NCBI RefSeq assembly: GCF_019679435.2 | Contig: NZ_CP139781.1 | Span: 3,038,001-3,102,000, forward strand | Direction of reading: 5' to 3' | Source of the DNA: Actomonas aquatica | GTDB lineage: Bacteria; Verrucomicrobiota; Verrucomicrobiia; Opitutales; Opitutaceae | DNA length: 64,000 nt | Shown here: positions 1 through 64,000 of the stretch, piece by piece | How the letters are laid out: every line of letters starts with the position of its first letter | How positions within the stretch are numbered: the first letter of the stretch is position 1 | Notes under the pieces: generated by a model | Told to the model about the DNA's origin: nothing | The model's input: the letters and a program-made list of their open reading frames with translations, nothing else | Database searches by the model: none | Program-made: the position numbers and the translations under genes

Positions 1-368
1 TGATGATCGGCATGAATGACGCCGTCGCCGGCGAGGCGGGCCGAGCCGACTTCGAGGCCAACCTGCGGACGCTGCTGACGCGTGTCCGTGACCTTGGCGC
101 CATCCCGATTCTCCATCGCACCAACCCGATCGACGACGCCGCCGAGGGTGCCCGCACCCGCGCCGACTTGCCGGCCTACAACGCCATCATCGCCCGCGTC
201 GCGGAGGATACCGACACGATCCTGATCGACCATTGGACGGACTGGATGCAACGCCGCCCCACCCTCGTCGAACGGCGCGCCTGGCTGGCGGATCCGATTC
301 ACCCGAACGCTGCCGGGCACGCTGCGTTTGCAGACGCTATGCGCTCCGAGCTCGGTCTCAACGAGTAG
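1..368 (+). CDS. SGNH/GDSL-type esterase, 3' part (truncated by window edge)
   Basis: The reading frame is open to the left edge, so only about the last 121 residues are present. The visible part starts with an IGMNDA stretch, matching the G-x-N-D block of SGNH hydrolases, and ends with DPIHPNAAGHAAF, matching the catalytic Asp-x-x-His block. These enzymes remove ester groups such as acetyl from glycans or lipids. Its 3' end overlaps the convergent sulfatase gene by 11 bp. In this locus a carbohydrate O-deacetylase role is plausible but inferred from context. The family call is fairly secure; the substrate is unknown. Confidence 0.75.
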   Translation, partial: MIGMNDAVAGEAGRADFEANLRTLLTRVRDLGAIPILHRTNPIDDAAEGARTRADLPAYNAIIARVAEDTDTILIDHWTDWMQRRPTLVERRAWLADPIHPNAAGHAAFADAMRSELGLNE

Positions 369-1941
369 CGCCGACGCGATCCGCCCAGTGCTCCCACACC
401 GCAGCCAGCGCCGCCGCTCGCGCGGGATAATGCTCCGCGAGATCCTTTGTCTCCGCACGGTCAGTATCTAAATCGTAGAGTTCCCAGCGCTGCTTACCGG
501 CACCCCACACGAGCTTCCAGCGACCATCCCGCACCGCGCGATTACCCATCAGCTCCCAGCACAAAGGCTCCGCCCGCACGTCCGACTCCTCTCCCCGCCA
601 AACCGGTAGGAGATCGCGTCCTGCCAACGGCGGAGCATCACGCTGCTCGGCCAATGAGCCGTAATCCGCCTGCGCCGCTGCCAGCAGCGTGGGCATGAGA
701 TCCACCACATGACCGAGGGTGGAACTTATGGTCCCCGGCACCAACTGCCCCGGCCAACGCACAATCATCGGGGTGCCGATGCCGCCTTCGTAGGTCCATA
801 CCTTGTGACGGCGAAACGGCGCGTTCTGCGCCCAACCCCAGGCTGGTCCCACAAACTCATAGCTGTCGACCGCGCCGATGCTGGAAGCCGCCGCATTGTA
901 GGCCCGATAATCCGCCATGCGGGTCGCTTCCGGTAGACTGGCGCAGCCGCCGTTGTCGGAAAAGAACAGCACAATGGTGTTTTCTGCCTGCCCGGTTTCC
1001 TCCAACGCCGCCAGCACCTCCCCCACGCCGTGATCAAGCCGCTCGACCATCGCCGCATAGACTTCCATGCGCCGTTCCTCCAACTCGCGCTCCGCTGCGC
1101 TCAGTTCGGCCCAGGGCGTCACGGCGTAGTCGTAGCGAAAATCGCTGGTCTGCGGATCCGGGGCCGTGAGCGTCGTCGTATCCGGATCAACGATACCGAG
1201 TTCAACCTGCCGCGCAAAACGTCGCTCGCGCAACACCGCATATCCCGCGGCATAACGGCCGCGCTGCCGGGCAATGTCCGCCGCCGGTGCCTGCAGCGGA
1301 AAATGAGGCGCGGTATAGGCCAGGTTGACGAAAAACGGTCGTCCGGCCGCCACCGCCGCCCGGATCTGATCCGCCGCCTCCGCGGCAAAAGCGTCGGTCG
1401 TATAGAAGCCCTCCGGGAATTCCGTGATGGGCTGACCGTCGCGCACGAAGGGACGGAAATGACCGGGATGGCCGGTATAGAATTCCGGGTCCGGTTGCGC
1501 CGGGTCGAAGAAGTTGCAGGCCCCGCTGAGCACGCCGTAACTGTGCTCAAATCCACGGTCGATCGGCCTTCGCGGGGCTTCGTCGCCAAGATGCCATTTG
1601 CCGATCAGGCTGGTGGCGTAACCGGCGGCGCGCAGGGCTTCGGCCAAGGTCACCGTATTGGGCTGCAGCAACGGTCGCGTCGATTGCCGGGGATACTGTC
1701 CGGTGTAGACGGAGATGCGGGTGACGTTGCAGACCGCGTTGTTGTAGAACTGCGTGAAGCGCGTGCCGTCAGCGGCAAGTTGATCGAGATGCGGGGTCGC
1801 GATTTCGCCGCCGTAGGAACCGAGATCCGAGTAGCCCAGATCATCCGCGATGATCATGACAATGTTGGGCCGGGTCGGCTCAGCAGCCCGGGTCGTCAGC
1901 GCCGCGATTAGGAAACCGATCAGGAGGCACAGGGGTTTCAT
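358..1941 (-). CDS. Secreted sulfatase (alkaline phosphatase superfamily) with atypical FGly motif
   Basis: The 527-residue protein has an N-terminal signal peptide (residues 1-20), then PNIVMIIADDLGYSD with the metal-binding Asp pair, and later FFSDNGG, all typical of type I sulfatases that remove sulfate esters from glycans. The formylglycine-generating site reads CNVTR (residues 71-75). The expected signature is C/S-x-P/A-x-R, so Cys and Arg are kept but the middle Pro/Ala is Val. The following YTGQYPRQ matches the family. It is the last gene of a minus-strand run behind two propeller proteins and a TonB receptor, which suggests a sulfated polysaccharide substrate. Whether the variant site is matured cannot be told from sequence. 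Confidence 0.92.
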   Translation of the reverse strand: MKPLCLLIGFLIAALTTRAAEPTRPNIVMIIADDLGYSDLGSYGGEIATPHLDQLAADGTRFTQFYNNAVCNVTRISVYTGQYPRQSTRPLLQPNTVTLAEALRAAGYATSLIGKWHLGDEAPRRPIDRGFEHSYGVLSGACNFFDPAQPDPEFYTGHPGHFRPFVRDGQPITEFPEGFYTTDAFAAEAADQIRAAVAAGRPFFVNLAYTAPHFPLQAPAADIARQRGRYAAGYAVLRERRFARQVELGIVDPDTTTLTAPDPQTSDFRYDYAVTPWAELSAAERELEERRMEVYAAMVERLDHGVGEVLAALEETGQAENTIVLFFSDNGGCASLPEATRMADYRAYNAAASSIGAVDSYEFVGPAWGWAQNAPFRRHKVWTYEGGIGTPMIVRWPGQLVPGTISSTLGHVVDLMPTLLAAAQADYGSLAEQRDAPPLAGRDLLPVWRGEESDVRAEPLCWELMGNRAVRDGRWKLVWGAGKQRWELYDLDTDRAETKDLAEHYPARAAALAAVWEHWADRVGATR

Positions 1942-1965
1942 CGCGACGGTTTCGGCAGCTACGGC

Positions 1966-3573
1966 CTACGGTTGAAACTGATACGCGTAGAGGTCGGCAT
2001 CGCTCAGCGCGAAGACGAGCCGCACCGACTGACCGGCCAACGCCGAGACATCACTCGAACCATTCCAACGCACCGCCCGATCCACCGTGTCGCCGAAGAG
2101 CGGTTCACAGTCTGCGAGCGCATAACCGGGCAGCGGCTTGCCGTCGGCATCTTGAATCTCGACCCGCACCGCACCGGCGGCCGAAGTCGCATAGTTCAGG
2201 GACAAGGAAGCGCCCGCAAACGTGATCGGCTTGGTGGTCAGGCTGCCGCCCGCCAAGGGCGCATGCAGCGACACAAACCCGTCGAGGCGCAGGGTGTAGC
2301 GGCGAAGCTCGCTGGAGTTGTCCGTCCAATAACTTTCGACCGCGTAGAGGGAGAGCTCGTTGGGCGCACCGGCGACAGCGGAGGCCGTTTCGACGACGTG
2401 CCAGGCCAGGTATTGCTGGCCATAGTGCCAGGTGCCCGGGCGCTCGATGCCGGGGCGCAGGAAGGCCTCGTCCCAACGTTTGAAGGAGACACCGTCGCGA
2501 CCCGCGATGAGCAAACTGTCCGTGATCGCCGAGCCGTAGCGTTGCGATGCCATCGCCCGCATCACGCGGTGTTCCGCTTCCGGCAAATCGCGCAGGGCCG
2601 GTGTCCAGTTCTCGATCAGCGTCGCGTTGTCGACTTCGGCGGCATCCTGCCCCTCCGGCTGCTTGTATCCACGATCGATATACCGCGCGGGAAACCCGAT
2701 CAGGATGTGCGGCGCACGGTAGTAGGGTTTGATCTGGTTGGTGTAGAGCTGCATCCGCGCGGTGTCGTCGTAGGCGAGATTCTGCTGGTTCTCCCAATGG
2801 ATGAAATCGGTCGAGGTGGCGGTGCGGATTCCCCGCACGCCGCTGTAGCGGTGTTCGGCCGACTCTTCGTCGAAATAACGCCAGTAAGCGCGGTAGACCT
2901 CGTGCTCCGGATCCCAGAAAGCGAGGTTCTGCGAATCGAAGGCTCCGTCGGTCAGCACCGGCTCGGCGCTCATCGGCGACCAGTCCAAGCCGTCGGGTGA
3001 CTGGTAGGCCAGCAAGCCGTGCGGTTCCTTGGTGAGGAAGAAGGCCTTGTAGCGGGCTTCCGGCGGAGCGGCCGGGTTCTCGTCTTTAAACACCGCGACA
3101 TGGCCGGCGTTCACGTTCACGCCATCCTGCGGTCCGCTGACCATCACGATGCTGTTGGCGGTGGAGCCCTTGAACTCGTGCAGCCCGAGTGCCGGTTTGC
3201 GCCAGTGAATGCCGTCATCACTTTCTGCATACGCGGTGAACAAGGGATTGCGGGGCGCGTCACGGTGGGCTTCACCGAGCGGATTGATCTGCCAGGACTT
3301 GTAATACATCCGGTAGAGCTCCCCGTCCTGAAAGACGCTGTGGTAGCCACTGCCACTGCCCTCCCAGGGAGCGTCATGCACAATTGCGATCCCGCGGGGT
3401 TGCGGTTGATGCAGGCGGAGTGAAGCCTCGCCTTCCATCTGCGCAATGAGTGTGTCGTCCACAAACAACTCGCGCCGACCGCCGATATCCGTGGGTTCGG
3501 CGGCCTCAAGGGCCGGGGCGAAACCCGCTGCCAGCGTCAACGCGAAGGCCAGTGTGCCGTGGGCTCGCATCAT
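1966..3573 (-). CDS. Predicted secreted GH32/43-like propeller protein, paralog 1
   Basis: This 535-residue protein has a signal peptide (about 1-24) followed by DIGGRRELFVDDTLI, a hallmark of a Verrucomicrobia/Planctomycetes family usually annotated as GH32 N-terminal-like. Repeated blade motifs follow (YAESDDGIHWRKP, FDSQNLAFWD, YRAPHILIGFP). The C-terminal region of about 130 residues, with NYATSAAG and ending in DADLYAYQF, looks like a beta-sandwich shared by all six paralogs in this window. The ATG overlaps the stop of the upstream paralog (ATGA), so the two are probably translationally coupled. A glycan hydrolase or lyase role is inferred; no catalytic residues can be assigned with confidence. 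Confidence 0.8.
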   Translation of the reverse strand: MMRAHGTLAFALTLAAGFAPALEAAEPTDIGGRRELFVDDTLIAQMEGEASLRLHQPQPRGIAIVHDAPWEGSGSGYHSVFQDGELYRMYYKSWQINPLGEAHRDAPRNPLFTAYAESDDGIHWRKPALGLHEFKGSTANSIVMVSGPQDGVNVNAGHVAVFKDENPAAPPEARYKAFFLTKEPHGLLAYQSPDGLDWSPMSAEPVLTDGAFDSQNLAFWDPEHEVYRAYWRYFDEESAEHRYSGVRGIRTATSTDFIHWENQQNLAYDDTARMQLYTNQIKPYYRAPHILIGFPARYIDRGYKQPEGQDAAEVDNATLIENWTPALRDLPEAEHRVMRAMASQRYGSAITDSLLIAGRDGVSFKRWDEAFLRPGIERPGTWHYGQQYLAWHVVETASAVAGAPNELSLYAVESYWTDNSSELRRYTLRLDGFVSLHAPLAGGSLTTKPITFAGASLSLNYATSAAGAVRVEIQDADGKPLPGYALADCEPLFGDTVDRAVRWNGSSDVSALAGQSVRLVFALSDADLYAYQFQP

Positions 3574-5135
3574 TTGAATTGGTAAGCGTAGAGATCGGCG
3601 TCCTCGACGACGAAACGCAGGCGCACCGCCTTTCCGGCCAAGGTGGAAAGGTCGGCCCCTTCGCCCCAGGTGACGCGCCGTTCGATGGTGTCACCGAAGA
3701 GCGGTTCACAATCCTCGAGGGTAAAGCCGGGGATCGGCTCGCCGTTAGCATCCTGCAGCTCGACCCAGACCGTGCCGGCCGCGGAGGTGGAGTAGTTGAG
3801 CACCAGTTCACTGCCGCTGAAGGTGACGGACTTGGTGGTGAGTTCGCCGCCGGCCAAGGGTGCGTGCAGCGATACAAATCCGTCGAGGCGCAGGGTGTAG
3901 CGGCGAATCGCGCTGCCCTTGGCGCCGGTCCAATAAAACTCGGTGACGTAGAACGAGAGATCGTTCGGCGCACCGGCGATCGGCGACTTGGTTTCAACCA
4001 TGTGCCAAGCGATCTCCTGCTGACCGTAACTCCAAGTGCCATCGCGTTCCATGCCCGGACGCAGGAACGCTTCGTTCCAGCGCTTGAAGGTCACCCCATC
4101 GCGGCTGGCCATGAAGAGTGAGTCAGTGAGCGCGGTGCCGAGCCGGGTGGCGCGGGAGGCGCGCCACTCGCGGTGCTCGGGATTGGGCAGCTCTCGCATA
4201 TTGTCCGACCAACCGCGGTCGACGTAACGCATGGGGAATCCCATGAGGATGTGCGGGGCGCGATGGTAAGGCTTGATCGCGTTGGTGTAGAGGGCCTCTT
4301 CCGGGGAATCGACGTAGACCAGATCCTCCTGCTTTTCCCAATGAATGAAGTCTTGGGAAACGGCCGTGCGAATGGCACGCGTGCCGATGGGATTCATATC
4401 GCGATGCACGTAGGGATCCCCATCGTGGAAGAATCGCCAATAGGCGCGATATTCACCTTTGGCGGCATCCCAGAACGCTAGGTTTTGCGAATCAAAAGCA
4501 CCGTCGGTGATCACCGGCTCATCGGCCATGGGCTCCCAGTGAATTGCATCGGCGGACTTGAAGGCGAGCAGACCACGCGGATCGCGGGAGCGCAGGATGG
4601 CTTTGTAGCGGGCGTCGGGCGTGGCGTCGGGATTATCGTCTTTGAAGAAGGCCGGATGGCCGGCATCGGCGTCGACCGCCCCCACGATGCCGCTCACGAG
4701 GACGATGTTGTTGGCCTTGGTGCCGGCGATCTCATGCAGGCCGAGGGCCGGCTTGCGCCAGTGAATGCCATCGTCGCTTTCGGCGTAGGCGGTGAGCAGC
4801 GGATTGCTGTCGGTGTTGGGCTCGTCGGGTCCGATCCACCGCTGCCATGCTTTGTAATACATGCGGTAGAGGTCCCCGTCCTGAAAGACGCTGTGGTAAC
4901 CACTGCCCGCGCCTTCCCAAGGCTCGTCGTGCACAATCGAAATTTCCTGCGGCTGCGGCTGGTGGAGGCGGAGCTGCGCTTCACCGGAGACAGACTCGAT
5001 CAGCGAGGTCTCCACAAAAAGCTCCCGCCGGGAACCGATGTCGGTGGCGGCGGAAACGCCGGTGGCCGCGATGGCCAAGGCAAAAGTGGGAGTCAGCCAG
5101 GAACGAAAACGTGAGTGCGACGAGGAACGGGTCAT
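3570..5135 (-). CDS. Predicted secreted GH32/43-like propeller protein, paralog 2
   Basis: The closest relative in the window is the gene immediately downstream; both share RLHQPQP and GYHSVFQDG near the N-terminus and the DADLYAYQF end. The protein is 521 residues if translation starts at the ATG at 5135, which gives a signal peptide (hydrophobic stretch about residues 14-28 ending in GVSA); an upstream in-frame extension would run into the receptor's terminator and is rejected. It contains DIGSRRELFVETSLIES, blade motifs and the C-terminal beta-sandwich. It begins about 65 bp after that terminator, in the same orientation as the TonB receptor, and is coupled by ATGA to paralog 1. Likely a periplasmic or exported glycan-active enzyme; activity unproven. 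Confidence 0.8.
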   Translation of the reverse strand: MTRSSSHSRFRSWLTPTFALAIAATGVSAATDIGSRRELFVETSLIESVSGEAQLRLHQPQPQEISIVHDEPWEGAGSGYHSVFQDGDLYRMYYKAWQRWIGPDEPNTDSNPLLTAYAESDDGIHWRKPALGLHEIAGTKANNIVLVSGIVGAVDADAGHPAFFKDDNPDATPDARYKAILRSRDPRGLLAFKSADAIHWEPMADEPVITDGAFDSQNLAFWDAAKGEYRAYWRFFHDGDPYVHRDMNPIGTRAIRTAVSQDFIHWEKQEDLVYVDSPEEALYTNAIKPYHRAPHILMGFPMRYVDRGWSDNMRELPNPEHREWRASRATRLGTALTDSLFMASRDGVTFKRWNEAFLRPGMERDGTWSYGQQEIAWHMVETKSPIAGAPNDLSFYVTEFYWTGAKGSAIRRYTLRLDGFVSLHAPLAGGELTTKSVTFSGSELVLNYSTSAAGTVWVELQDANGEPIPGFTLEDCEPLFGDTIERRVTWGEGADLSTLAGKAVRLRFVVEDADLYAYQFK

Positions 5136-5198
5136 GAGCGAAGGATCAAAAGGTTGGCAGGGCGGAGAGATGCCGTGGCACGCCTCCAGAAGGTGACT

Positions 5199-5235
5199 AA
5201 AAAAGGGGGCGGACGGACCCTCTCCGTCCGCCCCC
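5199..5235 (-). terminator. Rho-independent terminator behind TonB receptor gene
   Basis: On the minus strand a perfect 12-bp stem (GGGGGCGGACGG against CCGTCCGCCCCC) with a 7-nt loop is followed by six T residues. It lies just after the stop of the receptor gene at 5259, separating it from the propeller/sulfatase genes. Confidence 0.9.
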
Positions 5236-5258
5236 ATCGCTTACTAACTACAGCACGA

Positions 5259-7511
5259 CTACCAGCGGTAGGAAACCGTCAGTTTGGCGCGAAAGGTATC
5301 GGATGCCTGGACCAGACCGTTGGCCGCAGTTTGCACAATGTAGCGCTCGTCGGTCAGGTTGTTCAGGTTGAGTTGGGCGTCCCAGGTTTCGTTGAACGTG
5401 TAGCCCACGAAGGCATCGGCCAGCAGCGGACGATCAAGGATGAAGGCGCCGTAGCGCTTCTTGGATTCATCTTCGATACCGAGACCGGCGCGTAACCCGG
5501 AGAGCGGTCCTTCGGTCCAGGAATACTTGGCCAACAGGCTGATCTTTTCCGGCACGAAGGCGTTGGTCTGGCGAACGTAGTCCTCGCCTTCGTCATCGGC
5601 GATGGCGGAGTCACCGTTGAAATAGGTCAGGATGATGTCGGCGCGACCACCGGCGGTGTCCAACTGGAAGCCGAGGTCGGTTTCCCAACCGTCCGCAGAG
5701 TCTTTGGCCGACTGGATGAGGCCCATGTTGCCCGATTCCGGCAGAATGCCGAAGGTGCGGATGTTGGTCTGCTCCATTTCAAACGCGACCAGCGAACCGT
5801 AGATGCGCAGGTTCTCGGTGAGCTCGTGGTTAAACTTGAGACCCACTTCGCGCAGCTTGCCTTCGGAGTCCCGGAACGGTTCACCCAGCTGGTCGGATTG
5901 GTCGAAACGGTCGGTGAAACCCGGAGCGGCGGGGAAGACGTTCTGTGCATCGGTGGCGTAGATCGAGAGACTCGGGGTGATTTTGAAAACGACACCATAC
6001 TTGTGCACCTTGAAGTTGGTGGGATCTGCGTGGGTCGTTTCACCCGTGATGAAGTTATCGGTGTAACCATCGGTCTCAAACCAACGCAGGCCGCCAACAA
6101 ACGTCAGACGCTCGTCGAGGAACGAGATGTTTTCCTGGAAATAGTAGGAGAGATTGGTGTTGTGCGACTTGCGGCGCGTCGGCGAGCCCGTGACGCCAGC
6201 CGGCAGGTTAACGAAGTAGGCATCGTCGTTCGGGAACTGGGCGAACCAGGCGGCATCGGCCGTATAATCGGGATTCCGCGTGTCGAGGGTCGGCATGGTG
6301 AGCACGACCTGGTAGAACAAACCGTCGTTCACACTGCCATCGACACCCAGCGTGGAGTTGATCGTAACCCAATCGAGTTCGAACTCGTGCAGGTAGTCGA
6401 TCTGGTAGCTGTGACTGTTGCTGGTGTTGTTGTTGCGCACGTCCTGCCGGTTCAACGTGTAGTTGTCGGCCTGCACGGAAATGCCACGGTTGTTGCGGCG
6501 ACGGTCATCGTGGTGGGCGTAGTAGTAAGCCGCGCGCAAGTTGCTGTTCTCCGTCAACTGCGTCAGGAAAGTCACATCGATCGTCGAACTCTCCAACGGC
6601 CAAAAGGCATCCTGCGCGCGACCGGGTCGGAAGTCCGGCGTGGAGTTTTGATTGAACACGGCCGGAATCAGTCCGGAGACCGGATCGGGGGTCTGGGTGA
6701 TATCGAGGAAGTCGTGCAGGTAGAGGTAGTCGTTGTTCTCCCAGTAGTAGCCATTGATGGTGAGGCTGGTGCCGTTCTTGTTATAAAAAGCGAGCGCACC
6801 ACCGTAGAACTTCTGGTCCTCCCACTCCATCGCCTTGCCCCGAGGTTCGTCCGAATCGAGGTAGCCCAGAGTGACGCGATAGTTGACATCGAGATCGTCA
6901 AAACGGAGGAGCGGCCCGGAAACGTTGGTCTCCATGCGCACCGCTGACTGATCCGTGAACGATAGCTGGACCTCTCCCTGCGGCGTGGCGGTCGGTTGGC
7001 GGGTCACATAGTTCACCGTGCCACCGATACCGCCGTTGGAGCCGTTGAGCATCGCACCCGGTCCCTTCAGGACTTCCACCCGTTCCACATCGAAGAGCGG
7101 TGCTCCTTTGTTGGTGGCATTACGGAGGGCGCCATTGCGCAGCGGAGTCCCGGCGCGAAAGCCGCGGATGTTGACGTCGTCGTTGAAAGACTGGTTTTGG
7201 GTCACGCCGCTCACGCCATAACGCAGCACGTCGTGCACCGAGGTTGCGGCCAGATCCTCGATTTGTTGCAGGTTGATGATGCCCACGCTGGCGGGCAAAT
7301 CGATGAGGTCCTGCGCCGAGCGGCTGCCGACCACCGTTTGTTGCGCCTGATAACCTTCGTCGTCACTGGTCGAGGTGACGAAGGGTGACATTTGAACCAC
7401 ATCGTCCGAGGTCTCGGAGGACGTGTTCGAGGAAGAGACCGCTTGAGCCTGGCCGTGATGAGCCGCGAGGAGGGATAGTGAAAGCACCCCCAGCTTGAGT
7501 CGTTTATTCAT
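5259..7511 (-). CDS. TonB-dependent receptor
   Basis: This 750-residue outer-membrane receptor has a signal peptide (1-24) and then VVQMSPF, the TonB-box-like element typical of Opitutaceae receptors. The plug domain (about residues 60-170) contains NIRGFRAG and the VEVLKGPGAMLNGSNGGIGG block. A long beta-barrel ends in an aromatic residue (SYRW). Such receptors import oligosaccharides or siderophores using TonB energy. The location beside propeller proteins, a sulfatase and an esterase argues for an oligosaccharide substrate. It is followed by its own strong terminator, so it can be expressed separately from the downstream enzymes. Confidence 0.93.
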   Translation of the reverse strand: MNKRLKLGVLSLSLLAAHHGQAQAVSSSNTSSETSDDVVQMSPFVTSTSDDEGYQAQQTVVGSRSAQDLIDLPASVGIINLQQIEDLAATSVHDVLRYGVSGVTQNQSFNDDVNIRGFRAGTPLRNGALRNATNKGAPLFDVERVEVLKGPGAMLNGSNGGIGGTVNYVTRQPTATPQGEVQLSFTDQSAVRMETNVSGPLLRFDDLDVNYRVTLGYLDSDEPRGKAMEWEDQKFYGGALAFYNKNGTSLTINGYYWENNDYLYLHDFLDITQTPDPVSGLIPAVFNQNSTPDFRPGRAQDAFWPLESSTIDVTFLTQLTENSNLRAAYYYAHHDDRRRNNRGISVQADNYTLNRQDVRNNNTSNSHSYQIDYLHEFELDWVTINSTLGVDGSVNDGLFYQVVLTMPTLDTRNPDYTADAAWFAQFPNDDAYFVNLPAGVTGSPTRRKSHNTNLSYYFQENISFLDERLTFVGGLRWFETDGYTDNFITGETTHADPTNFKVHKYGVVFKITPSLSIYATDAQNVFPAAPGFTDRFDQSDQLGEPFRDSEGKLREVGLKFNHELTENLRIYGSLVAFEMEQTNIRTFGILPESGNMGLIQSAKDSADGWETDLGFQLDTAGGRADIILTYFNGDSAIADDEGEDYVRQTNAFVPEKISLLAKYSWTEGPLSGLRAGLGIEDESKKRYGAFILDRPLLADAFVGYTFNETWDAQLNLNNLTDERYIVQTAANGLVQASDTFRAKLTVSYRW

Positions 7512-7626
7512 AGTTAGAACTACAGATGAGTATTCTTTGGTAGCAGATGAGTTGCGACGGAGGGGTTACGACGCCGTCGATGCCGCAGCAGACGGGAGCG
7601 CATGGTCACCGTCAAAGGGCACCGTC

Positions 7627-7635
7627 TGGTAACAT
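7627..7635 (+). promoter_or_regulatory. TGGTAACAT motif (possible operator)
   Basis: The 9-mer TGGTAACAT lies between the TonB receptor start (7511) and the end of the PLP-enzyme gene (7682). It recurs in the start region of the GntR-LacI hybrid regulator (12759-12767) and, inverted, upstream of the TauE-like gene (15665-15673). This copy has no obvious second arm, so it is the weakest of the set. Confidence 0.3.
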
Positions 7636-7681
7636 TTCTTGCCCATCGCCGCTGCCGACGAAACCGCCCCGTCACCCCAAC

Positions 7682-8758
7682 TCACTCCGAATTCGTCACT
7701 TTGGCTACGAAGTCCATCCAACCGCCCACCGTGGGCGTCTCGTCGACGCCAGTCATTCGCAATACCGAGCGTTCATCTTTGAACCCCGACCCTGTCACCA
7801 GGCAAACCACCGGCGCATGTGTATCCACATCCTCGTTACGAACGGCCTCGACCAGTCCCGTCAGCGCCACCGCGCCAGCCGGCTCACAAAAGACCCCCTC
7901 TTCCCGCGCCAACCGGGCCTGCATCGCCCACACCGCTACGTCACGGACCACATGTCCCTGCCCACCCGAAGCACGACAGGCTGCGATGACTTCGTTGCCA
8001 TCCAGCACCGCACCAACCTGCAGACCACTGATCTGGGTCAACGAGTCCTGAGCTATCGCCTTAGTTTCGCCGCGACGCAAAGGCCCGGCAATGGTGTCGT
8101 TGCCTTCGGGTTGAACACAATGGACGGCCGCCCGCGCGCCCGCCGTCCGCAAACCACGGGCCACCGCGAGGGTCAGACCACCGCCGCCTGCCGGACTGAA
8201 AACTTCAAAGTTCCGATCCTGAAGCGCTGCCGCCAGTTCATGCCCCAGCGACTCCACCCCCGCCATGCCGTGTGGCGACAGGGCGTAGGCACTGACCTCC
8301 ACCCCGCCATTCAAATCAGCGGCCAACTTCGCCAGCCCCTGCATCACCTCCTGCGTGACCGCCGGCGAGGTGCCGAAGCCGCGGATGCGCAAAAGGTCCG
8401 CCCCATAGGCCCGCATTTGCCGCAGTTTGCCTTCGGGGGCCCCCTCCACGATCGCCAGGTGGCAGCTGATTCCGGCCCGTGCGCAGTAGGCCGCGACAGC
8501 CGCACCGGTATTGCCGCTGGACGTGCCAAGACAGAGTCGTTTGCCCTGCTCTACCAGCCGGGAAACGGCCGCCACTGCAAAACGATCTTTGTAAGAGCCG
8601 GTGGGATTCGCGCCTTCGTATTTAAACCAAAGCTCCCGCAATCCCAAGGCCGGACCGATACTACGCGAGCGGATCAAAGGCGTATTGCCCTCCCCCATGG
8701 ATAGAGCCGCCGGATTCCGTGCAGCTGATGCGATAGGTGGGTGTGATGAGTTCGTCAT
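7682..8758 (-). CDS. PLP-dependent threonine synthase-like enzyme
   Basis: This 358-residue cytoplasmic enzyme belongs to the tryptophan synthase beta superfamily. GEGNTPLI near the N-terminus, GSYKDRF with the Schiff-base lysine (about residue 57), the SSGNTG phosphate-binding loop and a Gly-rich SPAGGGG loop are all visible. It most resembles threonine synthase (O-phosphohomoserine to threonine) but also diaminopropionate lyase and threonine dehydratase relatives, so the exact reaction is open. The ATG overlaps the stop of the mutarotase-like gene by 4 bp, suggesting a two-gene operon. A dedicated role in sugar-derived amino acid turnover would fit but is inference. Confidence 0.82.
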   Translation of the reverse strand: MTNSSHPPIASAARNPAALSMGEGNTPLIRSRSIGPALGLRELWFKYEGANPTGSYKDRFAVAAVSRLVEQGKRLCLGTSSGNTGAAVAAYCARAGISCHLAIVEGAPEGKLRQMRAYGADLLRIRGFGTSPAVTQEVMQGLAKLAADLNGGVEVSAYALSPHGMAGVESLGHELAAALQDRNFEVFSPAGGGGLTLAVARGLRTAGARAAVHCVQPEGNDTIAGPLRRGETKAIAQDSLTQISGLQVGAVLDGNEVIAACRASGGQGHVVRDVAVWAMQARLAREEGVFCEPAGAVALTGLVEAVRNEDVDTHAPVVCLVTGSGFKDERSVLRMTGVDETPTVGGWMDFVAKVTNSE

Positions 8759-9876
8759 GTGGAATAGCGATCAATGCGGGCGTCACTCTCCCGCGAGACG
8801 AATGCAGTGGTAAGAGTTGTTGCGATGCTCTCGCCTCCATCAACAAACAGCACCTCATTCCCAGCGACCAGGTCATCAAATCGCCCCACCGGCGAGGTGC
8901 TCGGCTGTAAGGTAAGAATATGGCCTTCTCCCCACAGCGGGTAAGTGGGAATGCCGCCTGCTGAATTCCAGGACCAAGCATACGGAAAGCGTTCCGCATC
9001 CCACTCGAGCGCAAACCCCAGATTGCGGGCTTCGTTCCACACGCAGCCCCAACCCTCGCTCAAATGCGTCAGCTGCACCGAATGATCTCCGCCCGATCCG
9101 GCTGCCGGGACGACGCTGCAATCCCGCAGTGTGCCGTCCGCCCGCTCCGGCACCCAGGGCCATGCCCCACTGTATCCGGATTCCAATTGCAGAGCGTCAG
9201 GATCATCCGCCGCAAATACCCGCACGGTTTCCGCTGGGACCAGCAGCCGCGCTCCGTCCACCAGAGGTCCACCGAAGGTCGGATGTTGCAGCCACGCTAC
9301 CGGCAAACGCAGCGAGGACCGGTTGTGGATCCGTTCCTCCCAGTGCATCCGCGGATCATCTCGCCGCACCGTAAGCTTGCGATGATAGGCGAGCGGCGTG
9401 CGCACCGAACGCCCGACCAGATGCACCCGCACCGCGTCCGTTTCGACCTCCAGCCCCACCACCTCCCACGGCAGACTGCGCAGTTCACCGTGGGTTCCAA
9501 GAGGAGCACCGAAGTAGGACCCGGCAAAAAAACCGTTCGGCAAGGATACATACCAACTACCGTCCATCACGTCGTAGAGATCACTGCCGCCAGCCATGGG
9601 CTGGTCCAGCGGACGCAGCCGCGGCGGGTGGCCATAGGGGTTGCGCCAGATCACATCGATCCCAGTCGCGCGATGCTCATAGCGCGTGATCGCGCCTCCT
9701 TTTTCCGGCCAGATTTCGACTTCAAAAAGTCCGTTCCGGAGCACCAGACGACGAGCCGCGCCATCGCCACTCCAAGTGGCCACTGGTTCGGCCCCCTGCC
9801 CAGTTCTCACACGTTGTCCTGCCGCGCTCGCGGCGGTCTGCTCAAGGTCAGCTTTGTTTTCGTCGTTTTTCATCAT
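8755..9876 (-). CDS. Aldose 1-epimerase / galactose-mutarotase-like protein
   Basis: The protein of about 373 residues has the beta-sandwich features of the mutarotase superfamily: LFEVEIWPEKGGAITRYEH early, HWEERIHNRS and LPVAWLQHPTFGGP in the middle. No signal peptide is seen. Two adjacent ATG codons (9876 and 9873) could serve as start. They overlap head-to-head with the ATG of the divergent hydrolase at 9875, so there is no intergenic promoter space. It is coupled by ATGA to the PLP enzyme downstream. A sugar mutarotase or sugar-binding role is likely; the substrate is unknown. Confidence 0.7.
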   Translation of the reverse strand: MMKNDENKADLEQTAASAAGQRVRTGQGAEPVATWSGDGAARRLVLRNGLFEVEIWPEKGGAITRYEHRATGIDVIWRNPYGHPPRLRPLDQPMAGGSDLYDVMDGSWYVSLPNGFFAGSYFGAPLGTHGELRSLPWEVVGLEVETDAVRVHLVGRSVRTPLAYHRKLTVRRDDPRMHWEERIHNRSSLRLPVAWLQHPTFGGPLVDGARLLVPAETVRVFAADDPDALQLESGYSGAWPWVPERADGTLRDCSVVPAAGSGGDHSVQLTHLSEGWGCVWNEARNLGFALEWDAERFPYAWSWNSAGGIPTYPLWGEGHILTLQPSTSPVGRFDDLVAGNEVLFVDGGESIATTLTTAFVSRESDARIDRYST

Positions 9877-10843
9877 GTCCAATGTCGCTTCCAAAATTGG
9901 CTATTCCTTCAAGTCCCTCGGGCCCGGGTTCCATCACCATCGCTTCACCTCCGGCGACGTGGGGTTCGATGCCTGGATCTGGCGTGGCCAACCCGGCCCC
10001 GTCCTGGTGCTGAACGGCGGCACTCACGGCGACGAATACGAGGGGCCCACCCTGCTCCGCCAATGGATCGACAATTGGCGTCCCGGCGACCTGCGCGGCA
10101 CGGTGGTCATGATTCCGGTGCTCAACGAGGGCGCATTCTTTGCCGGGGCCCGTTGCCACCCATTTGACAGTGCCAATCTCGCCCGCGCGTTTCCCGGTTC
10201 CGCCACCGGCACCGAAACCGCGCGTCTGGCCCACCTCTTCGAGTCCGCGGTGCTCGCGCAGGCGACGCACTACGTCGACCTGCACAGCGGTGGCAACGCC
10301 TACGAGCTGCATCCATGGGTTGGATACATGATTGCCGCCGGCAAGATCGACCGCGAACAGCGCGCCATGTCCGCGTGCTTTGATCGTTTCTGGTGTTGGG
10401 CCGCGCCCTTTCTGCCGGGCCGCACCTTGAGTGCCACCCACAAGCGCCGCATTCCCTCCATTTACGTCGAGTGTCGCGGGGCTGGCGGCGTTCGCCCGGA
10501 AGACTTGTCGGCGCTGGATCACGGATTGCACAACCTGCTCCGCCATCTGGGCTGCGTGGCCGGAGAAATCGGCCCGCTGGCCAAACAACGCTTCCGGAGT
10601 TCGCGGGATGCAGGTGAGGCTCACCTGCAGATTCACCATCCCGCCCCACACGACGGTCTGTTCGCATGCAACATCAACCTCGGTGAGTCGGTGCGGGCCG
10701 ATCAACCGATCGGCTTGGTCTGGCCGTTGTCGGAAGGAGATCCGAGCGTCATTCGCGCCGAGCGGGCGGGCACCGTGGTCGCATGCCGCCGTCAACGCTC
10801 GGTGCGTCGGGGTGACGCGTTGTTCACCTTGGCCCCACTTTGA
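9875..10843 (+). CDS. Succinylglutamate desuccinylase/aspartoacylase-family zinc hydrolase
   Basis: This 322-residue protein carries NGGTHGDEYEGP (zinc-binding His and Glu), PVLNEGAF and YVDLHSGG (third zinc ligand), the signature of the M14-like AstE/AspA family, which cleaves amide bonds of N-acyl amino acids. The start at 9875 is supported by similarity beginning right after it; the open frame upstream is antisense to the mutarotase-like gene. It is transcribed divergently from that gene with overlapping start codons. The C-terminal domain of about 90 residues may be a biotinyl-lipoyl-like barrel, as in many family members. The natural substrate is not inferable. Confidence 0.85.
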   Translation: MSNVASKIGYSFKSLGPGFHHHRFTSGDVGFDAWIWRGQPGPVLVLNGGTHGDEYEGPTLLRQWIDNWRPGDLRGTVVMIPVLNEGAFFAGARCHPFDSANLARAFPGSATGTETARLAHLFESAVLAQATHYVDLHSGGNAYELHPWVGYMIAAGKIDREQRAMSACFDRFWCWAAPFLPGRTLSATHKRRIPSIYVECRGAGGVRPEDLSALDHGLHNLLRHLGCVAGEIGPLAKQRFRSSRDAGEAHLQIHHPAPHDGLFACNINLGESVRADQPIGLVWPLSEGDPSVIRAERAGTVVACRRQRSVRRGDALFTLAPL

Positions 10844-10859
10844 AACCATCGGCAGCCTT

Positions 10860-11585
10860 TCAACCGATCCAGCCGCCATCCACCAGCCAAGTGGTGGCGG
10901 TCACATACTTTGCCTGAGGACTACAGAGAAACGCGACCACCTCGCCGACGTCGCCGGGCTCGCCACTCCCCAACGGTGCACTGCCTGGTGCACCACCCGC
11001 CATTTGCTCGGATTCCGGGGTGCGAATGTCTCCCGGTGCCACCGCCACCACCCGGATCCCGTCCGCCGCCAATTCGGCCCCCATCGACTGAGCCAGCGAC
11101 GAGACACCGGCTTTGGTCGCCGCATACAGCATGGCACCGCGCTGCGGCCTTATCGCGTTGACCGACGAAATGTGAATGATGACGCCTCCACCGGCGGCAC
11201 GCAGGTGCGGTGCGGCGGCTTGGGAACAAAATACCGCTCCGCCCAAATTCACCCGCACCAGACGGTCGAAATCTGCGGCCCTTACCCCCTCCAGGGAACC
11301 AACCACCGCAGGCCCCGTGATTGCTGCGTTGTTCACGAGCACATCCAGCCCCCCGAGCTTCGCGACCGCCGCGTCGACAAAGTTTCGACACTGCTCTGGA
11401 TCCCCCACATCGACCGGCAATGCCGCCACCCGCTCACCGTAGCGCTCAATCAACGGACGCGCGACCGCTGGCTCCGGCTGCCCGATCACGACTCGCGCAC
11501 CACGTTTCAAAAACGTCTCGGTTATCGCACGGCCGATGTTCGTGGCACCGCCCGTGACGATGATGCGTTGGTCCGGGGAATTCAT
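10860..11585 (-). CDS. Short-chain dehydrogenase/reductase (SDR)
   Basis: A classical SDR of 241 residues: TGGATNIG cofactor loop, NNAA, the catalytic Ser in HISSVN, YAATK (Tyr and Lys), and a typical ATTWLVDGG C-terminal end. It converges on the aspartoacylase-family gene with a 16-bp gap. The ATG at 11585 gives the usual family length. Its neighbours are two DapA-like aldolases and a permease, so oxidation or reduction of a sugar or sugar acid is a reasonable guess. Cofactor preference (NAD or NADP) is not resolved. Confidence 0.9.
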   Translation of the reverse strand: MNSPDQRIIVTGGATNIGRAITETFLKRGARVVIGQPEPAVARPLIERYGERVAALPVDVGDPEQCRNFVDAAVAKLGGLDVLVNNAAITGPAVVGSLEGVRAADFDRLVRVNLGGAVFCSQAAAPHLRAAGGGVIIHISSVNAIRPQRGAMLYAATKAGVSSLAQSMGAELAADGIRVVAVAPGDIRTPESEQMAGGAPGSAPLGSGEPGDVGEVVAFLCSPQAKYVTATTWLVDGGWIG

Positions 11586-11808
11586 GGGGAAATGCAGGAT
11601 CCGGTGCCAGGTTGAGGCAGCTCAACCGTGGTGTTGCACTCGAGTATGGCAGCATGCCGCTGATTCGGACCACCAAACAAAATTGGACAACTGGTCATAT
11701 TATTTTACCAGCTTGGGGAGGTTCCCCTGTTCCGCCACCTGCCGCATCAAGGCGCAACTGACCCGCTCAGCCATGAATTTTTCGCTGCCGCAGTTTCGTC
11801 CGATCGAT
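11586..11808. other. Intergenic region between SDR and DapA-like gene
   Basis: These 223 bp hold no supported gene. The only structure seen is the palindromic operator candidate at 11691-11711. Confidence 0.5.
11691..11711. promoter_or_regulatory. Palindromic operator candidate (CTGG...CCAG)
   Basis: A 21-bp near-palindrome whose core is TGGTCATATTATTTTACCA. The same pattern recurs at 12758-12778 over the start of the GntR-LacI hybrid regulator; the DapA-like gene lies between the two copies. It sits upstream of the SDR gene on the minus strand. Likely bound by the regulator encoded at 12771. Confidence 0.5.
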
Positions 11809-12711
11809 TCACGCCGACTCAGCAGTCAGCTGCTCGATAAACGCACGGCAATCATCGGTCAGCGGATAGCCCAGAAAAGAGGCCTCCGACGTAAAGAGCC
11901 CTCGACGCACCAAATAGTGTTTCAAGCCGGTCAACCAACACGTGATGGCGGAGCCGCCGTAGATGCCAAACAGCACCTGACGCATGGCTTCATCCTCGGC
12001 TCGCGCGGTCTCCAAGTCCCCCTCGACCCAGCGGGAGGCGATGCGGTGCATTTGCGCGGCAATCGCAATGGCACCACCAAACATCATGCCGGTGTAACCC
12101 GCTTCAAGGTATTCAAGACAGCGAAACTCGTCACCGTTGAAGAGCTGCAAATCGGGTCGCTCGCGGGCCACGGCCAACGCTTGTGCCCGTCGCTCCACGT
12201 TGCCCGAACTGTCTTTGACCAAACACACCTTCGGCAGGCGGTAGATCTCAGCCAATCGATCCACCGGCAGATGCACCGGCCGATGTTCGCCAAGGTCATA
12301 AACCCCCACCGGCAGTTCGCTGGCATCCACGGCACCCGCAAAAAAGTCGACGATGCGATCCGCCGTCGCATTCAGAAAGGTGGCCGGCGAACTTACGATC
12401 GCCACATCGGCTCCGGCGTCCGCCATCTGCCGGATATTGTCTCGCACTCGCGGAACGGAGTTATCCGAAACCTGCGCCGCCAGACACAACCGCCCGTTGG
12501 CCGCCTTGGCGGCCGTCTCGACCAAGCGACGACGCTCGACGTCGGGCAACCACGGTCCCTCACCGCACGTTCCACCGAGGAAAAGGCCGGCCATGCCCGA
12601 CTGCACTGCGTCGTCAATCACGCGCGAAACCGCATCGGGGTCTACAGTCAGATCATTCGTCAACGGAGTGGGCACCGCGGACCAAAAAACGGGACGGGGG
12701 TTTTCAGGCAT
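11809..12711 (-). CDS. DapA/NanA-family aldolase, copy 1
   Basis: This 300-residue protein of the class I DHDPS/N-acetylneuraminate lyase family has AVPTPLT near the N-terminus, GGTCGEGPW (the carboxylate-binding GGTxGE loop) and VCLVKDSSGN containing the Schiff-base Lys. Typical reactions form or cleave pyruvate adducts such as 2-keto-3-deoxy sugar acids. The ATG at 12711 directly follows a GTG that could extend it by one codon. It is transcribed divergently from the adjacent regulator with an operator candidate between. A role as a sugar-acid aldolase or dehydratase in this locus is inferred. Confidence 0.87.
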   Translation of the reverse strand: MPENPRPVFWSAVPTPLTNDLTVDPDAVSRVIDDAVQSGMAGLFLGGTCGEGPWLPDVERRRLVETAAKAANGRLCLAAQVSDNSVPRVRDNIRQMADAGADVAIVSSPATFLNATADRIVDFFAGAVDASELPVGVYDLGEHRPVHLPVDRLAEIYRLPKVCLVKDSSGNVERRAQALAVARERPDLQLFNGDEFRCLEYLEAGYTGMMFGGAIAIAAQMHRIASRWVEGDLETARAEDEAMRQVLFGIYGGSAITCWLTGLKHYLVRRGLFTSEASFLGYPLTDDCRAFIEQLTAESA

Positions 12712-12757
12712 CACACATCAAGGTGCGCATTCACTTCTCTCAAACTAGCCGCAAGCA

Positions 12758-12778
12758 CTGGTAACATATTATGATAAG
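12758..12778. promoter_or_regulatory. Operator candidate overlapping regulator start codon
   Basis: The sequence CTGGTAACATATTATGATAA is related to the palindrome at 11691-11711 and lies between the divergent DapA-like and regulator genes. The regulator's ATG (12771) is inside the site, which would give tight negative autoregulation if the regulator binds here. Confidence 0.5.
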
Positions 12779-13874
12779 CTCCCGCGTTCCGATCGAGATC
12801 CCGACCCGCCGCTCACTGTCTTCGCAAGCTGCAGCGGCGATTCGGAAAGCCATTCAAGAAGGAACCTGGGAGGAATTTCTACCGAGCGAGCGGCGCCTCT
12901 GCACCTTGTTTCAGGTGAGTCGACCAACGGTTCGCACCGCCCTGCACCTGCTGGCCAAGGAGGGGCTGATCGACATTCGCCAAGGACGTCGCAACCGACT
13001 GCTCAGCAAGCCCGCGCCGGAGGAGCGTTCCCGCAGTCAGCTGGTTGGATTCATTACGCATGAGCCTCTTTCGCACATGGGCACGCCTTTGCAACTCAGC
13101 ATCGGCACCTTGCGGGCCCACCTCGCGGAACAGGGATTCCTCACCGAGGTGTTGGTTTGCCCGAGCGGCAGTGGGAAAAGTCAGCAGCGGAAGCTCGAGA
13201 GCTTTATCCGCCAGAACCGCATCTTCTGCTGTGTCATCATGTCGGTGAGCCGCGACCTGCAGGAATGGTTGGCGGAGAAAAACGTGCCCACGCTCGTGCT
13301 CGGCTCATGTCATCCTGAGGTCAGCCTGCCATCACTCGATATCGACTACCGCTCCGTCTGCCGCCATGCGGCCGGCGTGCTACTGAGCAAGGGCCATCGT
13401 CGCATGGCGTTGATCGTCCCCAACAGCGGCGTGGCTGGCGACCTCGCAAGCGAAGAGGGATTTAAGGAGGCGGTCGCCCAGCGCCCCAACGCCCAAAACG
13501 CCACCGCCTTGGTGGTGCGACACAACGGCTCCACCGCCAACATCATCACCAAACTCAACGGCCTGTTTAAATCCACCCGACCGCCCACGGCCCTATTGGT
13601 CGCCAAACCCCAGCATGTGTGGGTGGTCATCATCTACCTGCTCAAACGGGGGCTCGCCGTGCCGCAGGACGTCTCTCTGGTAGCACGCGACTACGACCGT
13701 ATATTCGAAACCGTGAGCCCGCCGATCACCCACTACGGTTTTGCCGAAGCCACCTACGCGGAGCGACTCTCACGCCTCATGTTACAAATGGTGACCCAGG
13801 GCTACCTCTCCTCCGAACCCCTGCTCATCTTCCCCAAGTTCTTCCCCGGCCAAACCGTGCGCCGGCTGGACTGA
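12771..13874 (+). CDS. GntR-HTH / LacI-sensor hybrid transcriptional regulator
   Basis: The 367-residue protein starts with a winged-helix GntR domain (about residues 15-80; LPSERRLCTLFQVSRPTVRT is the recognition region). A LacI/periplasmic-binding-type sensor follows (about 95-365; VPTLVLGS, a GHRRMALIVPN strand and SLVARDYD). Such XylR/AraR-like hybrids are common sugar-responsive repressors in Verrucomicrobia. It sits divergent from a DapA-like aldolase and among sugar-acid genes, so its ligand is probably a catabolic intermediate of this locus. Operator candidates flank the divergent gene. Regulon membership is inference. Confidence 0.88.
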   Translation: MISSRVPIEIPTRRSLSSQAAAAIRKAIQEGTWEEFLPSERRLCTLFQVSRPTVRTALHLLAKEGLIDIRQGRRNRLLSKPAPEERSRSQLVGFITHEPLSHMGTPLQLSIGTLRAHLAEQGFLTEVLVCPSGSGKSQQRKLESFIRQNRIFCCVIMSVSRDLQEWLAEKNVPTLVLGSCHPEVSLPSLDIDYRSVCRHAAGVLLSKGHRRMALIVPNSGVAGDLASEEGFKEAVAQRPNAQNATALVVRHNGSTANIITKLNGLFKSTRPPTALLVAKPQHVWVVIIYLLKRGLAVPQDVSLVARDYDRIFETVSPPITHYGFAEATYAERLSRLMLQMVTQGYLSSEPLLIFPKFFPGQTVRRLD

Positions 13875-13957
13875 CTGTGTCCCCCCACTGCGCCTACGTC
13901 ACGGAGTGCCCTCAGGCGAAACCGGGTTAGGGGCATCGCGGTCGTTCCGCCAGGCCT

Positions 13958-14872
13958 TCATCCCCTTGCCGAGGGCAAGAAGGTGCGGAATTTTTCGTAG
14001 TCTGCGTCGGTCGCACCGACATAGGGCGGCAGCAGGCGCAGCGGAAACTCGGGCAACGCACACCGCGCGATCATTTTGTCGAACGCACCATCGATATGCA
14101 TCCCACCGGCCGCGATTTCACGAATCCCTCCACTGAGGAACTCCAAAGCCGGCAGCATCTGTTTTCGCCGGAAGGCATCGGCGCTGACGAAGTCCCGCGC
14201 GAAAGCAAAATCGACGGCAGCCAAGGATATCAGCAGTCCGACCTGCGGAGTGATTCGACGCGCGAGCTCGTAGCCAAATTCGGTGAAAAAGAACTTCAAT
14301 CGCGGAGACATCGTCAGCAGATCCGCCACCACCGCCGGGTCCCGGGTGCTGGCCTTCACTCCAACCAAATTGGAATGCGCGTCCGCCACGCGGCGATACT
14401 CCACCGAGGTCAACAACCGACCACTTCGGCGCAGGTTGTAATGATGAAACTCGCAGTCGGGAAACCGCCCGCAGGTCTCCGCAAAAAACCGATCCAACTC
14501 GACATCGTTCAAAACGCCCCAAGCCGGCAGCGATAGTTGAAAGGTCCTACAGCCCAAATCCCGACCTTGCTCAATGCGTCCCTGAATGGTGGGCAGCGAC
14601 AGCGAAATGATCCCAATCATGGGTTCCGCTCTGTGCTCCCGGCAGGCGCCCAAAAAGGTCTGCGATATCCGAGCATATTGCTGATCCGAAACCGCGTAAC
14701 CTTCACCCGCGGTGCCGAAGATGTAGAGCTGCTTTGTCAGCCCCTTGGCCAACGTGGCCACCAGCTGGCGAAAACAGCCTTCGTCAAATTCTCCGTCACG
14801 GTTCCATGGAACCACCGCCGTGCCCAAGATGCCCCAAGTGTCGTCCGCGTTTTTCACTGCAGTTGTAGTCAT
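13958..14872 (-). CDS. DapA-family aldolase, copy 2
   Basis: This 304-residue DHDPS-superfamily protein is distant from the copy at 11809. It has GTAVVPWN near the N-terminus, IFGTAGEGYAVS in place of GGTxGE, and LVGVKAST with the predicted Schiff-base Lys. The GTAGEG variant of the carboxylate loop suggests a different substrate. Its ATG lies 17 bp after the stop of the TauE-like permease, in the same operon. The pairing of an exporter and an aldolase suggests handling of a sugar-acid cleavage product; this is inference. Confidence 0.83.
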   Translation of the reverse strand: MTTTAVKNADDTWGILGTAVVPWNRDGEFDEGCFRQLVATLAKGLTKQLYIFGTAGEGYAVSDQQYARISQTFLGACREHRAEPMIGIISLSLPTIQGRIEQGRDLGCRTFQLSLPAWGVLNDVELDRFFAETCGRFPDCEFHHYNLRRSGRLLTSVEYRRVADAHSNLVGVKASTRDPAVVADLLTMSPRLKFFFTEFGYELARRITPQVGLLISLAAVDFAFARDFVSADAFRRKQMLPALEFLSGGIREIAAGGMHIDGAFDKMIARCALPEFPLRLLPPYVGATDADYEKFRTFLPSARG

Positions 14873-14889
14873 AAGAATTCTCGCATGAG

Positions 14890-15624
14890 CTAGTCTCCCA
14901 GCAATCTCCCACCAAACGTGATCACGAAGTAGGCGCCCAACAGCAGCAGGAAGCCGTAGACCGCGTTTTTCATCTGATCGCTGTTCACTTTACGGGAGAG
15001 GAAAAACCCACCCGAAAAGCCGACCAGCACCGCGCCACATAGACCCGCCAAAGCCCCCCATCCCACGGGCAGGTGCAGCCCCGCCGGACCACTCAGCACG
15101 AGTCGGTAGACCGACATCAGAAACACCATCGCGGCAAAACGCTTCTTACATTCGAAGAAGGGCTCATCACCGCGAAAGCAGTGATTCACCAACGGAGGTC
15201 CGCCGGCATTAAACCCACCCCCAAAAAAGCCCGACAGGCCACCCGCCAACCACGCGTTGCCCACCCCCGGGACCGGTCCGCCCCGCAATTTCCGCCATAG
15301 GAACGTGCCCGCCGCATAGACCAGAAAAACACCCAACAGAACGAAGAGGATGCGTTCATCCAGAAGCGTCACCAAAAACATGCCTGCCGGCACCCCCACC
15401 GCCAGACCACCGATCACGCCGCCGGTCCCCTGCCAGGAGAAGCGCAGACCGTGAAAGGCCAAGTTGCAGAAGTTGATGAAGAGGTTGAGGACCACCAACA
15501 GCGCCAGCGCATCGCGGTATCCAATCACAGGAGACAGCAACGCCATCCCCAACATCCCAAACCCAAACCCGCTAAGCCCCTGCACCAACGCGCTGAGGGC
15601 CACCAGCACCAAAAGAAGGGTCAT
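14890..15624 (-). CDS. TauE/SafE-family membrane permease
   Basis: The 244-residue integral membrane protein has about eight hydrophobic helices, with the family pattern QGLSGFGFGMLGMALL early and a second half containing GFFGGGFNAGGPPLV. TauE/SafE proteins export organosulfonates or sulfite, or transport other small anions. The start at 15624 is chosen because the upstream extension is hydrophilic and crosses operator-like sites. It heads a minus-strand operon with the DapA-like gene and is divergent from the SSS symporter. The co-located sulfatase makes sulfur-anion export attractive but unproven. Confidence 0.85.
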   Translation of the reverse strand: MTLLLVLVALSALVQGLSGFGFGMLGMALLSPVIGYRDALALLVVLNLFINFCNLAFHGLRFSWQGTGGVIGGLAVGVPAGMFLVTLLDERILFVLLGVFLVYAAGTFLWRKLRGGPVPGVGNAWLAGGLSGFFGGGFNAGGPPLVNHCFRGDEPFFECKKRFAAMVFLMSVYRLVLSGPAGLHLPVGWGALAGLCGAVLVGFSGGFFLSRKVNSDQMKNAVYGFLLLLGAYFVITFGGRLLGD

Positions 15625-15664
15625 TCCGACAGTCCTCCCCGCCCGGTGCCACTGGGCACAGAGC

Positions 15665-15673
15665 ATGTTACCA
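15665..15673 (-). promoter_or_regulatory. TGGTAACAT motif upstream of TauE-like gene
   Basis: An inverted copy of TGGTAACAT, about 40 bp upstream of the TauE-like ATG. It matches the motif at the start of the GntR-LacI hybrid gene (12759-12767). Confidence 0.35.
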
Positions 15674-15720
15674 AAGGGAGCTCGAACGGGGGTAACAGCA
15701 TAACCGTGAGCCACCTCAAC

Positions 15721-15730
15721 GTGTATACAC
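15721..15730. promoter_or_regulatory. GTGTATACAC palindrome (FCD-GntR operator candidate)
   Basis: A perfect 10-bp palindrome, identical to the one upstream of the second TonB receptor (31295-31304). It is about 97 bp upstream of the TauE-like start. Confidence 0.55.
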
Positions 15731-15936
15731 AATAAGTCCACCATCTTCGCACCCGGTAAGACGAGCCGCTCCAGGCTACCGCTTGCCTGAAGTTGAAGAA
15801 TTTCGGCAAAAGCGTCCCGCCCATTGTCCGGAGCATGCTTTTTGCTAGGAAACCCACCGTTGTGGCCTCTGCTGTCGCCAGCGGATGCTTCCGCCAACTG
15901 GCTCGGCCAACTTAATTCGATTCACACTGGACCTTT

Positions 15937-15950
15937 TATACACGTGTATA
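15937..15950. promoter_or_regulatory. TATACACGTGTATA palindrome (FCD-GntR operator candidate)
   Basis: A perfect 14-bp palindrome about 73 bp upstream of the symporter ATG. It shares the GTGTATA half-site with sites at 15721, 31295 and 32137. Confidence 0.55.
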
Positions 15951-16022
15951 CTTTTATCCAAGCAGCCAGCACCCAAGGCCGTCGCCCTGCTCTGCTCATT
16001 TTTCGTCACCGCCTTTGATTCG

Positions 16023-17687
16023 ATGCCACGTCTGACCCGTTTTTCCCTCCTGTCCTTCATCGGTTTTACGCTGGCGCCCCTGCTTCAGGCCCAGTCTTCC
16101 GTGGCTACCGATGAGGTGCTGCCCGCGCTTCACACCGGCCTGCACTGGCTCGATTGGTGCATCATCGCTCTCTATCTGGGAGTCGTGCTGTGGTTGGGTG
16201 CCAAGTGCGCCAAAGGCGATTCGGGCACGGCGGAATACTTCATCGCGGCGAAGCGGCACATGAACCCGGTGCTGATCGGCATCTCCACCTTCGCCACGAT
16301 CCTGAGCACCGTCTCTTACCTCTCGAAGCCAGGCGAAATGGTGAACAAGGGTCCCACCATTCTGTTGGCCCTCATCATTTCGGCCCCGCTCACCTACTGG
16401 GTGGTGTCCCGATGGTTGATTCCTCAACTCATGCGCCTGCGTGTCACCAGTGCCTACGAATTACTGGAGGAGCGTCTGGGTTACGGCGTGCGCGTGCTCG
16501 GCGCCGTCATGTTTATTCTCCTGCGCCTGGTCTGGATGGGGCTGCTGGTCTACCTCGCCTCGCTCGCTCTCGTCATCATCATCGGGCTCGATGAGAAGTG
16601 GACTCCCCTCATCTCTGCTCTCACCGGCATCGTCGCAGTGGTCTACACCTCGATGGGCGGTCTGCGCACCGTGGTCATCACCGACCTGATTCAATTCTTC
16701 CTGCTACTGGGTGGCGCCCTCATCACCATCGCCATCGTTACGATCAAGCTCGGAGGGTTTTCGTGGTTCTCGCTGTCGTGGAATCCCAACTGGGACACGC
16801 AGCCGCTCTTCACCTGGGATCCGACGGTTCGAGTGTCACTCTTTGGCGCCGTGCTATCGGGCATGCTCTGGCAAATCGCCACGGCCGGCAGCGATCAGAC
16901 CGCAGTGCAACGCTACATGGCGACGGAGGACAAGAAGGCGGCCAGCCGCTCGTATTTGGTTTCAATGGTGGCCCTCGCCGGTGTCTCCACCGTGCTCGCC
17001 CTCCTCGGCATGTCCCTCCTGGCGTTCTTCACCGAGTATCCGGAGCTCCTGCAAGGCGGGCTCACCTTGTCCGCCGACGGCGACAAAATCTTCCCCTACT
17101 TCATCTCCCATTTCCTGCCGATCGGCATCACCGGTCTGGTCGTATCGGGCGCAATCGCCGCGGCCATGTCCAGCGTCGACTCCGGGGTAAACTCCATCAC
17201 GGCGGTGGTCATGACCGACTTTCTCGATCGCAACGGCAAGTCGTTCAAATCCGAGGCCCAGCACCTGCGCTTTTCCAAGTTTCTCGCTGCCGGAATCGGC
17301 GCGATCGTGATCGTGACGAGCCTGTTCGTGCAATACGTGCCGGGCAACTTCACCGCCATGACGAGCAAGACCGCCAACCTGCTCGTGACTCCGATTTTTT
17401 GTCTCTTCATCCTCGCGCTTTGGGTCCGCGGTGCGACGCCCCTCTCCGCCTTCCTAGGCTTTGCCTACGGGTTCGCCGCCTCCGTCCTCATAGCCTTCTG
17501 GGAACCCATTACCGGCCAGCCCCAAATCAGCTTTCAATGGGTTGGACTCGGCGCCTTGGTCGCCAACCTCGGGATCGCGCTGCCGCTCGCGAAATTTGGC
17601 CCTCGCCGCGAAGACACCCGCGCCACCCGCAACACCGCCATCGTTGGCTTGGTGATCCTCGCCGCCCTGCTGTTCTGGCTGCTCTGA
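16023..17687 (+). CDS. Sodium:solute symporter (SSS family)
   Basis: This protein of about 554 residues has an N-terminal hydrophobic segment and then about 13 predicted transmembrane helices. Family landmarks include SAYELLEERLGYGVR, VYTSMGGLRTVVITD and SGAIAAAMSSVDSGVNS, with the sodium-site region in the last. SSS proteins import sugars, sialic acid, carboxylates or similar solutes with Na+. The start at 16023 gives a sensible first segment; a longer upstream extension would overlap the palindromic operators. It is followed 26 bp later by the ceramidase-like gene, forming a plus-strand operon. The likely substrate is a monosaccharide or sugar acid released by the locus. Confidence 0.92.
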   Translation: MPRLTRFSLLSFIGFTLAPLLQAQSSVATDEVLPALHTGLHWLDWCIIALYLGVVLWLGAKCAKGDSGTAEYFIAAKRHMNPVLIGISTFATILSTVSYLSKPGEMVNKGPTILLALIISAPLTYWVVSRWLIPQLMRLRVTSAYELLEERLGYGVRVLGAVMFILLRLVWMGLLVYLASLALVIIIGLDEKWTPLISALTGIVAVVYTSMGGLRTVVITDLIQFFLLLGGALITIAIVTIKLGGFSWFSLSWNPNWDTQPLFTWDPTVRVSLFGAVLSGMLWQIATAGSDQTAVQRYMATEDKKAASRSYLVSMVALAGVSTVLALLGMSLLAFFTEYPELLQGGLTLSADGDKIFPYFISHFLPIGITGLVVSGAIAAAMSSVDSGVNSITAVVMTDFLDRNGKSFKSEAQHLRFSKFLAAGIGAIVIVTSLFVQYVPGNFTAMTSKTANLLVTPIFCLFILALWVRGATPLSAFLGFAYGFAASVLIAFWEPITGQPQISFQWVGLGALVANLGIALPLAKFGPRREDTRATRNTAIVGLVILAALLFWLL

Positions 17688-17713
17688 CCCGAAAACCCGC
17701 CCCCATCTGCGTC

Positions 17714-19171
17714 ATGTCCGATTTGTCCCTCCACCCACTGCGCGTCGCCGCCGCATCATTCTCCACCAAAATCGCAGCCGGTCTGCCCACCCGGGGCCGC
17801 ACCGGGGCCCGCGTCGAACGCGTCGTCTCCGACCTCATCACGACCGTGGCCTTGTTCGAGCAGGCTGACCGGAGAATCTGCCTCGTCGAAAGTCCGCTCG
17901 ACATTCGCACCTTCCCGTTCCGCCTGCTGCTCAAGCCGCGCTTGGCCGCAGTGTTCGGGATTCCGGAAGACCAGATCATCCTCTTCTGCGACCACAATCA
18001 TTGCGTGCCCTGTCTTTCGGAACGGCAGGCCAATGATTGGGAGGTTTCTTCCATCCCGCCGCTCGATGCCGACCCGCTCAACGCCCTCGGCGAGGAAGTG
18101 TTGGACGCCATCGTCACTGCCGCCACTCCGCTGCCGGACCGTCTGGAGCCTGCCACCGTTTCCTGGGGCACCGCTCAAGAGACCCGAGTGTCCTACAACC
18201 GCAAAGGCCACTGGCCCGACGGCTCCACCTACTTCATTCGCGAAAAAGAACGCCTGGACCTGGGCGAGGACTACATCGGCTTGATCGATCCCGATGCCGA
18301 TGTCGTGACATTTCACAATGACGCCGGCCAACCCTTGCTGGGGCTCTGCCGCTTTACGGCCCATCCCGTCACCTCCTATCATCCGGAACGCATGACCGCC
18401 ACCGGTGAGTGGAGTCAGTTCGCGGCTGATCACCTGCGCCGCGAGTTTGGCGGCGATACTCCGGTGGCCTTCCTGCAGGGCTGCGCCGGCAACATCAACT
18501 CACGCTATTTTCTCACCGGCGACATCGCCAAATCCGCCGAACTGGGTGACCTCCTCGGCGAATCGTTCCTGCAAGCCTACCGGAAACGCCAGCAGGTCGC
18601 CGTTCCGGAACTCGGCCTGGACCTCCTCGATGTCCAGGTCCCGCTCGCCGCCTTGCCGTCGGTGACCGATCTCGAAGCAGAGCTCGCCGAAATCGACGCC
18701 TTCATCGCCAATCCGCACCTCACCAACACCTACGGCGCCTACACCTGCGTAGGCCTTAATTTTCCCGAGGTGCTCAGCCCGCGCTACCGCGCCCAATTGG
18801 TGAAGGAGATCCGCGGGTGGTATGAATGGGCGCTCTCCATGCACCGGGAGAACCGCCTCCCCGAAATACCTCCCACCCTGCCCATCCGTTGCCCGTTGCT
18901 CCGTTTTGGCGACCTGGCACTGATCGGACTTCCCTTTGAGCCCTTTGTTGAAATCGGTGAGCACCTCAAAGCCGTCTCACCCTTCACCAAACTGTTGCCC
19001 TGCGGTTATGTGAACGAGAGCGAAGGCTACATCCCTCATGCGGATGGTGTCGGCGACCGCGAATACATGAGCAGCTTTTACCGCTATTCGCACTACAACC
19101 CGCCCTTCGCCGCCCCGGCCGGCGACGCCGTGACCGACGCCCTTCGGGCTTACGCCGAACGTCGGGCCTAA
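17714..19171 (+). CDS. Neutral ceramidase-like hydrolase without signal peptide
   Basis: This 485-residue protein is homologous to the exported paralog at 22620-24140. Shared features include YNRxGxxxDGSTYFxREExRxxLGEDxxGxIDP, FTAHPVTSYHPE and FLQGCAGNINSRY, the last matching the nucleophile region of neutral/alkaline ceramidases. The metal-binding region reads FCDHNHC. No signal peptide is visible. A longer open frame upstream is an out-of-frame shadow of the symporter, so the ATG at 17714 is used. True ceramidase activity is doubtful in this setting; the family probably includes amidases acting on glycan-derived compounds. Its stop overlaps the convergent ferritin-like gene by 4 bp. Confidence 0.75.
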   Translation: MSDLSLHPLRVAAASFSTKIAAGLPTRGRTGARVERVVSDLITTVALFEQADRRICLVESPLDIRTFPFRLLLKPRLAAVFGIPEDQIILFCDHNHCVPCLSERQANDWEVSSIPPLDADPLNALGEEVLDAIVTAATPLPDRLEPATVSWGTAQETRVSYNRKGHWPDGSTYFIREKERLDLGEDYIGLIDPDADVVTFHNDAGQPLLGLCRFTAHPVTSYHPERMTATGEWSQFAADHLRREFGGDTPVAFLQGCAGNINSRYFLTGDIAKSAELGDLLGESFLQAYRKRQQVAVPELGLDLLDVQVPLAALPSVTDLEAELAEIDAFIANPHLTNTYGAYTCVGLNFPEVLSPRYRAQLVKEIRGWYEWALSMHRENRLPEIPPTLPIRCPLLRFGDLALIGLPFEPFVEIGEHLKAVSPFTKLLPCGYVNESEGYIPHADGVGDREYMSSFYRYSHYNPPFAAPAGDAVTDALRAYAERRA

Positions 19172-20397
19172 CTCGCCCGCGCGGACGCCCGCGCCGCCGG
19201 TCGATAGGCCTCCGCCAGGACCGTTGCCCGCCAGTTACGCAGATCGACCTGAACTTGATCGTAGGAACGTGGTTCGCCCGTCTCTTCGATCATGACCGGG
19301 ATCCACTTGGTGCTATATCGCACGTGCTGCGTCTCGTCGGCGATGTCGTAACTCCACGCCATCGCACTCGTGGCATCTTTCTCCGCGACCGCCTCCTTGA
19401 GACCGGCGTGTTTGCCCGGAAAGGCATCAGCCTCCTGAGTGGTCAACGCCGCATAGCGATCGAGCGGCGTCAGCGTTTGACGCATGGCGTAAGCCTTGGT
19501 CGACAGGCCCGACGCTTCCACCGACACACCGAGCTCCGCCAGCTTGCGGGCCCCAAACAACGCGTGCCGGCATTCATCCCACATGTGCCGACTCGCATCG
19601 AAGAAGAACTCCCACGGCATGTCCGGCGCATCAAACAACAGCGCCGCACAGGAATCCGCCGCCTGCACTTCCTGGAGAAAATTCACCGCGATGTAGCGCG
19701 AACGTTCGGTGTAGTCTGCATCATCAGCCGGCGCTTCCGGCCCAAATTCCAGCAGCGTAAACCCAGCCGGAATTTCGGCATCCGGCAGCGGCAATCGCCC
19801 GATCCGCCGCCCGCCACGACAGACTTCGCCGGTCCGTCCCGCATGCGTGCTCAATACGACCACAAGATCCTCGAGGAGCGCGTCAACTTCGACGCCAAAC
19901 GCCTCACTCTCCGGACTTGGTTCCGCCGCACGCCACGCCGACGCCTGCTCGGCCAAGGCCCGGAGTTCATCGCGATCGGTCTCGAGCAGAGGTTGGCTGG
20001 GTTGGTCGTAGATCGTCGCGTTTTCCCGCAAGTATCCATCGATGGCAGCAGCCAAAGCAGACGGCACCGCCTGTAGCGCGGTGCGCACAAAAGCATCGTG
20101 ATCCGGGGCATGACAGAGCCGATCCAACAGGGTCCGCCCGGCACTCCAACTGGCCACATGTTTGGCCGGCCAAGACAACCCGAGCTCGCGGCCCCGTTGC
20201 CGCAGGTCCTGCACCCGTCGAAACTGTCGGAAAATGATGCCCGGCAGCGTCTGGCGAAGTTGCCAATCGGTGATTCCCGGCAAGAAGCCTGCCTGCAGGC
20301 GGGCCAGCTCCGTCTGGAAATCGGCCAGGTTTTTGATGAAAAGCCCGCGCACGCGCGGGTTTACTTCACGGGCGAGGGGGTCGGTGGGTCGGCTCAT
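19168..20397 (-). CDS. DUF455-like / ferritin-like domain protein
   Basis: The 409-residue protein has a C-terminal helical domain with WEFFFDASRHMWDECRHALFG, an E...DExxH-type diiron signature seen in ferritin-like DUF455 proteins. A helical N-terminal half (residues 1-200) has no recognisable motif. It overlaps the upstream propeller gene by 32 bp and is the last gene of a seven-gene minus-strand operon. Ferritin-like oxygenases in catabolic clusters may act on nitrogen- or carbon-containing groups, but nothing in the sequence defines a substrate. The start at 20397 is supported by coding character beginning there. Confidence 0.65.
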   Translation of the reverse strand: MSRPTDPLAREVNPRVRGLFIKNLADFQTELARLQAGFLPGITDWQLRQTLPGIIFRQFRRVQDLRQRGRELGLSWPAKHVASWSAGRTLLDRLCHAPDHDAFVRTALQAVPSALAAAIDGYLRENATIYDQPSQPLLETDRDELRALAEQASAWRAAEPSPESEAFGVEVDALLEDLVVVLSTHAGRTGEVCRGGRRIGRLPLPDAEIPAGFTLLEFGPEAPADDADYTERSRYIAVNFLQEVQAADSCAALLFDAPDMPWEFFFDASRHMWDECRHALFGARKLAELGVSVEASGLSTKAYAMRQTLTPLDRYAALTTQEADAFPGKHAGLKEAVAEKDATSAMAWSYDIADETQHVRYSTKWIPVMIEETGEPRSYDQVQVDLRNWRATVLAEAYRPAARASARAS

Positions 20398-21925
20398 GTT
20401 GAATGGTGTTGGGCGCAGAGTTTTGAGCCGCGTTGGCTTCTTCAGTCGCAAAAGCAAAGGCGAACAAATCGGCGTCTTGCAGTTCGATGCGCAATCGCAC
20501 CACTCGCCCTGCCAAAGCACTGAGATCGACCTCGCCCTGCCAATCGACCCAGCCCGCGATTTCGTCCCCCACCACCAGTCGGGAGTCCGCCAGCGCAAAT
20601 CCATCGATCGGCTCACCGGCTGCATCTTGCAGCTCAAACCGCAGACTGCCCGCCGCCGAAGTGGCGTAGTTGATCTCAAGGCGATTGCCGCTGAATCGAA
20701 TCGGACGGCTCAGCCATTCGCCAGTTTTGTAGCCGGCGTGCAACGAGGCGAAACCATCCGTGCGCAGCGTGTAGCGCGCCATGTGTTGATCGGGCTGACC
20801 GTAACGGCGCTGCACAAAAAACGACATCTCCCGCGGTCCGGTCGGAATGATGCCCAGCGCTGGATAGTTGTTGCGCGAAGTCCAGTTTTCCCAGCCCGGC
20901 CCCGGTCGCAAAAAGCTCTCCACAAAGGTCCGCTGGTAAGTCAGGTCCCCCCGGGTGGTCAGTAACACCCCATCGGATACGTCGCGGTAATAGTCGGGAT
21001 CGACGCCAAGCCGCGCGGCCATTCCATCGGTGACCACTTGCCGGCCTTCGACGAGGCGCCCGGCAATGCCGACGTAGAGGTGCGGCGCACGGAAGTAAGG
21101 CGTCGTTTGGTTGGTGTAGATCTGCTCGGGCGGAGCGGCATCACCGTCGGCATCAAGAAACGCCATCGGCCCCTCATCATGCCACGTCACAAAATCGAGA
21201 CTGGTGGCCCGGGACACCCAACGCACACGCCGCCCGTCCTCAAAATCACGGAAGCTTCGGTAATAGCAGACATACTTAGCCTCCGCTTCCGACCAGAAGA
21301 CCACGTTGAGCGAATCGTAACGATAATCGTCCGTGATCGGCATCATCGGCTCGCCCGCCATGAACGGCGTCCAGTTAACCCCGTCCGCGGAAACGAAACG
21401 TCGCAGACCACTCGTCTGGATTCCTCCGACCGCTTTCCAACGCTCCTCCGCCGGCGCCGCCGGATTGAGATCGTAAAACACATTCAGGTTGTGCGATGCC
21501 GGTGCATGCTCCCGCAGCACGATATTGTCCGCCGGCTTTGACCACGTAACCCCGTCGGTTGAAGTCGCATAAGCGGTCACATCGAGGCCTTCCGCCGCCC
21601 GCGACGGCGTGGGCAGCCCACGATAATAGGCGCGAAATCCCTCGCCGGGCACGGTCACGATACTCACGTAGCCGGCAAAGGCTCCTTCATGCGGTCGATC
21701 AAAGTTAAAGGCCCTTCCGGCCAAACGCGGCGTCTGTGCCCGCCACTCCACGTGCTCAGCTTTAGCAGTCAGAAAGTCGTCAACAAAGAGTTCCCGCCGC
21801 GTGCCCAAATCAATCACCTCTGCCGACGCGAACGTCCCCGCCAACGCACTTATGATCAGCCCGGCCTTCCGTCGCCATGAGCACCGCCGCTGTATCCACT
21901 TTAGCACCACATTGCCTCCGCTCAT
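20366..21925 (-). CDS. Predicted secreted GH32/43-like propeller protein, paralog 3
   Basis: About 519 residues when starting at the ATG (21925) that overlaps the stop of the acyltransferase gene (ATGA). The N-terminus has a hydrophobic segment (about 17-31) and DLGTRRELFVDDFLTAKAEH. The body has YATSTDGVTWSKP, YRYDSLNVVFWS and YFRAPHLYVGIAG; the C-terminal beta-sandwich has NYATSAAGSLRFELQDAAG. It is the most divergent in its first strands (EWRAQTPRLAGRAFN), suggesting a different ligand. Member of the seven-gene operon. Confidence 0.78.
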   Translation of the reverse strand: MSGGNVVLKWIQRRCSWRRKAGLIISALAGTFASAEVIDLGTRRELFVDDFLTAKAEHVEWRAQTPRLAGRAFNFDRPHEGAFAGYVSIVTVPGEGFRAYYRGLPTPSRAAEGLDVTAYATSTDGVTWSKPADNIVLREHAPASHNLNVFYDLNPAAPAEERWKAVGGIQTSGLRRFVSADGVNWTPFMAGEPMMPITDDYRYDSLNVVFWSEAEAKYVCYYRSFRDFEDGRRVRWVSRATSLDFVTWHDEGPMAFLDADGDAAPPEQIYTNQTTPYFRAPHLYVGIAGRLVEGRQVVTDGMAARLGVDPDYYRDVSDGVLLTTRGDLTYQRTFVESFLRPGPGWENWTSRNNYPALGIIPTGPREMSFFVQRRYGQPDQHMARYTLRTDGFASLHAGYKTGEWLSRPIRFSGNRLEINYATSAAGSLRFELQDAAGEPIDGFALADSRLVVGDEIAGWVDWQGEVDLSALAGRVVRLRIELQDADLFAFAFATEEANAAQNSAPNTIQHEPTHRPPRP

Positions 21926-22596
21926 GCCTCCGCCGAGGGGTCGAAGCCTTCGGGCCAGGGTTCGGGATTCGGACGCTGGTCCCACAGATCGGCGCCGCCA
22001 AAGATCTGGGCCGGGTCATTGCCGGCGCCAAATTCAGCCGGCAAGGGACGCACCTGCGCCGGACAACCGAGGGCCAGGGAGTTGGGCGGCACATCCTTCA
22101 TCACCACCGCACCGGCGGCGATGAAGGCATTGTCCCCGATGGTGACGCCGGGACCAATCGTCACGCCCCCGCCGATCACGACATGGTTACCGATCATCGG
22201 CCCCTGCACGCCGGCTTTGCGCATGGGCAGCTTGGCATTGAGCAGGTTGGTCCCCGGGCCGATGAACACCATGTTGCCGATGGTCGTCGTGCTGGGGATA
22301 TAGACATGCGCCATGATCTTCACTCCGGTGCCAATGGTGACGCGCCCTTCCAAGGTGGAGCCATGCAGGATCACCACCCGATCGCCAATGGTGCATTCCG
22401 CGCGGATCGTGGCGTTGTGACCGCAGCTAAAATGGTCCCCGATCACCGTGTCGGCATAGACCACCGCGCCACTGTGAAAGCGCGCCCGTCGCCCGATGCG
22501 AGCGGGTTCACGACAGCCGGGGTAACGATAACCGAGCTGCACTTGGGGAGCGACCTCACTGTCGGCTCCCAGTTCGTAAAAAGCTTCGGAAGACAT
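21922..22596 (-). CDS. Left-handed beta-helix (hexapeptide-repeat) acyltransferase
   Basis: This 224-residue protein consists largely of hexapeptide repeats (IGDHFSCGHNATIRAECTIG, ITIGTG-type turns, IGGGVTIGPGVTIGDN) from about residue 40 to 190, the fold of sugar O/N-acetyltransferases and related enzymes. AAGAVVMKDVPPNSLALGCPA is a classic acetyltransferase C-terminal coil. Start at 22596; upstream in-frame TTG is less likely. Gap of 23 bp to the ceramidase-like gene upstream and ATGA overlap with the propeller gene downstream. Possible role: acetylation of a released sugar to detoxify or mark it, inferred. Confidence 0.85.
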   Translation of the reverse strand: MSSEAFYELGADSEVAPQVQLGYRYPGCREPARIGRRARFHSGAVVYADTVIGDHFSCGHNATIRAECTIGDRVVILHGSTLEGRVTIGTGVKIMAHVYIPSTTTIGNMVFIGPGTNLLNAKLPMRKAGVQGPMIGNHVVIGGGVTIGPGVTIGDNAFIAAGAVVMKDVPPNSLALGCPAQVRPLPAEFGAGNDPAQIFGGADLWDQRPNPEPWPEGFDPSAEA

Positions 22597-22619
22597 GACG
22601 GGACGCTCAGCCAAAACCG

Positions 22620-24140
22620 TTACCGATGCAAACTGCGCAGCGCGGCCACCGCATCGTCCGCCGCAGCATCTGCGCCCGGTTCCGCGTAAGGTGGTCGTCC
22701 GTGCAGATAGCGATAAAACCCGGCCTGATATTCCAGGTCACCCACCGCCGTGGCATCGGGAATGTAGCCTTGCGCGCCTTCCACGTAAGCCGCGGTCAAC
22801 ACGAGTGCCTGCGGTGCTTCCTGACGGATCTTAAAACCCGTGCGCACGAATGCCTCAAAGGGCAGACCCACGATCCCCACCCCGCCCAGCTGTGCGGCGA
22901 CGATGCCCATCTCCACTTCGCGTGGCAGCTCATCGGCCGTGCCGGCTTGGCGTTGTTCCAACGCCCATGCATACCAACGCCGCACCGGAGCGACCAGCTT
23001 TGAACGATAGATCGGGCTCAGCGCACGAGGAAAGTTGAGTCCGACGCAGGACAGAGTGTCCTCGTCGCCGGCTTCCGCCCGCACAACAAAAGCATCAATC
23101 TCAGCGAGAGATGCCTGCAGGCTTTCGATCGTCGGCAGCGGAGCCAACGGCACGGTGGCAGTCGCCCGCTTCCAGACAAAATCACTGTCTGTCGCCGGGC
23201 GGGCGGCATCGGCCGCCTTGATGAAGGTTTCGCTCAAATACGCCGCCATTTGATGCGCCTGCTCCATCGTGCCGGTGAGCATAAACTTCGAATTAATGTC
23301 GCCCGCGCAGCCTTGCAGAAACGCCACCGGAGCGCCGCCGAGATGCTCCGAAAGCGCAGTGGTCGCGAGCTGCGGCCACTGGCCAAAGGCCATCGGATCC
23401 TCGGGGTTGTAGGCCGTCACCGGGTGACCGGTGAACAGTGCCAGTGCCGCCACCGCCGCACCATCTTTGCCGCGCAGGAGCACGACCGGAGCCAGCGGGT
23501 CGATCTGCCCCACAAAATCCTCCCCCAACAACGCCCGGTCTTCCTCGCGCATGAAATAGGTGCTGCCGTCTTCACGCTGACCGCGGCGATTGTAGGTCAT
23601 GCGGTGTTCTTCCGCTACGCCCCAGGCGACCGTCACCGGCACGAGCTTCGCCCGCAGGCCACTCGCACTGCGGCGCAATCCATCGATCATCGCCTGACCA
23701 ATGTCATTGGCCTCGCCCGTCGGATCCCCATCAGGTCCCGGCGCAATGTGCATCGCCGGCACCGAATGATCGTGGGACGACGCGAGCACGATCTCAGCCG
23801 GCGTCAAATCAAGCGCATCACTCAGAATAGCCTTGGCGGCGTTCTGCAGCGGCCGACGCGAATCAAACGGAAACGGCGTTGCAAACAACGCCATGCGCTG
23901 GTCGCCCTGCTCAATCAGGATGATCGTGCTTTTGAGATCACTCTCCACTCGGTTGATCTTCATCCCCGTCGCGGTGAAGTCGGCGGGCACGCCGACCTCG
24001 GGTTCCAGAGCAAACGTTACGGCAGCAGCCTGCAGCGACGGAGACTTGGCTTGGGCAAGTGAAGTCATGGCAGTAAAAGCGAAGAGAACGGTCAGGCTAC
24101 CGACGAGGCGGCGCCACGTTGAGCGGGAAGGGACACACAT
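22620..24140 (-). CDS. Exported neutral ceramidase-like hydrolase
   Basis: The 506-residue protein has a signal peptide (hydrophobic residues about 13-31, ALA-like cleavage near AQAKS). It has the ceramidase-family N-terminal domain: VLASSHDHSVPA with metal-binding His residues, YNRRGQREDGSTYFMRE, FTGHPVTAYNPE and FLQGCAGDINSKFMLTG. It is a paralog of the cytoplasmic-looking gene at 17714. Its stop lies 23 bp before the acyltransferase start and its ATG is 5 bp after the propeller stop, in the same operon. An exported amidase or esterase removing N-acyl or similar groups is possible; the substrate is unproven. Confidence 0.8.
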   Translation of the reverse strand: MCVPSRSTWRRLVGSLTVLFAFTAMTSLAQAKSPSLQAAAVTFALEPEVGVPADFTATGMKINRVESDLKSTIILIEQGDQRMALFATPFPFDSRRPLQNAAKAILSDALDLTPAEIVLASSHDHSVPAMHIAPGPDGDPTGEANDIGQAMIDGLRRSASGLRAKLVPVTVAWGVAEEHRMTYNRRGQREDGSTYFMREEDRALLGEDFVGQIDPLAPVVLLRGKDGAAVAALALFTGHPVTAYNPEDPMAFGQWPQLATTALSEHLGGAPVAFLQGCAGDINSKFMLTGTMEQAHQMAAYLSETFIKAADAARPATDSDFVWKRATATVPLAPLPTIESLQASLAEIDAFVVRAEAGDEDTLSCVGLNFPRALSPIYRSKLVAPVRRWYAWALEQRQAGTADELPREVEMGIVAAQLGGVGIVGLPFEAFVRTGFKIRQEAPQALVLTAAYVEGAQGYIPDATAVGDLEYQAGFYRYLHGRPPYAEPGADAAADDAVAALRSLHR

Positions 24141-24145
24141 CGGAG

Positions 24146-25660
24146 TCAGCGGTGAAAGCGATAGGCGTAGAGATCGGCATCCTGCAGGGTAAACCGCAGG
24201 CGGACTGGCTGCCCGGCGAATTCTGCAACGTCATCGCGACCGACCCAGGTGACGCTGCGATCGATATCGTCGCCAATGAGTTCCTCGCTCGTGGCCAGCG
24301 TTTCACCATAAATATCCACCAACTCCACCGTCACCCCACCGGCGGCGGAGGTGGCAAAATTGAGGTCCAGGTTTCCCCCTGCAAAGGTGATCGGTTTGGT
24401 GAGCAGGGTGCCGCCTTCGTAGCCACCGTGCGCAGCGCTGAAACCATCCGTTCGCACCACGTGACGACGCAGGAAACAACTCGGCATCATGTAGTGAGTC
24501 ACAGCGTAGAATGACATTTCGCCATCTCCGGTCGGCACCACACCGAGCGTCGGCGAGTTGTTGCGCGCATGCCACGCGTAGGGATCACGTCCCGGACGCA
24601 GGAAGGACTCCATGAAGGTGCGATCATAACCCAATCCGCCGCGCGAGGTCATGAAGACCGCATCGGACACCCCGTGAGCCTGCGACGGGTCGACGCCCCA
24701 CTCGATCTGTTGTTCCGGCGAATAAGCCTGACGGTCCGGCCAAAAGCGGAAGGGCAAGGCGACCAGCAGATGCGGCGCCCGGAAATAGGGATGCGTGCCA
24801 TTGGTGTAGAGGTGTTCCAAAGGCGCGTCGCCGAAATGCATGCGCTCGGGTTCCGACCAATTGGTGAAGTCCTTGGACACCGAACGGCTCACCGTGCGAA
24901 TGCCCGCATAAGTCGGCTTGCCGGGCACCCCACCCTCGCTCCAAGTGCGCAGGTAGATCGCGTATTGCTCCTCGGCCGGCACCCAGATGAGCACGTTTTG
25001 TGAATCCAGCGCGTAGCCCGGCAGGATGGGTTGCGGCGCCGCAAGCTTCCAGTGGATGCCATCGGCCGAAACGTAACGGTAGAGTCCGCCGCTCACGCTG
25101 GCCTGGGCCGGGTCGGGCACCAAGTCACTGTTGTCGTGAAACACGCCACCCACGCCCTTGTAACGCTCCGCCGCGGGCACTCCGGGACGGTCATCGAGGA
25201 AGGGCGAGAAGTTGTGGGAAACCCGTTTGGCGAGATCGGGCGCCAGGATGACATTGGTCTTACGCCCCTTGTATTCGAAGATATCGAGTTCCGGCTTCAC
25301 CCAGTTCACCCCATCAGTGCTTTCCGCATAACACGTGACCTCGAGCGGGGTGCCATTCTCGCGCTCCGGCAACATGCCCCGGTAATAAAGCCGGTAGAGG
25401 TCCCCGTCTTTAATGACCGTGGTGTAGTTGACCGCGTGTTCCCACGGTTCATCAAACTGCATCACCGCTTCGGCTTCGCGGGTGCGAGCCAACTGCAGAC
25501 GCACGCCGTTCATCGAATCAATGAGCGTGCGATCCGCGAAGAGTTCACGGCGTTCGCCGATCGGCGTGGCGTCGGCAGCAAGGGAGAGGTGGGCTTGGGC
25601 AAGCAGGAGAGACAAAGCAGAGAGGATGAGCTGGCGGGAACGAGGGAGGAAGGAACGCAT
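24146..25660 (-). CDS. Predicted secreted GH32/43-like propeller protein, paralog 4
   Basis: The 504-residue protein starts at 25660, giving a clear signal peptide (LILSALSLLLAQAHLSLA). PIGERRELFADRTLIDSMNGV begins the mature domain; YTTVIKDGDLYRLYYRG, YAESTDGVNWVKPELDIFEY and RTFMESFLRPGRDPYAWHARN follow. The C-terminal beta-sandwich ends in LYAYRFHR. It is closest to the neighbour at 25678 (shared MNGV/MDGV, KTNVILAPD and HNFSP regions), indicating tandem duplication. Spacing of 5 bp to the ceramidase-like gene downstream. Confidence 0.8.
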   Translation of the reverse strand: MRSFLPRSRQLILSALSLLLAQAHLSLAADATPIGERRELFADRTLIDSMNGVRLQLARTREAEAVMQFDEPWEHAVNYTTVIKDGDLYRLYYRGMLPERENGTPLEVTCYAESTDGVNWVKPELDIFEYKGRKTNVILAPDLAKRVSHNFSPFLDDRPGVPAAERYKGVGGVFHDNSDLVPDPAQASVSGGLYRYVSADGIHWKLAAPQPILPGYALDSQNVLIWVPAEEQYAIYLRTWSEGGVPGKPTYAGIRTVSRSVSKDFTNWSEPERMHFGDAPLEHLYTNGTHPYFRAPHLLVALPFRFWPDRQAYSPEQQIEWGVDPSQAHGVSDAVFMTSRGGLGYDRTFMESFLRPGRDPYAWHARNNSPTLGVVPTGDGEMSFYAVTHYMMPSCFLRRHVVRTDGFSAAHGGYEGGTLLTKPITFAGGNLDLNFATSAAGGVTVELVDIYGETLATSEELIGDDIDRSVTWVGRDDVAEFAGQPVRLRFTLQDADLYAYRFHR

Positions 25661-25677
25661 GAGGATCGAGGGGGGTC

Positions 25678-27207
25678 TTAGGGTTGAAATTGAAACGCGT
25701 AGAGGTCGGCGTCTTGCAGCGTGAAACGCAGTCGCACTGGCTGGCCGGATTGGGCGGCGACCACGGTCCCGTTGCTCCACGTGACGATCCGTTCCAGGTC
25801 GTCACCAATGAGCTCATCGCTGCGGGCCAACACTATGCCGTCGGCGTCCAGAAGTTCCACCTGCACGAACCCGGCCGCAGAGGTGGCAAAATTGAGATTC
25901 AACCGGTCTCCGGTGTAGCGAAACGGTTTCGTCAGCAAACTGCCCGGAGCGTAGTCTGCGCGCACGGCGGCGAAACCATCCGGACGCAGGGTGTAGCGCC
26001 GCAGCTGCGCGCTGGGCATCGTGTAGTGCGTGGTGGTGTAGAACGAAATCGTGTCGCCACCATCGGTCGGAACCACCCCCACCGCCGGCGCATTGTTGCG
26101 CGCATGCCAGTTGAACAGATCGCGACCGGGGCGAATGAAGGACTGCATAAACGTCCGATCGTAACGGGTGCCGCCACGCGAGGTCATGAGCACGGCGTCT
26201 GATACGCCCTTGAGCTGACCGGGATGCACCCCGGCTTCGACGAACACCTCCTCCGCGTAAGCCCGTCGCTCCGGCCAGAAACGAAACGGCAGAGCAATCA
26301 GCAGATGAGGAGCGCGAAAATAGGGCGTGGTCGCGTTGGTGTAGATGTGCTCGGGCGGCGCGTCTCCGTAACTCATGGGCTCCGGCTTCGACCAGTGGAT
26401 AAAATCCCGCGACGTCGCCCGGCTCACCGTCCGGTAACCGGCGAAACCGGGATTGTCGGGCGTGCCTCCTTCCGTCCACGTGCGCAGATAAACCGCGTAA
26501 ACCTCTTCCTCCGGCAACCACGTGAGCACATTGAGCGAGTCGAGCGCATAACCATCAAAGAGCGCCGGCCCTGGCAATACTTCCCAGTGTATTCCATCGG
26601 CGGATACGAGACGCTGCAGGCCACCGGTCGCGACCACTTCGTCGCCGCTGCCGTGCTCAAAACGACCGGTCTCCACGCTGAGCACCGGCCGGTTGCCCCC
26701 GCGTCCGCCCACCGCTTTGTAACGCTGCGAGGCGGGCACCCCGGGGCGGTCATCCAGCATCGGCGAAAAGTTGTGAGAAATCCGACGGGCGTCGGGCGGC
26801 AGGATGATATTGGTCTTCCTCCCCGCGTAGTCGTGGATGTTCAGCTCCGGTTTCCTCCAGTGAATGCCATCCGTGCTCTCGGCGTAGCAGGTGACCTCGA
26901 TGTCGGCCGGGTCTGTCAGGCCCGCCGCCGGCACACCGCCGCGGTAATACAGCCGGTAGACGCCGCCATCCTTGATTACCGTGGTGTAAACCACCGCCTG
27001 ATCCCACGGATCCTCGAAGATGAGCACCGGGCCCTCGTCGCGCGGACGGGCCAATTCCATGCGCACCCCATCCATCGATTCGACCAAGGCCCGGTCTACA
27101 AATAGTTCCCGTCGCGAGCCGATATCCGGCCAAGTCTCAGCCACCGCCGGAGCGGTCACCGTAGCGACGATCAGGAGCGAGAAACAAAGCGAGCGAAGGG
27201 AGTTCAT
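25678..27207 (-). CDS. Predicted secreted GH32/43-like propeller protein, paralog 5
   Basis: 509 residues with a signal peptide (about 1-23) and WPDIGSRRELFVDRALVESMDGV. Blade motifs parallel paralog 4 (YTTVIKDGGVYRLYYRGG, YAESTDGIHWRKPELNIHDY, RTFMQSFIRPGRDLFNWHARN). The C-terminus ends DADLYAFQFQP. Its ATG overlaps the TGA of the upstream paralog (ATGA). A probable tandem duplicate of the downstream gene that has diverged in an insertion around residues 170-200. Confidence 0.8.
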   Translation of the reverse strand: MNSLRSLCFSLLIVATVTAPAVAETWPDIGSRRELFVDRALVESMDGVRMELARPRDEGPVLIFEDPWDQAVVYTTVIKDGGVYRLYYRGGVPAAGLTDPADIEVTCYAESTDGIHWRKPELNIHDYAGRKTNIILPPDARRISHNFSPMLDDRPGVPASQRYKAVGGRGGNRPVLSVETGRFEHGSGDEVVATGGLQRLVSADGIHWEVLPGPALFDGYALDSLNVLTWLPEEEVYAVYLRTWTEGGTPDNPGFAGYRTVSRATSRDFIHWSKPEPMSYGDAPPEHIYTNATTPYFRAPHLLIALPFRFWPERRAYAEEVFVEAGVHPGQLKGVSDAVLMTSRGGTRYDRTFMQSFIRPGRDLFNWHARNNAPAVGVVPTDGGDTISFYTTTHYTMPSAQLRRYTLRPDGFAAVRADYAPGSLLTKPFRYTGDRLNLNFATSAAGFVQVELLDADGIVLARSDELIGDDLERIVTWSNGTVVAAQSGQPVRLRFTLQDADLYAFQFQP

Positions 27208-28802
27208 GAATCAGAAGCGACCGGGGTGAAGCGGAACGAGTAGACGTCTGCATCCATCACCTCGATACGCAGACGTATGGGCGTGGCCGTGTAGGCGTTG
27301 AGCGAGGTGCGTCCGCGCCAGCTCACCACGCCGTCGATGCGATCGCCAATCAACGGATCACAGTCTTCCAGCGCGAACCCCGGCAACGCTTCGCCGGCGG
27401 CGTTTTGTAACTCGACTCGCACCTGCCCTGCCCCGCTGGTCGAGAAGTTGAGCTGCAGCACGTCACCGTCGAAGGTGAACAGTTCGGTCAATACTTCGCC
27501 GCCTTCATAAGCCCCGTTTACGGAGGCAAAACCGTCGGTGCGCAGCGACATGCGACGAATGTGATTGGTCGGCTGCAAGTGATGGCGGGTCAGATAAAAG
27601 GAAAGTTCACTCGGTCCGGTTTCCAACAAACCGCCACTGAGCGGTGCGTAGCTGTTGCGTGAACTCCAGTTGCCCAGTTCCGTGCCGGGACGCAGAAACG
27701 CCTCCATGAAAGGACGGTCCAAGTGCGTGGAACCGGGTTTGCTGAAGAGCAAAACAAGGTCGTTCGCATCGCTCGCAAAGGTGTAGGACCGAACCCGAGT
27801 ATTACCCGGAAACTTGCGGATCTGCAGCGCTTGCTCCTCCTCCAGGGTGAGCGCGCGGCGGCCCGGATTGAAGCGATTGGCCAGTGTGATGTAGAGCGAC
27901 GGATTGCGCGGATACGGCACCGTGCAGGGCTCGTAGATGTGCTCACGCGGAGTATCCCCGTATTCCATCGCCTCCGGTTCCGTCCAACTGTGGAGATCCG
28001 ACGACACGGAGCGGAACACCGACCTCACCCCTTTGCGGTCAATCATCCAATCGTGCAGGGAGCGTTCGTGGGTGGGCGCATCGATATCCCACCAGCGAAA
28101 GTAGCCGACAAATTGCTGTTCCACTTCGGACCAAAATACGCTGCCGCCATCAAAAGCGTTGGGCCAATCACTGACGAGGTCGGCCGCGTAACCGAGCTCA
28201 TGCCACACCGCCCCATCGGCCGATCCGAGCATGAACGCACGCAGACCCTTGCCTGCGCCCCCCGCCCGTCGTTCGCCGTCGCGCATGTCGATGGCTTTGA
28301 TGCGTTCGTCGGCCGGCACATCCGGTCGCGGATCGAGAAACGTAAACATCCAGGTAGTGGAAGCACCGTCGGCGAAGCCTGTGATGTTGTTGGCCGTGCT
28401 ACCGTCGAACTCCACCAGTCCGAGGTTTGGTTTCTCCCACACCAATCCATCTTCACTCGTCGCCAGACAAAGATAGACGCTGGAGGCGGACTCGTCGCCC
28501 GTGCCTTCATTGATCCCGCGATAAAGCATGTGGTATTTGCCCTCGTGCTCAAAAATCGAGCTGATGAAGAGCGCGCTGCCCTCCCACGGCTCGTCCGCGC
28601 GCAAAACGATTTCGCGCTCGACCGGTTGGCCCTGTTGCAACCGCGCCGCGCCCGAAATCTCACCGATGATGGTGCGGTCTGCAAACAGCTGCAACTGATC
28701 GCCGAGTTCGATCGGCGCGATCGGGGTTTCGGCGGCGCTGCCGGACGCACTCCCGCCCAGGGTCAGCGCAAATGAAATGAGTAACGAAGAGAGCCGGGTC
28801 AT
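27204..28802 (-). CDS. Predicted secreted GH32/43-like propeller protein, paralog 6
   Basis: This 532-residue protein, the first gene of the seven-gene operon, has a signal peptide (LLISFALTLGGSASGSA) and PIELGDQLQLFADRTIIGEISG, a less conserved form of the family opening. Blade motifs (YLCLATSEDGLVWEKP, FDGGSVFWSE, HLDRPFMEAFLRPGTELGNWSSRN) and the C-terminal sandwich (SGAGQVRVELQNAAG) are kept. A second ATG two codons earlier (28808) is equally possible as start. It lies downstream of the TonB receptor terminator, in the same orientation. Confidence 0.78.
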   Translation of the reverse strand: MTRLSSLLISFALTLGGSASGSAAETPIAPIELGDQLQLFADRTIIGEISGAARLQQGQPVEREIVLRADEPWEGSALFISSIFEHEGKYHMLYRGINEGTGDESASSVYLCLATSEDGLVWEKPNLGLVEFDGSTANNITGFADGASTTWMFTFLDPRPDVPADERIKAIDMRDGERRAGGAGKGLRAFMLGSADGAVWHELGYAADLVSDWPNAFDGGSVFWSEVEQQFVGYFRWWDIDAPTHERSLHDWMIDRKGVRSVFRSVSSDLHSWTEPEAMEYGDTPREHIYEPCTVPYPRNPSLYITLANRFNPGRRALTLEEEQALQIRKFPGNTRVRSYTFASDANDLVLLFSKPGSTHLDRPFMEAFLRPGTELGNWSSRNSYAPLSGGLLETGPSELSFYLTRHHLQPTNHIRRMSLRTDGFASVNGAYEGGEVLTELFTFDGDVLQLNFSTSGAGQVRVELQNAAGEALPGFALEDCDPLIGDRIDGVVSWRGRTSLNAYTATPIRLRIEVMDADVYSFRFTPVASDS

Positions 28803-28945
28803 GGGCATAAGGGATGAAACGAGGGGACAGGCGAAACGTTCGCGGCCGAACCGAAGATTGCTTGCATCGATCTCCTGCAAGGGTGGGCCGGCAAATCGGC
28901 GCCGCGGCTTGCAGCCCGCAAAATAGAAAGGGGAATTCTAACGGG

Positions 28946-28976
28946 AAAGGGGGCGATGGTGAACTGCCATCGCCCC
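28946..28976 (-). terminator. Rho-independent terminator behind second TonB receptor
   Basis: Minus-strand stem GGGGCGATGG against CCATCGCCCC with a short loop followed by a T-rich run (CTTTCCC). It lies about 80 bp after the receptor's stop, parallel to the arrangement at 5199-5235. Confidence 0.75.
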
Positions 28977-29055
28977 AGCTTAACTACTACGACTACCATA
29001 CCAACGGAGGGGACGGGCGCTTACTTCCCGCCCCCACCGAAAAAACACGTCCGGC

Positions 29056-31227
29056 TTACCAGGAGTAACCGACGGAAAGCCGCACGGTGCGCGGCTGCGA
29101 GGTCTGCACCAGACCGCTCAGCGCCACCGCCACGAGGTAATACTCGTCGGTCAGGTTCTCGGCATTGAGCTGGGCGGACCAGCTTTCACCCCAATCGTAG
29201 CGGGCGAAGGCTGAGTAAGTGGTCGGGAAATCGAGCCAATAGCCGCCATTGTATTTCTCCGTCTGATCGTAGGCGCCACCACCGAACATCAGGCCCTTGA
29301 GCGGGCCATCCGTGAAGGAGATCTTACCCATCAGACTGTAAACGTCCTCGGGCGCGTCTACCGTCGCACGGCCCGTGCCTGCCTGTTCGGTCTCGGCGTG
29401 ATAGTAGGTGGCGATGAGGTCAGCGTGAGCGCTTTCGCTGAAGTTGAAACGCAGGCCAATGTCCGCTTCCCAACCCTCGGATGAGTCCTGCTCCGACTGG
29501 ATGTAAATCTGCTCACCACGAGAGTTGAAGCCCACGCCCTGCGTGCGGACGTTAGTCAGCTCCATGTCGAACAGAGCCGCCGTCATATTGATGCTGACGG
29601 TATCAGAGAGATCACGGCTCCACTTAACTCCAAACTCCGTGAGGTTGCCCTCCTGATCGCGGTAAGGCTGCGGCACTTCTTCAGTGGTGAAGCCCGACTG
29701 CGGAATGAGATTCTGCGCTTCGGTGAAGTAGAGGGAAAGGCCGTCCACCGGCTTGTAGACTACACCATACTTGTAGGTGCGCACCCAGGGGTTGTCATTG
29801 ATCGAGGTTGAATCTGTAGCGAGATTTTCACTACGACTGTAGGTGTCGAACCAACGGAAACCACCGACGAGAATCAGCTTATCGTCGAAGAAGTAGGCAT
29901 TGTCCTGAATGTAGAGCGAAGCGTTGGTGCTTTGGCCCCGGCTGCGATTCGTCCGCGGCGTGTTTGGATCAAGGCTGTCGTCATTGGAGAAGTCCGGGTT
30001 ACGGACGTCGATCGGGTCCGCCACGACCACTACACTGGAACCATGGCTGCGGCCGTGGGACACGTCACCGCCCATGCTGATGTCATGACGCATGAAGTCG
30101 GTCTCCCAATTGTAGAGGAAGTCCAACTGCCCCAAATGGCTCGAGCTGTAGCTCTCATACGGGATATATTGACGCTGCAGCGTGACGTTATCCGCGCCAA
30201 TCGCCGAGCCACGCAGGATGAGGCGCTCATCTTCATGGTCGTTGTAACTGTAGCGAATCCGCACGTTGGCGTTGTCCGTGAGGCGAGTCATGAGATCGAC
30301 CGTGCCGAACCACTCCTCGTCATCCCACTTGGCATCCTCACCCCGACCCACCGAAAAGTCGCGGGTCGAATACGGGTTGATTATCGGATTCTGCGCCGTG
30401 GAACTGGCATCGAGGAAGTCGGCCCAATAAAAGTAACCATTGTCGACGCTGTTATAGAGGCGAAAATTGATCGTCGTGCGCTGATCCTCACCAAAGTGGA
30501 ACATGAGACCGGTGCCGAAGAAGCGGTCGTCATCTGCCCAGATATCCTTGGTGGTGTCGCCGCTGGTCGCGCCGAGTGTCACCCGGTAAAGTGCAGTGAA
30601 GTCGTCGGACTTCACGATCGGACCGGAGCTGTTCACTTCGAGACGCATGTAGCTATCCTCCCCCAACGACGCCTTGATCTCGCCCTCCGGATTCAAAGTC
30701 GGTTCGCGGGAAACGAAGTTAATCACACCACCGATGTAACCGTTTTGACCGAGCAACATACCGGCCGGGCCCTTGATGACTTCGATTCGCTCGACGTCAT
30801 ACATCGGGTTACGCTTGTAGAGCGCCTTCAAGACACCGTCGCGCATGGCCTGGGAGGCACGGAAACCGCGAATGTTGGTATCGTCGTTGATCGTTTGGTT
30901 TTGCGTCACGCCGGACACACCAAATTTGAGCGCCGAGCTGGCTTCAAAAGCACCGAGGTCGGTCAAGAGTTCGTGGTTTAGTACCGTGAGGGCCGCCGGG
31001 ATGTCGGCAATTTCCGTCACTGAACGACTGCCCACCAAACTGGCTTGGGTCGCATAACCCTCAGCCTCTTCGTCATGCACCACGAACGGCGACATCACGA
31101 TGGCTTCTTCGGAATGGGGCTCTGCCTCAGCGGCTTGCTGGGCAATGGTCGGCGAAAGCGCCGCCGCAAAAAACGGCGCCGCAAAAGCCAGACGCCGGAA
31201 GTGATAGGGTGAAGAGTTCTTGTTCAT
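29056..31227 (-). CDS. TonB-dependent receptor, second copy
   Basis: The 723-residue receptor starts at 31227 and has a signal peptide (about 1-27, ending in IAQ). AIVMSPFVVHDEEAEGY is the TonB-box region. The plug (about residues 60-165) has NIRGFRASQAMRDG and VEVIKGPAGMLLGQNGYIGG; the barrel ends in SVGYSW. It is a paralog of the receptor at 5259. A perfect GTGTATACAC palindrome lies about 68 bp upstream of the start and matches sites near the GntR/FCD gene and the transporter genes, so the three are probably co-regulated. The likely substrate is an oligosaccharide processed by the adjacent propeller operon. Confidence 0.93.
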   Translation of the reverse strand: MNKNSSPYHFRRLAFAAPFFAAALSPTIAQQAAEAEPHSEEAIVMSPFVVHDEEAEGYATQASLVGSRSVTEIADIPAALTVLNHELLTDLGAFEASSALKFGVSGVTQNQTINDDTNIRGFRASQAMRDGVLKALYKRNPMYDVERIEVIKGPAGMLLGQNGYIGGVINFVSREPTLNPEGEIKASLGEDSYMRLEVNSSGPIVKSDDFTALYRVTLGATSGDTTKDIWADDDRFFGTGLMFHFGEDQRTTINFRLYNSVDNGYFYWADFLDASSTAQNPIINPYSTRDFSVGRGEDAKWDDEEWFGTVDLMTRLTDNANVRIRYSYNDHEDERLILRGSAIGADNVTLQRQYIPYESYSSSHLGQLDFLYNWETDFMRHDISMGGDVSHGRSHGSSVVVVADPIDVRNPDFSNDDSLDPNTPRTNRSRGQSTNASLYIQDNAYFFDDKLILVGGFRWFDTYSRSENLATDSTSINDNPWVRTYKYGVVYKPVDGLSLYFTEAQNLIPQSGFTTEEVPQPYRDQEGNLTEFGVKWSRDLSDTVSINMTAALFDMELTNVRTQGVGFNSRGEQIYIQSEQDSSEGWEADIGLRFNFSESAHADLIATYYHAETEQAGTGRATVDAPEDVYSLMGKISFTDGPLKGLMFGGGAYDQTEKYNGGYWLDFPTTYSAFARYDWGESWSAQLNAENLTDEYYLVAVALSGLVQTSQPRTVRLSVGYSW

Positions 31228-31294
31228 CAATTGAGCTTGGGAGGTTCGTGGGGTAGTGAGCTTGAACAATGCCAAGTATCCTCGTGTATGTTCC

Positions 31295-31304
31295 GTGTAT
31301 ACAC
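31295..31304. promoter_or_regulatory. GTGTATACAC palindrome upstream of TonB receptor
   Basis: A perfect 10-bp palindrome identical to the one at 15721-15730, preceded by a degenerate second GTGTATG half-site (31284-31290). Probable operator of the adjacent GntR/FCD regulator. Confidence 0.6.
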
Positions 31305-31375
31305 TTTACAAGCCTAAGTGCACAAAATCGCCCACAACGGGCAAATCTAGTCATCCGGCCAGCGCAAAACTGCAC

Positions 31376-32125
31376 TCAGGTCGTGTAGAGCAATTCCTCT
31401 TCAGATAGCTCCGGGCCGCGCGTGCGCGCCGAGGCTCGCGCCATTAGGCGCACATGGTGATCTACCATTTCCCGCAGGTGCTCCTCCATCTCGGCTTCCG
31501 CCTCCTGCACCGCCCGACGCTTGATCGCGTCAAAAATCTTTTCATGACTGGCCAAAACCGCCCGTCGACGCTCCCCCTGCTCATCCTCCGGCAACGGCTC
31601 CTGCCCCGATGGCTTGTCCGAGACAACTCGGTTAATTAAGTGCAAGCGAAGGATTTCCCGCTTCATGAGCTCATTTTGGGCCGCAGTCATGATCGCCACA
31701 TGGAAGCGCACGTCCTCTCGCACCAAGGCCGCAAAAACCTGGTCACTGTGCCCTTCTGTGACGATCTGCTCCGTAAGTTGACGCATGCGCTCCAAGGGCA
31801 GCAGGATTTCCTGCAGATCAAAACTCGAGTGATGGCGTGCCGCCAGTCCCGCCGCATAACTCTCCAAGGCTAAACGCATCCCACAGAGTTCCTGGAACTC
31901 CTTGAGTTCCATCTTCTTAACACTAGCACCCAACCGCGCTTCGATCGTCACCAGCCCATCCGCCTCAAGCTGCCGGAGTGCGTCCCGCACCGGAGTGCGA
32001 CTCACCCCGATCTCATCCGACAAAGCCTTGGTCATCAAGGGATGAGCCGGCGGAAACTCTCCGCTCAGGATCCGCTTCCGGATGTAATCATAGGCAATAT
32101 CGGAATTGACACTCTTGGTTTGCAC
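31376..32125 (-). CDS. GntR-family regulator with FCD domain
   Basis: About 249 residues starting at a GTG (32125). A winged-helix domain (about 5-70; SDEIGVSRTPVRDALRQLEADG) is followed by an FCD all-helical sensor (about 80-225; VRFHVAIMTAAQNEL, ASHEKIFDAIKRRAVQEAEAEMEEHL) with the His/Asp residues that usually bind a metal and a carboxylate ligand. No ATG is available near the domain start; longer upstream starts would run through the GTGTATAC site 12 bp away and are less likely. It is divergent from the Gfo/Idh-HpaI operon. FCD regulators typically respond to sugar acids. Confidence 0.85.
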   Translation of the reverse strand: MQTKSVNSDIAYDYIRKRILSGEFPPAHPLMTKALSDEIGVSRTPVRDALRQLEADGLVTIEARLGASVKKMELKEFQELCGMRLALESYAAGLAARHHSSFDLQEILLPLERMRQLTEQIVTEGHSDQVFAALVREDVRFHVAIMTAAQNELMKREILRLHLINRVVSDKPSGQEPLPEDEQGERRRAVLASHEKIFDAIKRRAVQEAEAEMEEHLREMVDHHVRLMARASARTRGPELSEEELLYTT

Positions 32126-32136
32126 GATGGATACCT

Positions 32137-32144
32137 GTGTATAC
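32137..32144. promoter_or_regulatory. GTGTATAC half-site at regulator start
   Basis: GTGTATAC lies about 12 bp before the GntR/FCD start codon, in the divergent region shared with the dehydrogenase operon starting at 32223. It points to autoregulation plus control of that operon. Confidence 0.5.
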
Positions 32145-32222
32145 TTTTTTAATCTATGGCAAACTCGTTTATCCCAGCGGATGAACGACTCGCCTCGTTT
32201 CTGAAAATTCGACCACCCCCTC

Positions 32223-33230
32223 ATGGCATCCCATTCGGCTCTGATCATCGGCTGCGGCAGCATCGGCGAGCGCCACCTGCGCTGTTTCCAGCAAACGGGG
32301 CGGGCCACAGTCATCGCCTGCGAAGCCAACCCGTCGCTGCTTGAACGTATCACCGCCGACTATGCGGTGCCTGGCATCAGCGACTGGCAACGCCTCGCCC
32401 CCGACGAACGCATCGACTGCGCGATCATCTGCACGCCTGCGCCATCCCACGTGGAGATAGCACGCGCCCTGCTGGCTCGGGGTATTCACGTCCTTATCGA
32501 AAAGCCCCTTTCCCACTCCCTGCAAGACGTCGATTCCCTAATTGCCGCTCGTGATCGATCCGGGTGCCAAGCCGGAGTCGCCTATGTATACCGAGTGTTC
32601 CCTCTGCTGGAGGCTGCCGCGTCCTTTCTGCAGGCCGGCTCACTCGGACCGATCGTTCAGGCTCATGTCACCACCGGCCAACCCTTCCATCTGCTGCGCC
32701 CGGCCTATGCCTCCACCTACTACCGGGACCATGCCTCCGGCGGCGGTGCGATCCAGGATGGCCTCACCCATGTGGCCAACTGGATCGAAAGCGTCCTCGG
32801 CCCCACCCGCAGTTTGATCTGCGACAGTGCCCATCAGGTGCTGGCCGACGTGGAGGTCGAGGATACCGTGCATGTGGCCGCCCGCCACGATGGCGCCTTG
32901 GTGAATTACGTCTTCAACCAGTTCCAGCTGCCCAACGAGATGACCTTCCAGTTCAACGCCGCCCGCGGCAGTGTGAAGGTCGAACTCCACGCCAATCGTT
33001 GGGGCGTCTGCACCGATCCCGCCGCCGGCTGGACCTGGCACGAGCTGCCCCAACCCGAACGCGATACCCACTTCACCGCACAGGCGAACGCTTTCCTCGA
33101 CGCCATCGAAGGCACCGCTCCGGTGCGCTGCACGCTCGAGGACGCCGCCCACACGCTCCGCTTCAATCTCGCTGCCCTTCAGGCTTCCCAACGCGACCAA
33201 CGCGTTCACCTCGCCGACCTTCATGCCTGA
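32223..33230 (+). CDS. Gfo/Idh/MocA-family dehydrogenase, copy 1
   Basis: This 335-residue NAD(P)-dependent oxidoreductase has an N-terminal Rossmann motif (IIGCGSIGERH), the EKP signature (VLIEKPLS, about residue 94) with the conserved Lys, and a C-terminal alpha/beta domain with GGGAIQDGLTHVANW. The family oxidises sugars or cyclitols. It is the first gene of a four-gene plus-strand operon in which each gene overlaps the next by 4-8 bp. Probable sugar or sugar-acid dehydrogenase; the exact substrate is unknown. Confidence 0.88.
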   Translation: MASHSALIIGCGSIGERHLRCFQQTGRATVIACEANPSLLERITADYAVPGISDWQRLAPDERIDCAIICTPAPSHVEIARALLARGIHVLIEKPLSHSLQDVDSLIAARDRSGCQAGVAYVYRVFPLLEAAASFLQAGSLGPIVQAHVTTGQPFHLLRPAYASTYYRDHASGGGAIQDGLTHVANWIESVLGPTRSLICDSAHQVLADVEVEDTVHVAARHDGALVNYVFNQFQLPNEMTFQFNAARGSVKVELHANRWGVCTDPAAGWTWHELPQPERDTHFTAQANAFLDAIEGTAPVRCTLEDAAHTLRFNLAALQASQRDQRVHLADLHA

Positions 33231-34200
33231 CGACGCTGCCAATCCACCCCCCCTGCGCCTCGCCATGATCGGCATGGTGCCCGGCAACGGCCACCCCTAC
33301 TCGTGGTCCGCCATCATCAACGGCTACGACCGCGACCTGATGGCCGCCTGCCCCTACCCGGTCATTGGCCAATACCTCAACGCCCAGCCGGCTGGCTCCG
33401 TCGGCCTGCCCCACGCAGCGGTCACGCACATTTGGACCGACGATCCCGCCGACGCCCGCCTCGTCGCGCCCGCTGCGCTCATTCCGCACATCCTGGCGTG
33501 CCCCGAAGACGCCATCGGGCAGGTGGACGCCGTGTTCATCGCCACCGACGACGGCTACACCCACGTCGCCCGCGCCCGCCCCTTCATCGAAGCCGGTCTT
33601 CCCGTCTTCATCGACAAGCCCCTCGCCCTCACCGTCGAAGACCTTCGCACCTTCATCGCTTGGCGCAGCAACGGCGCCCGGCTGCTCTCCTCCAGCGGTC
33701 TGCGTTTCGCTCCGGAATTTGATGCCCTCCTTGCCGACCCGAGCCCACTCGGCGAACTCCGTTGGCTCTCCGGCCTCACCTGCAAGGCGTGGGAAACCTA
33801 CGGCATCCACGCGCTGGAGCCCCTCTTCCGCTTCACCGGCCCCGGCTACTCCTCCATTCTCCTGGAAAGCCAGCCCGGCCTCGAAGTCGCCCACCTCCAG
33901 CACCACTCCGGCGTCCAGGTGACCATCCCGGTCATTGCCGATGGCGGCGCGGCGTTCGGCACCTTTCAACTCACCGGCACCGCCGGCCCCCAGCGTATCC
34001 AACTGAAGGATACCTACACCGCGTTTCATCGCCAGATCGTGAGTTTCCTCGATTACGTGCGCACCGGCACCGAGCCGTGCCCCTTTGCGCACACCATCGA
34101 ACTCATGGCCCTCCTTATCGGGGGTATCCGTAGCCGGGAAGAGGGTTCCCGCCGCGTGGATATCCCCGAACTCCTTTCCCTCCTAAATCACCGCTCATGA
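33223..34200 (+). CDS. Gfo/Idh/MocA-family dehydrogenase, copy 2
   Basis: 325 residues; overlaps the previous gene by 8 bp. The N-terminal LAMIGMVPGNGHPYSW is an atypical Rossmann loop (GMVPGNG), DAVFIATDDGYTHV and VFIDKPLAL (DKP instead of EKP) keep the conserved Lys. The C-terminal domain is diverged. The opening resembles Gfo/Idh proteins that have lost the classical dinucleotide loop, so cofactor use may differ. Likely works with copy 1 and the downstream aldolase. Confidence 0.78.
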   Translation: MPDDAANPPPLRLAMIGMVPGNGHPYSWSAIINGYDRDLMAACPYPVIGQYLNAQPAGSVGLPHAAVTHIWTDDPADARLVAPAALIPHILACPEDAIGQVDAVFIATDDGYTHVARARPFIEAGLPVFIDKPLALTVEDLRTFIAWRSNGARLLSSSGLRFAPEFDALLADPSPLGELRWLSGLTCKAWETYGIHALEPLFRFTGPGYSSILLESQPGLEVAHLQHHSGVQVTIPVIADGGAAFGTFQLTGTAGPQRIQLKDTYTAFHRQIVSFLDYVRTGTEPCPFAHTIELMALLIGGIRSREEGSRRVDIPELLSLLNHRS

Positions 34201-35003
34201 ATCTCCGCCCCAGCCGTGTCCTCGGCCAACTCAATGCCGGGAACTATCCCAGCATCCTGAAAATCAATCTCTCCGACCCGCGCGTGATCGAGATTGCCGG
34301 CCTCTCCGGCGTCGACGCGGTGTGGCTCTGCACCGAACACGTGCCCAACGATTGGATCGGTCTCGAAAACCAGATTCGCGCCGCCCGCCTCCACAACATC
34401 GACTCCCTCGTGCGCGTCGGTCGGGGCAGCTACAGCGACTACATCCGCCCCCTCGAAGCCGACGCCACCGGCATCATCGTGCCGCACGTCACCACCGCCG
34501 ACGAAGCCCGCCAGATCGTCAACTGGGTGCGTTTCCATCCGATGGGGCGCCGCGCCCTCGACGGGGGCAACATCGACGGTCGCTTCTGTCACGTGCCGAT
34601 GGCCGAATACCTCGAACACAGCAATCAGGAGCGCATCATCATTCTCCAAATCGAATCACCCGAGGCGCTGGCCAACGTCGAAGAAATCGCCGCCGTGCCC
34701 GGCTTCAACGGCCTGCTCTTTGGCCCCGGCGACTTCAGCCACCTCATCGGCAAAGCCGGCCAACTCGACGCGCCCGAGGTCGTCGCCGCCCGTCAGCGCG
34801 TCGCCGCCGCCGCTACCGCCCACGGCAAGTTCACCATGACCGCCGGGCTCATCGCTCCCTTTGACACGCTGGTCAAAGAAGGTTACCGGCTCTTCGGCGT
34901 AGGCGCCGACGTCGTTGGCATTGGAAGCTACATCGAAGAGCGCCTGAAGCTGATCAAAAATCCGCCCGCCGCGCCCGCCTCCTCCTCGTCTCCCTATGTC
35001 TGA
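34197..35003 (+). CDS. HpcH/HpaI-family class II pyruvate aldolase
   Basis: This 268-residue metal-dependent aldolase has the metal ligands Glu in LQIESPEAL and Asp in LFGPGDFSHL. VRVGRGSYSDYIRPLEADATGIIVPHV and FHPMGRRALDGG match the substrate-binding barrel of 2-keto-3-deoxy-sugar-acid aldolases such as the rhamnonate and galactarate types. It would split a keto-deoxy acid into pyruvate and an aldehyde. ATGA overlap with the upstream dehydrogenase and 8-bp overlap with the downstream SDR tie it into one operon. Confidence 0.88.
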   Translation: MNLRPSRVLGQLNAGNYPSILKINLSDPRVIEIAGLSGVDAVWLCTEHVPNDWIGLENQIRAARLHNIDSLVRVGRGSYSDYIRPLEADATGIIVPHVTTADEARQIVNWVRFHPMGRRALDGGNIDGRFCHVPMAEYLEHSNQERIIILQIESPEALANVEEIAAVPGFNGLLFGPGDFSHLIGKAGQLDAPEVVAARQRVAAAATAHGKFTMTAGLIAPFDTLVKEGYRLFGVGADVVGIGSYIEERLKLIKNPPAAPASSSSPYV

Positions 35004-35778
35004 TTTTCCCATTTCGTTGGCCGGTAAACTGGTCGTGCAATTCGGCGGCAGCGGCCTGCTCGGCCGCGCCCTCGCCGCCGACCTCGCCCGCGCCGGCGCT
35101 CACGTGATCGTGGCCGGTCGCGACCCATCCAAACTCGCCGACCTGCAGACCGACGCAGCCACCGCCGGCCATCTGCTTACCGCCACCGCCGTCGACATCA
35201 CCGACGAAGCGTCACTCGCTGCGCTCCGCGACGGCTTGCTCGACCAACACGGCCGTATCGACGGCGTGGTGTTTAATGCCGTCAGCCGCCCCATGGCCGG
35301 TCTCAACGATCCGGTCGCTGCCTGGCGCGACTCCATGGAAACCAACGCCACCGGCCTGCTGCTCACTGCGCGCACGTTTGGCAACGCCATGGCCTCCGCC
35401 GGCTCCGGCAGTCTCGTGAACATCGGCTCCATTCAGGGCATGGTTGGCCCCAATGGTTTTCTCTACGAGGGCACCGAGATGATCTCCCCGCCCGACTACT
35501 TTTTCCACAAGGGCGGTATGGTGAACCTCACCCGCTACCTCGCCGCCCAATACGGCCCCAAGGGCGTGCGCGTAAACACCGTCAGCCCCGGCGGCATCTT
35601 TAATCCCGCAAAGCCGCCGCCCGACGCCTTTCTCCAGCGCTACGGCCAGATGACCATGACCGGTCGCATGGCGCACGCCCATGAGATCAGCGGTGCCGTC
35701 GCCTTCCTCCTCAGCGACGCCTCCACCTACGTTACCGGCACCAATCTCCCGGTCGACGGCGGCTACACCGCTAAATAA
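34996..35778 (+). CDS. Short-chain dehydrogenase/reductase (SDR), operon end
   Basis: A 260-residue classical SDR with GGSGLLGRALA in the nucleotide loop, FNAVSRP where NNAG is usual, a catalytic Ser region in VNIGSIQGM, then YFFHKGGM where the YxxxK signature would sit, with the Lys retained but the Tyr displaced. It ends with TGTNLPVDGGYT. The odd YxxxK region resembles the YFFHKGGMVNLTRYLA form seen in some sugar-related SDRs. Last gene of the dehydrogenase/aldolase operon. Confidence 0.85.
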   Translation: MSDFPISLAGKLVVQFGGSGLLGRALAADLARAGAHVIVAGRDPSKLADLQTDAATAGHLLTATAVDITDEASLAALRDGLLDQHGRIDGVVFNAVSRPMAGLNDPVAAWRDSMETNATGLLLTARTFGNAMASAGSGSLVNIGSIQGMVGPNGFLYEGTEMISPPDYFFHKGGMVNLTRYLAAQYGPKGVRVNTVSPGGIFNPAKPPPDAFLQRYGQMTMTGRMAHAHEISGAVAFLLSDASTYVTGTNLPVDGGYTAK

Positions 35779-36154
35779 TCGAATTGACCCTCCTTCGCTT
35801 GTTCCGAGGAGCCGGTTTAATTGAATACGAAGCCTCTGAAACACCGACTGTCCTTCGGGCCGGCGAGTTCTTCAACCGAAGCCCCGATTGCTGCCTGTTC
35901 ATGGCATAAAATAGGCTAACCGACCCTACAGCCCGGAAACAACAGCAAGGCGCAAATGAAAGAGGCGGCCACGGCAGCCATTTCAGGGGGAAAAGTTTTG
36001 AGACGGTCAGCCACCCAATCTAAGAGCGCCGGCGCCCGACTCCTGAGTCTTCCATCAGGTTTCAGTGCATAAACTCAGTGCGAAGCACATTCATTTTCCC
36101 CAAAGCGTGTCGCAGCGGCACCTCGTTGAACCCGTCCAGCGTTCGAACCTGGGC
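35779..36154. other. Intergenic region after dehydrogenase operon
   Basis: No convincing gene. A 37-codon plus-strand ORF (from about 35956) exists but lacks recognisable similarity or a good ribosome site. The region marks the transition from the catabolic locus to mobile-element remnants. Confidence 0.4.
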
Positions 36155-36414
36155 TACGCCCAATCCAACTCGCTCAGCCTAATGCCGCGGGTTGCACTGC
36201 CTCGCAACTGGACCACATGTGAGCGGACAAGAGGTTGAAAGCCGTTCGCTCGGCTAGGAACGATCAACTGATTCAGAGTGCTGCGTGAAAGCCCCGTGAA
36301 AGGGCAGCGCTGACCCGCCCGGGGCAATCGAACGAAAACCGGACGCTGTGGATGGGTGGCGACGGGAACCGCGATCCGAGTTCCCTCGGAGGTGTTTTAT
36401 GAGGAGGAAGACAT
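36155..36414 (-). pseudogene. AlpA/excisionase-like gene remnant
   Basis: The minus-strand frame encodes RLPRAGQRCPFTGLSRSTLN, then a stretch around RANGFQPLVRSHVVQLRGSA and ends GIRLSELDWA. This aligns with the intact AlpA-like protein at 58922-59206 (RLPRAGCRCPYTGLSRTTLN). The only in-frame ATG (36414) is followed five codons later by TAA (36397-36399), and no other ATG precedes the conserved part. So it is either broken or uses an unusual start. It sits next to att-like repeats, consistent with decay of an integrated element. Confidence 0.6.
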
Positions 36415-36481
36415 TGGATCCTCTACTTAGCACAGGTCCTCTCAGCCCCTTTTCTGCCGGTCCCCGACGTCCTCAGCGATA

Positions 36482-36589
36482 GACGTCATTGTCAGTTTCA
36501 TTGTCACTTTGAGGCGCCCCGAGAAACCAAAAGCCCCGTAACTCATTCGAGTTACAGGGCTTCCGAAAAGTGGCGTCCCCACGGGGATT
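36482..36589 (-). repeat. att-like direct repeat, copy A
   Basis: On the minus strand it contains the core AATCCCCGTGGGGACGCCAC, then a terminator-like hairpin (36530-36562), then GACAATGAAACTGACAATGA, which encodes the SDNETDNDV tail seen at the C-terminus of many phage integrases. It matches copy B at 36767-36906 in core and tail. Confidence 0.5.
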
Positions 36590-36728
36590 GGCTTCGGCGT
36601 TTCACGCCTGCGGGGCTACGCCCTCCGCGCCTTCGCGCGGCCCGTTCCGCTTCACGCCACTCTACAAGCAACGCGAGTGGCCAGACAACCCCTCCGGGGT
36701 TCGCCTCCCCGTCGGTTCGCCGGAATGC

Positions 36729-36766
36729 AAAAAGCCCTCCGACTTTTGATCGTCAGAGGGCTTTTT
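36729..36766. terminator. Bidirectional terminator-like hairpin
   Basis: AAAAAGCCCTC ... GAGGGCTTTTT with a short interior forms a symmetrical stem flanked by A and T runs. It lies just downstream (minus strand) of the tRNA-like 3' end in att repeat B. Confidence 0.65.
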
Positions 36767-36906
36767 AAAAGTGGCGTCCCCACGGGGATTCGAACCCCGG
36801 TTTGGCCCAGTGCCATTTTGACACAAGGCCATGTGTTGATTTTCAATAACTTAACTTTCGGCGACATCCCCGTTTTTCGACGTCATTGTCACTTTCATTG
36901 TCACTG
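36767..36906 (-). repeat. att-like direct repeat, copy B, with tRNA 3'-end-like sequence
   Basis: The minus strand carries a T-arm and acceptor 3' strand: CCGGGGTTCGAATCCCCG followed by TGGGGACGCCA. No matching 5' half of a tRNA exists upstream, so this is a tRNA 3'-end fragment, as left by integration at a tRNA gene. Before it lies GACAATGAAAGTGACAATGA, encoding SDNESDNDV, an integrase-tail remnant. Confidence 0.55.
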
Positions 36907-36997
36907 GCCCTAAAATCGAGGGGGGATTCGAAGTCATTTTTAGGGTTCGTGTTAAGATCGAGCTTGACGGTTTAGACTGGGTGACCGGCGAACACCA

Positions 36998-37071
36998 GAC
37001 GGTCGATTCAGATCAGACACGAGCGAAGGCGCGCAGCGCCGTAGCGAGTTGTCTGGAGCGACTGGATCGGC
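36998..37071 (-). repeat. attC of cassette C29 (array-terminal)
   Basis: Minus-strand R'' GCCGATC, exact complement of C29's own 5' box GATCGGC. The distal R' box is GACCGTC. This is the last recognisable attC; nothing integron-like follows to the left. Confidence 0.75.
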
Positions 37072-37075
37072 ATCT

Positions 37076-37483
37076 TCATTCTGGTGGCTTGGGTTCACGT
37101 CGGTCCTCCGACGACGGAATGAATCGATAGACCTTCTTCGCGTCGAAATCGAATCGACCGAGATAGTCTCGCTGCTTTCGTCCGCTTGCTAGCAGCGCCT
37201 CAGAAAACTCGATGCCGCCAATGCTCGTGACTTCAAGTGCACCACGATTGTCGGCGATGACCAGCCACGCGAATCCTCCCGTATCGGGGAAGATCTCCTT
37301 CTTCTCGAATTCACCGGCGTGCTCAACCTCAAGAAAGCGCTTATACTCTGCCAGGAACGGGTGGCTGTGCTTGAGACCGACACGCACCGTAATGCCTTCG
37401 ACCGTCGTCTGGGCAACGTAGTCATACTTCGCAGCGCAGCCCATGAGCGAAGTGCAGAGGAGTAGGAGAAATGCAGACTTCAT
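37076..37483 (-). CDS. Cassette C29: small lipoprotein of unknown function
   Basis: About 135 residues starting at the ATG (37483) seven bases inside the cassette. A lipoprotein signal with lipobox LMGC at residues 13-16 (MKSAFLLLLCTSLMGCAAKYD region) predicts membrane anchoring. The rest (VGLKHSHPFLAEYKRFLEVE, then a basic/acidic C-terminus) has no recognised domain. A longer start inside the neighbouring attC is rejected. Oldest cassette position (farthest from attI). Confidence 0.75.
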   Translation of the reverse strand: MKSAFLLLLCTSLMGCAAKYDYVAQTTVEGITVRVGLKHSHPFLAEYKRFLEVEHAGEFEKKEIFPDTGGFAWLVIADNRGALEVTSIGGIEFSEALLASGRKQRDYLGRFDFDAKKVYRFIPSSEDRREPKPPE

Positions 37484-37487
37484 TTCT

Positions 37488-37551
37488 GCCGATCGATTCA
37501 AGTGAGCCGCGGCGGGCGCAGCCCGACGTTGGCTCGACTGGCTGGATATGC
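37488..37551 (-). repeat. attC of cassette C28
   Basis: R'' GCATATC; junction R' GATCGGC of C29. C28's own start box GATGCAT differs from the expected GATATGC by a 2-nt deletion. Confidence 0.75.
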
Positions 37552-37553
37552 CT

Positions 37554-38009
37554 TCATTCTAAAGCCTCCCGAATCCTATCTTCAAAATTGAGGGTCTGAA
37601 GTGCGCGTTCGGTATTCATCCCGTAGTTCGGGACTGAACTGTCGAGAATCCAAAACCCTTCATATCCTGGATCGTGATACTGAAGCCCCGACAGTCGAAT
37701 CTCGCCGGCAGTGCTTGGAACGACCAGCTGGATCGTCTCACCCGCCTTTATCTCAGTCTTTTGGTCGCGGTTCTTGAGCACTTCCCTTATTTCGATCGTA
37801 GCGAGTTGGTCGGGAAGCTCAGCTTCTCTGGCTTGAGTCTGCGAAGTCCTCTGTTCCCGCTCGATTTCTTCAATTTTCAAGACGACGCCGCGAAACACGA
37901 TATCTCGCTTCGATACAAACTCACCGAACGACTCATTGTAGACGATCGTGGTGCCGGAAACACAGGGCAGTAGAGCAAGCGCAAGAGCGTGAAAAAACAG
38001 TCTATGCAT
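37554..38009 (-). CDS. Cassette C28: exported protein of unknown function
   Basis: 151 residues with a signal peptide (MHRLFFHALALALLPCVSG). The mature part begins TTIVYNESFGEFV and contains RDIVFRGVVLKIEE and ATIEIREVLKNRD, a pattern like small beta-barrel proteins that bind metals or ligands (TIMP/netrin-like beta strands), which is only a guess. The start codon overlaps the R' region (GATGCAT). No known family can be assigned. Lies between attC of C28 and attC of C27. Confidence 0.72.
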   Translation of the reverse strand: MHRLFFHALALALLPCVSGTTIVYNESFGEFVSKRDIVFRGVVLKIEEIEREQRTSQTQAREAELPDQLATIEIREVLKNRDQKTEIKAGETIQLVVPSTAGEIRLSGLQYHDPGYEGFWILDSSVPNYGMNTERALQTLNFEDRIREALE

Positions 38010-38073
38010 CGATTGAACTCAGCCGCGACTGACAGCGGAGCTGTCAGTCGTTGGCTGCGGTGGCTGGATAGCC
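38004..38073 (-). repeat. attC of cassette C27
   Basis: R'' GGCTATC; junction R' GATGCAT of C28. C27's own start box GTAGCCG lacks one base relative to GATAGCC. Confidence 0.75.
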
Positions 38074-38080
38074 CTTTTCT

Positions 38081-38380
38081 TCATGTCGTGATCAGACCTA
38101 CGATTGCGGCTGCGAAAGCCAAAAGGTAAGCGAATACGAACACCCGCATCGCGTCTAACTTCTTTCTGAGCACCGGGCCAACACTGTTGGTGTATGCACC
38201 AGACAGTAAAAACCTAGAAAAGCTGATATCATTCGCCATCTGGACGTTCGAACCAGAGACCCGTGCAAACACACTAGGATGGTCACGCTTCAGGATGCGC
38301 CTCAGCGACATCATGCGAATCATTCCGCCGATACACATCGCGGCCAAAATCAAAAATAGAACCGGTAGACCTGAATTCAT
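38081..38380 (-). CDS. Cassette C27: two-helix membrane protein
   Basis: 99 residues: N-terminal transmembrane segment (VLFLILAAMCIGGMI), a basic cytoplasmic stretch (RRILKRDHPSVFARV), a polar middle and a C-terminal helix (FVFAYLLAFAAAIVGLI). The ATG is just inside the cassette. No family recognised. Size and topology resemble other integron-borne small membrane proteins. Confidence 0.7.
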   Translation of the reverse strand: MNSGLPVLFLILAAMCIGGMIRMMSLRRILKRDHPSVFARVSGSNVQMANDISFSRFLLSGAYTNSVGPVLRKKLDAMRVFVFAYLLAFAAAIVGLITT

Positions 38381-38441
38381 CGGCTACGTTTGAAGTCAGA
38401 CAGGCCGACTTGTCGGCCTTGTCTGCACTGACTGGTTCGGC
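38381..38441 (-). repeat. attC of cassette C26
   Basis: R'' GCCGAAC, exact complement of C26's own GTTCGGC; 61-bp short-stem type with GGCCGAC/GTCGGCC arms. Confidence 0.85.
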
Positions 38442-38444
38442 TTT

Positions 38445-38696
38445 CTACCATTTGTCGAGTATCCAATCACGGTCGAATAGGTGCTGGTCGAGATAAAGTA
38501 ACGGGCGGAAAAATGACGCGAGAAAAACGTCCGATCGCGACAACGAATCAAAGAACGTATACGCGCCTTTCTCCTCCGTGGTCTTATCGAACCACCAATG
38601 CGTGTGGGTGTTTCTGACGATGAGATATGATCCCGCATATGCGACGGCGCAAAGTCCGAGCCAGCGCAATATGGAGTATCGTCGGCTTCGATTCAT
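38445..38696 (-). CDS. Cassette C26: small membrane protein
   Basis: 83 residues with a basic N-terminus and one hydrophobic segment (LRWLGLCAVAYAGSYLIV), then an aromatic-rich tail (THWWFDKTTEEKGAYTFFD). Starts 5 bp inside the cassette. Unknown function; probably anchored in the inner membrane with the tail exported. Confidence 0.68.
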   Translation of the reverse strand: MNRSRRYSILRWLGLCAVAYAGSYLIVRNTHTHWWFDKTTEEKGAYTFFDSLSRSDVFLASFFRPLLYLDQHLFDRDWILDKW

Positions 38697-38701
38697 GGTT
38701 T

Positions 38702-38762
38702 GCCGAACGCCTGAGCTCAGAGACGGCGACTTGTCGCCGTTCTCTGCGGCGGTTGGTTGGAC
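38702..38762 (-). repeat. attC of cassette C25
   Basis: R'' GTCCAAC matches C25's own GTTGGAC exactly; junction R' GTTCGGC of C26. Confidence 0.88.
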
Positions 38763-38769
38763 CTTTGTT

Positions 38770-39150
38770 TCATCCGAAAAGCCGCCCCCAGAGGCCCTTC
38801 TTTTTTGGTGCGATTTCAGCTACGGACTCGGATGTGAATCTCACCAGCATTCCTTCTACTTGCGCAGGAGTCTGCGAGTTCACGAATCGCGAAAAACTGC
38901 CGGACTTTAGATGCATGTCATAGGATACCGCATCGTCTGTCCAAATCGCGATCTCCTCCCGATCTGACTTTCGAATGAAAGTGATCGTAGGAAACGTGGC
39001 TCCGTCCATTCCCTCGGCTCGCTTGATTTCGTCCGCGAAGGGGAATGCATGAAACGCATCGACCAACTTATCTGCGGGCATAGAACCACCCGATTGGCTT
39101 TGATCCACCGGTGAATCGACCAACTGCAGCGTGATTTCGAATTCGGTCAT
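38770..39150 (-). CDS. Cassette C25: acidic cytoplasmic protein of unknown function
   Basis: 126 residues from the ATG (39150) 5 bp inside the cassette; the longer upstream reading frame lies in attC. It starts MTEFEITLQLVDSP and contains KLVDAFHAFPFADEIKRAEGM and TFIRKSDREEIAIWTD, and ends in a basic KKKGLWGRLFG tail. No signal or membrane segment. No family recognised. Confidence 0.7.
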   Translation of the reverse strand: MTEFEITLQLVDSPVDQSQSGGSMPADKLVDAFHAFPFADEIKRAEGMDGATFPTITFIRKSDREEIAIWTDDAVSYDMHLKSGSFSRFVNSQTPAQVEGMLVRFTSESVAEIAPKKKGLWGRLFG

Positions 39151-39155
39151 TGTAT

Positions 39156-39272
39156 GTCCAACGCTAAAGCTGAGCCGCGACGGCCAGCGAATGAAATGTC
39201 GAGTTCGATTGGAGGACAACGGAACGACCAACGGCGGCCCTGGCCGTCGTTGGCTCCGGCGACTGGATGGGC
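39156..39272 (-). repeat. attC of cassette C24 (long type, 117 bp)
   Basis: R'' GCCCATC, exact complement of C24's GATGGGC; junction R' GTTGGAC of C25. It is nearly twice as long as most sites because of an extended hairpin interior. Confidence 0.85.
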
Positions 39273-39281
39273 TCTATTCTT

Positions 39282-39515
39282 TTATGCATCACGCTCGGCC
39301 TTCCATTTTCGGTATGTGTAGAACGCCTGCGCTAGTGCTGCCAAAATCGCTGCTCCGATCCAGAGGTCTCGTGGGATGCCCAGCACACGAAAGTCTGAGG
39401 AAACGAGAAACATCGCAGGAATGACCGCCATCATCCAAAGGGTCCGGACGAACTTCCGTCGATAGCTCAGCTTCGAATACTGGATGCAGAAGCCTTTGTC
39501 TATTTGTTCGCCCAT
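39282..39515 (-). CDS. Cassette C24: small membrane protein starting inside R' box
   Basis: 77 residues. The ATG (39515) is the first codon of the cassette: the recombination box GATGGGC supplies ATG GGC, so there is no 5' leader. Two hydrophobic stretches (LWMMAVIPAMFLVSS and LWIGAAILAALAQAFY) and basic ends suggest a two-helix membrane protein. Unknown function. Confidence 0.7.
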   Translation of the reverse strand: MGEQIDKGFCIQYSKLSYRRKFVRTLWMMAVIPAMFLVSSDFRVLGIPRDLWIGAAILAALAQAFYTYRKWKAERDA

Positions 39516-39583
39516 CGTTTCAAGTGAGCCGCGAGTGCCGACGCGGAGCGGCGGTGCTCGTTGGCTCGGGCGACTGGATGGGC
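39510..39583 (-). repeat. attC of cassette C23
   Basis: R'' GCCCATC and C23's own GATGGGC are exact complements; junction R' GATGGGC of C24. The C23 gene continues through this site. Confidence 0.85.
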
Positions 39584-39942
39584 TCTTTGATTTTCTCTGG
39601 TGATCGCCATGTGATTTCGTCGACCTTGGGACTCATACCTTCATTGTTCTGCTCGAACGCGCAAATGATCTCTTCGTCCGTGAAGACCTGCCCCGAAGCC
39701 ATCGCTTCCAACATCGGGATAAACCATTCGGAATTCGTGTCTCGGAAGAACCTGGAATACCGATCTAGCGCGGTAGAGGGATCGACACTCGCACCCGAAG
39801 AGTTCGGCCCGACCGGGGCATCCTGCCACACCGTAATACATGGCGAAAGCTCACACCACTTTTGGGAGTAGGTGACACCCACTGGACTAGCCCCTCTTCG
39901 GATGCCGATCGTGATTCTCTTCGACGTCATGATCCCGCCCAT
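39520..39942 (-). CDS. Cassette C23: unknown protein reading through its attC
   Basis: Up to 140 residues. Either the ATG in the GATGGGC box (39942) or the in-frame ATG at 39930 starts it. The body (TIGIRRGASPVGVTYSQKW, FTDEEIICAFEQNNE) has no known domain. The last 20 or so residues (KEPIQSPEPTSTAAPRRH) are encoded by the attC itself and the stop is near the end of that site. Unknown function. Confidence 0.68.
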   Translation of the reverse strand: MGGIMTSKRITIGIRRGASPVGVTYSQKWCELSPCITVWQDAPVGPNSSGASVDPSTALDRYSRFFRDTNSEWFIPMLEAMASGQVFTDEEIICAFEQNNEGMSPKVDEITWRSPEKIKEPIQSPEPTSTAAPRRHSRLT

Positions 39943-40006
39943 CGTTTTAGCTCAGCCGCTCAGGTCAGCGGAGCTGACCTGAGTTGGCTGCGGCGGATGG
40001 ATAGGC
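39937..40006 (-). repeat. attC of cassette C22
   Basis: R'' GCCTATC complements C22's own GATAGGC; junction R' GATGGGC of C23. Confidence 0.87.
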
Positions 40007-40010
40007 TTTC

Positions 40011-40265
40011 TCATTCTGATGTGGAATTCGCTGCCGACCTGAGGTCTTCCAGCTCTTGTCGACACTTCTTCAACTCGGCTTCGATCGGCCACTCAGTGAC
40101 CGCTAACACAACGAGATACACAAGGTTCACGCCGGGGATAAGCATCACCATTCCGACCCACGCAGCTCGTCCGGTCTTCTTCACAATCGACGTCCAGATT
40201 CCGACGTAGATGAAGAGCGCCAGTAGGACGAGGATGCTTCCCAGAATGTTCAGAAGTATGTCCAT
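40011..40265 (-). CDS. Cassette C22: two-helix membrane protein with coiled-coil tail
   Basis: 84 residues: LLNILGSILVLLALFIYVGI and AAWVGMVMLIPGVNLVYLVV are strong transmembrane segments, followed by a charged heptad-like tail (IEAELKKCRQELEDLR). The pattern resembles small stress or permeability-related membrane proteins, but no family is certain. ATG at 40265, 14 bp inside the cassette. Confidence 0.72.
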   Translation of the reverse strand: MDILLNILGSILVLLALFIYVGIWTSIVKKTGRAAWVGMVMLIPGVNLVYLVVLAVTEWPIEAELKKCRQELEDLRSAANSTSE

Positions 40266-40278
40266 TGTCGGATTGATT

Positions 40279-40339
40279 GCCTATCGTTTGAGCTCAGCCG
40301 CGGCGCAACAGCGCCGTTGGCTGCGGCGGCTGGTTGGCC
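40279..40339 (-). repeat. attC of cassette C21
   Basis: R'' GGCCAAC complements C21's GTTGGCC; junction R' GATAGGC of C22. 61 bp. Confidence 0.88.
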
Positions 40340-40346
40340 TCTTTCT

Positions 40347-40985
40347 TCATATCATCGCTTCTTGGCGGGGTATGAAGCCATCGGCCGAAAGGTCTCCAGG
40401 CTTCATGAGATCGCCAGAATCCCATCCCACAAGCATCCCAACTCTATCGATATCGGGATTCAAAGCCTGATAAGTCTGGGAGGACATGATCGAAGCGACG
40501 AGCAGAGCTGAATAGGCCATGCAAAACATGTAATTCCCTTCGTTCCCGAGACCTTTTCCATCTTCACGGTTGAATGTCTCTCCCGCGATCCGGAGCGAAT
40601 CCGTCGGAAGGCTGGCCCCCTCCGGGTAATGTCGAAGATCTCCGAAAACCCATGCAGACTCCTCATCATCGGCATCATACTGACCCAAGAAGCCGACATA
40701 GAGATCGGCGAACTCTTCATCTTCATCGTTCGCCATCTCAGCCAAACCGAAATACAGCGCTCGAATCCCGAATGGGCAGGGCTGCGAACTCAGCAGCTCT
40801 GGAATCCAACGCTCGGCAGCCGAAAGATCGGCAGCAAGCGGTAGCGCTCTGACAATCGACCAATCGCTATGAGGCATTTGGTCCTCACACCAACTGAGCA
40901 TGCTATCCATGGCCTCAACGAACGGAAGCTGCGCCCGAACTTTGGCGCTCAAGACCTCGAAGAATGAATCAGGATCGAATGACAT
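40347..40985 (-). CDS. Cassette C21: 212-residue cytoplasmic protein, unknown
   Basis: The largest cassette protein. It starts at MSFDPDSFFEV (40985), 17 bp inside the cassette; the longer frame would begin in attC. It is rich in acidic residues (MANDEDEEFADLYVGFL, YDADDEESAWVFGDL) and helical, without signal or membrane segments. The overall feel is of the many immunity or SUKH-neighbour proteins, but no specific family can be named. Confidence 0.72.
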   Translation of the reverse strand: MSFDPDSFFEVLSAKVRAQLPFVEAMDSMLSWCEDQMPHSDWSIVRALPLAADLSAAERWIPELLSSQPCPFGIRALYFGLAEMANDEDEEFADLYVGFLGQYDADDEESAWVFGDLRHYPEGASLPTDSLRIAGETFNREDGKGLGNEGNYMFCMAYSALLVASIMSSQTYQALNPDIDRVGMLVGWDSGDLMKPGDLSADGFIPRQEAMI

Positions 40986-41001
40986 AAAATGTATAGTATT
41001 C

Positions 41002-41075
41002 GGCCAACGTTTCAAGTGAGCCGCGAGTCACAGCGCGGAGCGCTGTGGCTCGTTGGCTCGACTGGTTGGTTGGAC
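41002..41075 (-). repeat. attC of cassette C20
   Basis: R'' GTCCAAC complements C20's own GTTGGAC; identical by eye to the attC of C1 (52656-52729) apart from the junction box. Confidence 0.88.
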
Positions 41076-41091
41076 CTTTTCCTTTTCGATT

Positions 41092-41469
41092 TCATGGGCG
41101 GGTCGAATACACATCGGAGCTCTGGGGGATGCGTCCACCGCGCAAAACGTGAAGAGCCCACAAGATCACGTTCCGCATTCGAGCAGCGACCTCGGCATCG
41201 GGACAATGCTGATCTACACCCTCCGCGCATCTCTCCAAATGCCGTTCGAATTCATGCTTCCCGCCAAAATACGGAAAGAATGCTGAGAGATCTATCTGGA
41301 GTCCCGACACACCGTAGCAACCGGCGATCGCAGGCTCATCAGTGAACACGGCGGAAATATCGCGACCGGCGACCTTCTCGCGTTCCACAACAATCTCGCA
41401 AAACAGGTCTTTGATCCCGTTTGAGACCCACAAGTCGGTATTCCCTTCGAACTCAAGCGGAGCGCCCAT
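41092..41469 (-). CDS. Cassette C20: unknown protein, duplicate of C1
   Basis: 125 residues from ATG 41469; an in-frame TTG at the very first base of the cassette (TTGGAC box) would add six residues. MGAPLEFEGNTDLWVSNGI and HEFERHLERCAEGVDQ are characteristic. No recognised domain. Protein and surrounding cassette are identical to 52746-53123 at the attI end, including the attC. Confidence 0.75.
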   Translation of the reverse strand: MGAPLEFEGNTDLWVSNGIKDLFCEIVVEREKVAGRDISAVFTDEPAIAGCYGVSGLQIDLSAFFPYFGGKHEFERHLERCAEGVDQHCPDAEVAARMRNVILWALHVLRGGRIPQSSDVYSTRP

Positions 41470-41481
41470 CGATTCCTCTAC

Positions 41482-41542
41482 GTCCAACGTCTAAGCTGAG
41501 ACAGGCCGACTTGTCGGCCTTGTCTCCGGCGATTGGTTGGAC
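41482..41542 (-). repeat. attC of cassette C19
   Basis: R'' GTCCAAC complements C19's own GTTGGAC; classic short-stem type (GGCCGAC/GTCGGCC). Confidence 0.88.
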
Positions 41543-41552
41543 TTTTGATCTT

Positions 41553-41912
41553 TCATTCGTCTGCAGGCGACTCAGCAATCGCGGAGGAGATAGTCGAAAA
41601 CGAGTCGCACTTCGGGATCGGCTCCTCAGCTGACATCCCGATGTAGGGAAGTGTGAATACGGAATCGTCGCCGCGGCGAAGATCGAAGCAAAGCATCTCG
41701 TCCCCGCCGTCGGATCCAAATGGAAACCACTCGTCCGACATAAACTCGTCCATCTGATAGGACTGCCATCGATCTTGGATCGTCTCCTTCGACCAGATCA
41801 CAACGTAGCCGATCTTCTCTCCAAGATCGCCCTCCCATCCATCGCAGCTCTCGATGAACTCGACGTATGCACTGGGAAGTTCGAGGCGCTTGTCGAGGTA
41901 GCGGTCAGCCAT
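41553..41912 (-). CDS. Cassette C19: SMI1/KNR4 (SUKH)-family protein
   Basis: 119 residues matching the SUKH pattern: LPSAYVEFIESCDGWEGDLGE (the LPxxYxxFLxxxNG motif), an acidic middle, and DEWFPFGSDGGDEMLCFDLR with a typical family end. SUKH proteins include many immunity proteins that neutralise polymorphic toxins, and also eukaryotic-type regulators. As a stand-alone cassette without a toxin gene beside it, it may act as an orphan immunity gene. Start ATG 41912; an earlier ATG is out of frame. Confidence 0.85.
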   Translation of the reverse strand: MADRYLDKRLELPSAYVEFIESCDGWEGDLGEKIGYVVIWSKETIQDRWQSYQMDEFMSDEWFPFGSDGGDEMLCFDLRRGDDSVFTLPYIGMSAEEPIPKCDSFSTISSAIAESPADE

Positions 41913-41923
41913 GGCTCATTTCC

Positions 41924-41984
41924 GTCCAACGTTTCAGGTCAGACAGGCCGACTTGTCGGCCTTGTCTGCACCGGTTGGTTGGCC
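41924..41984 (-). repeat. attC of cassette C18
   Basis: R'' GGCCAAC complements C18's own GTTGGCC; junction R' GTTGGAC of C19. Confidence 0.88.
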
Positions 41985-41987
41985 TCT

Positions 41988-42599
41988 TCAGTCACAAGTA
42001 ACATATCCGATCAATTTGAGGCTCTCGACTTCGTAGGTGAACATCCGAACGTGAGCAATCGGAAGCCATTCTGGCGGATCAACCTTCCGTGGCTCCAAGT
42101 CTTCGAATGTCTCCGGATCGACTCCCCGATACTCTTCGGTAATCGGGTCGGCATATTCCCATAAGCAGAGCAGCACCCAAACGTCGGTATCTCCTTTCTT
42201 ACCTCGGTAAGCGGAAATCGGAAGATACGCGATTTTCTGGTCGGAATAGTCCGTCCAAACTTCCGATTCTACCAATAGATCCAGACATTTATTCAGCGCT
42301 TCGAACTCAAGATCTTCTGCCTTGGCTTTCGTCAAGAGCGCATCTCGAAACCCGGGAACGCGACTTTCCCAATCCTTGGTAGAATGGCCGTTGAACCGGG
42401 AAATCTCCGGGCGCTTGGTGAAGAAGTCCCAAACGAACTTATCTGCCTCAGTGAATGATGGTCCGACGTAGCGATCAGAATCGGGGATCGGAGATGGCAA
42501 TTTCGCGACGACCACCTCGGACGCTGCGGCCGCTGACTCTTGGGCAACACCGGTCGTGACCAGCAGGAAACTGAAAGCAAGGGTAAGCAGGGGACGCAT
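41988..42599 (-). CDS. Cassette C18: exported protein of unknown function
   Basis: 203 residues from ATG 42599 with a signal peptide (RPLLTLAFSFLLVTTGVAQES); the TTG at the cassette's first base would be an alternative start. Mature region includes FVWDFFTKRPEISRFNGHST and WVLLCLWEYADPITEEYRG. No known domain. Size is large for a cassette. Confidence 0.72.
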   Translation of the reverse strand: MRPLLTLAFSFLLVTTGVAQESAAAASEVVVAKLPSPIPDSDRYVGPSFTEADKFVWDFFTKRPEISRFNGHSTKDWESRVPGFRDALLTKAKAEDLEFEALNKCLDLLVESEVWTDYSDQKIAYLPISAYRGKKGDTDVWVLLCLWEYADPITEEYRGVDPETFEDLEPRKVDPPEWLPIAHVRMFTYEVESLKLIGYVTCD

Positions 42600-42611
42600 T
42601 TGGTTTGGTTC

Positions 42612-42672
42612 GGCCAACGATTTAACTCAGCCGCGGCGGCTTGCCGCCGTTGGCTGCGGTGACTGGATGGGC
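42612..42672 (-). repeat. attC of cassette C17
   Basis: R'' GCCCATC complements C17's own GATGGGC; junction R' GTTGGCC of C18. Partly translated as the tail of C17. Confidence 0.87.
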
Positions 42673-43016
42673 TCTTTTTTCTTGAAAGAAGACGAGCGCA
42701 TTATTTCGGGGCTCTTCATATCCTGCCAATCAACAGAAACAAACTCTCGATCGTCAGAAAACACGACTTCTGTGCCGACCAACGGTGATGTATCAGGTCC
42801 CAGAATTCTGATCGTGAGCGGCGACTCGCGCGAAACCGTCACCAATCCGACAAACTCTTCTTTCCCATCCGCGACGTAATAGATTCGACCGTCAGATCCG
42901 ATGATGAGCGACTCGCCACGCTGTGCGTCGAAGCTTCCGACTACACGCTGGTCAGGACGATAGGCGACGCAGCCGGACCAATATACACAAAGGGCTATCG
43001 CGAACAGGATTCTCAT
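42627..43016 (-). CDS. Cassette C17: lipoprotein with attC-encoded tail
   Basis: 129 residues. Lipoprotein signal MRILFAIALCVYWSGC with the lipidated Cys at 16. The body (GESLIIGSDGRIYYVADGKEEF) is beta-rich, with DGRIYYV-type repeats. The C-terminal PIQSPQPTAASRRG is translated from the attC. A 4-codon mini-ORF (ATGGGCGAAGTATGA) starts in the GATGGGC box and its stop overlaps the real ATG (ATGA), suggesting coupled initiation. Confidence 0.72.
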   Translation of the reverse strand: MRILFAIALCVYWSGCVAYRPDQRVVGSFDAQRGESLIIGSDGRIYYVADGKEEFVGLVTVSRESPLTIRILGPDTSPLVGTEVVFSDDREFVSVDWQDMKSPEIMRSSSFKKKEPIQSPQPTAASRRG

Positions 43017-43021
43017 ACTTC

Positions 43022-43082
43022 GCCCATCGATTTAGCTCAGAGGCGGCGACTTGTCGCCGTTCTCTGAAGCGGCTGGTTGGAC
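43022..43082 (-). repeat. attC of cassette C16
   Basis: R'' GTCCAAC complements C16's own GTTGGAC; same as the attC of C5. Confidence 0.88.
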
Positions 43083-43438
43083 TCTTTGCTTTCGGTGGAT
43101 TCCGCGAGGCGTGCGAGAACCTCAAGCTTCTGATCAAAAGTCATGCCGTAATATTTGTCGTTCGCGCGGGCTTCACGCTCCCGTGCCTGCATCTCGGCAT
43201 ACTCTTTCTCTTTCTTCTTGGCGTCGATCTCGGACCAAATCCACAGAGGGACCACAACCGGCCATGCAGCTAGCGCAAGAAGGACAACAAGAAGACCCGG
43301 CGCTTCGGTGCCGAGAAGCCAAAGTGCTGCGCTCCCAGGATCTCCCGACTTGATGCCTCTCCTCTTCAGCGCACGCGGCGCATACCAGAGGTAAGCGAAG
43401 AAGCCGATAACTCCATATGCGAGGATCGCGTAATTCAT
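43037..43438 (-). CDS. Cassette C16: two-helix membrane protein, duplicate of C5
   Basis: 133 residues: transmembrane segment at the start (ILAYGVIGFFAYLWYA), a second (LVVLLALAAWPVVVPLWIW), then a long coiled-coil-like charged stretch (AKKKEKEYAEMQAREREARA). The C-terminal tail SNQPLQRTATSRRL is encoded by attC. Identical protein at 49130-49531. Unknown function. Confidence 0.75.
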   Translation of the reverse strand: MNYAILAYGVIGFFAYLWYAPRALKRRGIKSGDPGSAALWLLGTEAPGLLVVLLALAAWPVVVPLWIWSEIDAKKKEKEYAEMQAREREARANDKYYGMTFDQKLEVLARLAESTESKESNQPLQRTATSRRL

Positions 43439-43446
43439 CTAGCTAC

Positions 43447-43510
43447 GTCCAACGTTACAAGTGAGCCACGGCGGGCGCAGCCCGACGTTGGCTCGACTGG
43501 CTGGTTGTGC
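43447..43510 (-). repeat. attC of cassette C15
   Basis: R'' GCACAAC complements C15's own GTTGTGC, a box found nowhere else in the array. Confidence 0.88.
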
Positions 43511-43518
43511 TCTCTTCT

Positions 43519-43878
43519 TTATTCATCTGGCCAATTGTCGCCCGCTCTGCGGCAAACCCAATCGTAGTAGAGCTGCGTGTCAAAAGGCTCATGCGCCATC
43601 TCGATTCCGCCTTCGCGGAGACGTAGGCCCTCAATGGCCATGCGATCATGCAGATAAACAAGCGTATCGTGAATTCCTCCGTCGCGGGCCTCTTCGAGCA
43701 TCTGGACCAAGACTTCTTTCTGATCCGGTCTGAGCTCCGAAAGGAACTGATTCTTTTCTCTATTTTCGGGCAGGTCGGGAAATCCACGCTCAGTCACCCA
43801 AACTCGATGCACGCCCTCGTGAATCTGGGCGAAACCGTCGACGACGCTTTTGTAGAGCTGCAGCGCTGGATCACTCAT
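43519..43878 (-). CDS. Cassette C15: helical cytoplasmic protein (possibly DUF6547-like)
   Basis: 119 residues, mostly helical: QLYKSVVDGFAQIHEGVHRV, LVQMLEEARDGGIHDTLVYL and the C-terminal YDWVCRRAGDNWPDE. The DGGIHD and W-P-terminal pattern reminds me of DUF6547 but this is from memory and not firm. No signal or membrane segment. Starts 10 bp inside its cassette. Confidence 0.7.
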   Translation of the reverse strand: MSDPALQLYKSVVDGFAQIHEGVHRVWVTERGFPDLPENREKNQFLSELRPDQKEVLVQMLEEARDGGIHDTLVYLHDRMAIEGLRLREGGIEMAHEPFDTQLYYDWVCRRAGDNWPDE

Positions 43879-43888
43879 TTGGCTTTAT

Positions 43889-43962
43889 GCACAACGATTT
43901 AGCTGAGCCGCGAGCGCCGACGCGGAGCGGCGGTGCTCGTTGGCTCGGGCGACTGGATGGGC
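43889..43962 (-). repeat. attC of cassette C14
   Basis: R'' GCCCATC complements C14's own GATGGGC; junction R' GTTGTGC of C15. Confidence 0.88.
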
Positions 43963-43969
43963 TCTTTTC

Positions 43970-44260
43970 TCATGAAATGACCTCCGCGTCATTTAGCTGG
44001 TCGAGTTCTTCACCTTCGATGCGCAAACGCGCAGTCAAACCGGCATCCAGCTCTTCGAACGTGTGCCTATAGGCTTCGATACCCACTAACGTAAACGAAC
44101 AATGCTTTCCATCTTCTTTGACTCGCCACGCATCCACGCGATCGAACATCTGCGTGAAACGGTGTCCCGTCTTGAGCGCGGAATCGCCGATCCGCCCATC
44201 CACGAGTGCGAAACCCGCTCCGACCTCGACTCGACTGATCAGGAAATATGGCACGCTCAT
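43970..44260 (-). CDS. Cassette C14: EF-Tu domain II-like protein
   Basis: 96 residues that read like the second domain of elongation factor Tu: ISRVEVGAGFALVDGRIG, LKTGHRFTQMF, then FTLVGIEAYRHTFEELDAG, parallel to the VTGIEMFRK...LDEGxAG region. No GTPase domain is present. Could be a decoy of EF-Tu, an inhibitor or an immunity factor, or a barrel used for another purpose. A mini-ORF MGEQR starting in the GATGGGC box overlaps its ATG by the ATGA sequence. Confidence 0.65.
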   Translation of the reverse strand: MSVPYFLISRVEVGAGFALVDGRIGDSALKTGHRFTQMFDRVDAWRVKEDGKHCSFTLVGIEAYRHTFEELDAGLTARLRIEGEELDQLNDAEVIS

Positions 44261-44268
44261 CTTTGTTC

Positions 44269-44329
44269 GCCCATCGTCTAAGCTGAGACAGGCCGACTTG
44301 TCGGCCTTGTCTCCGGCGGCTGGTTCGCC
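44269..44329 (-). repeat. attC of cassette C13
   Basis: R'' GGCGAAC complements C13's own GTTCGCC; junction R' GATGGGC of C14. Confidence 0.86.
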
Positions 44330-44578
44330 TCTTTTCCTTTTGAGGCAAAAGGGTATACGACGCTCTGGAGACAGCTTCGCTCCGTCAGGTTCCGTTTCAT
44401 CCTGCTGGTCGTATTCATTTCGGGGTTACGCTTCAGATCGATCGCTCGAACTCGGGCTTCTTCTTTCGGGGAATTCGTCCGCTTCCTATAACGCGCTTCG
44501 ATCACTCAATCTTTCTTTCGTTTCAGTGGCGTGGCCTTTTTCGAACGTCATCTCGCTCACGCATTCAGGATCACTTCC
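44330..44578 (-). other. Cassette C13 without convincing ORF
   Basis: About 250 bp between two attC sites. The only frame of size is a GTG-started 75-codon frame that ends inside attC and is of low credibility. It shares with C12 a segment around TGACRTTCGRAARA and CCACTGAAACGAARGAAG but with indels not divisible by three. It could be a non-coding RNA, a promoter cassette or decayed coding DNA. Confidence 0.5.
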
Positions 44579-44652
44579 GGCGAACGATTAAAGTGAGACA
44601 CGGAGGTCAGTGCGGAGCACTGACCGGAGTTGTCTCGACTGGCTGGTTAGTC
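44579..44652 (-). repeat. attC of cassette C12
   Basis: R'' GACTAAC complements C12's own GTTAGTC; junction R' GTTCGCC of C13. Confidence 0.86.
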
Positions 44653-44863
44653 CTTTTCCTTTTCTCGGAGTCGGACGGGGTTGGGGCTCGGAAAGCTTCA
44701 TCATGAAGGCGAATCGGGGACTTCTCTTTTTGGGGAATCTGCTCAGCGGCACGACTTCTTTCTTTCGGGCGAACGGCATTCCGAATCCTCGGGAAACTCC
44801 AACTTCCTTCGTTTCAGTGGAGTGGTTCTTCCGAATGTCATAGCGTCTCGGAATTCTCGATAC
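44653..44863 (-). other. Cassette C12 without convincing ORF
   Basis: About 210 bp with only short frames (one of 32 codons from MTFGRTTPLKRR). It is related to C13 around CCACTGAAACGAAGGAAG. The homology between the two neighbouring cassettes, without a preserved reading frame, points to a non-coding function or decay. Confidence 0.5.
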
Positions 44864-44937
44864 GACTAACGATTTAGCTGAGCCGCGAGCTCCGACGCGG
44901 AGCGGCGGTGCTCGTTGGCTCGGGCGACTGGATAGGC
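44864..44937 (-). repeat. attC of cassette C11
   Basis: R'' GCCTATC complements C11's own GATAGGC; junction R' GTTAGTC of C12. Confidence 0.86.
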
Positions 44938-44940
44938 TTT

Positions 44941-45213
44941 CTACTCATTTGCGAACTCAATCCAAGCGCTCGAATCGGTCGAGAACAGCGTGTCATGCTT
45001 TTGGCACCAAGGCTCCAACTCCGCAAAAATCGCTGCCCATTTATCGTGGAGATGCTCGGGGACCGAACTCTTCCACTTTTCTTCGTTTGGGAAGTAGACG
45101 TGCAAACGTCCCATGGTCATCTCGACCGTGAACTTCGCCCATGGCGTCTCGCACACGAGCTCCTCTTTCCACTTTGGCGTGAAGCTGAAACTGCCGCGTG
45201 CGGATATCATCAT
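44941..45213 (-). CDS. Cassette C11: small soluble protein of unknown function
   Basis: 90 residues (two adjacent ATGs at 45213 and 45210). FTPKWKEELVCETPWAKFTV and PEHLHDKWAAIFAELEPWCQ give a beta-then-helix layout rich in Trp. No family recognised. 3 bp from the cassette boundary box. Confidence 0.7.
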   Translation of the reverse strand: MMISARGSFSFTPKWKEELVCETPWAKFTVEMTMGRLHVYFPNEEKWKSSVPEHLHDKWAAIFAELEPWCQKHDTLFSTDSSAWIEFANE

Positions 45214-45215
45214 CT

Positions 45216-45276
45216 GCCTATCGTCTAAGCTGAGACAGGCCGACTTGTCGGCCTTGTCTCCGGCGATTGGTTGGGG
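45216..45276 (-). repeat. attC of cassette C10
   Basis: R'' CCCCAAC complements C10's own GTTGGGG; junction R' GATAGGC of C11. Confidence 0.87.
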
Positions 45277-45283
45277 CTTCTCT

Positions 45284-45637
45284 TCATCCTGTTTGGTAAT
45301 TTTCGAACTCCCATGCGAAATGGCGATTCAGCTCCGATGAAATAGCGGACCAGTCGTGACCTTCAACCGAACTGAGGATTTCCTCTACGGCCCCTATCAC
45401 CCGGGACCACGAATACGATTTCAGGACGATCTTCTTTCTTTCGACGGCGTCCGCACCAGCAAGACTGCGCAGAGAATATTCGGTGATGACATTCACGTAG
45501 AAGAAGTCCGCACCATCCTCCTCATCGGGGCCGATATGCAAGCACAGCCAGTAATCGACGAAATCGGGGTCCTCCGGGCGCCACTGATCGATCGGATCAT
45601 GGTCGGTGCAATCAAACGCTTTGAGCACGGGAGTCAT
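45284..45637 (-). CDS. Cassette C10: Imm8-like immunity protein
   Basis: 117 residues resembling the Imm8 family: a short lead with the PIDQWRPEDPDFVDYWLCLHIG core (W-x-P-E-D...F...IGP), ADFFYVNVITEYSLRSL as the FxVxVxTP-like strand, and a helical second half. Imm8 proteins are found next to polymorphic toxins and neutralise them. No toxin lies beside this cassette, so it would be an orphan immunity gene. ATG at 45637. Confidence 0.72.
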   Translation of the reverse strand: MTPVLKAFDCTDHDPIDQWRPEDPDFVDYWLCLHIGPDEEDGADFFYVNVITEYSLRSLAGADAVERKKIVLKSYSWSRVIGAVEEILSSVEGHDWSAISSELNRHFAWEFENYQTG

Positions 45638-45642
45638 TGATT

Positions 45643-45709
45643 CCCCAACGTCTAAAGTGAGACACGGAGGGGCGCCAGCCCCGGAGTTGTCTCCACTGAT
45701 TGGTTAGGG
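45643..45709 (-). repeat. attC of cassette C9
   Basis: R'' CCCTAAC; junction R' GTTGGGG of C10. C9's own start box GATTAGGG has one extra A relative to the complement GTTAGGG. The C9 stop TAA lies in R''. Confidence 0.82.
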
Positions 45710-45970
45710 GTTCTTCTCATCGAATTGGCTGCCGGGTGCGATCGCCATTCCACTCATCGACATATTGCTCGGAGCGTCGTCCGGAAGGACAGAAATCTCG
45801 ATATCCCCCAAACCGCCTTCCCCTCGGTAATCGCTCGAAAGATGAAAGTGCTGCTCGGGATCGCTCTTCAATCCTTCGAGCAAGGTGATCAAACGGTCGA
45901 TCTCCTCCTTCTTCAGAGCCAGTTCGACCCCGAACCAACCATTCGACCAGTCACTGAGCTTTGAATACAT
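45704..45970 (-). CDS. Cassette C9: small soluble protein, possible immunity-type
   Basis: 88 residues: WFGVELALKKEEIDRLITLL, then HFHLSSDYRGEGGLGDIEISV and a Met-rich C-terminus. The layout (helix, then HFHL-x-SD-Y-x-G-x-GG-x-GDIE strands) looks like small immunity-type proteins, but I cannot name a family. The stop codon overlaps the R'' box. Confidence 0.7.
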   Translation of the reverse strand: MYSKLSDWSNGWFGVELALKKEEIDRLITLLEGLKSDPEQHFHLSSDYRGEGGLGDIEISVLPDDAPSNMSMSGMAIAPGSQFDEKNP

Positions 45971-45978
45971 AATGTTTC

Positions 45979-46039
45979 CCTAATCGTCTAAGCTGAGACA
46001 GGCCGACTTGTCGGCCTTGTCTCCGGCGGTTGGTTAGCC
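45979..46039 (-). repeat. attC of cassette C8
   Basis: R'' GGCTAAC complements C8's own GTTAGCC; same sequence as the attC of C7 apart from the junction. Confidence 0.88.
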
Positions 46040-46042
46040 TCT

Positions 46043-46375
46043 CTATTCATTTCCGAACGTCCCCCAGCCATCCGAAAATCCATCGAAGGGTGCGCTGATT
46101 TCATCCAGCTCCTTCTGGCACTTCAGGAGTGCGTCGTATTCGAGCAACATCGTCCGAGAACAGGAGCAGGTCCATTCCTGCAGTTCCTGATCGAAGCTCA
46201 GATCGGGCTCATATCCCCTCGACGCTACGATCTCGGCGAAGGCTCTTCCGTTCTTTTCGTTCGGCATAGCGACGTGAAAATCGACCTTCATCGGCCTCAT
46301 TGGATCTGAGCCGTGGTCGAACACCCGACGGATCGCATCTCCGTCGGCATCATTCGGTATCTCAGAAACCTTCAT
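46043..46375 (-). CDS. Cassette C8: RraB-family protein, duplicate of C7
   Basis: 110 residues of the RraB (regulator of RNase E) fold: DGDAIRRVFDHGSDPMRP near the N-terminus, an alpha/beta middle, and ALLKCQKELDEISAPFDGFSDGWGTF, matching the family's C-terminal F-D-G-WGT signature. RraB inhibits RNase E or related degradosome activity; many family members are of unknown function. The gene starts at the cassette boundary. The IS copy 1 left end lies 7 bp before its ATG. Confidence 0.83.
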   Translation of the reverse strand: MKVSEIPNDADGDAIRRVFDHGSDPMRPMKVDFHVAMPNEKNGRAFAEIVASRGYEPDLSFDQELQEWTCSCSRTMLLEYDALLKCQKELDEISAPFDGFSDGWGTFGNE

Positions 46376-46382
46376 GGCTAAC

Positions 46383-48239
46383 GAGACTGTCGGGAAACCC
46401 GCTGCTGTCGAGGTTGGGGTGGGCTTGGTTGGGATTGATATAGGGGCACGGGATTTTTGCTACAGGGGCGCGGTTTTGGGGAGGATCTGGGGATTTGAGG
46501 GGAATGATGCGATAGGATGCCTTGGCGGCGGCGTTGCGCGCCGCGATCGCGGGCTGGATTGCGCCCCTTCGCTCATCTTATGGGTCTGCCGTGGCGGGCG
46601 ATCTTCTCCAGGTTGTGCACCAGGCAGTAGAGTTTCCATTGGGTATCCACTTTGGCCCTACCGCGCAGCGTCGATCGGTTCATGCCTTTTTGCGCGCCGA
46701 GGTTGCCGAAGACCGGCTCCACGATGCCGAGGCGGCGGCTGTAGATCTGTCGGCCCTCAGGCGTGTCGATCTTGTCCTTCATGCGCGAGGTGAGGGTCTC
46801 GGTGACGCGTCCGTGGAAGACGCGCACTTGGCGTGGGTTGCCGCTCTCGGGGTGTTGCAGGCAGCGGTCACGCAGCTCGCAGCTTAAGCAGGCGGTCTTA
46901 GGCGCGCGGTAAGAGGTGGCGCGGTAACCTTGCGCGGTGACGTGGTCGTGGCCGCAGCGATACAGGCGCTGGCCGGCGGGGCACATGAGGCGCTCAGTGG
47001 CTTCGTCGAACGTGAAGTCGTCGCCACGGAACCAGCGACGTTTGGAGCGGTAGTCCTGTTTGCGGCGGTCGGTCGGGCGACGGTGCCGCTTGGCGGTGGC
47101 CAGTTGCGGGTCACGGGAGCGGAACTTCGGATCGGGCACGTAGGCGTCGACCTCGGCGGCCTCGAACGCTTCGAGGTTTTGGTTGGAAAAATAGCCGGTG
47201 TCGGCGCTCACGATCTTTTGGCGCAACGGGTCGTCCTCGCCGGTGGCGTGAGTGAGGTGGGTGGCGGCGCCGGCCAGCATGGCAGTGGCCACCGCGCCGT
47301 CGTCGCCGACGCCAAAGGCTTCGCCGTGCACGATGACCTGGTGCTTCGCGTCGACCATGGCGTTGGCGTTGTAGCCCTGGATGATGCCGTGGCTGCTCTT
47401 CATCTTGGCCGACTCGTTGTCGGTCACGTTGCTTTGGATCTCGGTGCCACTGCGGCCCTGGCGGGGTTCGTTTTCGTTGAGGAATCGTTCGATGCGCTCG
47501 GCCTGGCGTTGGAGGCGCGCGAGGCGCTTGGCGGGATCGCGGGGCAGCAGGGACGAACTGCCGCCGCCTTTGCCGTCTTCACTGCGACGGTCGTTGTGCT
47601 GGTGCGTGCGCACGTGTTCGCGCACCAGCTCCTTGAGCTTGTCGCGCTTTTTGCGCAGGTCCTCATGCGTGCCGCTCGATTCCTTGGCCGCGTTGCTGGA
47701 GAGCTTGTAGCCGTCGATGGCGAAGTGGGTCCCTCCGAGTAGCTCGGCCTCATGGCAGACCAAGAGCACCTGTGAGAACAGCGTGCTGATGCGTTCCTCG
47801 CCCATGCCCGAGACAAACGTCGCGATCGTGCTGTGATCCGGCCGTTGGCCGCAGCACAGGGCCATGAACACGATCTGTTCGCGGCACGCCGCCTCCAGCT
47901 TGCGAGAACTGAGCAGCCCCCGCGAGTAGCCCAGCAACACGACCTTGAGCAGCACCCGTGGATCGTAACCCGGGCGGCCCCCATCGTCGTTGTGATGCTC
48001 GGCGTCAAAGGCGCGCAGATCGAGTCGCTCCTGCACCACGTAGTGGATCGTGTGTTCCAGTGTCCCCGGCTGCAGTTGGTCCGCCAGCGACACCGCCACC
48101 ATCATCGTCTGCGCGTAGTCATAAGGTTTATACTTCGCCATGATGTGCACGCCTCTTTCGGGCGTGCCCATAACCCATCATTTATCAGGCCAACCGTGTA
48201 TCAAATAATCACCGACAAACGGGGTTTTTCGACAGTCTC
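46383..48239 (-). mobile_element. IS1182-like insertion sequence, copy 1 (1857 bp)
   Basis: Terminal inverted repeats begin GAGACTGTCG at both ends (GAGACTGTCGGGAAACCC against GAGACTGTCGAAAAACCC). AAC flanks both ends (46380-46382 and 48240-48242), consistent with a 3-bp target duplication. It sits inside the attC core of the C7/C8 junction. Identical in length and by eye in sequence to copy 2. Confidence 0.92.
46573..48141 (-). CDS. IS1182-family DDE transposase, copy 1
   Basis: 522 residues from MAKYKPYDYAQ (48141); ten extra upstream codons overlap a terminal hairpin and are unlikely. The layout fits IS1182: DPRVLLKVVLLGYSRGLLSSRKLEAA, FAIDGYKLSSNAAKES with the first catalytic Asp, SADTGYFSNQN (second Asp), a Cys-rich segment (CPAGQRLYRCGHDH), and RRLGIVEPVFGNLGAQKGM (Glu). 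Identical to the copy at 50118. It cuts and pastes the element. Confidence 0.93.
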   Translation of the reverse strand: MAKYKPYDYAQTMMVAVSLADQLQPGTLEHTIHYVVQERLDLRAFDAEHHNDDGGRPGYDPRVLLKVVLLGYSRGLLSSRKLEAACREQIVFMALCCGQRPDHSTIATFVSGMGEERISTLFSQVLLVCHEAELLGGTHFAIDGYKLSSNAAKESSGTHEDLRKKRDKLKELVREHVRTHQHNDRRSEDGKGGGSSSLLPRDPAKRLARLQRQAERIERFLNENEPRQGRSGTEIQSNVTDNESAKMKSSHGIIQGYNANAMVDAKHQVIVHGEAFGVGDDGAVATAMLAGAATHLTHATGEDDPLRQKIVSADTGYFSNQNLEAFEAAEVDAYVPDPKFRSRDPQLATAKRHRRPTDRRKQDYRSKRRWFRGDDFTFDEATERLMCPAGQRLYRCGHDHVTAQGYRATSYRAPKTACLSCELRDRCLQHPESGNPRQVRVFHGRVTETLTSRMKDKIDTPEGRQIYSRRLGIVEPVFGNLGAQKGMNRSTLRGRAKVDTQWKLYCLVHNLEKIARHGRPIR

Positions 48240-48296
48240 AACGTCTAAGCTGAGACAGGCCGACTTGTCGGCCTTGTCTCCGGCGGTTGGTTAGCC
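48240..48296 (-). repeat. attC of cassette C7, R' interrupted by IS
   Basis: R'' GGCTAAC complements C7's own GTTAGCC. The R' side retains GTT followed directly by the IS end GAGACTG instead of a cassette box. Confidence 0.85.
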
Positions 48297-48299
48297 TCT

Positions 48300-48632
48300 C
48301 TATTCATTTCCGAACGTCCCCCAGCCATCCGAAAATCCATCGAAGGGTGCGCTGATTTCATCCAGCTCCTTCTGGCACTTCAGGAGTGCGTCGTATTCGA
48401 GCAACATCGTCCGAGAACAGGAGCAGGTCCATTCCTGCAGTTCCTGATCGAAGCTCAGATCGGGCTCATATCCCCTCGACGCTACGATCTCGGCGAAGGC
48501 TCTTCCGTTCTTTTCGTTCGGCATAGCGACGTGAAAATCGACCTTCATCGGCCTCATTGGATCTGAGCCGTGGTCGAACACCCGACGGATCGCATCTCCG
48601 TCGGCATCATTCGGTATCTCAGAAACCTTCAT
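48300..48632 (-). CDS. Cassette C7: RraB-family protein, duplicate of C8
   Basis: Identical 110-residue RraB-like protein to 46043-46375, with the same attC. The two copies are tandem in the array and separated by IS copy 1. Keeping two copies may be dosage, or a recent duplication not yet lost. Confidence 0.83.
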   Translation of the reverse strand: MKVSEIPNDADGDAIRRVFDHGSDPMRPMKVDFHVAMPNEKNGRAFAEIVASRGYEPDLSFDQELQEWTCSCSRTMLLEYDALLKCQKELDEISAPFDGFSDGWGTFGNE

Positions 48633-48699
48633 GGCTAACGTCTAAAGTGAGACACGAAGGGGCGCCAGCCCCGGAGTTGTCTCCACTGGTTGGTTGGGC
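48633..48699 (-). repeat. attC of cassette C6
   Basis: R'' GCCCAAC complements C6's own GTTGGGC; junction R' GTTAGCC of C7. Confidence 0.88.
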
Positions 48700-48706
48700 T
48701 TTTGAT

Positions 48707-49108
48707 TCATTTGGTCACGTAAGGTTGCCCCTGCACGTCAATAATCCGCTCAACCCGAGCACGCCCAAAGCCACCTACAAGCACCGGATATGCGGAGAGA
48801 ATGACTCTTTTGGTGCGCCGATCTTTTTCGAGAACCATCCAAGGTTCGGACCATATCCGACGGTCGTCGTCCGCACTAATCCGAAACGCTTCACCGTCTA
48901 CGAGTGAAAGACTCTCGGTCCCCCAAGGCCAAGCCTCCCACGACCAGTATCGAAGAGTGCCGTCCCCAAAATCTAGCATCTTCCACATGACTTCACCTTC
49001 GAACGTTACTCGCCGGCCGACGGGCATCCGAAACAATAACGCTCCGAACGCAAAGTATACGAGCGAAGCAAACCCGATTCCGAAAACGACTTTGCGAAGC
49101 GGCTTCAT
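48707..49108 (-). CDS. Cassette C6: membrane-anchored protein of unknown function
   Basis: 133 residues from ATG 49108, with an N-terminal transmembrane segment (RKVVFGIGFASLVYFAFGALL) and a beta-rich exported domain (VTFEGEVMWKMLDFGDGTLR, DDDRRIWSEPWMVLEKD). No family recognised. A TTG in the R' box at the cassette edge is an alternative start. Confidence 0.72.
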   Translation of the reverse strand: MKPLRKVVFGIGFASLVYFAFGALLFRMPVGRRVTFEGEVMWKMLDFGDGTLRYWSWEAWPWGTESLSLVDGEAFRISADDDRRIWSEPWMVLEKDRRTKRVILSAYPVLVGGFGRARVERIIDVQGQPYVTK

Positions 49109-49114
49109 TCTGTT

Positions 49115-49175
49115 GCCCAACGATTTAGCTCAGAGGCGGCGACTTGTCGCCGTTCTCTGAAGCGGCTGGTTGGAC
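49115..49175 (-). repeat. attC of cassette C5
   Basis: R'' GTCCAAC complements C5's own GTTGGAC; same sequence as the attC of C16. Confidence 0.88.
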
Positions 49176-49531
49176 TCTTTGCTTTCGGTGGATTCCGCGA
49201 GGCGTGCGAGAACCTCAAGCTTCTGATCAAAAGTCATGCCGTAATATTTGTCGTTCGCGCGGGCTTCACGCTCCCGTGCCTGCATCTCGGCATACTCTTT
49301 CTCTTTCTTCTTGGCGTCGATCTCGGACCAAATCCACAGAGGGACCACAACCGGCCATGCAGCTAGCGCAAGAAGGACAACAAGAAGACCCGGCGCTTCG
49401 GTGCCGAGAAGCCAAAGTGCTGCGCTCCCAGGATCTCCCGACTTGATGCCTCTCCTCTTCAGCGCACGCGGCGCATACCAGAGGTAAGCGAAGAAGCCGA
49501 TAACTCCATATGCGAGGATCGCGTAATTCAT
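49130..49531 (-). CDS. Cassette C5: two-helix membrane protein, duplicate of C16
   Basis: Protein identical to 43037-43438, including the attC-encoded tail. Probably a recaptured or transposed copy of the same cassette. Confidence 0.75.
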   Translation of the reverse strand: MNYAILAYGVIGFFAYLWYAPRALKRRGIKSGDPGSAALWLLGTEAPGLLVVLLALAAWPVVVPLWIWSEIDAKKKEKEYAEMQAREREARANDKYYGMTFDQKLEVLARLAESTESKESNQPLQRTATSRRL

Positions 49532-49539
49532 CTAGCTAC

Positions 49540-49600
49540 GTCCAACGTTTGAGGTCAGACAGGCCGACTTGTCGGCCTTGTCTGCACCGGTTGGTTAGCT
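49540..49600 (-). repeat. attC of cassette C4
   Basis: R'' AGCTAAC complements C4's own GTTAGCT; junction R' GTTGGAC of C5. Confidence 0.88.
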
Positions 49601-49917
49601 CTTTTCTGCTTTTCGGGCCAGACTTCTGGGAAAGAATCGTATGCATCCAAGAAATCGTCGCAGGCTATGGAACTGACCTTTCGTCCATGCATGTCGTAGA
49701 TCGTCACCGTCGCGATACTTGGGCGAATGGCGGCCGAGATTCCGAGGATCGGAACCAGCGAGAGGGGGAAAGGATACCCTCTGCGCAGGACGTAAACGTG
49801 GCCGTCGACGGTTCGCTCGGAAACCGGTGAAAAGTGAAGATACAAAGCCGCGGATGTTTGAAGCGCCGCGACTGCGAGCGTCGAGATCACAAACACTAGA
49901 ACGAATCGCCTCAGCAT
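49555..49917 (-). CDS. Cassette C4: membrane-anchored protein with attC-encoded tail
   Basis: 120 residues with a signal/anchor segment (LRRFVLVFVISTLAVAALQ), a second hydrophobic stretch (FPLSLVPILGISAAI) and YDMHGRKVSSIACDDF. The last 12 residues (NQPVQTRPTSRPV) are encoded by attC. Unknown function. IS copy 2 is inserted immediately upstream of this cassette (in the junction to C3). Confidence 0.72.
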   Translation of the reverse strand: MLRRFVLVFVISTLAVAALQTSAALYLHFSPVSERTVDGHVYVLRRGYPFPLSLVPILGISAAIRPSIATVTIYDMHGRKVSSIACDDFLDAYDSFPEVWPEKQKRANQPVQTRPTSRPV

Positions 49918-49927
49918 TGCAGCTAAC

Positions 49928-51784
49928 GAGACTGTCGGGAAACCCGCTGCTGTCGAGGTTGGGGTGGGCTTGGTTGGGATTGATATAGGGGCACGGGATT
50001 TTTGCTACAGGGGCGCGGTTTTGGGGAGGATCTGGGGATTTGAGGGGAATGATGCGATAGGATGCCTTGGCGGCGGCGTTGCGCGCCGCGATCGCGGGCT
50101 GGATTGCGCCCCTTCGCTCATCTTATGGGTCTGCCGTGGCGGGCGATCTTCTCCAGGTTGTGCACCAGGCAGTAGAGTTTCCATTGGGTATCCACTTTGG
50201 CCCTACCGCGCAGCGTCGATCGGTTCATGCCTTTTTGCGCGCCGAGGTTGCCGAAGACCGGCTCCACGATGCCGAGGCGGCGGCTGTAGATCTGTCGGCC
50301 CTCAGGCGTGTCGATCTTGTCCTTCATGCGCGAGGTGAGGGTCTCGGTGACGCGTCCGTGGAAGACGCGCACTTGGCGTGGGTTGCCGCTCTCGGGGTGT
50401 TGCAGGCAGCGGTCACGCAGCTCGCAGCTTAAGCAGGCGGTCTTAGGCGCGCGGTAAGAGGTGGCGCGGTAACCTTGCGCGGTGACGTGGTCGTGGCCGC
50501 AGCGATACAGGCGCTGGCCGGCGGGGCACATGAGGCGCTCAGTGGCTTCGTCGAACGTGAAGTCGTCGCCACGGAACCAGCGACGTTTGGAGCGGTAGTC
50601 CTGTTTGCGGCGGTCGGTCGGGCGACGGTGCCGCTTGGCGGTGGCCAGTTGCGGGTCACGGGAGCGGAACTTCGGATCGGGCACGTAGGCGTCGACCTCG
50701 GCGGCCTCGAACGCTTCGAGGTTTTGGTTGGAAAAATAGCCGGTGTCGGCGCTCACGATCTTTTGGCGCAACGGGTCGTCCTCGCCGGTGGCGTGAGTGA
50801 GGTGGGTGGCGGCGCCGGCCAGCATGGCAGTGGCCACCGCGCCGTCGTCGCCGACGCCAAAGGCTTCGCCGTGCACGATGACCTGGTGCTTCGCGTCGAC
50901 CATGGCGTTGGCGTTGTAGCCCTGGATGATGCCGTGGCTGCTCTTCATCTTGGCCGACTCGTTGTCGGTCACGTTGCTTTGGATCTCGGTGCCACTGCGG
51001 CCCTGGCGGGGTTCGTTTTCGTTGAGGAATCGTTCGATGCGCTCGGCCTGGCGTTGGAGGCGCGCGAGGCGCTTGGCGGGATCGCGGGGCAGCAGGGACG
51101 AACTGCCGCCGCCTTTGCCGTCTTCACTGCGACGGTCGTTGTGCTGGTGCGTGCGCACGTGTTCGCGCACCAGCTCCTTGAGCTTGTCGCGCTTTTTGCG
51201 CAGGTCCTCATGCGTGCCGCTCGATTCCTTGGCCGCGTTGCTGGAGAGCTTGTAGCCGTCGATGGCGAAGTGGGTCCCTCCGAGTAGCTCGGCCTCATGG
51301 CAGACCAAGAGCACCTGTGAGAACAGCGTGCTGATGCGTTCCTCGCCCATGCCCGAGACAAACGTCGCGATCGTGCTGTGATCCGGCCGTTGGCCGCAGC
51401 ACAGGGCCATGAACACGATCTGTTCGCGGCACGCCGCCTCCAGCTTGCGAGAACTGAGCAGCCCCCGCGAGTAGCCCAGCAACACGACCTTGAGCAGCAC
51501 CCGTGGATCGTAACCCGGGCGGCCCCCATCGTCGTTGTGATGCTCGGCGTCAAAGGCGCGCAGATCGAGTCGCTCCTGCACCACGTAGTGGATCGTGTGT
51601 TCCAGTGTCCCCGGCTGCAGTTGGTCCGCCAGCGACACCGCCACCATCATCGTCTGCGCGTAGTCATAAGGTTTATACTTCGCCATGATGTGCACGCCTC
51701 TTTCGGGCGTGCCCATAACCCATCATTTATCAGGCCAACCGTGTATCAAATAATCACCGACAAACGGGGTTTTTCGACAGTCTC
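49928..51784 (-). mobile_element. IS1182-like insertion sequence, copy 2 (1857 bp)
   Basis: Same ends and length as copy 1, flanked by AAC (49925-49927 and 51785-51787). It is inserted at the C3/C4 attC core at the same nucleotide and in the same orientation as copy 1. Confidence 0.92.
50118..51686 (-). CDS. IS1182-family DDE transposase, copy 2
   Basis: 522 residues, identical to the transposase at 46573-48141. The start at 51686 (MAKYKPYDY) is chosen for the same reason. No disruption is visible, so both elements look potentially active. Confidence 0.93.
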   Translation of the reverse strand: MAKYKPYDYAQTMMVAVSLADQLQPGTLEHTIHYVVQERLDLRAFDAEHHNDDGGRPGYDPRVLLKVVLLGYSRGLLSSRKLEAACREQIVFMALCCGQRPDHSTIATFVSGMGEERISTLFSQVLLVCHEAELLGGTHFAIDGYKLSSNAAKESSGTHEDLRKKRDKLKELVREHVRTHQHNDRRSEDGKGGGSSSLLPRDPAKRLARLQRQAERIERFLNENEPRQGRSGTEIQSNVTDNESAKMKSSHGIIQGYNANAMVDAKHQVIVHGEAFGVGDDGAVATAMLAGAATHLTHATGEDDPLRQKIVSADTGYFSNQNLEAFEAAEVDAYVPDPKFRSRDPQLATAKRHRRPTDRRKQDYRSKRRWFRGDDFTFDEATERLMCPAGQRLYRCGHDHVTAQGYRATSYRAPKTACLSCELRDRCLQHPESGNPRQVRVFHGRVTETLTSRMKDKIDTPEGRQIYSRRLGIVEPVFGNLGAQKGMNRSTLRGRAKVDTQWKLYCLVHNLEKIARHGRPIR

Positions 51785-51850
51785 AACGTTTGAGCTCAGC
51801 CGCGACTGCCAGCGGAGCTGGCGGTCGTTGGCTGCGGCGGGTGGTTCAGC
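51785..51850 (-). repeat. attC of cassette C3, R' interrupted by IS
   Basis: R'' GCTGAAC complements C3's own GTTCAGC. The R' side reads GTT followed by the IS end GAGACTG. Confidence 0.85.
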
Positions 51851-51860
51851 TCTTTGGGTT

Positions 51861-52199
51861 TCATGACAGCTGTGCGAAAGCGAACCAACCCAATGCTTCA
51901 ATCGGGACGCCCACAAGCAGGACGATCAGACCTCTTTTCAAGGGCAGAAGGTTCGCAACTTTGTAGCTGCGCAACAGCTCCTCTCTTTTGGATCGTAGCT
52001 CGGGATTCGACTCAGAACTCAGGAACCGATCGCGGTGGAAAAACATCTCGATCTGCGCAGACGCCATCAGTCCGAAAGGGAACTCCACCCCAGCATCTCG
52101 GTAAGCGCGCTCCACTCCCGCGTAGACTCGGCAGTGCTCGCTCGAACCTGCGAGTATCGAACAGGCGACCACGATGAATGCTAAAGCCACACTGATCAT
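51861..52199 (-). CDS. Cassette C3: small membrane protein of unknown function
   Basis: 112 residues with hydrophobic segments at both ends (SVALAFIVVACSILAG; LKRGLIVLLVGVPIEALGWFA) and a charged middle (RDRFLSSESNPELRSKREELL). Possible inner-membrane protein with a cytoplasmic loop. No family recognised. Confidence 0.72.
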   Translation of the reverse strand: MISVALAFIVVACSILAGSSEHCRVYAGVERAYRDAGVEFPFGLMASAQIEMFFHRDRFLSSESNPELRSKREELLRSYKVANLLPLKRGLIVLLVGVPIEALGWFAFAQLS

Positions 52200-52203
52200 T
52201 TAC

Positions 52204-52267
52204 GCTGAACGTTTGAACTCAGCCGCGGCGGGCGAAGCCCGACGTTGGCTGCGGTGGCTGGATGGGC
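52204..52267 (-). repeat. attC of cassette C2
   Basis: R'' GCCCATC complements C2's own GATGGGC; junction R' GTTCAGC of C3. Confidence 0.88.
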
Positions 52268-52274
52268 CTTCTTC

Positions 52275-52661
52275 TCATGCTAGGGGCTGATTCGCTACCT
52301 CGACCAACTCGCCTTCGGGGGTAAAGACGTAGATATAACGAGTGTCAGTTCGGTCTGTGGCTTCGACTACGAAATAGATCAAATCGTCTCGGCGCTTGGG
52401 AGTCGAAATATTCGCTTCGATGTTCGCACACCACAGGTCTCGTCGTATCTGCCGGATCGCGACGTCCATCCCACTGACTGGAACGTTCGCCTCTCGGTAA
52501 AACTGAACGAACTCAGACTCATGAAACCGCTTCCTCTTCTCACCGGCAAGCGCTCCAAATCGATAGGTAACTCGTTCGCGGTGGCTATATCCGTAACCGA
52601 GTAGGAGGCCGGCGAACAGCACACCGATTATCGAAACCGCGATACTCTTTTTTCCGCCCAT
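52275..52661 (-). CDS. Cassette C2: membrane-anchored protein starting inside R' box
   Basis: 128 residues starting at MGGKKS (52661), where the ATG is part of the recombination box GATGGGC. One N-terminal transmembrane segment (IAVSIIGVLFAGLLLGYGYS) followed by an exported domain with FVQFYREANVPVSGMDVAIR and IYVFTPEGELVE. The longer upstream frame lies in attC and is rejected. Unknown function. Confidence 0.74.
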   Translation of the reverse strand: MGGKKSIAVSIIGVLFAGLLLGYGYSHRERVTYRFGALAGEKRKRFHESEFVQFYREANVPVSGMDVAIRQIRRDLWCANIEANISTPKRRDDLIYFVVEATDRTDTRYIYVFTPEGELVEVANQPLA

Positions 52662-52729
52662 CGTTTCAAGTGAGCCGCGAGTCACAGCGCGGAGCGCTGT
52701 GGCTCGTTGGCTCGACTGGTTGGTTGGAC
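52656..52729 (-). repeat. attC of cassette C1 (first in array)
   Basis: R'' GTCCAAC complements C1's own GTTGGAC; junction R' GATGGGC of C2. Same sequence as the attC of C20. Confidence 0.88.
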
Positions 52730-52745
52730 CTTTTCCTTTTCGATT

Positions 52746-53123
52746 TCATGGGCGGGTCGAATACACATCGGAGCTCTGGGGGATGCGTCCACCGCGCAAA
52801 ACGTGAAGAGCCCACAAGATCACGTTCCGCATTCGAGCAGCGACCTCGGCATCGGGACAATGCTGATCTACACCCTCCGCGCATCTCTCCAAATGCCGTT
52901 CGAATTCATGCTTCCCGCCAAAATACGGAAAGAATGCTGAGAGATCTATCTGGAGTCCCGACACACCGTAGCAACCGGCGATCGCAGGCTCATCAGTGAA
53001 CACGGCGGAAATATCGCGACCGGCGACCTTCTCGCGTTCCACAACAATCTCGCAAAACAGGTCTTTGATCCCGTTTGAGACCCACAAGTCGGTATTCCCT
53101 TCGAACTCAAGCGGAGCGCCCAT
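52746..53123 (-). CDS. Cassette C1 (attI-proximal): unknown protein, duplicate of C20
   Basis: 125 residues from ATG 53123, identical to 41092-41469. Being the first cassette after attI, it is the most recently inserted one and would be nearest any Pc promoter. Its identity to an interior cassette argues for excision and reinsertion at attI or a copy event. Function unknown. Confidence 0.76.
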   Translation of the reverse strand: MGAPLEFEGNTDLWVSNGIKDLFCEIVVEREKVAGRDISAVFTDEPAIAGCYGVSGLQIDLSAFFPYFGGKHEFERHLERCAEGVDQHCPDAEVAARMRNVILWALHVLRGGRIPQSSDVYSTRP

Positions 53124-53142
53124 CGATTCCTCTACGTCCAAC

Positions 53143-53452
53143 AGTGTTATTCACCCGCGAAAAACACGAGAATAACGGAATGCAGGAGTCTGGCATTAAC
53201 ACTGTTTTTATTTGGTATAATACTCATGGATAGTAAGTTAGAGAATTGATCGATCTCTTAACTTCCGACGATCATTTCCCGAAAACACATAAAGTCCCAT
53301 GTCTTTTGGGGGAAATGATTGTATGAGCAGAAACGCATTTAGGTGCCTACTTATCGCCATCCAGAGTCCTAAAAATGAGGCAGAGCAGTTCTCCCGAACG
53401 TTACGAAATACGTTGGGATTGAGGATCTTTGGGCCTTCACAAACACGGAAGA
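53143..53452. other. attI and promoter region of the integron
   Basis: About 310 bp between the first cassette boundary (G/TTGGAC at 53136-53142) and intI. It contains an inverted repeat AACAGTGTTA (53140-53149) / TAACACTGTT (53197-53206), a second perfect inverted repeat ATCATTTCCC (53271-53280) / GGGAAATGAT (53310-53319), and an extended -10 TGGTATAAT on the plus strand (53213-53221) facing intI. A Pc promoter toward the cassettes is not obvious. Confidence 0.65.
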
Positions 53453-54805
53453 ATGACTCCCTCCTCTAAAAACCGTGCGAAGTCCGCCGAGCAAAACAAC
53501 TTGGTCATCGATTTTCGGGACTGGTCCCGTGTCTTGGAAAAGGACCTGAGCGTTCAGCATCAGCGCTCGTTCTTCCGCCAGCAGATCATCGCGCTGCTCA
53601 AGGCATGCAAAACCTACCGCCGGAGTGCTTCGACGGCCTTCATCAAGTGGTATCTGAAAAATCGGTTCAATCACCCTCAATCGCGAGAACGCGCCCGAGA
53701 GGCGCTGCTGTGGTTTTACCAAACCGCATTCAAATGCCGCGCAGTCAAACCGGACGAACGTGAGTTCATACCTCCGCCTGAAACCAAGCTGCTCCCGATG
53801 GCGAATGCGGCGGGCCTCCCCCCTCCCCCGGCAGCGTCTGACCAAGGGAACTCTGATTGGGAGAACGCGCTGATCACGGCCATTCGCGGCCGACACTTTA
53901 CTTGGCGAACCGAGCAGACCTACCGCAACTGGTCCAAACGCTTCGCGAACTTTCTGGGTAATCGGACGCCCTGGGACGCCACCGATGAGGATGCCGAAGG
54001 TTTCCTGGCGGATCTCGCGACCCGGAAGCGTTTGAGTTATTCGTCGCAAAAGCAGGCGCTCAACGCCGTCGCATTTCTGATGGCTTCCGCTTTGGGTCGC
54101 CCTCTCGGTGTGCTGGATTTCCGGCGAGCCAAAAAACGGCCGAAAATACCGGTGGTACTCAGTCGGGATGAAGTGGAGCAACTGCTGGGAAAGCTGGAAG
54201 GTACCTACCTTCTCATGGCCGAGGTAATGTATGGATCGGGTATCCGCTTGAACGAGCTGCTCAATCTGCGCGTGCAACATCTAGACCTAAGCCGACGACA
54301 GTTGTCTGTCGTAAATGGCAAGGGAGGCAAACACCGAACCACCGTCCTGCCCGCGAGGCTGGTGCCCACCCTCGAACGACATCTGGAGAGATTACAGGAC
54401 CTATTTAGAGCAGACCGCCAAGATCAATTGCCCGGTGTATGGCTGCCAGAGGGATTGAGCCGCAAATATCCGCGAGCTGGTGAACAATGGCACTGGCAGT
54501 GGGTGTTTCCCATGCGCAATCCGTCCTTCGATAAGCAGACTGGGATCAGGCGCCGTCACCACATGCTGCCCCAGCCCATTCAGGCCACGGTCAAAGCAGC
54601 CGGAATGGACGCCGGGCTTTCGAAGCGTGTTACTCCCCACGTGCTGAGGCATTCCTTCGCGACTCATTTGCTGGAAGCCGGCACCGACATTCGCACCCTC
54701 CAAGAATTGCTGGGGCACTCCAAACTCGATACCACCCAAATCTACACGCATGTCGTACGTTCCGGCACCGGTGTTGTTTCTCCTCTGGATCGGCTCCCCA
54801 GCTGA
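53453..54805 (+). CDS. intI: Integron integrase IntI with N-terminal extension
   Basis: 450 residues from ATG 53453; typical IntI proteins are 320-340. Catalytic residues of the tyrosine recombinase fold are R265 (GSGIRLNELL), K293, H396 and R399 (PHVLRHSFATH), H422 and Y431 (LGHSKLDTTQIYTHV). The IntI-specific patch is present: LPGVWLPEGLSRKYPRAG followed by WHWQWVFPM (about 327-353). The end VVSPLDRLPS matches IntI. An additional 120-residue N-terminal region (IDFRDWSRVLEKDLSVQHQR) precedes the core-binding domain. It recombines attI x attC to insert cassettes. It is divergent from the array, as in known integrons. Confidence 0.95.
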   Translation: MTPSSKNRAKSAEQNNLVIDFRDWSRVLEKDLSVQHQRSFFRQQIIALLKACKTYRRSASTAFIKWYLKNRFNHPQSRERAREALLWFYQTAFKCRAVKPDEREFIPPPETKLLPMANAAGLPPPPAASDQGNSDWENALITAIRGRHFTWRTEQTYRNWSKRFANFLGNRTPWDATDEDAEGFLADLATRKRLSYSSQKQALNAVAFLMASALGRPLGVLDFRRAKKRPKIPVVLSRDEVEQLLGKLEGTYLLMAEVMYGSGIRLNELLNLRVQHLDLSRRQLSVVNGKGGKHRTTVLPARLVPTLERHLERLQDLFRADRQDQLPGVWLPEGLSRKYPRAGEQWHWQWVFPMRNPSFDKQTGIRRRHHMLPQPIQATVKAAGMDAGLSKRVTPHVLRHSFATHLLEAGTDIRTLQELLGHSKLDTTQIYTHVVRSGTGVVSPLDRLPS

Positions 54806-55289
54806 GACCAAGCGGTGCAGCGTGGCCTCATGGATTTCTTCGCCACGATCAGCGTGAGCTTCGCCCTGTCGGATTCCGGAGGATTCGACCTGGGGCGGAT
54901 TTCGCGGTGACATCGACGCATCAACCCAACACGGCGTGGGGGGTTGCGGGCGGGGAGAAACTTGTCAGAGCCCGCGCCATATAAAACGCGGTTCCGGGCC
55001 AGGTAAGGACAGAGCTACCTACGGTGCTCCGGCTTGTCCATACTTCAGTGGTACTGACGAATTCGTTGCGCCGGCGCTACTGTCCGCTCTTACGCACGAA
55101 AGCCAACTTCTTGACTACGGCTCCGCCGCACCGACTTCACTCTTCAGTCGCCGCAGGAAAACCACCTCGCGGCCAGGCCTGCTATGATCGTAGCGATGCT
55201 AAGCGCCGACTACAGCACCAGGTTTTCAGCCGCAGGACCAGCGAGGGTGGATTCGCAGCTTGGGGAGATGGAAAACATGGAGGTACCGC
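54806..55289. other. Intergenic region between intI and phage-type integrase
   Basis: About 480 bp. An 83-codon frame exists (from 54936) but is GC-rich, lacks a domain and has no good start context, so it is not accepted. No attC-like sequence is present on this side. Confidence 0.5.
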
Positions 55290-56447
55290 GTGGCTAGCGT
55301 TCGTCGTAAACCCCGTTCGAAATACTGGTATGCCTGCTACACCGACGGATCCGGAGTGCAGCAGCAGATTTCGACTAAGCTCACGAAGAAGACCGAGGCA
55401 TTTCAACTGGCCGTCACGTTTGAACGTGCCGCGCACCTCGATCTGGCGGAAGCGGAGGCGCTGGCAGAAATTGGCAAGATATTCGCCCGTCTGCGGGGCG
55501 ACAACATCACCAAGGTGACCATCAAGGAACACTTGCAGAAGTGGCTGGAAGAACGCCGGGGTGAAGTCGAAGCCGTGTCGCTTGAACGTTACCGTTCCTC
55601 CATCGACCGATTCCTCAGCTCCCTCGGGAGTGAGGCCCATGTTCCAGTCCACCGCTGCAGCGAATCGCATATCCGCAAGTTCCGTGAAGAACGGGCAGCG
55701 GAGGTGGCCCCATCCACCGTCAACGCCGATATCAACGTGCTGCGATTCGCCTTCAAGCGAGCAATGGACAAACGGCTGATCGTCGTCGATCCAACCGAAC
55801 AGGTGCAGAATCTCGCCGCCCGCACGAAACGCGGTTCCAGCCTGCGGCGCCCTTATACCCGCGAAGAATTTCGCCACTTGCTCGAGCACGCCAACACCGA
55901 ATGGGAAGGCATGCTGTATTTCGGCCTCTACACCGCCCAACGGCTCGGCGACATCGCCCGGGTGCGTTGGCGCGACCTCGAGAACGGGGTGATGAAGATC
56001 ATCCGCAGTAAGCAGCAAAGTGCCGCAGTGGTGCCCCTGCATCCCGTGATCCAGGCTTACCTGCAACAGATCCCCCGGGGCCGCCCCAACGACCCGGTGT
56101 TCCCCGACATCGCAGAGACGGTCCGAAAAACCGGCCGAACCGGAGGCCTCTCCAATCAGTTTCACAAGTTGCTGGTCGCAGCCGGCCTCGCCGCGAAGCG
56201 CTCAAAGAAGAATACCGGACGCGGCCATGACAAGGCACGCACCCAATCGGAACTGAGTTTCCACTGTCTTCGCCACACCGCCAACAGCTGGCTCAAAGAG
56301 GCGGGTGTCGGCGAAGCGGTGGTGCGCGACATCGTAGGCCATGAGAGCACGGACGTTTCGCGCGTCTACACTCACATCGATGACGCGACCAAGCTTGCAG
56401 CCATCTGCAAGCTGCCGTTCCTGCAAAAAGGCGGCCAAGAAACATAA
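55290..56447 (+). CDS. Phage-type tyrosine recombinase/integrase
   Basis: 385 residues from a GTG (55290) preceded by GGAGG at good spacing; a longer TTG start is less likely. N-terminal arm-binding-like part (SVRRKPRSKYWYACYTDGSG), a SAM-like core-binding domain (about 80-175), then catalytic R (TAQRLGDIARVRW), H-x-x-R (FHCLRHTANSWL) and H...Y (IVGHESTDVSRVYTHI). It is unlike IntI (no IntI patch) and is probably the integrase of the island to the right. Its short spacing to the regulator gene downstream suggests common transcription. Confidence 0.9.
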   Translation: MASVRRKPRSKYWYACYTDGSGVQQQISTKLTKKTEAFQLAVTFERAAHLDLAEAEALAEIGKIFARLRGDNITKVTIKEHLQKWLEERRGEVEAVSLERYRSSIDRFLSSLGSEAHVPVHRCSESHIRKFREERAAEVAPSTVNADINVLRFAFKRAMDKRLIVVDPTEQVQNLAARTKRGSSLRRPYTREEFRHLLEHANTEWEGMLYFGLYTAQRLGDIARVRWRDLENGVMKIIRSKQQSAAVVPLHPVIQAYLQQIPRGRPNDPVFPDIAETVRKTGRTGGLSNQFHKLLVAAGLAAKRSKKNTGRGHDKARTQSELSFHCLRHTANSWLKEAGVGEAVVRDIVGHESTDVSRVYTHIDDATKLAAICKLPFLQKGGQET

Positions 56448-56510
56448 GCCACCTTCCATGGAGTTATCCGCCTCAAACCGCTTTCGTATCCCTCCTGGCA
56501 CTACACCACC

Positions 56511-57326
56511 ATGCCCCACGCCAAACCGAAAATTGCAACCCGCCCCAAACCCATGAACCAGCCACCCCCGCAGGATGCATCGGGCGCAGAGGCCGGACGA
56601 TCACCCAAGGCTGCCGGACCTCGGGAAAACCGCGAGCCATCCCAATTGCACGTGTGGCTGCACTTCGATCCGCAGCGCACTGAAGCTGACACCCTGCTCC
56701 GAGGCATCCGCTCCCTGCCGGGGGTGGTGACGGCAAACCCCAAGGTCGGCACCTCACAGACCAGCGCGCAGGAACAAATTCGCACCGCCGCGAGCGGATT
56801 TACGGGCGCCGCGGAGGAGCTGGTGGTGGCGCTGGCTTCGGTAGCTGAAGAAATCGCGACCGAGCTGCCCCTCGGGCAGAGCGCAAGGAGCATCGCTCAG
56901 ATCCGTGCCATCGGCTCGGCGGACCGGTTGCTACGCACCGAAGGCGCGGCCCTGTCCGCGGCAGACTTCGCCCACCAGGCGGGGATCACCCCGGCAACCC
57001 TACGACGTTATCAACGAGCGGGCAGAGTGATTGCCGTGCCCCGGGGTCGGACGCAGGTGCTCTACCCTGCCTGGCAGGTCCACCATCATCGTCTGCTCCC
57101 GGGACTGGTCCGCGTGCTTGCTGCTCTGCGCGGACTCGCTGACCGGCCATTGAGTCTGGTGGCGTTTTTTGTCACCCACCAGGAGGCGCTGCGCGGAGCC
57201 AGTCCACTCGAGTTGCTCCGCGCAGGCGGCGCCAGCAACCTCGCCCGCGTCGAGCGGGCAGCCGCCGTTTGCAACGAGAGGTTCGGCCCCGGCTCGGGCT
57301 CCGACGATGCCACCCGCGATGGGTGA
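56511..57326 (+). CDS. MerR-like HTH regulator with MbcA/Xre-antitoxin-like C-terminus
   Basis: 271 residues. The middle (about 148-172, LSAADFAHQAGITPATLRRY) is a MerR-like helix-turn-helix. The C-terminal part (about 195-245; PGLVRVLAALRGLADRPLSL, then EALRGASPLELLRAG) resembles the toxin-binding region of MbcA/ParS/Xre antitoxins. The N-terminal third is Pro/Ala-rich. No toxin of the RES type is seen beside it. Likely regulates the following small genes or the island. Confidence 0.6.
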   Translation: MPHAKPKIATRPKPMNQPPPQDASGAEAGRSPKAAGPRENREPSQLHVWLHFDPQRTEADTLLRGIRSLPGVVTANPKVGTSQTSAQEQIRTAASGFTGAAEELVVALASVAEEIATELPLGQSARSIAQIRAIGSADRLLRTEGAALSAADFAHQAGITPATLRRYQRAGRVIAVPRGRTQVLYPAWQVHHHRLLPGLVRVLAALRGLADRPLSLVAFFVTHQEALRGASPLELLRAGGASNLARVERAAAVCNERFGPGSGSDDATRDG

Positions 57327-57406
57327 GGCGCACTGAGACCGCGCCATCAATCGACCTTGGTCGTTGAGCCACCCGGACCAAACCAGGTCCGCAAACTCTG
57401 CGTTGT

Positions 57407-57670
57407 ATGTATCGCCCAACTCGTCCCCGCCCTCCCCGCTTGGAAACTGCCCTGCGCATCCAGGTGACGTTCGCCCTGCTCGCCCACGGCATATCATGCA
57501 CTTGGGAATGGCTGCGCATCGGCGCCCAGTCGCTGATGCTCGCAGCCATCATCATTGTGGCCAGCGGAGGAGCCGAAACTGACCGGTCCCACCCCATCCG
57601 CTGGAGTTTCGCCGGCGTGTACCTCGGCCTGCGCATCCTCCGTCTGCTGCGCCGGGAGGTCGGCTCATGA
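57407..57670 (+). CDS. Small protein of unknown function, first of coupled pair
   Basis: 87 residues: basic N-terminus, a hydrophobic central segment (SLMLAAIIIVASGG) and a second weaker one (FAGVYLGLRIL). Its stop TGA overlaps the next ATG (ATGA). Probably membrane-associated. No family recognised. Confidence 0.6.
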   Translation: MYRPTRPRPPRLETALRIQVTFALLAHGISCTWEWLRIGAQSLMLAAIIIVASGGAETDRSHPIRWSFAGVYLGLRILRLLRREVGS

Positions 57671-58122
57671 GCAGCCACCACAACGCCCTGCGCACCCTGA
57701 CAGTGTGCGTGCTGCAACTGGGCCTGCTGCCCCTGAGCCCCTTGGCGCACGATCGGATCCAGGCGCATCAAGCGCTGGAGCGAGCGCTCGCCCAACAGCC
57801 TGGAACCACCCTGTCCACCTCCGCCCAGCTCGGGCGAAGCCTGCTGCGTGAGGCCGCTCGGCGCCAGCGACGCCTGAACCGCAGTCGCGCCCAGTGGTAT
57901 TACCCCCTGCGCGCCTTCGGTCACACCCGGCGCTACGCCTACCGCCTTCACGCCCGGTTGCTGGCCGGCGCGTTGGCGTGGGTCATTGGTGCCCGTTGCC
58001 TCGATGAAGTGCTCAGCTCGCATTGTCCCCAAGTGTATGCCCAGCTGTCGGTCCCCGCGCAGGCACTGAGCGAAGCCGTCGACACGCTCATGCGCGAAAT
58101 CGCCGAACGCTTCGAGCGTTAG
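57667..58122 (+). CDS. Unknown protein, second of coupled pair
   Basis: 151 residues, Arg-rich and helical (LGRSLLREAARRQRRLNRSR, FGHTRRYAYRLHARLLAGAL), with possible hydrophobic stretch ALAWVIGA. It ends LMREIAERFER. Coupled by ATGA to the preceding gene. Possibly DNA- or membrane-associated; function unknown. Confidence 0.6.
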   Translation: MSSHHNALRTLTVCVLQLGLLPLSPLAHDRIQAHQALERALAQQPGTTLSTSAQLGRSLLREAARRQRRLNRSRAQWYYPLRAFGHTRRYAYRLHARLLAGALAWVIGARCLDEVLSSHCPQVYAQLSVPAQALSEAVDTLMREIAERFER

Positions 58123-58213
58123 TCGGCAACGGGGCCCCTCCCCCAAATATGACATTTTGGGCGGTCTGACAGATTTGGGCGGATTGGCGGCAAATCGAAG
58201 CCGCTGCGTTCTT

Positions 58214-58227
58214 TGAAAGATCTTTCA
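58214..58227. promoter_or_regulatory. TGAAAGATCTTTCA palindrome, copy 1
   Basis: A 14-bp perfect palindrome about 70 bp upstream of the exported-protein gene at 58297. The same sequence recurs at 59272-59285 and 61453-61466. Confidence 0.55.
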
Positions 58228-58296
58228 CGTCGGCCGGGCCGCCCCCGGGTGCGTTTCGTTGAAAGATAAGGTCCGGTGGATTCGTTTCAGGTTGCG

Positions 58297-58911
58297 ATGA
58301 AACGGTCGCTCCTACTCGCCCTCCTCTGGTTTGGTTGCGGAACCTTCGCTGGTGCCGAGCCGGCCCCCGCCGAATCTATTGCGCTTGGTGAACAGGCCAC
58401 GCTGGTCAGCGCCCATTTCGGCGCAATCAAGATTGCCGACGGTGCACTGGTGGAGTTTCGCGAGGCGACCATCATGCCCCACCGAATCGGGTTCGCCTAC
58501 GGATGGATGCTCCTGGTCGAAGGTGATGCCAAAGGGGTGCGGCTCGAGGAAGAGCTGGTGCTACCCGGTCCGGCGCTCAATTGGGGTGCCGGCGAAGACC
58601 GCGGGACCACTGCCGTGTCAGACAACCGGGCCAGCGCCACTCAAACGGTGTCTCTGAACCCCGGATCGCAAGGTTGGACGCTCACCACGGTGTGGTCGGT
58701 GGTCGAGGGTGATCCGCTAGGCACCTACCGCTCCCGGCTGAAGCTCAATGGGAGAACTATCGCCGAGCGAAAATTTGTGCTGGCTGCGCTGCCTCCCGGA
58801 ACTGGCCCGATCGGAATGCCTCCCGGCACAAACACCCTCATTCTGACTGGAGGCAAACCTCCTCCCGAGGGAGGCCCCGACCAAGAGCCTTCCGGCAGCG
58901 AGTTGCCCTGA
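58297..58911 (+). CDS. Exported protein of unknown function
   Basis: 204 residues from ATG 58297 with a signal peptide (RSLLLALLWFGCGTFAGA). The mature part has IALGEQATLVSAHFGAIKIA, a Trp-rich region, and a Gly/Pro-rich C-terminus (GPIGMPPGTNTLILTGG, PPPEGGPDQEPSGSELP). No known domain. It lies between the coupled pair and the AlpA-like gene and may be accessory cargo of the island. Confidence 0.65.
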   Translation: MKRSLLLALLWFGCGTFAGAEPAPAESIALGEQATLVSAHFGAIKIADGALVEFREATIMPHRIGFAYGWMLLVEGDAKGVRLEEELVLPGPALNWGAGEDRGTTAVSDNRASATQTVSLNPGSQGWTLTTVWSVVEGDPLGTYRSRLKLNGRTIAERKFVLAALPPGTGPIGMPPGTNTLILTGGKPPPEGGPDQEPSGSELP

Positions 58912-58921
58912 GCGTGGGAGC

Positions 58922-59206
58922 TCATGCCGCGAGCGAAGCGATGTGGTTTAGCAGCGAATTGAGGTCAATCAGCCTGACTCCTCGAGTCGCCAAACCGCGT
59001 ATCTTAAGCACGTGTGACACTACCGGAGGCGCAAAGTCGTTGGCCGGCGACGGAATGCTCAGTTCGTTGAGGGTGGTGCGAGACAAACCCGTGTAGGGGC
59101 AACGGCATCCGGCCCTGGGCAGGCGGATGTAAGCCGGCAGCTGGGTTGGCAATGAGGGCGGAAACTCCGCGAGGGAGCTGGTCGAAGCATGGTCGAGATG
59201 GATCAT
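58922..59206 (-). CDS. AlpA/excisionase-like small DNA-binding protein
   Basis: 94 residues from ATG 59206. YIRLPRAGCRCPYTGLSRTT is a helix-turn-helix-like stretch similar to AlpA and excisionase proteins; ATRGVRLIDLNSLLNHI forms a second part. The same pattern appears in the broken gene at 36155-36414. It is divergent from the recombinase at 59316, with an inverted repeat (59223-59246) and the TGAAAGATCTTTCA site between. A directionality factor or island regulator is likely. Confidence 0.72.
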   Translation of the reverse strand: MIHLDHASTSSLAEFPPSLPTQLPAYIRLPRAGCRCPYTGLSRTTLNELSIPSPANDFAPPVVSHVLKIRGLATRGVRLIDLNSLLNHIASLAA

Positions 59207-59222
59207 GCTTCCTACATAGCAC

Positions 59223-59246
59223 ACCAAAACGCGTGTGCGTTTTGGT
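59223..59246. promoter_or_regulatory. Inverted repeat ACCAAAACGC/GCGTTTTGGT
   Basis: Perfect 10-bp arms with a 4-nt spacer, lying between the divergent AlpA-like gene and the recombinase gene. Candidate operator. Confidence 0.5.
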
Positions 59247-59271
59247 CACCCGCCCCATCAAAGGACAGTGC

Positions 59272-59285
59272 TGAAAGATCTTTCA
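59272..59285. promoter_or_regulatory. TGAAAGATCTTTCA palindrome, copy 2
   Basis: Identical to the copy at 58214, extended here to 16 bp (CTGAAAGATCTTTCAG). It lies 30 bp upstream of the recombinase start. Confidence 0.55.
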
Positions 59286-59315
59286 GCGCTCCCGTAGTCG
59301 CACCTTTCACCCATC

Positions 59316-59993
59316 ATGGGAGTTGCCCGATTCATCGAAAAACCCGAACGAGAGTTGCTGCTGCAGACGCTGACGCGTGCGCGTGATCGACTGCTGGTTG
59401 AGCTCGGTCTGAACACCGGCCTGCGAGTAAGCTCAATGCTGTCTTTGCGCTGGAAGCAGCTCTGGCGTGATGGAGACATTGTCAGCGTCCTGGAGGTGCC
59501 ACGGCGTTATCTCAAAGGAGGACAAGGAGCTCGGAAGAAAGCGATGATGTCGCGCCGGATTCCTGTGAACGAGTCGTTGCGTGGTGCCATTCTGGAGCAC
59601 CTGCGGGAGGAATTTGGGGAGCTCCCACCTCTTGCTGAGGGTTGGGTATTCCGGTCGCAAAAGCGGTCGCCGGGAGTCATATCGCGGCAGCAGGCTTATC
59701 ATGTGATTAGGTCCGCCGCCCAGCGTGCCGGACTGGATCATGGAGTCGCCCCGCACGGCTTGCGGCGATCGTTCGCACACGACATCTATGATGCCAGCGG
59801 CCACGACCTGGTGATCACTCAAAAGTTGCTCGGCCACGCGAGCGTCGAGACGACCGCACACTACTTACGGCCTGAGGAGGAGAAGCTGGACTCACTCGTG
59901 CTGGGCCTGCCTTTCTCAAACCCTAAACCAGCCCCCCTCACCACTGAGCATCGGACTACTTCATCGGTGCCGCAGCGTTCACTACAAAGGTAA
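59316..59993 (+). CDS. Tyrosine recombinase, catalytic domain only
   Basis: 225 residues with the catalytic domain from near the start: R in LGLNTGLRVSSMLSLRW, H-x-x-R in PHGLRRSFAHDIYD, H...Y in LLGHASVETTAHYL. No core-binding SAM-like domain precedes it, so it is about half the size of a normal XerD-like enzyme. It may be a truncated recombinase, or a form that works with another partner. Its end overlaps the MobC-like gene by 12 bp, convergent. Confidence 0.85.
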   Translation: MGVARFIEKPERELLLQTLTRARDRLLVELGLNTGLRVSSMLSLRWKQLWRDGDIVSVLEVPRRYLKGGQGARKKAMMSRRIPVNESLRGAILEHLREEFGELPPLAEGWVFRSQKRSPGVISRQQAYHVIRSAAQRAGLDHGVAPHGLRRSFAHDIYDASGHDLVITQKLLGHASVETTAHYLRPEEEKLDSLVLGLPFSNPKPAPLTTEHRTTSSVPQRSLQR

Positions 59994-60266
59994 ATCATCC
60001 TGCATTTCTTGGACGCGAGGGAGCATAAAACGCTTCTCCAGTCGCACTCTCAAACCTGGCGCAAGCTCGGGTTTCAGGAGCTCCAGAACTCGCCAGACTC
60101 TGGGGTCCGAGATCCGCGTAAGAGCCATCTGACCAATCGCAAACGCGAGCTTACGTTCTTCCAAATTATCCCTTCGTTTGAGATCAGCTCGCAGGGCCTT
60201 TTCGCGCTGCTTGAGCTTATCTTTTTTGCGGAGGAGTTCTTCGAGGCGTTTTTCTTCGTGGTTCAT
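59982..60266 (-). CDS. MobC/TraD-like mobilisation accessory protein
   Basis: 94 residues from ATG 60266 (longer upstream frame is intergenic). A coiled-coil N-terminus (EEKRLEELLRKKDKLKQREK) with RRDNLEERKLAFAIGQMALT, the pattern of MobC/TraD-like accessory proteins that assist relaxase nicking. It is divergent from the MobA relaxase, the usual arrangement. Confidence 0.68.
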   Translation of the reverse strand: MNHEEKRLEELLRKKDKLKQREKALRADLKRRDNLEERKLAFAIGQMALTRISDPRVWRVLELLKPELAPGLRVRLEKRFMLPRVQEMQDDLPL

Positions 60267-60497
60267 TTCGTTTGGATACGCACCTATTCTAACATACGGC
60301 CAACTCGTTCTTGATCCCCGCCCTCCCACTGCGATCTTGGCGAACTTTACGATAAGCCCCCCCGAACAGAAAACCCGCGGAGAGGGAAGCAATGTTGGGG
60401 TCCGGGAGCTGCCTAGACTAAACCTCAGCGCACAATATGCATTGAGCCTCAGCCGCCCCAAAAAAAAGGCCTCCAGAATAATGTGCTAAGAAGAGGG
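60267..60497. other. Candidate oriT region between MobC-like and MobA genes
   Basis: 231 bp between divergent mobilisation genes. The run GATAAGCCCCCCC (about 60351-60363) loosely resembles MobQ-type nic regions; direct repeats are not obvious. Location is the main evidence. Confidence 0.35.
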
Positions 60498-61661
60498 ATG
60501 CCGATTTACCACCTCGCCGTTAGCACCATTCGACGGAGCCAAGGACGAAACATCGCCCAAGTCGTGGCATACGTGACCGGACTTCGGCTGAAGGACCAAA
60601 ACTCCGGCAAAACATTCAGTCGAACCTCCAAGACGGATCACGTCCGATTTGGGTGTATCGGCACGGGGTTCCTAGACCTTCAAACTCTTTGCTCCAAAGC
60701 AGAAGCTGCCGAGCGCCGAAAAGACGCCGTAGTGGGGCGACACATTATTCTGGCTTTGGCTCGTGAGCTTGACCCTCAAGCTCGCAAGCAGGTGACCGAA
60801 GAGTTTGCAGATCGGCTCGGCAAGGAACTCCGCGTCCCAGTTGTCTGGGCGATCCACGAACAACAAAAGCTAGACTCGAATCCACACGCTCACCTCGTCT
60901 TCGCATCGCGCCGATTCAACCACTCGACCCAGGAGTTCGGGGAGAAGACTCGGGAATTGGATGTTCGTCGTTCTGGCGGAAGAATAATCCGCCAGTGGCG
61001 TGAAAACTGGGAGAATTCGATCAACTCAATTTTGCCTCCAGGAACCCCAAGGATCTCTTGCGCTTCCCACAAGGACGCGGGGCGAGACAGAACCCCACGA
61101 CGTCACTTGGGTGAGGTTGCCTGGGCTCTCGAAAAAAGGGGATACCCGACTCAAAACGGCAGCTACAACCGGACCCTGGACGAGCTTGAGCAGATTCGAT
61201 TGCAGACCCAAACCCTAGATAAACAGATCGACGAAGAGAGGACGGCACTGAACCCTCCATCGATCGCCAAGAGACACTGGGTGAGTCCCGAGGCACCCGA
61301 CTATGCCGAACTGATCGCGGCGCAACTCACCGCAGATTTCCTCAACCCTCCCGATGCCGCAACAGACCGTGCGATCGCCCGAGAGGCCGTCCCCGACTTT
61401 CGCTACGGCCCCCTGAAGTCCGTCAGCAAAGAGCCCGAAGTCAGCAGCGATCTGAAAGATCTTTCAGCCATACCAGACTTTTTTGACGACGAAGAGTCCC
61501 TTACCGAAGAAGAACGCTGCGAACTAATACCATCGTTGCGCCCAATCCAGGGCCCAAACTCTGTAGATGAAGCAGCTAACGCGAGGGCAGAGATCGAAGA
61601 ATCCGAACGCCTGTTGGCCGAACGTCTCGAGGAGATGGAGCCAGACGGAATGGACTGGTAA
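60498..61661 (+). CDS. MobA/MobL-family relaxase
   Basis: 387 residues from ATG 60498, preceded by an AAGAGGG-type purine run. It opens MPIYHLAVSTIRRSQGRN, typical of MobA/MobL. NPHAHLVFASRRF is the His-rich relaxase motif III, and VGRHIILALARELD is conserved. The C-terminal third (from about 280) is divergent. The relaxase nicks oriT and pilots DNA in trans with a host conjugation system, so the island is mobilisable, not self-transmissible. A TGAAAGATCTTTCA palindrome lies inside the gene near its 3' end. Confidence 0.9.
   Translation: MPIYHLAVSTIRRSQGRNIAQVVAYVTGLRLKDQNSGKTFSRTSKTDHVRFGCIGTGFLDLQTLCSKAEAAERRKDAVVGRHIILALARELDPQARKQVTEEFADRLGKELRVPVVWAIHEQQKLDSNPHAHLVFASRRFNHSTQEFGEKTRELDVRRSGGRIIRQWRENWENSINSILPPGTPRISCASHKDAGRDRTPRRHLGEVAWALEKRGYPTQNGSYNRTLDELEQIRLQTQTLDKQIDEERTALNPPSIAKRHWVSPEAPDYAELIAAQLTADFLNPPDAATDRAIAREAVPDFRYGPLKSVSKEPEVSSDLKDLSAIPDFFDDEESLTEEERCELIPSLRPIQGPNSVDEAANARAEIEESERLLAERLEEMEPDGMDW
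61453..61466. promoter_or_regulatory. TGAAAGATCTTTCA palindrome, copy 3 (inside relaxase gene)
   Basis: Third copy of the 14-bp palindrome, 16 bp here (CTGAAAGATCTTTCAG), in the coding sequence. It could be chance or a nucleation site; two of three copies are intergenic. Confidence 0.45.
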
Positions 61662-61774
61662 TACTATGGAGGGTCCTTCCCGATGAACCAAGGACCACAC
61701 CCTGTTTTTTGCTGGCCGCTGACAAGCCCGGCGCAAAACGCGGCGGAAAATCAACGTGCTACAATTAGGGATGA

Positions 61775-62485
61775 ATGAATACACCATCCTCCCTCCAACC
61801 TGATTCCGCCTCCAGAAAGTCCCCGACCCGGCGGACCTCCGCCCCGAAGACTGCTTTCACGGCAAAAGCAATTGCCCACGAAACACAAATAGTAAACTCG
61901 ATTTACGACGTCGTAAAGTCGATGGACGGTAGCCAGAAAGCCCGAATCGGCTATGTTTACGGCGGCGGTGAGTCTGGCGATTTTAACCTACCGGCCGATG
62001 AGATCATCTATATTGATCTGCTCGTCTGCGGAATCCTCTACGCCGAGAAGTTCCTACTTTGGGCGAGCCCCCAAAAACTGCCAGACGTGCGAATCAAGAA
62101 TGCGCTGAGCAAGGCAGCCACTTGTATCCGTCTGATTGAGAATAGTAGCAGCTCCGAAGACCTTAGCGAAATTCTCAAGAACCCCGACAGTCCCGACCTC
62201 GAAGCAAGCAAAGGTCTGCTGGCCGAATGGGAAAAAAAAGTCTGCCAAGGAATTCAAAACTGGACGGAGCGCTCACAGGCGGATCCGGACGAGGAGGCTG
62301 AAATCAGACGTTTTCTGCGCGACCTCGAGAAACTGGCCAATAAAGCGCGGGAACAAAACTGGCCGCCTAACAAATACGCCGACCCGTTGCTCGACATCCA
62401 CGACAGGATAAAGTCCGACCACGACATCCGCATTCATCACGCCAAGATGCAAAAAAAACGCCGAAATCGAACAAAATCTAGCTAG
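61775..62485 (+). CDS. Hypothetical protein, island cargo
   Basis: 236 residues: a Ser/Thr/Pro-rich N-terminus, then a mainly helical body (YIDLLVCGILYAEKFLLWAS, EEAEIRRFLRDLEKLANKAR) ending in a basic stretch (KMQKKRRNRTKSS). No signal or membrane segment. I recognise no family. Its position beside the relaxase and restriction genes suggests defence or mobility cargo. Confidence 0.65.
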   Translation: MNTPSSLQPDSASRKSPTRRTSAPKTAFTAKAIAHETQIVNSIYDVVKSMDGSQKARIGYVYGGGESGDFNLPADEIIYIDLLVCGILYAEKFLLWASPQKLPDVRIKNALSKAATCIRLIENSSSSEDLSEILKNPDSPDLEASKGLLAEWEKKVCQGIQNWTERSQADPDEEAEIRRFLRDLEKLANKAREQNWPPNKYADPLLDIHDRIKSDHDIRIHHAKMQKKRRNRTKSS

Positions 62486-62505
62486 CGCGGGCGTGGTGCG
62501 TTCTC

Positions 62506-63204
62506 TCAGTGGATCGGAAGGTTGTTTAAGAGACCGCGAGTGGACCTCCAACTGCCGAGATGGCAGTTCATCAGCTCTTGAAAACGCGGGCCATGTGTCG
62601 GCTCCAGCAGATGAACCATCTCGTGGACGATCACGTATTCCAGGCACTCTTTGGGTTTCTTCGCCAACTCAGTGTTGAGACGAATGTTTCGCCGTTCGGG
62701 TGAGCAGCTCCCCCATTTGGTTTTCATTCGGCACACGAAGAATTCCTTCACCGCGACGTCCAGGATCGGTTCCCATTTGCGAATAAACTCCGGAACAGCG
62801 GCTCTGATCTGGTCACGATACCAACGCTCCAAGATAGCGCGTCGGATATCCGCGGTGGTTCCGCTGCGAACGCCGAGAACAATTCGCCGCGGGTGAAGCT
62901 CCACAAAGGAGCCACCTTCTGTTTCCTCCACAGACATCAAATAGCGTCGCCCCCAGACGTAGTGGCTCTCGCGCTCAACGAAGTCTCGCGGAGTCTCACG
63001 CTCCTGCGCCCGAAGCGTGCCTTGTTGACGCTTGATCCAGTCCAGCTTGGAAATGGCGAACAGACGAATACGGTCAAATCGCATGCGCTCCGGCGCGGAT
63101 ATGGTCACCCGACCTGTGGGCGGGTGTGCGCTAAGGTGAAGATTCTTAATCGGCTTGCGCCGCACGGTGATCGTCACGTCACCGAGTTGGAGATTCGCAT
63201 CCAT
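62506..63204 (-). CDS. YgjP/M48-type zinc metalloprotease (SprT-like WLM)
   Basis: 232 residues from ATG 63204. The zinc motif VHEMVHLLEPTHGPRF (HExxH...H) is clear, together with TKWGSCSPERRNIRLN, typical of YgjP/DUF45-type predicted metallopeptidases. It is coupled to the hsdR gene upstream by a TGATG overlap. Proteins of this kind are common in type I restriction loci; their role there is not known to me. Confidence 0.88.
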   Translation of the reverse strand: MDANLQLGDVTITVRRKPIKNLHLSAHPPTGRVTISAPERMRFDRIRLFAISKLDWIKRQQGTLRAQERETPRDFVERESHYVWGRRYLMSVEETEGGSFVELHPRRIVLGVRSGTTADIRRAILERWYRDQIRAAVPEFIRKWEPILDVAVKEFFVCRMKTKWGSCSPERRNIRLNTELAKKPKECLEYVIVHEMVHLLEPTHGPRFQELMNCHLGSWRSTRGLLNNLPIH

Positions 63205-64000
63205 CAGTATTCCGACTGCTGTTTGATGATTTCGAACATGCGAATCACTGCGCTCTCGCTGTTTCCGAGCTCTGGCAACATCGCCTCTTTGATCAACATC
63301 TCCTTGGCTTGATTGCCGCGAAATCCGTCCTGCTTGACGCGGCGGACGGCGCGGTCGATCCGTTCCGCTATCCACAAACGCAGGTCGGTGATGCCCTCCG
63401 CGGCTAACGAGGGAGCCATGGCATCGACTTCGGTGTCGCTGAGGTTGTTGTAAATCGCGCGAAGTGCCGGACTACGCTTGAGCGCCGCGGGAGTCTGATC
63501 GTCCTGGCCGGTTTGCACCTTGGTCGCGATCTCGCCGATGCGTTTGAGATACTTCTCGTAGTCCAGTGCCTTCTCTTTGCGTGCCTTGATGACCTCGTCG
63601 AGCAGCTCGGACATTTTCTCGTAGAATGCCGGATCGCTCAGGTGCTCCTTGATGATCTTTTTGCGAACGTTGTTTTCAATGGTTTCAGCGACTGCCTCTT
63701 GGTTCTGACGCAGATCGCTCAGCTTCTTGGCAATCGCGTCCGCTACGCCGGTTTTCACGATCAGTTCGAGGAGTGGAATATCGTCGAATTCCGAGATCTT
63801 GCGGGGTTCCCTTGCTTCGATGTAGGTGTCGATGAGGTGCCGCATGTCGGCTTCGTAGGCCTTGAGATCAAGGGTCTCGCCACTCGCCTTGCGAATGGTT
63901 TCGCGGAGCTTCACTGCACGACCGACCTCTGATTTGAGCAAGTCCTGGGCATTCGTGGTGTAGCCGGCTGACTCCAATTCATCGGCGAGGTTGGTGTAGG
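63204..64000 (-). CDS. hsdR: Type I restriction enzyme R subunit, C-terminal part (runs off window)
   Basis: The reading frame is open to the right edge; about 265 residues of the C-terminus are present. LRQNQEAVAETIENNVRKKI, DLRLWIAERIDRAVRRVKQD and the ending LPELGNSESAVIRMFEIIKQ match the helical C-terminus of HsdR. The translocase and nuclease domains must lie outside. Overlap with the peptidase gene is 3 bp (TGATG). Confidence 0.85.
   Translation of the reverse strand, partial: YTNLADELESAGYTTNAQDLLKSEVGRAVKLRETIRKASGETLDLKAYEADMRHLIDTYIEAREPRKISEFDDIPLLELIVKTGVADAIAKKLSDLRQNQEAVAETIENNVRKKIIKEHLSDPAFYEKMSELLDEVIKARKEKALDYEKYLKRIGEIATKVQTGQDDQTPAALKRSPALRAIYNNLSDTEVDAMAPSLAAEGITDLRLWIAERIDRAVRRVKQDGFRGNQAKEMLIKEAMLPELGNSESAVIRMFEIIKQQSEY

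Follow-up and report, generated by a model that had tools for sequence, protein, structure and literature searches.

A predicted GTATAC operator of an FCD-type GntR regulator ahead of uptake and catabolic genes in Actomonas aquatica

Introduction

In the stretch of Actomonas aquatica DNA analysed here (contig NZ_CP139781.1, positions 3,038,001 to 3,102,000; 64,000 nucleotides, referred to throughout as the window), a short palindrome recurs in front of genes for two transporters, a TonB-dependent receptor and a putative catabolic operon, and one of its copies lies beside the gene of a GntR-type transcription factor. This arrangement raises the question of whether a single regulator reads these sites and thereby links the uptake of a substrate to its breakdown. 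Two bodies of work bear on the answer. In the survey of FadR-subfamily regulons by Suvorova et al. (2015, PMC4494728), the operator is described as a GT-N2-AC palindrome, two divergent operons mostly share one site between them, and an extra, weaker GntR half-box lies 7-12 nt from the centre; the taxon table of that survey, in the part considered here, lists no Verrucomicrobiota. Structural detail is available for Atu1419 of Agrobacterium fabrum, a VanR-group FCD repressor crystallised on ATGTATACAT (PDB 6z74 and related entries), in which Arg45 reads the G, alteration of that G abolishes binding, and the regulator's own gene has a site between its -35 and -10 elements (PMC7797058).

Within the lineage itself, the use of sulfated methyl-pentoses by Verrucomicrobiota has been published, with an AraD-like aldolase and microcompartments, unlike the locus described here (PMC8857213). 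Among the matches listed for titles and abstracts pairing GntR with the lineage or the motif, there is no account of an FCD regulon in this lineage, which does not prove its absence from the literature. Here, we describe a comparative sequence analysis of the palindrome, of the candidate regulator and of its predicted targets.

Results

The palindrome in the window and in the genome

A first-pass annotation had placed the palindrome at 15721, 15937, 31295 and 32137, upstream of the TauE permease, the symporter, the second TonB receptor (TonB2), and the regulator gene with its divergent operon. We found GTGTATAC at 15721, 15944, 31295 and 32137, the second of these being the right part of TATACACGTGTATA (15937-15950), and all four copies are intergenic and less than 100 bp from a gene start, in agreement with that annotation (Table 1). 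The core shared by the sites is GTATAC, which in relatives appears chiefly as TGTATACA; the copies at 15944 and 32137 read GTGTATACTT, both without the last A of TGTATACA, and TATACACGTGTATA is best read as this core next to an additional half-box. The GFO1 coding sequence contains a fifth and weaker match, TGTATACC at 32585.

Table 1. Genes and predicted operator sites of the locus (window coordinates; site-to-start distances are measured from the core GTATAC)
Feature	Position	Strand	Remark
GntR-LacI protein	12771-13874		about 1.8 kb from the TauE and symporter sites
DHDPS-family enzyme	13958..14872	-	Pfam/NCBIfam
TauE/SafE-family permease	14890..15624	-	start by gene caller
Predicted operator	15721..15730	.	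GTGTATACAC before TauE, 99 bp from TauE start
Predicted operator	15937..15951	.	core GTATAC (15946-15951) with adjoining candidate half-box; 77 bp from symporter start
Sodium:solute symporter	16023..17687	+	start by gene caller
TonB-dependent receptor TonB2	29056..31227	-	start by gene caller
Predicted operator	31295..31304	.	GTGTATACAC before TonB2, 70 bp from TonB2 start
GntR/FCD regulator	31376..32125	-	249 aa, GTG start at 32125; Pfam GntR + FCD; start by ortholog alignment
Predicted operator	32137..32144	.	common to the regulator (14 bp) and the divergent GFO1 operon (84 bp)
GFO1, GFO/IDH/MocA oxidoreductase	32223..33230	+	Pfam/NCBIfam
GFO2, GFO/IDH/MocA-like oxidoreductase	33223..34200	+	Pfam/NCBIfam
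HpcH/HpaI-family aldolase	34197..35003	+	Pfam
SDR oxidoreductase	34996..35778	+	Pfam/NCBIfam

The window holds six strand matches to GTGTATAC against 0.33 expected, a number reached in none of 100 shuffles. The genome, one contig of 6,109,182 bases, holds 16 strand matches at 13 distinct places, four of them in the window. The first-pass annotation had named a motif common genome-wide as the result that would refute its proposal, and this is not what was found. With the nine other places as the background, the Poisson chance of at least four GTGTATAC places in 16.4 kb is about 1.4e-8, for an interval chosen post hoc. Genome-wide, the decamer GTGTATACAC occurs at 15721 and 31295 only, and TGTATACA occurs at five places; in the window, TATACACGTGTATA is unique even when up to two mismatches are allowed.

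The shorter TGTATAC has 46 places in the genome (51 strand matches) and is intergenic at four of its five places in the window, the fifth being the one in GFO1, versus 6 of 41 elsewhere (Fisher p 0.006); the intergenic and coding calls come from our own codon-usage gene caller, trained on the window genes. All 41 places outside the window (35 coding, 6 intergenic) were inspected as possible further targets. In two cases a called gene starts within the next 300 bp, for a KAP NTPase in one and for a response regulator in the other, and neither gene looks related. Elsewhere in the genome (3300000-3311000; L118), an open frame of more than 2900 aa has three TGTATAC copies in its coding sequence. 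A promoter scan of 19000-36500 returned two promoter-like matches versus 3.7 expected, none of them at the sites.

The candidate regulator

The regulator matches the Pfam GntR (57.4 bits) and FCD (60.3 bits) models, both above cut-off, and has the N-terminal GntR winged helix and C-terminal FCD domain of the FCD type of the GntR superfamily. It is the only FCD-family match found in the genome, which leaves no rival of the FCD type for the site; the genome also encodes GntR proteins from other subfamilies, such as the GntR-LacI protein of Table 1. Residues S42, R43, T44 and R47 are invariant in 30 aligned sequences and correspond to the DNA-contacting Ser44, Arg45, Thr46 and Arg49 of Atu1419, while the Arg31 contact of that protein is replaced by P29, so that four of the five side-chain contacts described are kept. 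Likewise invariant in 30 sequences are H142, H194 and H216, and D138 is invariant in a set of 17; by these three histidines the protein would have a metal-type FCD domain like that of Atu1419, and their invariance makes a metal-assisted carboxylate pocket likely.

A homolog at E<=0.001 was found in 98 of 200 same-family genomes and a close one in 39, namely the 38 used for the symporter and TauE surveys below and one in which it occurs as fragments (G082). The three closest matches among named genomes belong to Verrucomicrobia/Opitutia. Two genomes (G123 and G194) have 11 and 12 regulator matches at E<=0.001, which suggests an expansion of FCD regulators.

The predicted operator in the promoter of the regulator gene

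Of the 45 strongest places in relatives, 41 were fetched with up to 20 kb of surrounding sequence, and one of these (L139) carries two copies of the regulator. In 30 of 42 copies, the window's included, GTATAC begins 16-26 bp ahead of the start codon, which leaves a gap of 10-20 bp; so short a gap hints at a leaderless regulator mRNA. The 12 copies without GTATAC at the usual place comprise seven with a one-letter variant in the searched stretch (at -16 to -21 in five) and five with none; in two of the 12, GTATAC occurs farther upstream, at -69 and -83. Exact TGTATACA is found within 250 bp upstream of 22 of the 42, and at the conserved places its sequence has the palindromic form N-GT-N-AC-N. 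Aligned, the regulator promoters read TTG-N7-TGTATACA-N3-GYAT, with the GYAT box starting 7-8 nt from the palindrome centre; the window's own site (AAGTATACACAGGTAT, minus strand) fits this consensus in part only.

Three genomes with several regulator copies also have the core in this position: it is present in three of the five copies fetched from G123, with TGTATGCA in its stead in one more (L139, L157, L158 and L168 together), in one of two from G140, and in two of three from G162, the third having TGCATACA. Among more distant FCD homologs (L034-L110, the three closest loci L031-L033 being set aside), TGTATACA occurs within 250 bp upstream in 10 of 77, including a verrucomicrobial fragment that is 65% identical (L061); the motif is common to this class of regulator.

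The extended motif TGTATACANNNGYAT was found in 30 of the 200 genomes, which comprise 24 of the 39 that have a close ortholog and 6 of the 161 that do not, and its reversed control in five; since some of those promoters served to derive the motif, this comparison is partly circular. Among extended-motif places fetched separately, L221 and L227 are each followed by a GFO1 operon, with TonB genes nearby, and L235 by a broken regulator copy; no target was recognised at others, for example L222-L224 and L228-L232, and TGTATACANNNGYAT has no match in the A. aquatica genome.

Conserved predicted targets: the GFO1 operon and the TonB receptor

Exact TGTATACA lies within 250 bp upstream of 20 of 30 GFO1 genes and 7 of 17 TonB genes. 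At the same distance it was found before none of the GFO2 (0/27), propeller (0/26), symporter-like (0/9) and DHDPS (0/9) genes, and before one each of the HpaI (1/25) and SDR (1/51) genes; the symporter-like set includes the window gene, whose site is without the last A of TGTATACA. These counts omit rows whose alignment starts past residue 90, which among the TonB rows concerns a second piece in L131 and one gene in L136; for the latter, about 370 bp separate a TGTATACA from the end of the alignment.

With up to one mismatch allowed, TGTATACA is present in all 24 divergent regulator/GFO1 gaps, the window's included, and in the 100 bp upstream of all 13 TonB genes within 2.5 kb of a regulator, TonB2 included. 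By comparison, 63 control palindromes averaged 1.27 for the gaps and 0.52 for the TonB genes, the best scoring 13 of 24 (GTATATAC, which resembles the core) and 8 of 13, respectively. The four TonB genes farther off have no exact site, and one of them (L131) has a one-mismatch site. In four loci (L145, L159, L161 and L164) the regulator and GFO1 are both present and do not form a divergent pair; the core before GFO1 is kept in all of these except L161. Taken together, the comparisons support a conserved, self-regulated core regulon, predicted to comprise the regulator, the GFO1-GFO2-HpaI-SDR operon and the TonB receptor. In six loci (L135, L141, L146, L149, L161 and L170) a gene related to a DUF455-like protein of the window (19168-20397) lies between GFO1 and GFO2.

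The symporter and TauE sites

A survey of the 38 genomes with a regulator ortholog yielded 27 other symporter loci, one of them truncated and without upstream sequence (L189), and the motif was found in a single one (L178, at -392). Two of the 38 genomes, A. aquatica being one, yielded a TauE homolog at E<=1e-20. The two sites, which are strong in A. aquatica and 223 bp apart between the divergent genes, look like lineage-specific additions, and since they are not conserved, this part of the predicted regulon rests on this one genome; both are nevertheless likely members. The 17-bp gap between the DHDPS and TauE genes suggests that the two are probably co-transcribed.

Clues to the substrate and other features of the window

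The models nearest to the HpaI-family aldolase in NCBIfam are 2-keto-3-deoxy acid aldolases, every one under its cut-off. Six related proteins of about 500 aa without a Pfam match are encoded in the window, four at 20366-28880 and two at 1966-5237 (family spans 1966-5237, 20366-21925 and 24146-28808). One of the propeller proteins was modelled with a mean pLDDT of 83.1, and the best match to the model was a 1,2-beta-oligomannan phosphorylase (Z 24.0, rmsd 3.2 over 278 residues). The modelled propeller thus resembles five-bladed glycosidases and phosphorylases in fold only, a likeness that names no substrate; the resemblance is to propellers of the GH43/GH130/GH32 type. Two further proteins without a Pfam match, 40% identical to each other, are encoded at 17714-19171 and 22620-24140 and may be ceramidase-like. 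A sequence search of the PDB with a propeller and with the second of this pair (22620-24140) gave chance-level matches only.

An inverted repeat with 10-bp arms (28950-28959 with 28967-28976) was seen by eye in the interval that separates TonB2 from the propeller genes (28808 down to 19168); it is a possible terminator or attenuator, and it is absent from the list produced by a terminator scan. Two transposase genes (46573-48171 and 50118-51716) are probably copies of one insertion element, because they are of equal length and have the same Pfam scores.

Discussion

We propose GTATAC as the operator to which the FCD regulator responds, with TGTATACA as its optimal form. A dimer of the regulator would bind GTATAC and, from one shared site, repress both its own gene and the divergent GFO1-GFO2-HpaI-SDR operon, while further sites would serve to repress TonB2, the symporter, TauE and DHDPS. 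The regulator would be released by an acidic catabolite bound at the metal site of the FCD domain, probably a sugar acid of the 2-keto-3-deoxy type from the pathway itself, and uptake and breakdown would then start at the same time; it is the HpaI-family aldolase that points to such an acid as the inducer. Binding, repression, the inducer and operon membership are all inferred from sequence, and on this footing we consider the proposal as a whole to have a high probability. The regulon it predicts is probably real because the core arrangement recurs in related species. The single regulon of uptake and catabolism put forward in the first-pass annotation is thus upheld by conservation for the regulator, the GFO1 operon and TonB2, and for the symporter and TauE depends on A. 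aquatica.

The comparison with Atu1419 gives a precedent for an operator of known FCD type. As described for that protein, the predicted operator is a palindrome with a ATGTATACAT core placed in the regulator's own promoter, here as the GTATAC found before most regulator copies. Unlike here, the targets described for Atu1419 belong to hydroxycinnamate degradation and not to a TonB/GFO/HpaI set. The Atu1419 group is described as forming a tetramer able to bridge two palindromes; the present locus has a pair of sites between TauE and the symporter. The GT-N2-AC palindrome, the site shared by divergent genes and the extra half-box are likewise as in the FadR-subfamily regulons surveyed, except that the site here is close to the regulator start, and not near the middle of the gap or slightly toward the structural operon as that survey describes.

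The same regulon could be controlled by the FCD protein as an activator that requires its ligand to bind. Some FCD proteins act in this way, CitO binding in the presence of citrate and inducing its targets (PMC4746285), and sites 70-99 bp upstream of the structural genes could suit activation; in the regulator's own promoter, the core is so close to the start codon in most copies that a bound protein is likelier to block polymerase, and we regard activation as unlikely. It is also rather improbable that, with the core regulon real, the TauE and symporter sites belong to another regulator such as the nearby GntR-LacI protein. Such an assignment would accommodate their lack of conservation and the ACGT centre at 15937-15950, a centre known of AraR-type operators. 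Against it, the TauE-side decamer is identical to the TonB2 site, its only other copy in the genome, and TATACACGTGTATA is not repeated within the window when up to two mismatches are allowed; at three mismatches there are two further copies, beside the TonB2 and regulator sites, and none before the GntR-LacI gene.

It is very improbable that the palindromes arose by chance or are promoter elements with no regulator of their own. The core does overlap a promoter-like spacing upstream of the regulator, but the rarity of GTGTATAC and GTGTATACAC in the genome, the conservation relative to the control palindromes and the co-occurrence of motif and regulator across genomes argue against it.

Repression by the FCD regulator from GTATAC sites is thus the reading we favour, and with it we propose an operator and a regulon for glycan uptake in an Opitutia-related family of Verrucomicrobiota. 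One sensor would tie a TonB receptor, a symporter and a catabolic operon together, with a 2-keto-3-deoxy acid as the suggested signal. More speculatively, the FCD regulator, the GFO1-GFO2-HpaI-SDR operon and the TonB receptor might form a repeated control cassette in this verrucomicrobial family. Paralogous regulators within one genome, of which G123, G140 and G162 have several copies each, might share one operator code, and one intracellular acid intermediate could then switch on several glycan-uptake loci simultaneously. If this is true, an operator common to the paralogs might allow co-induction across loci.
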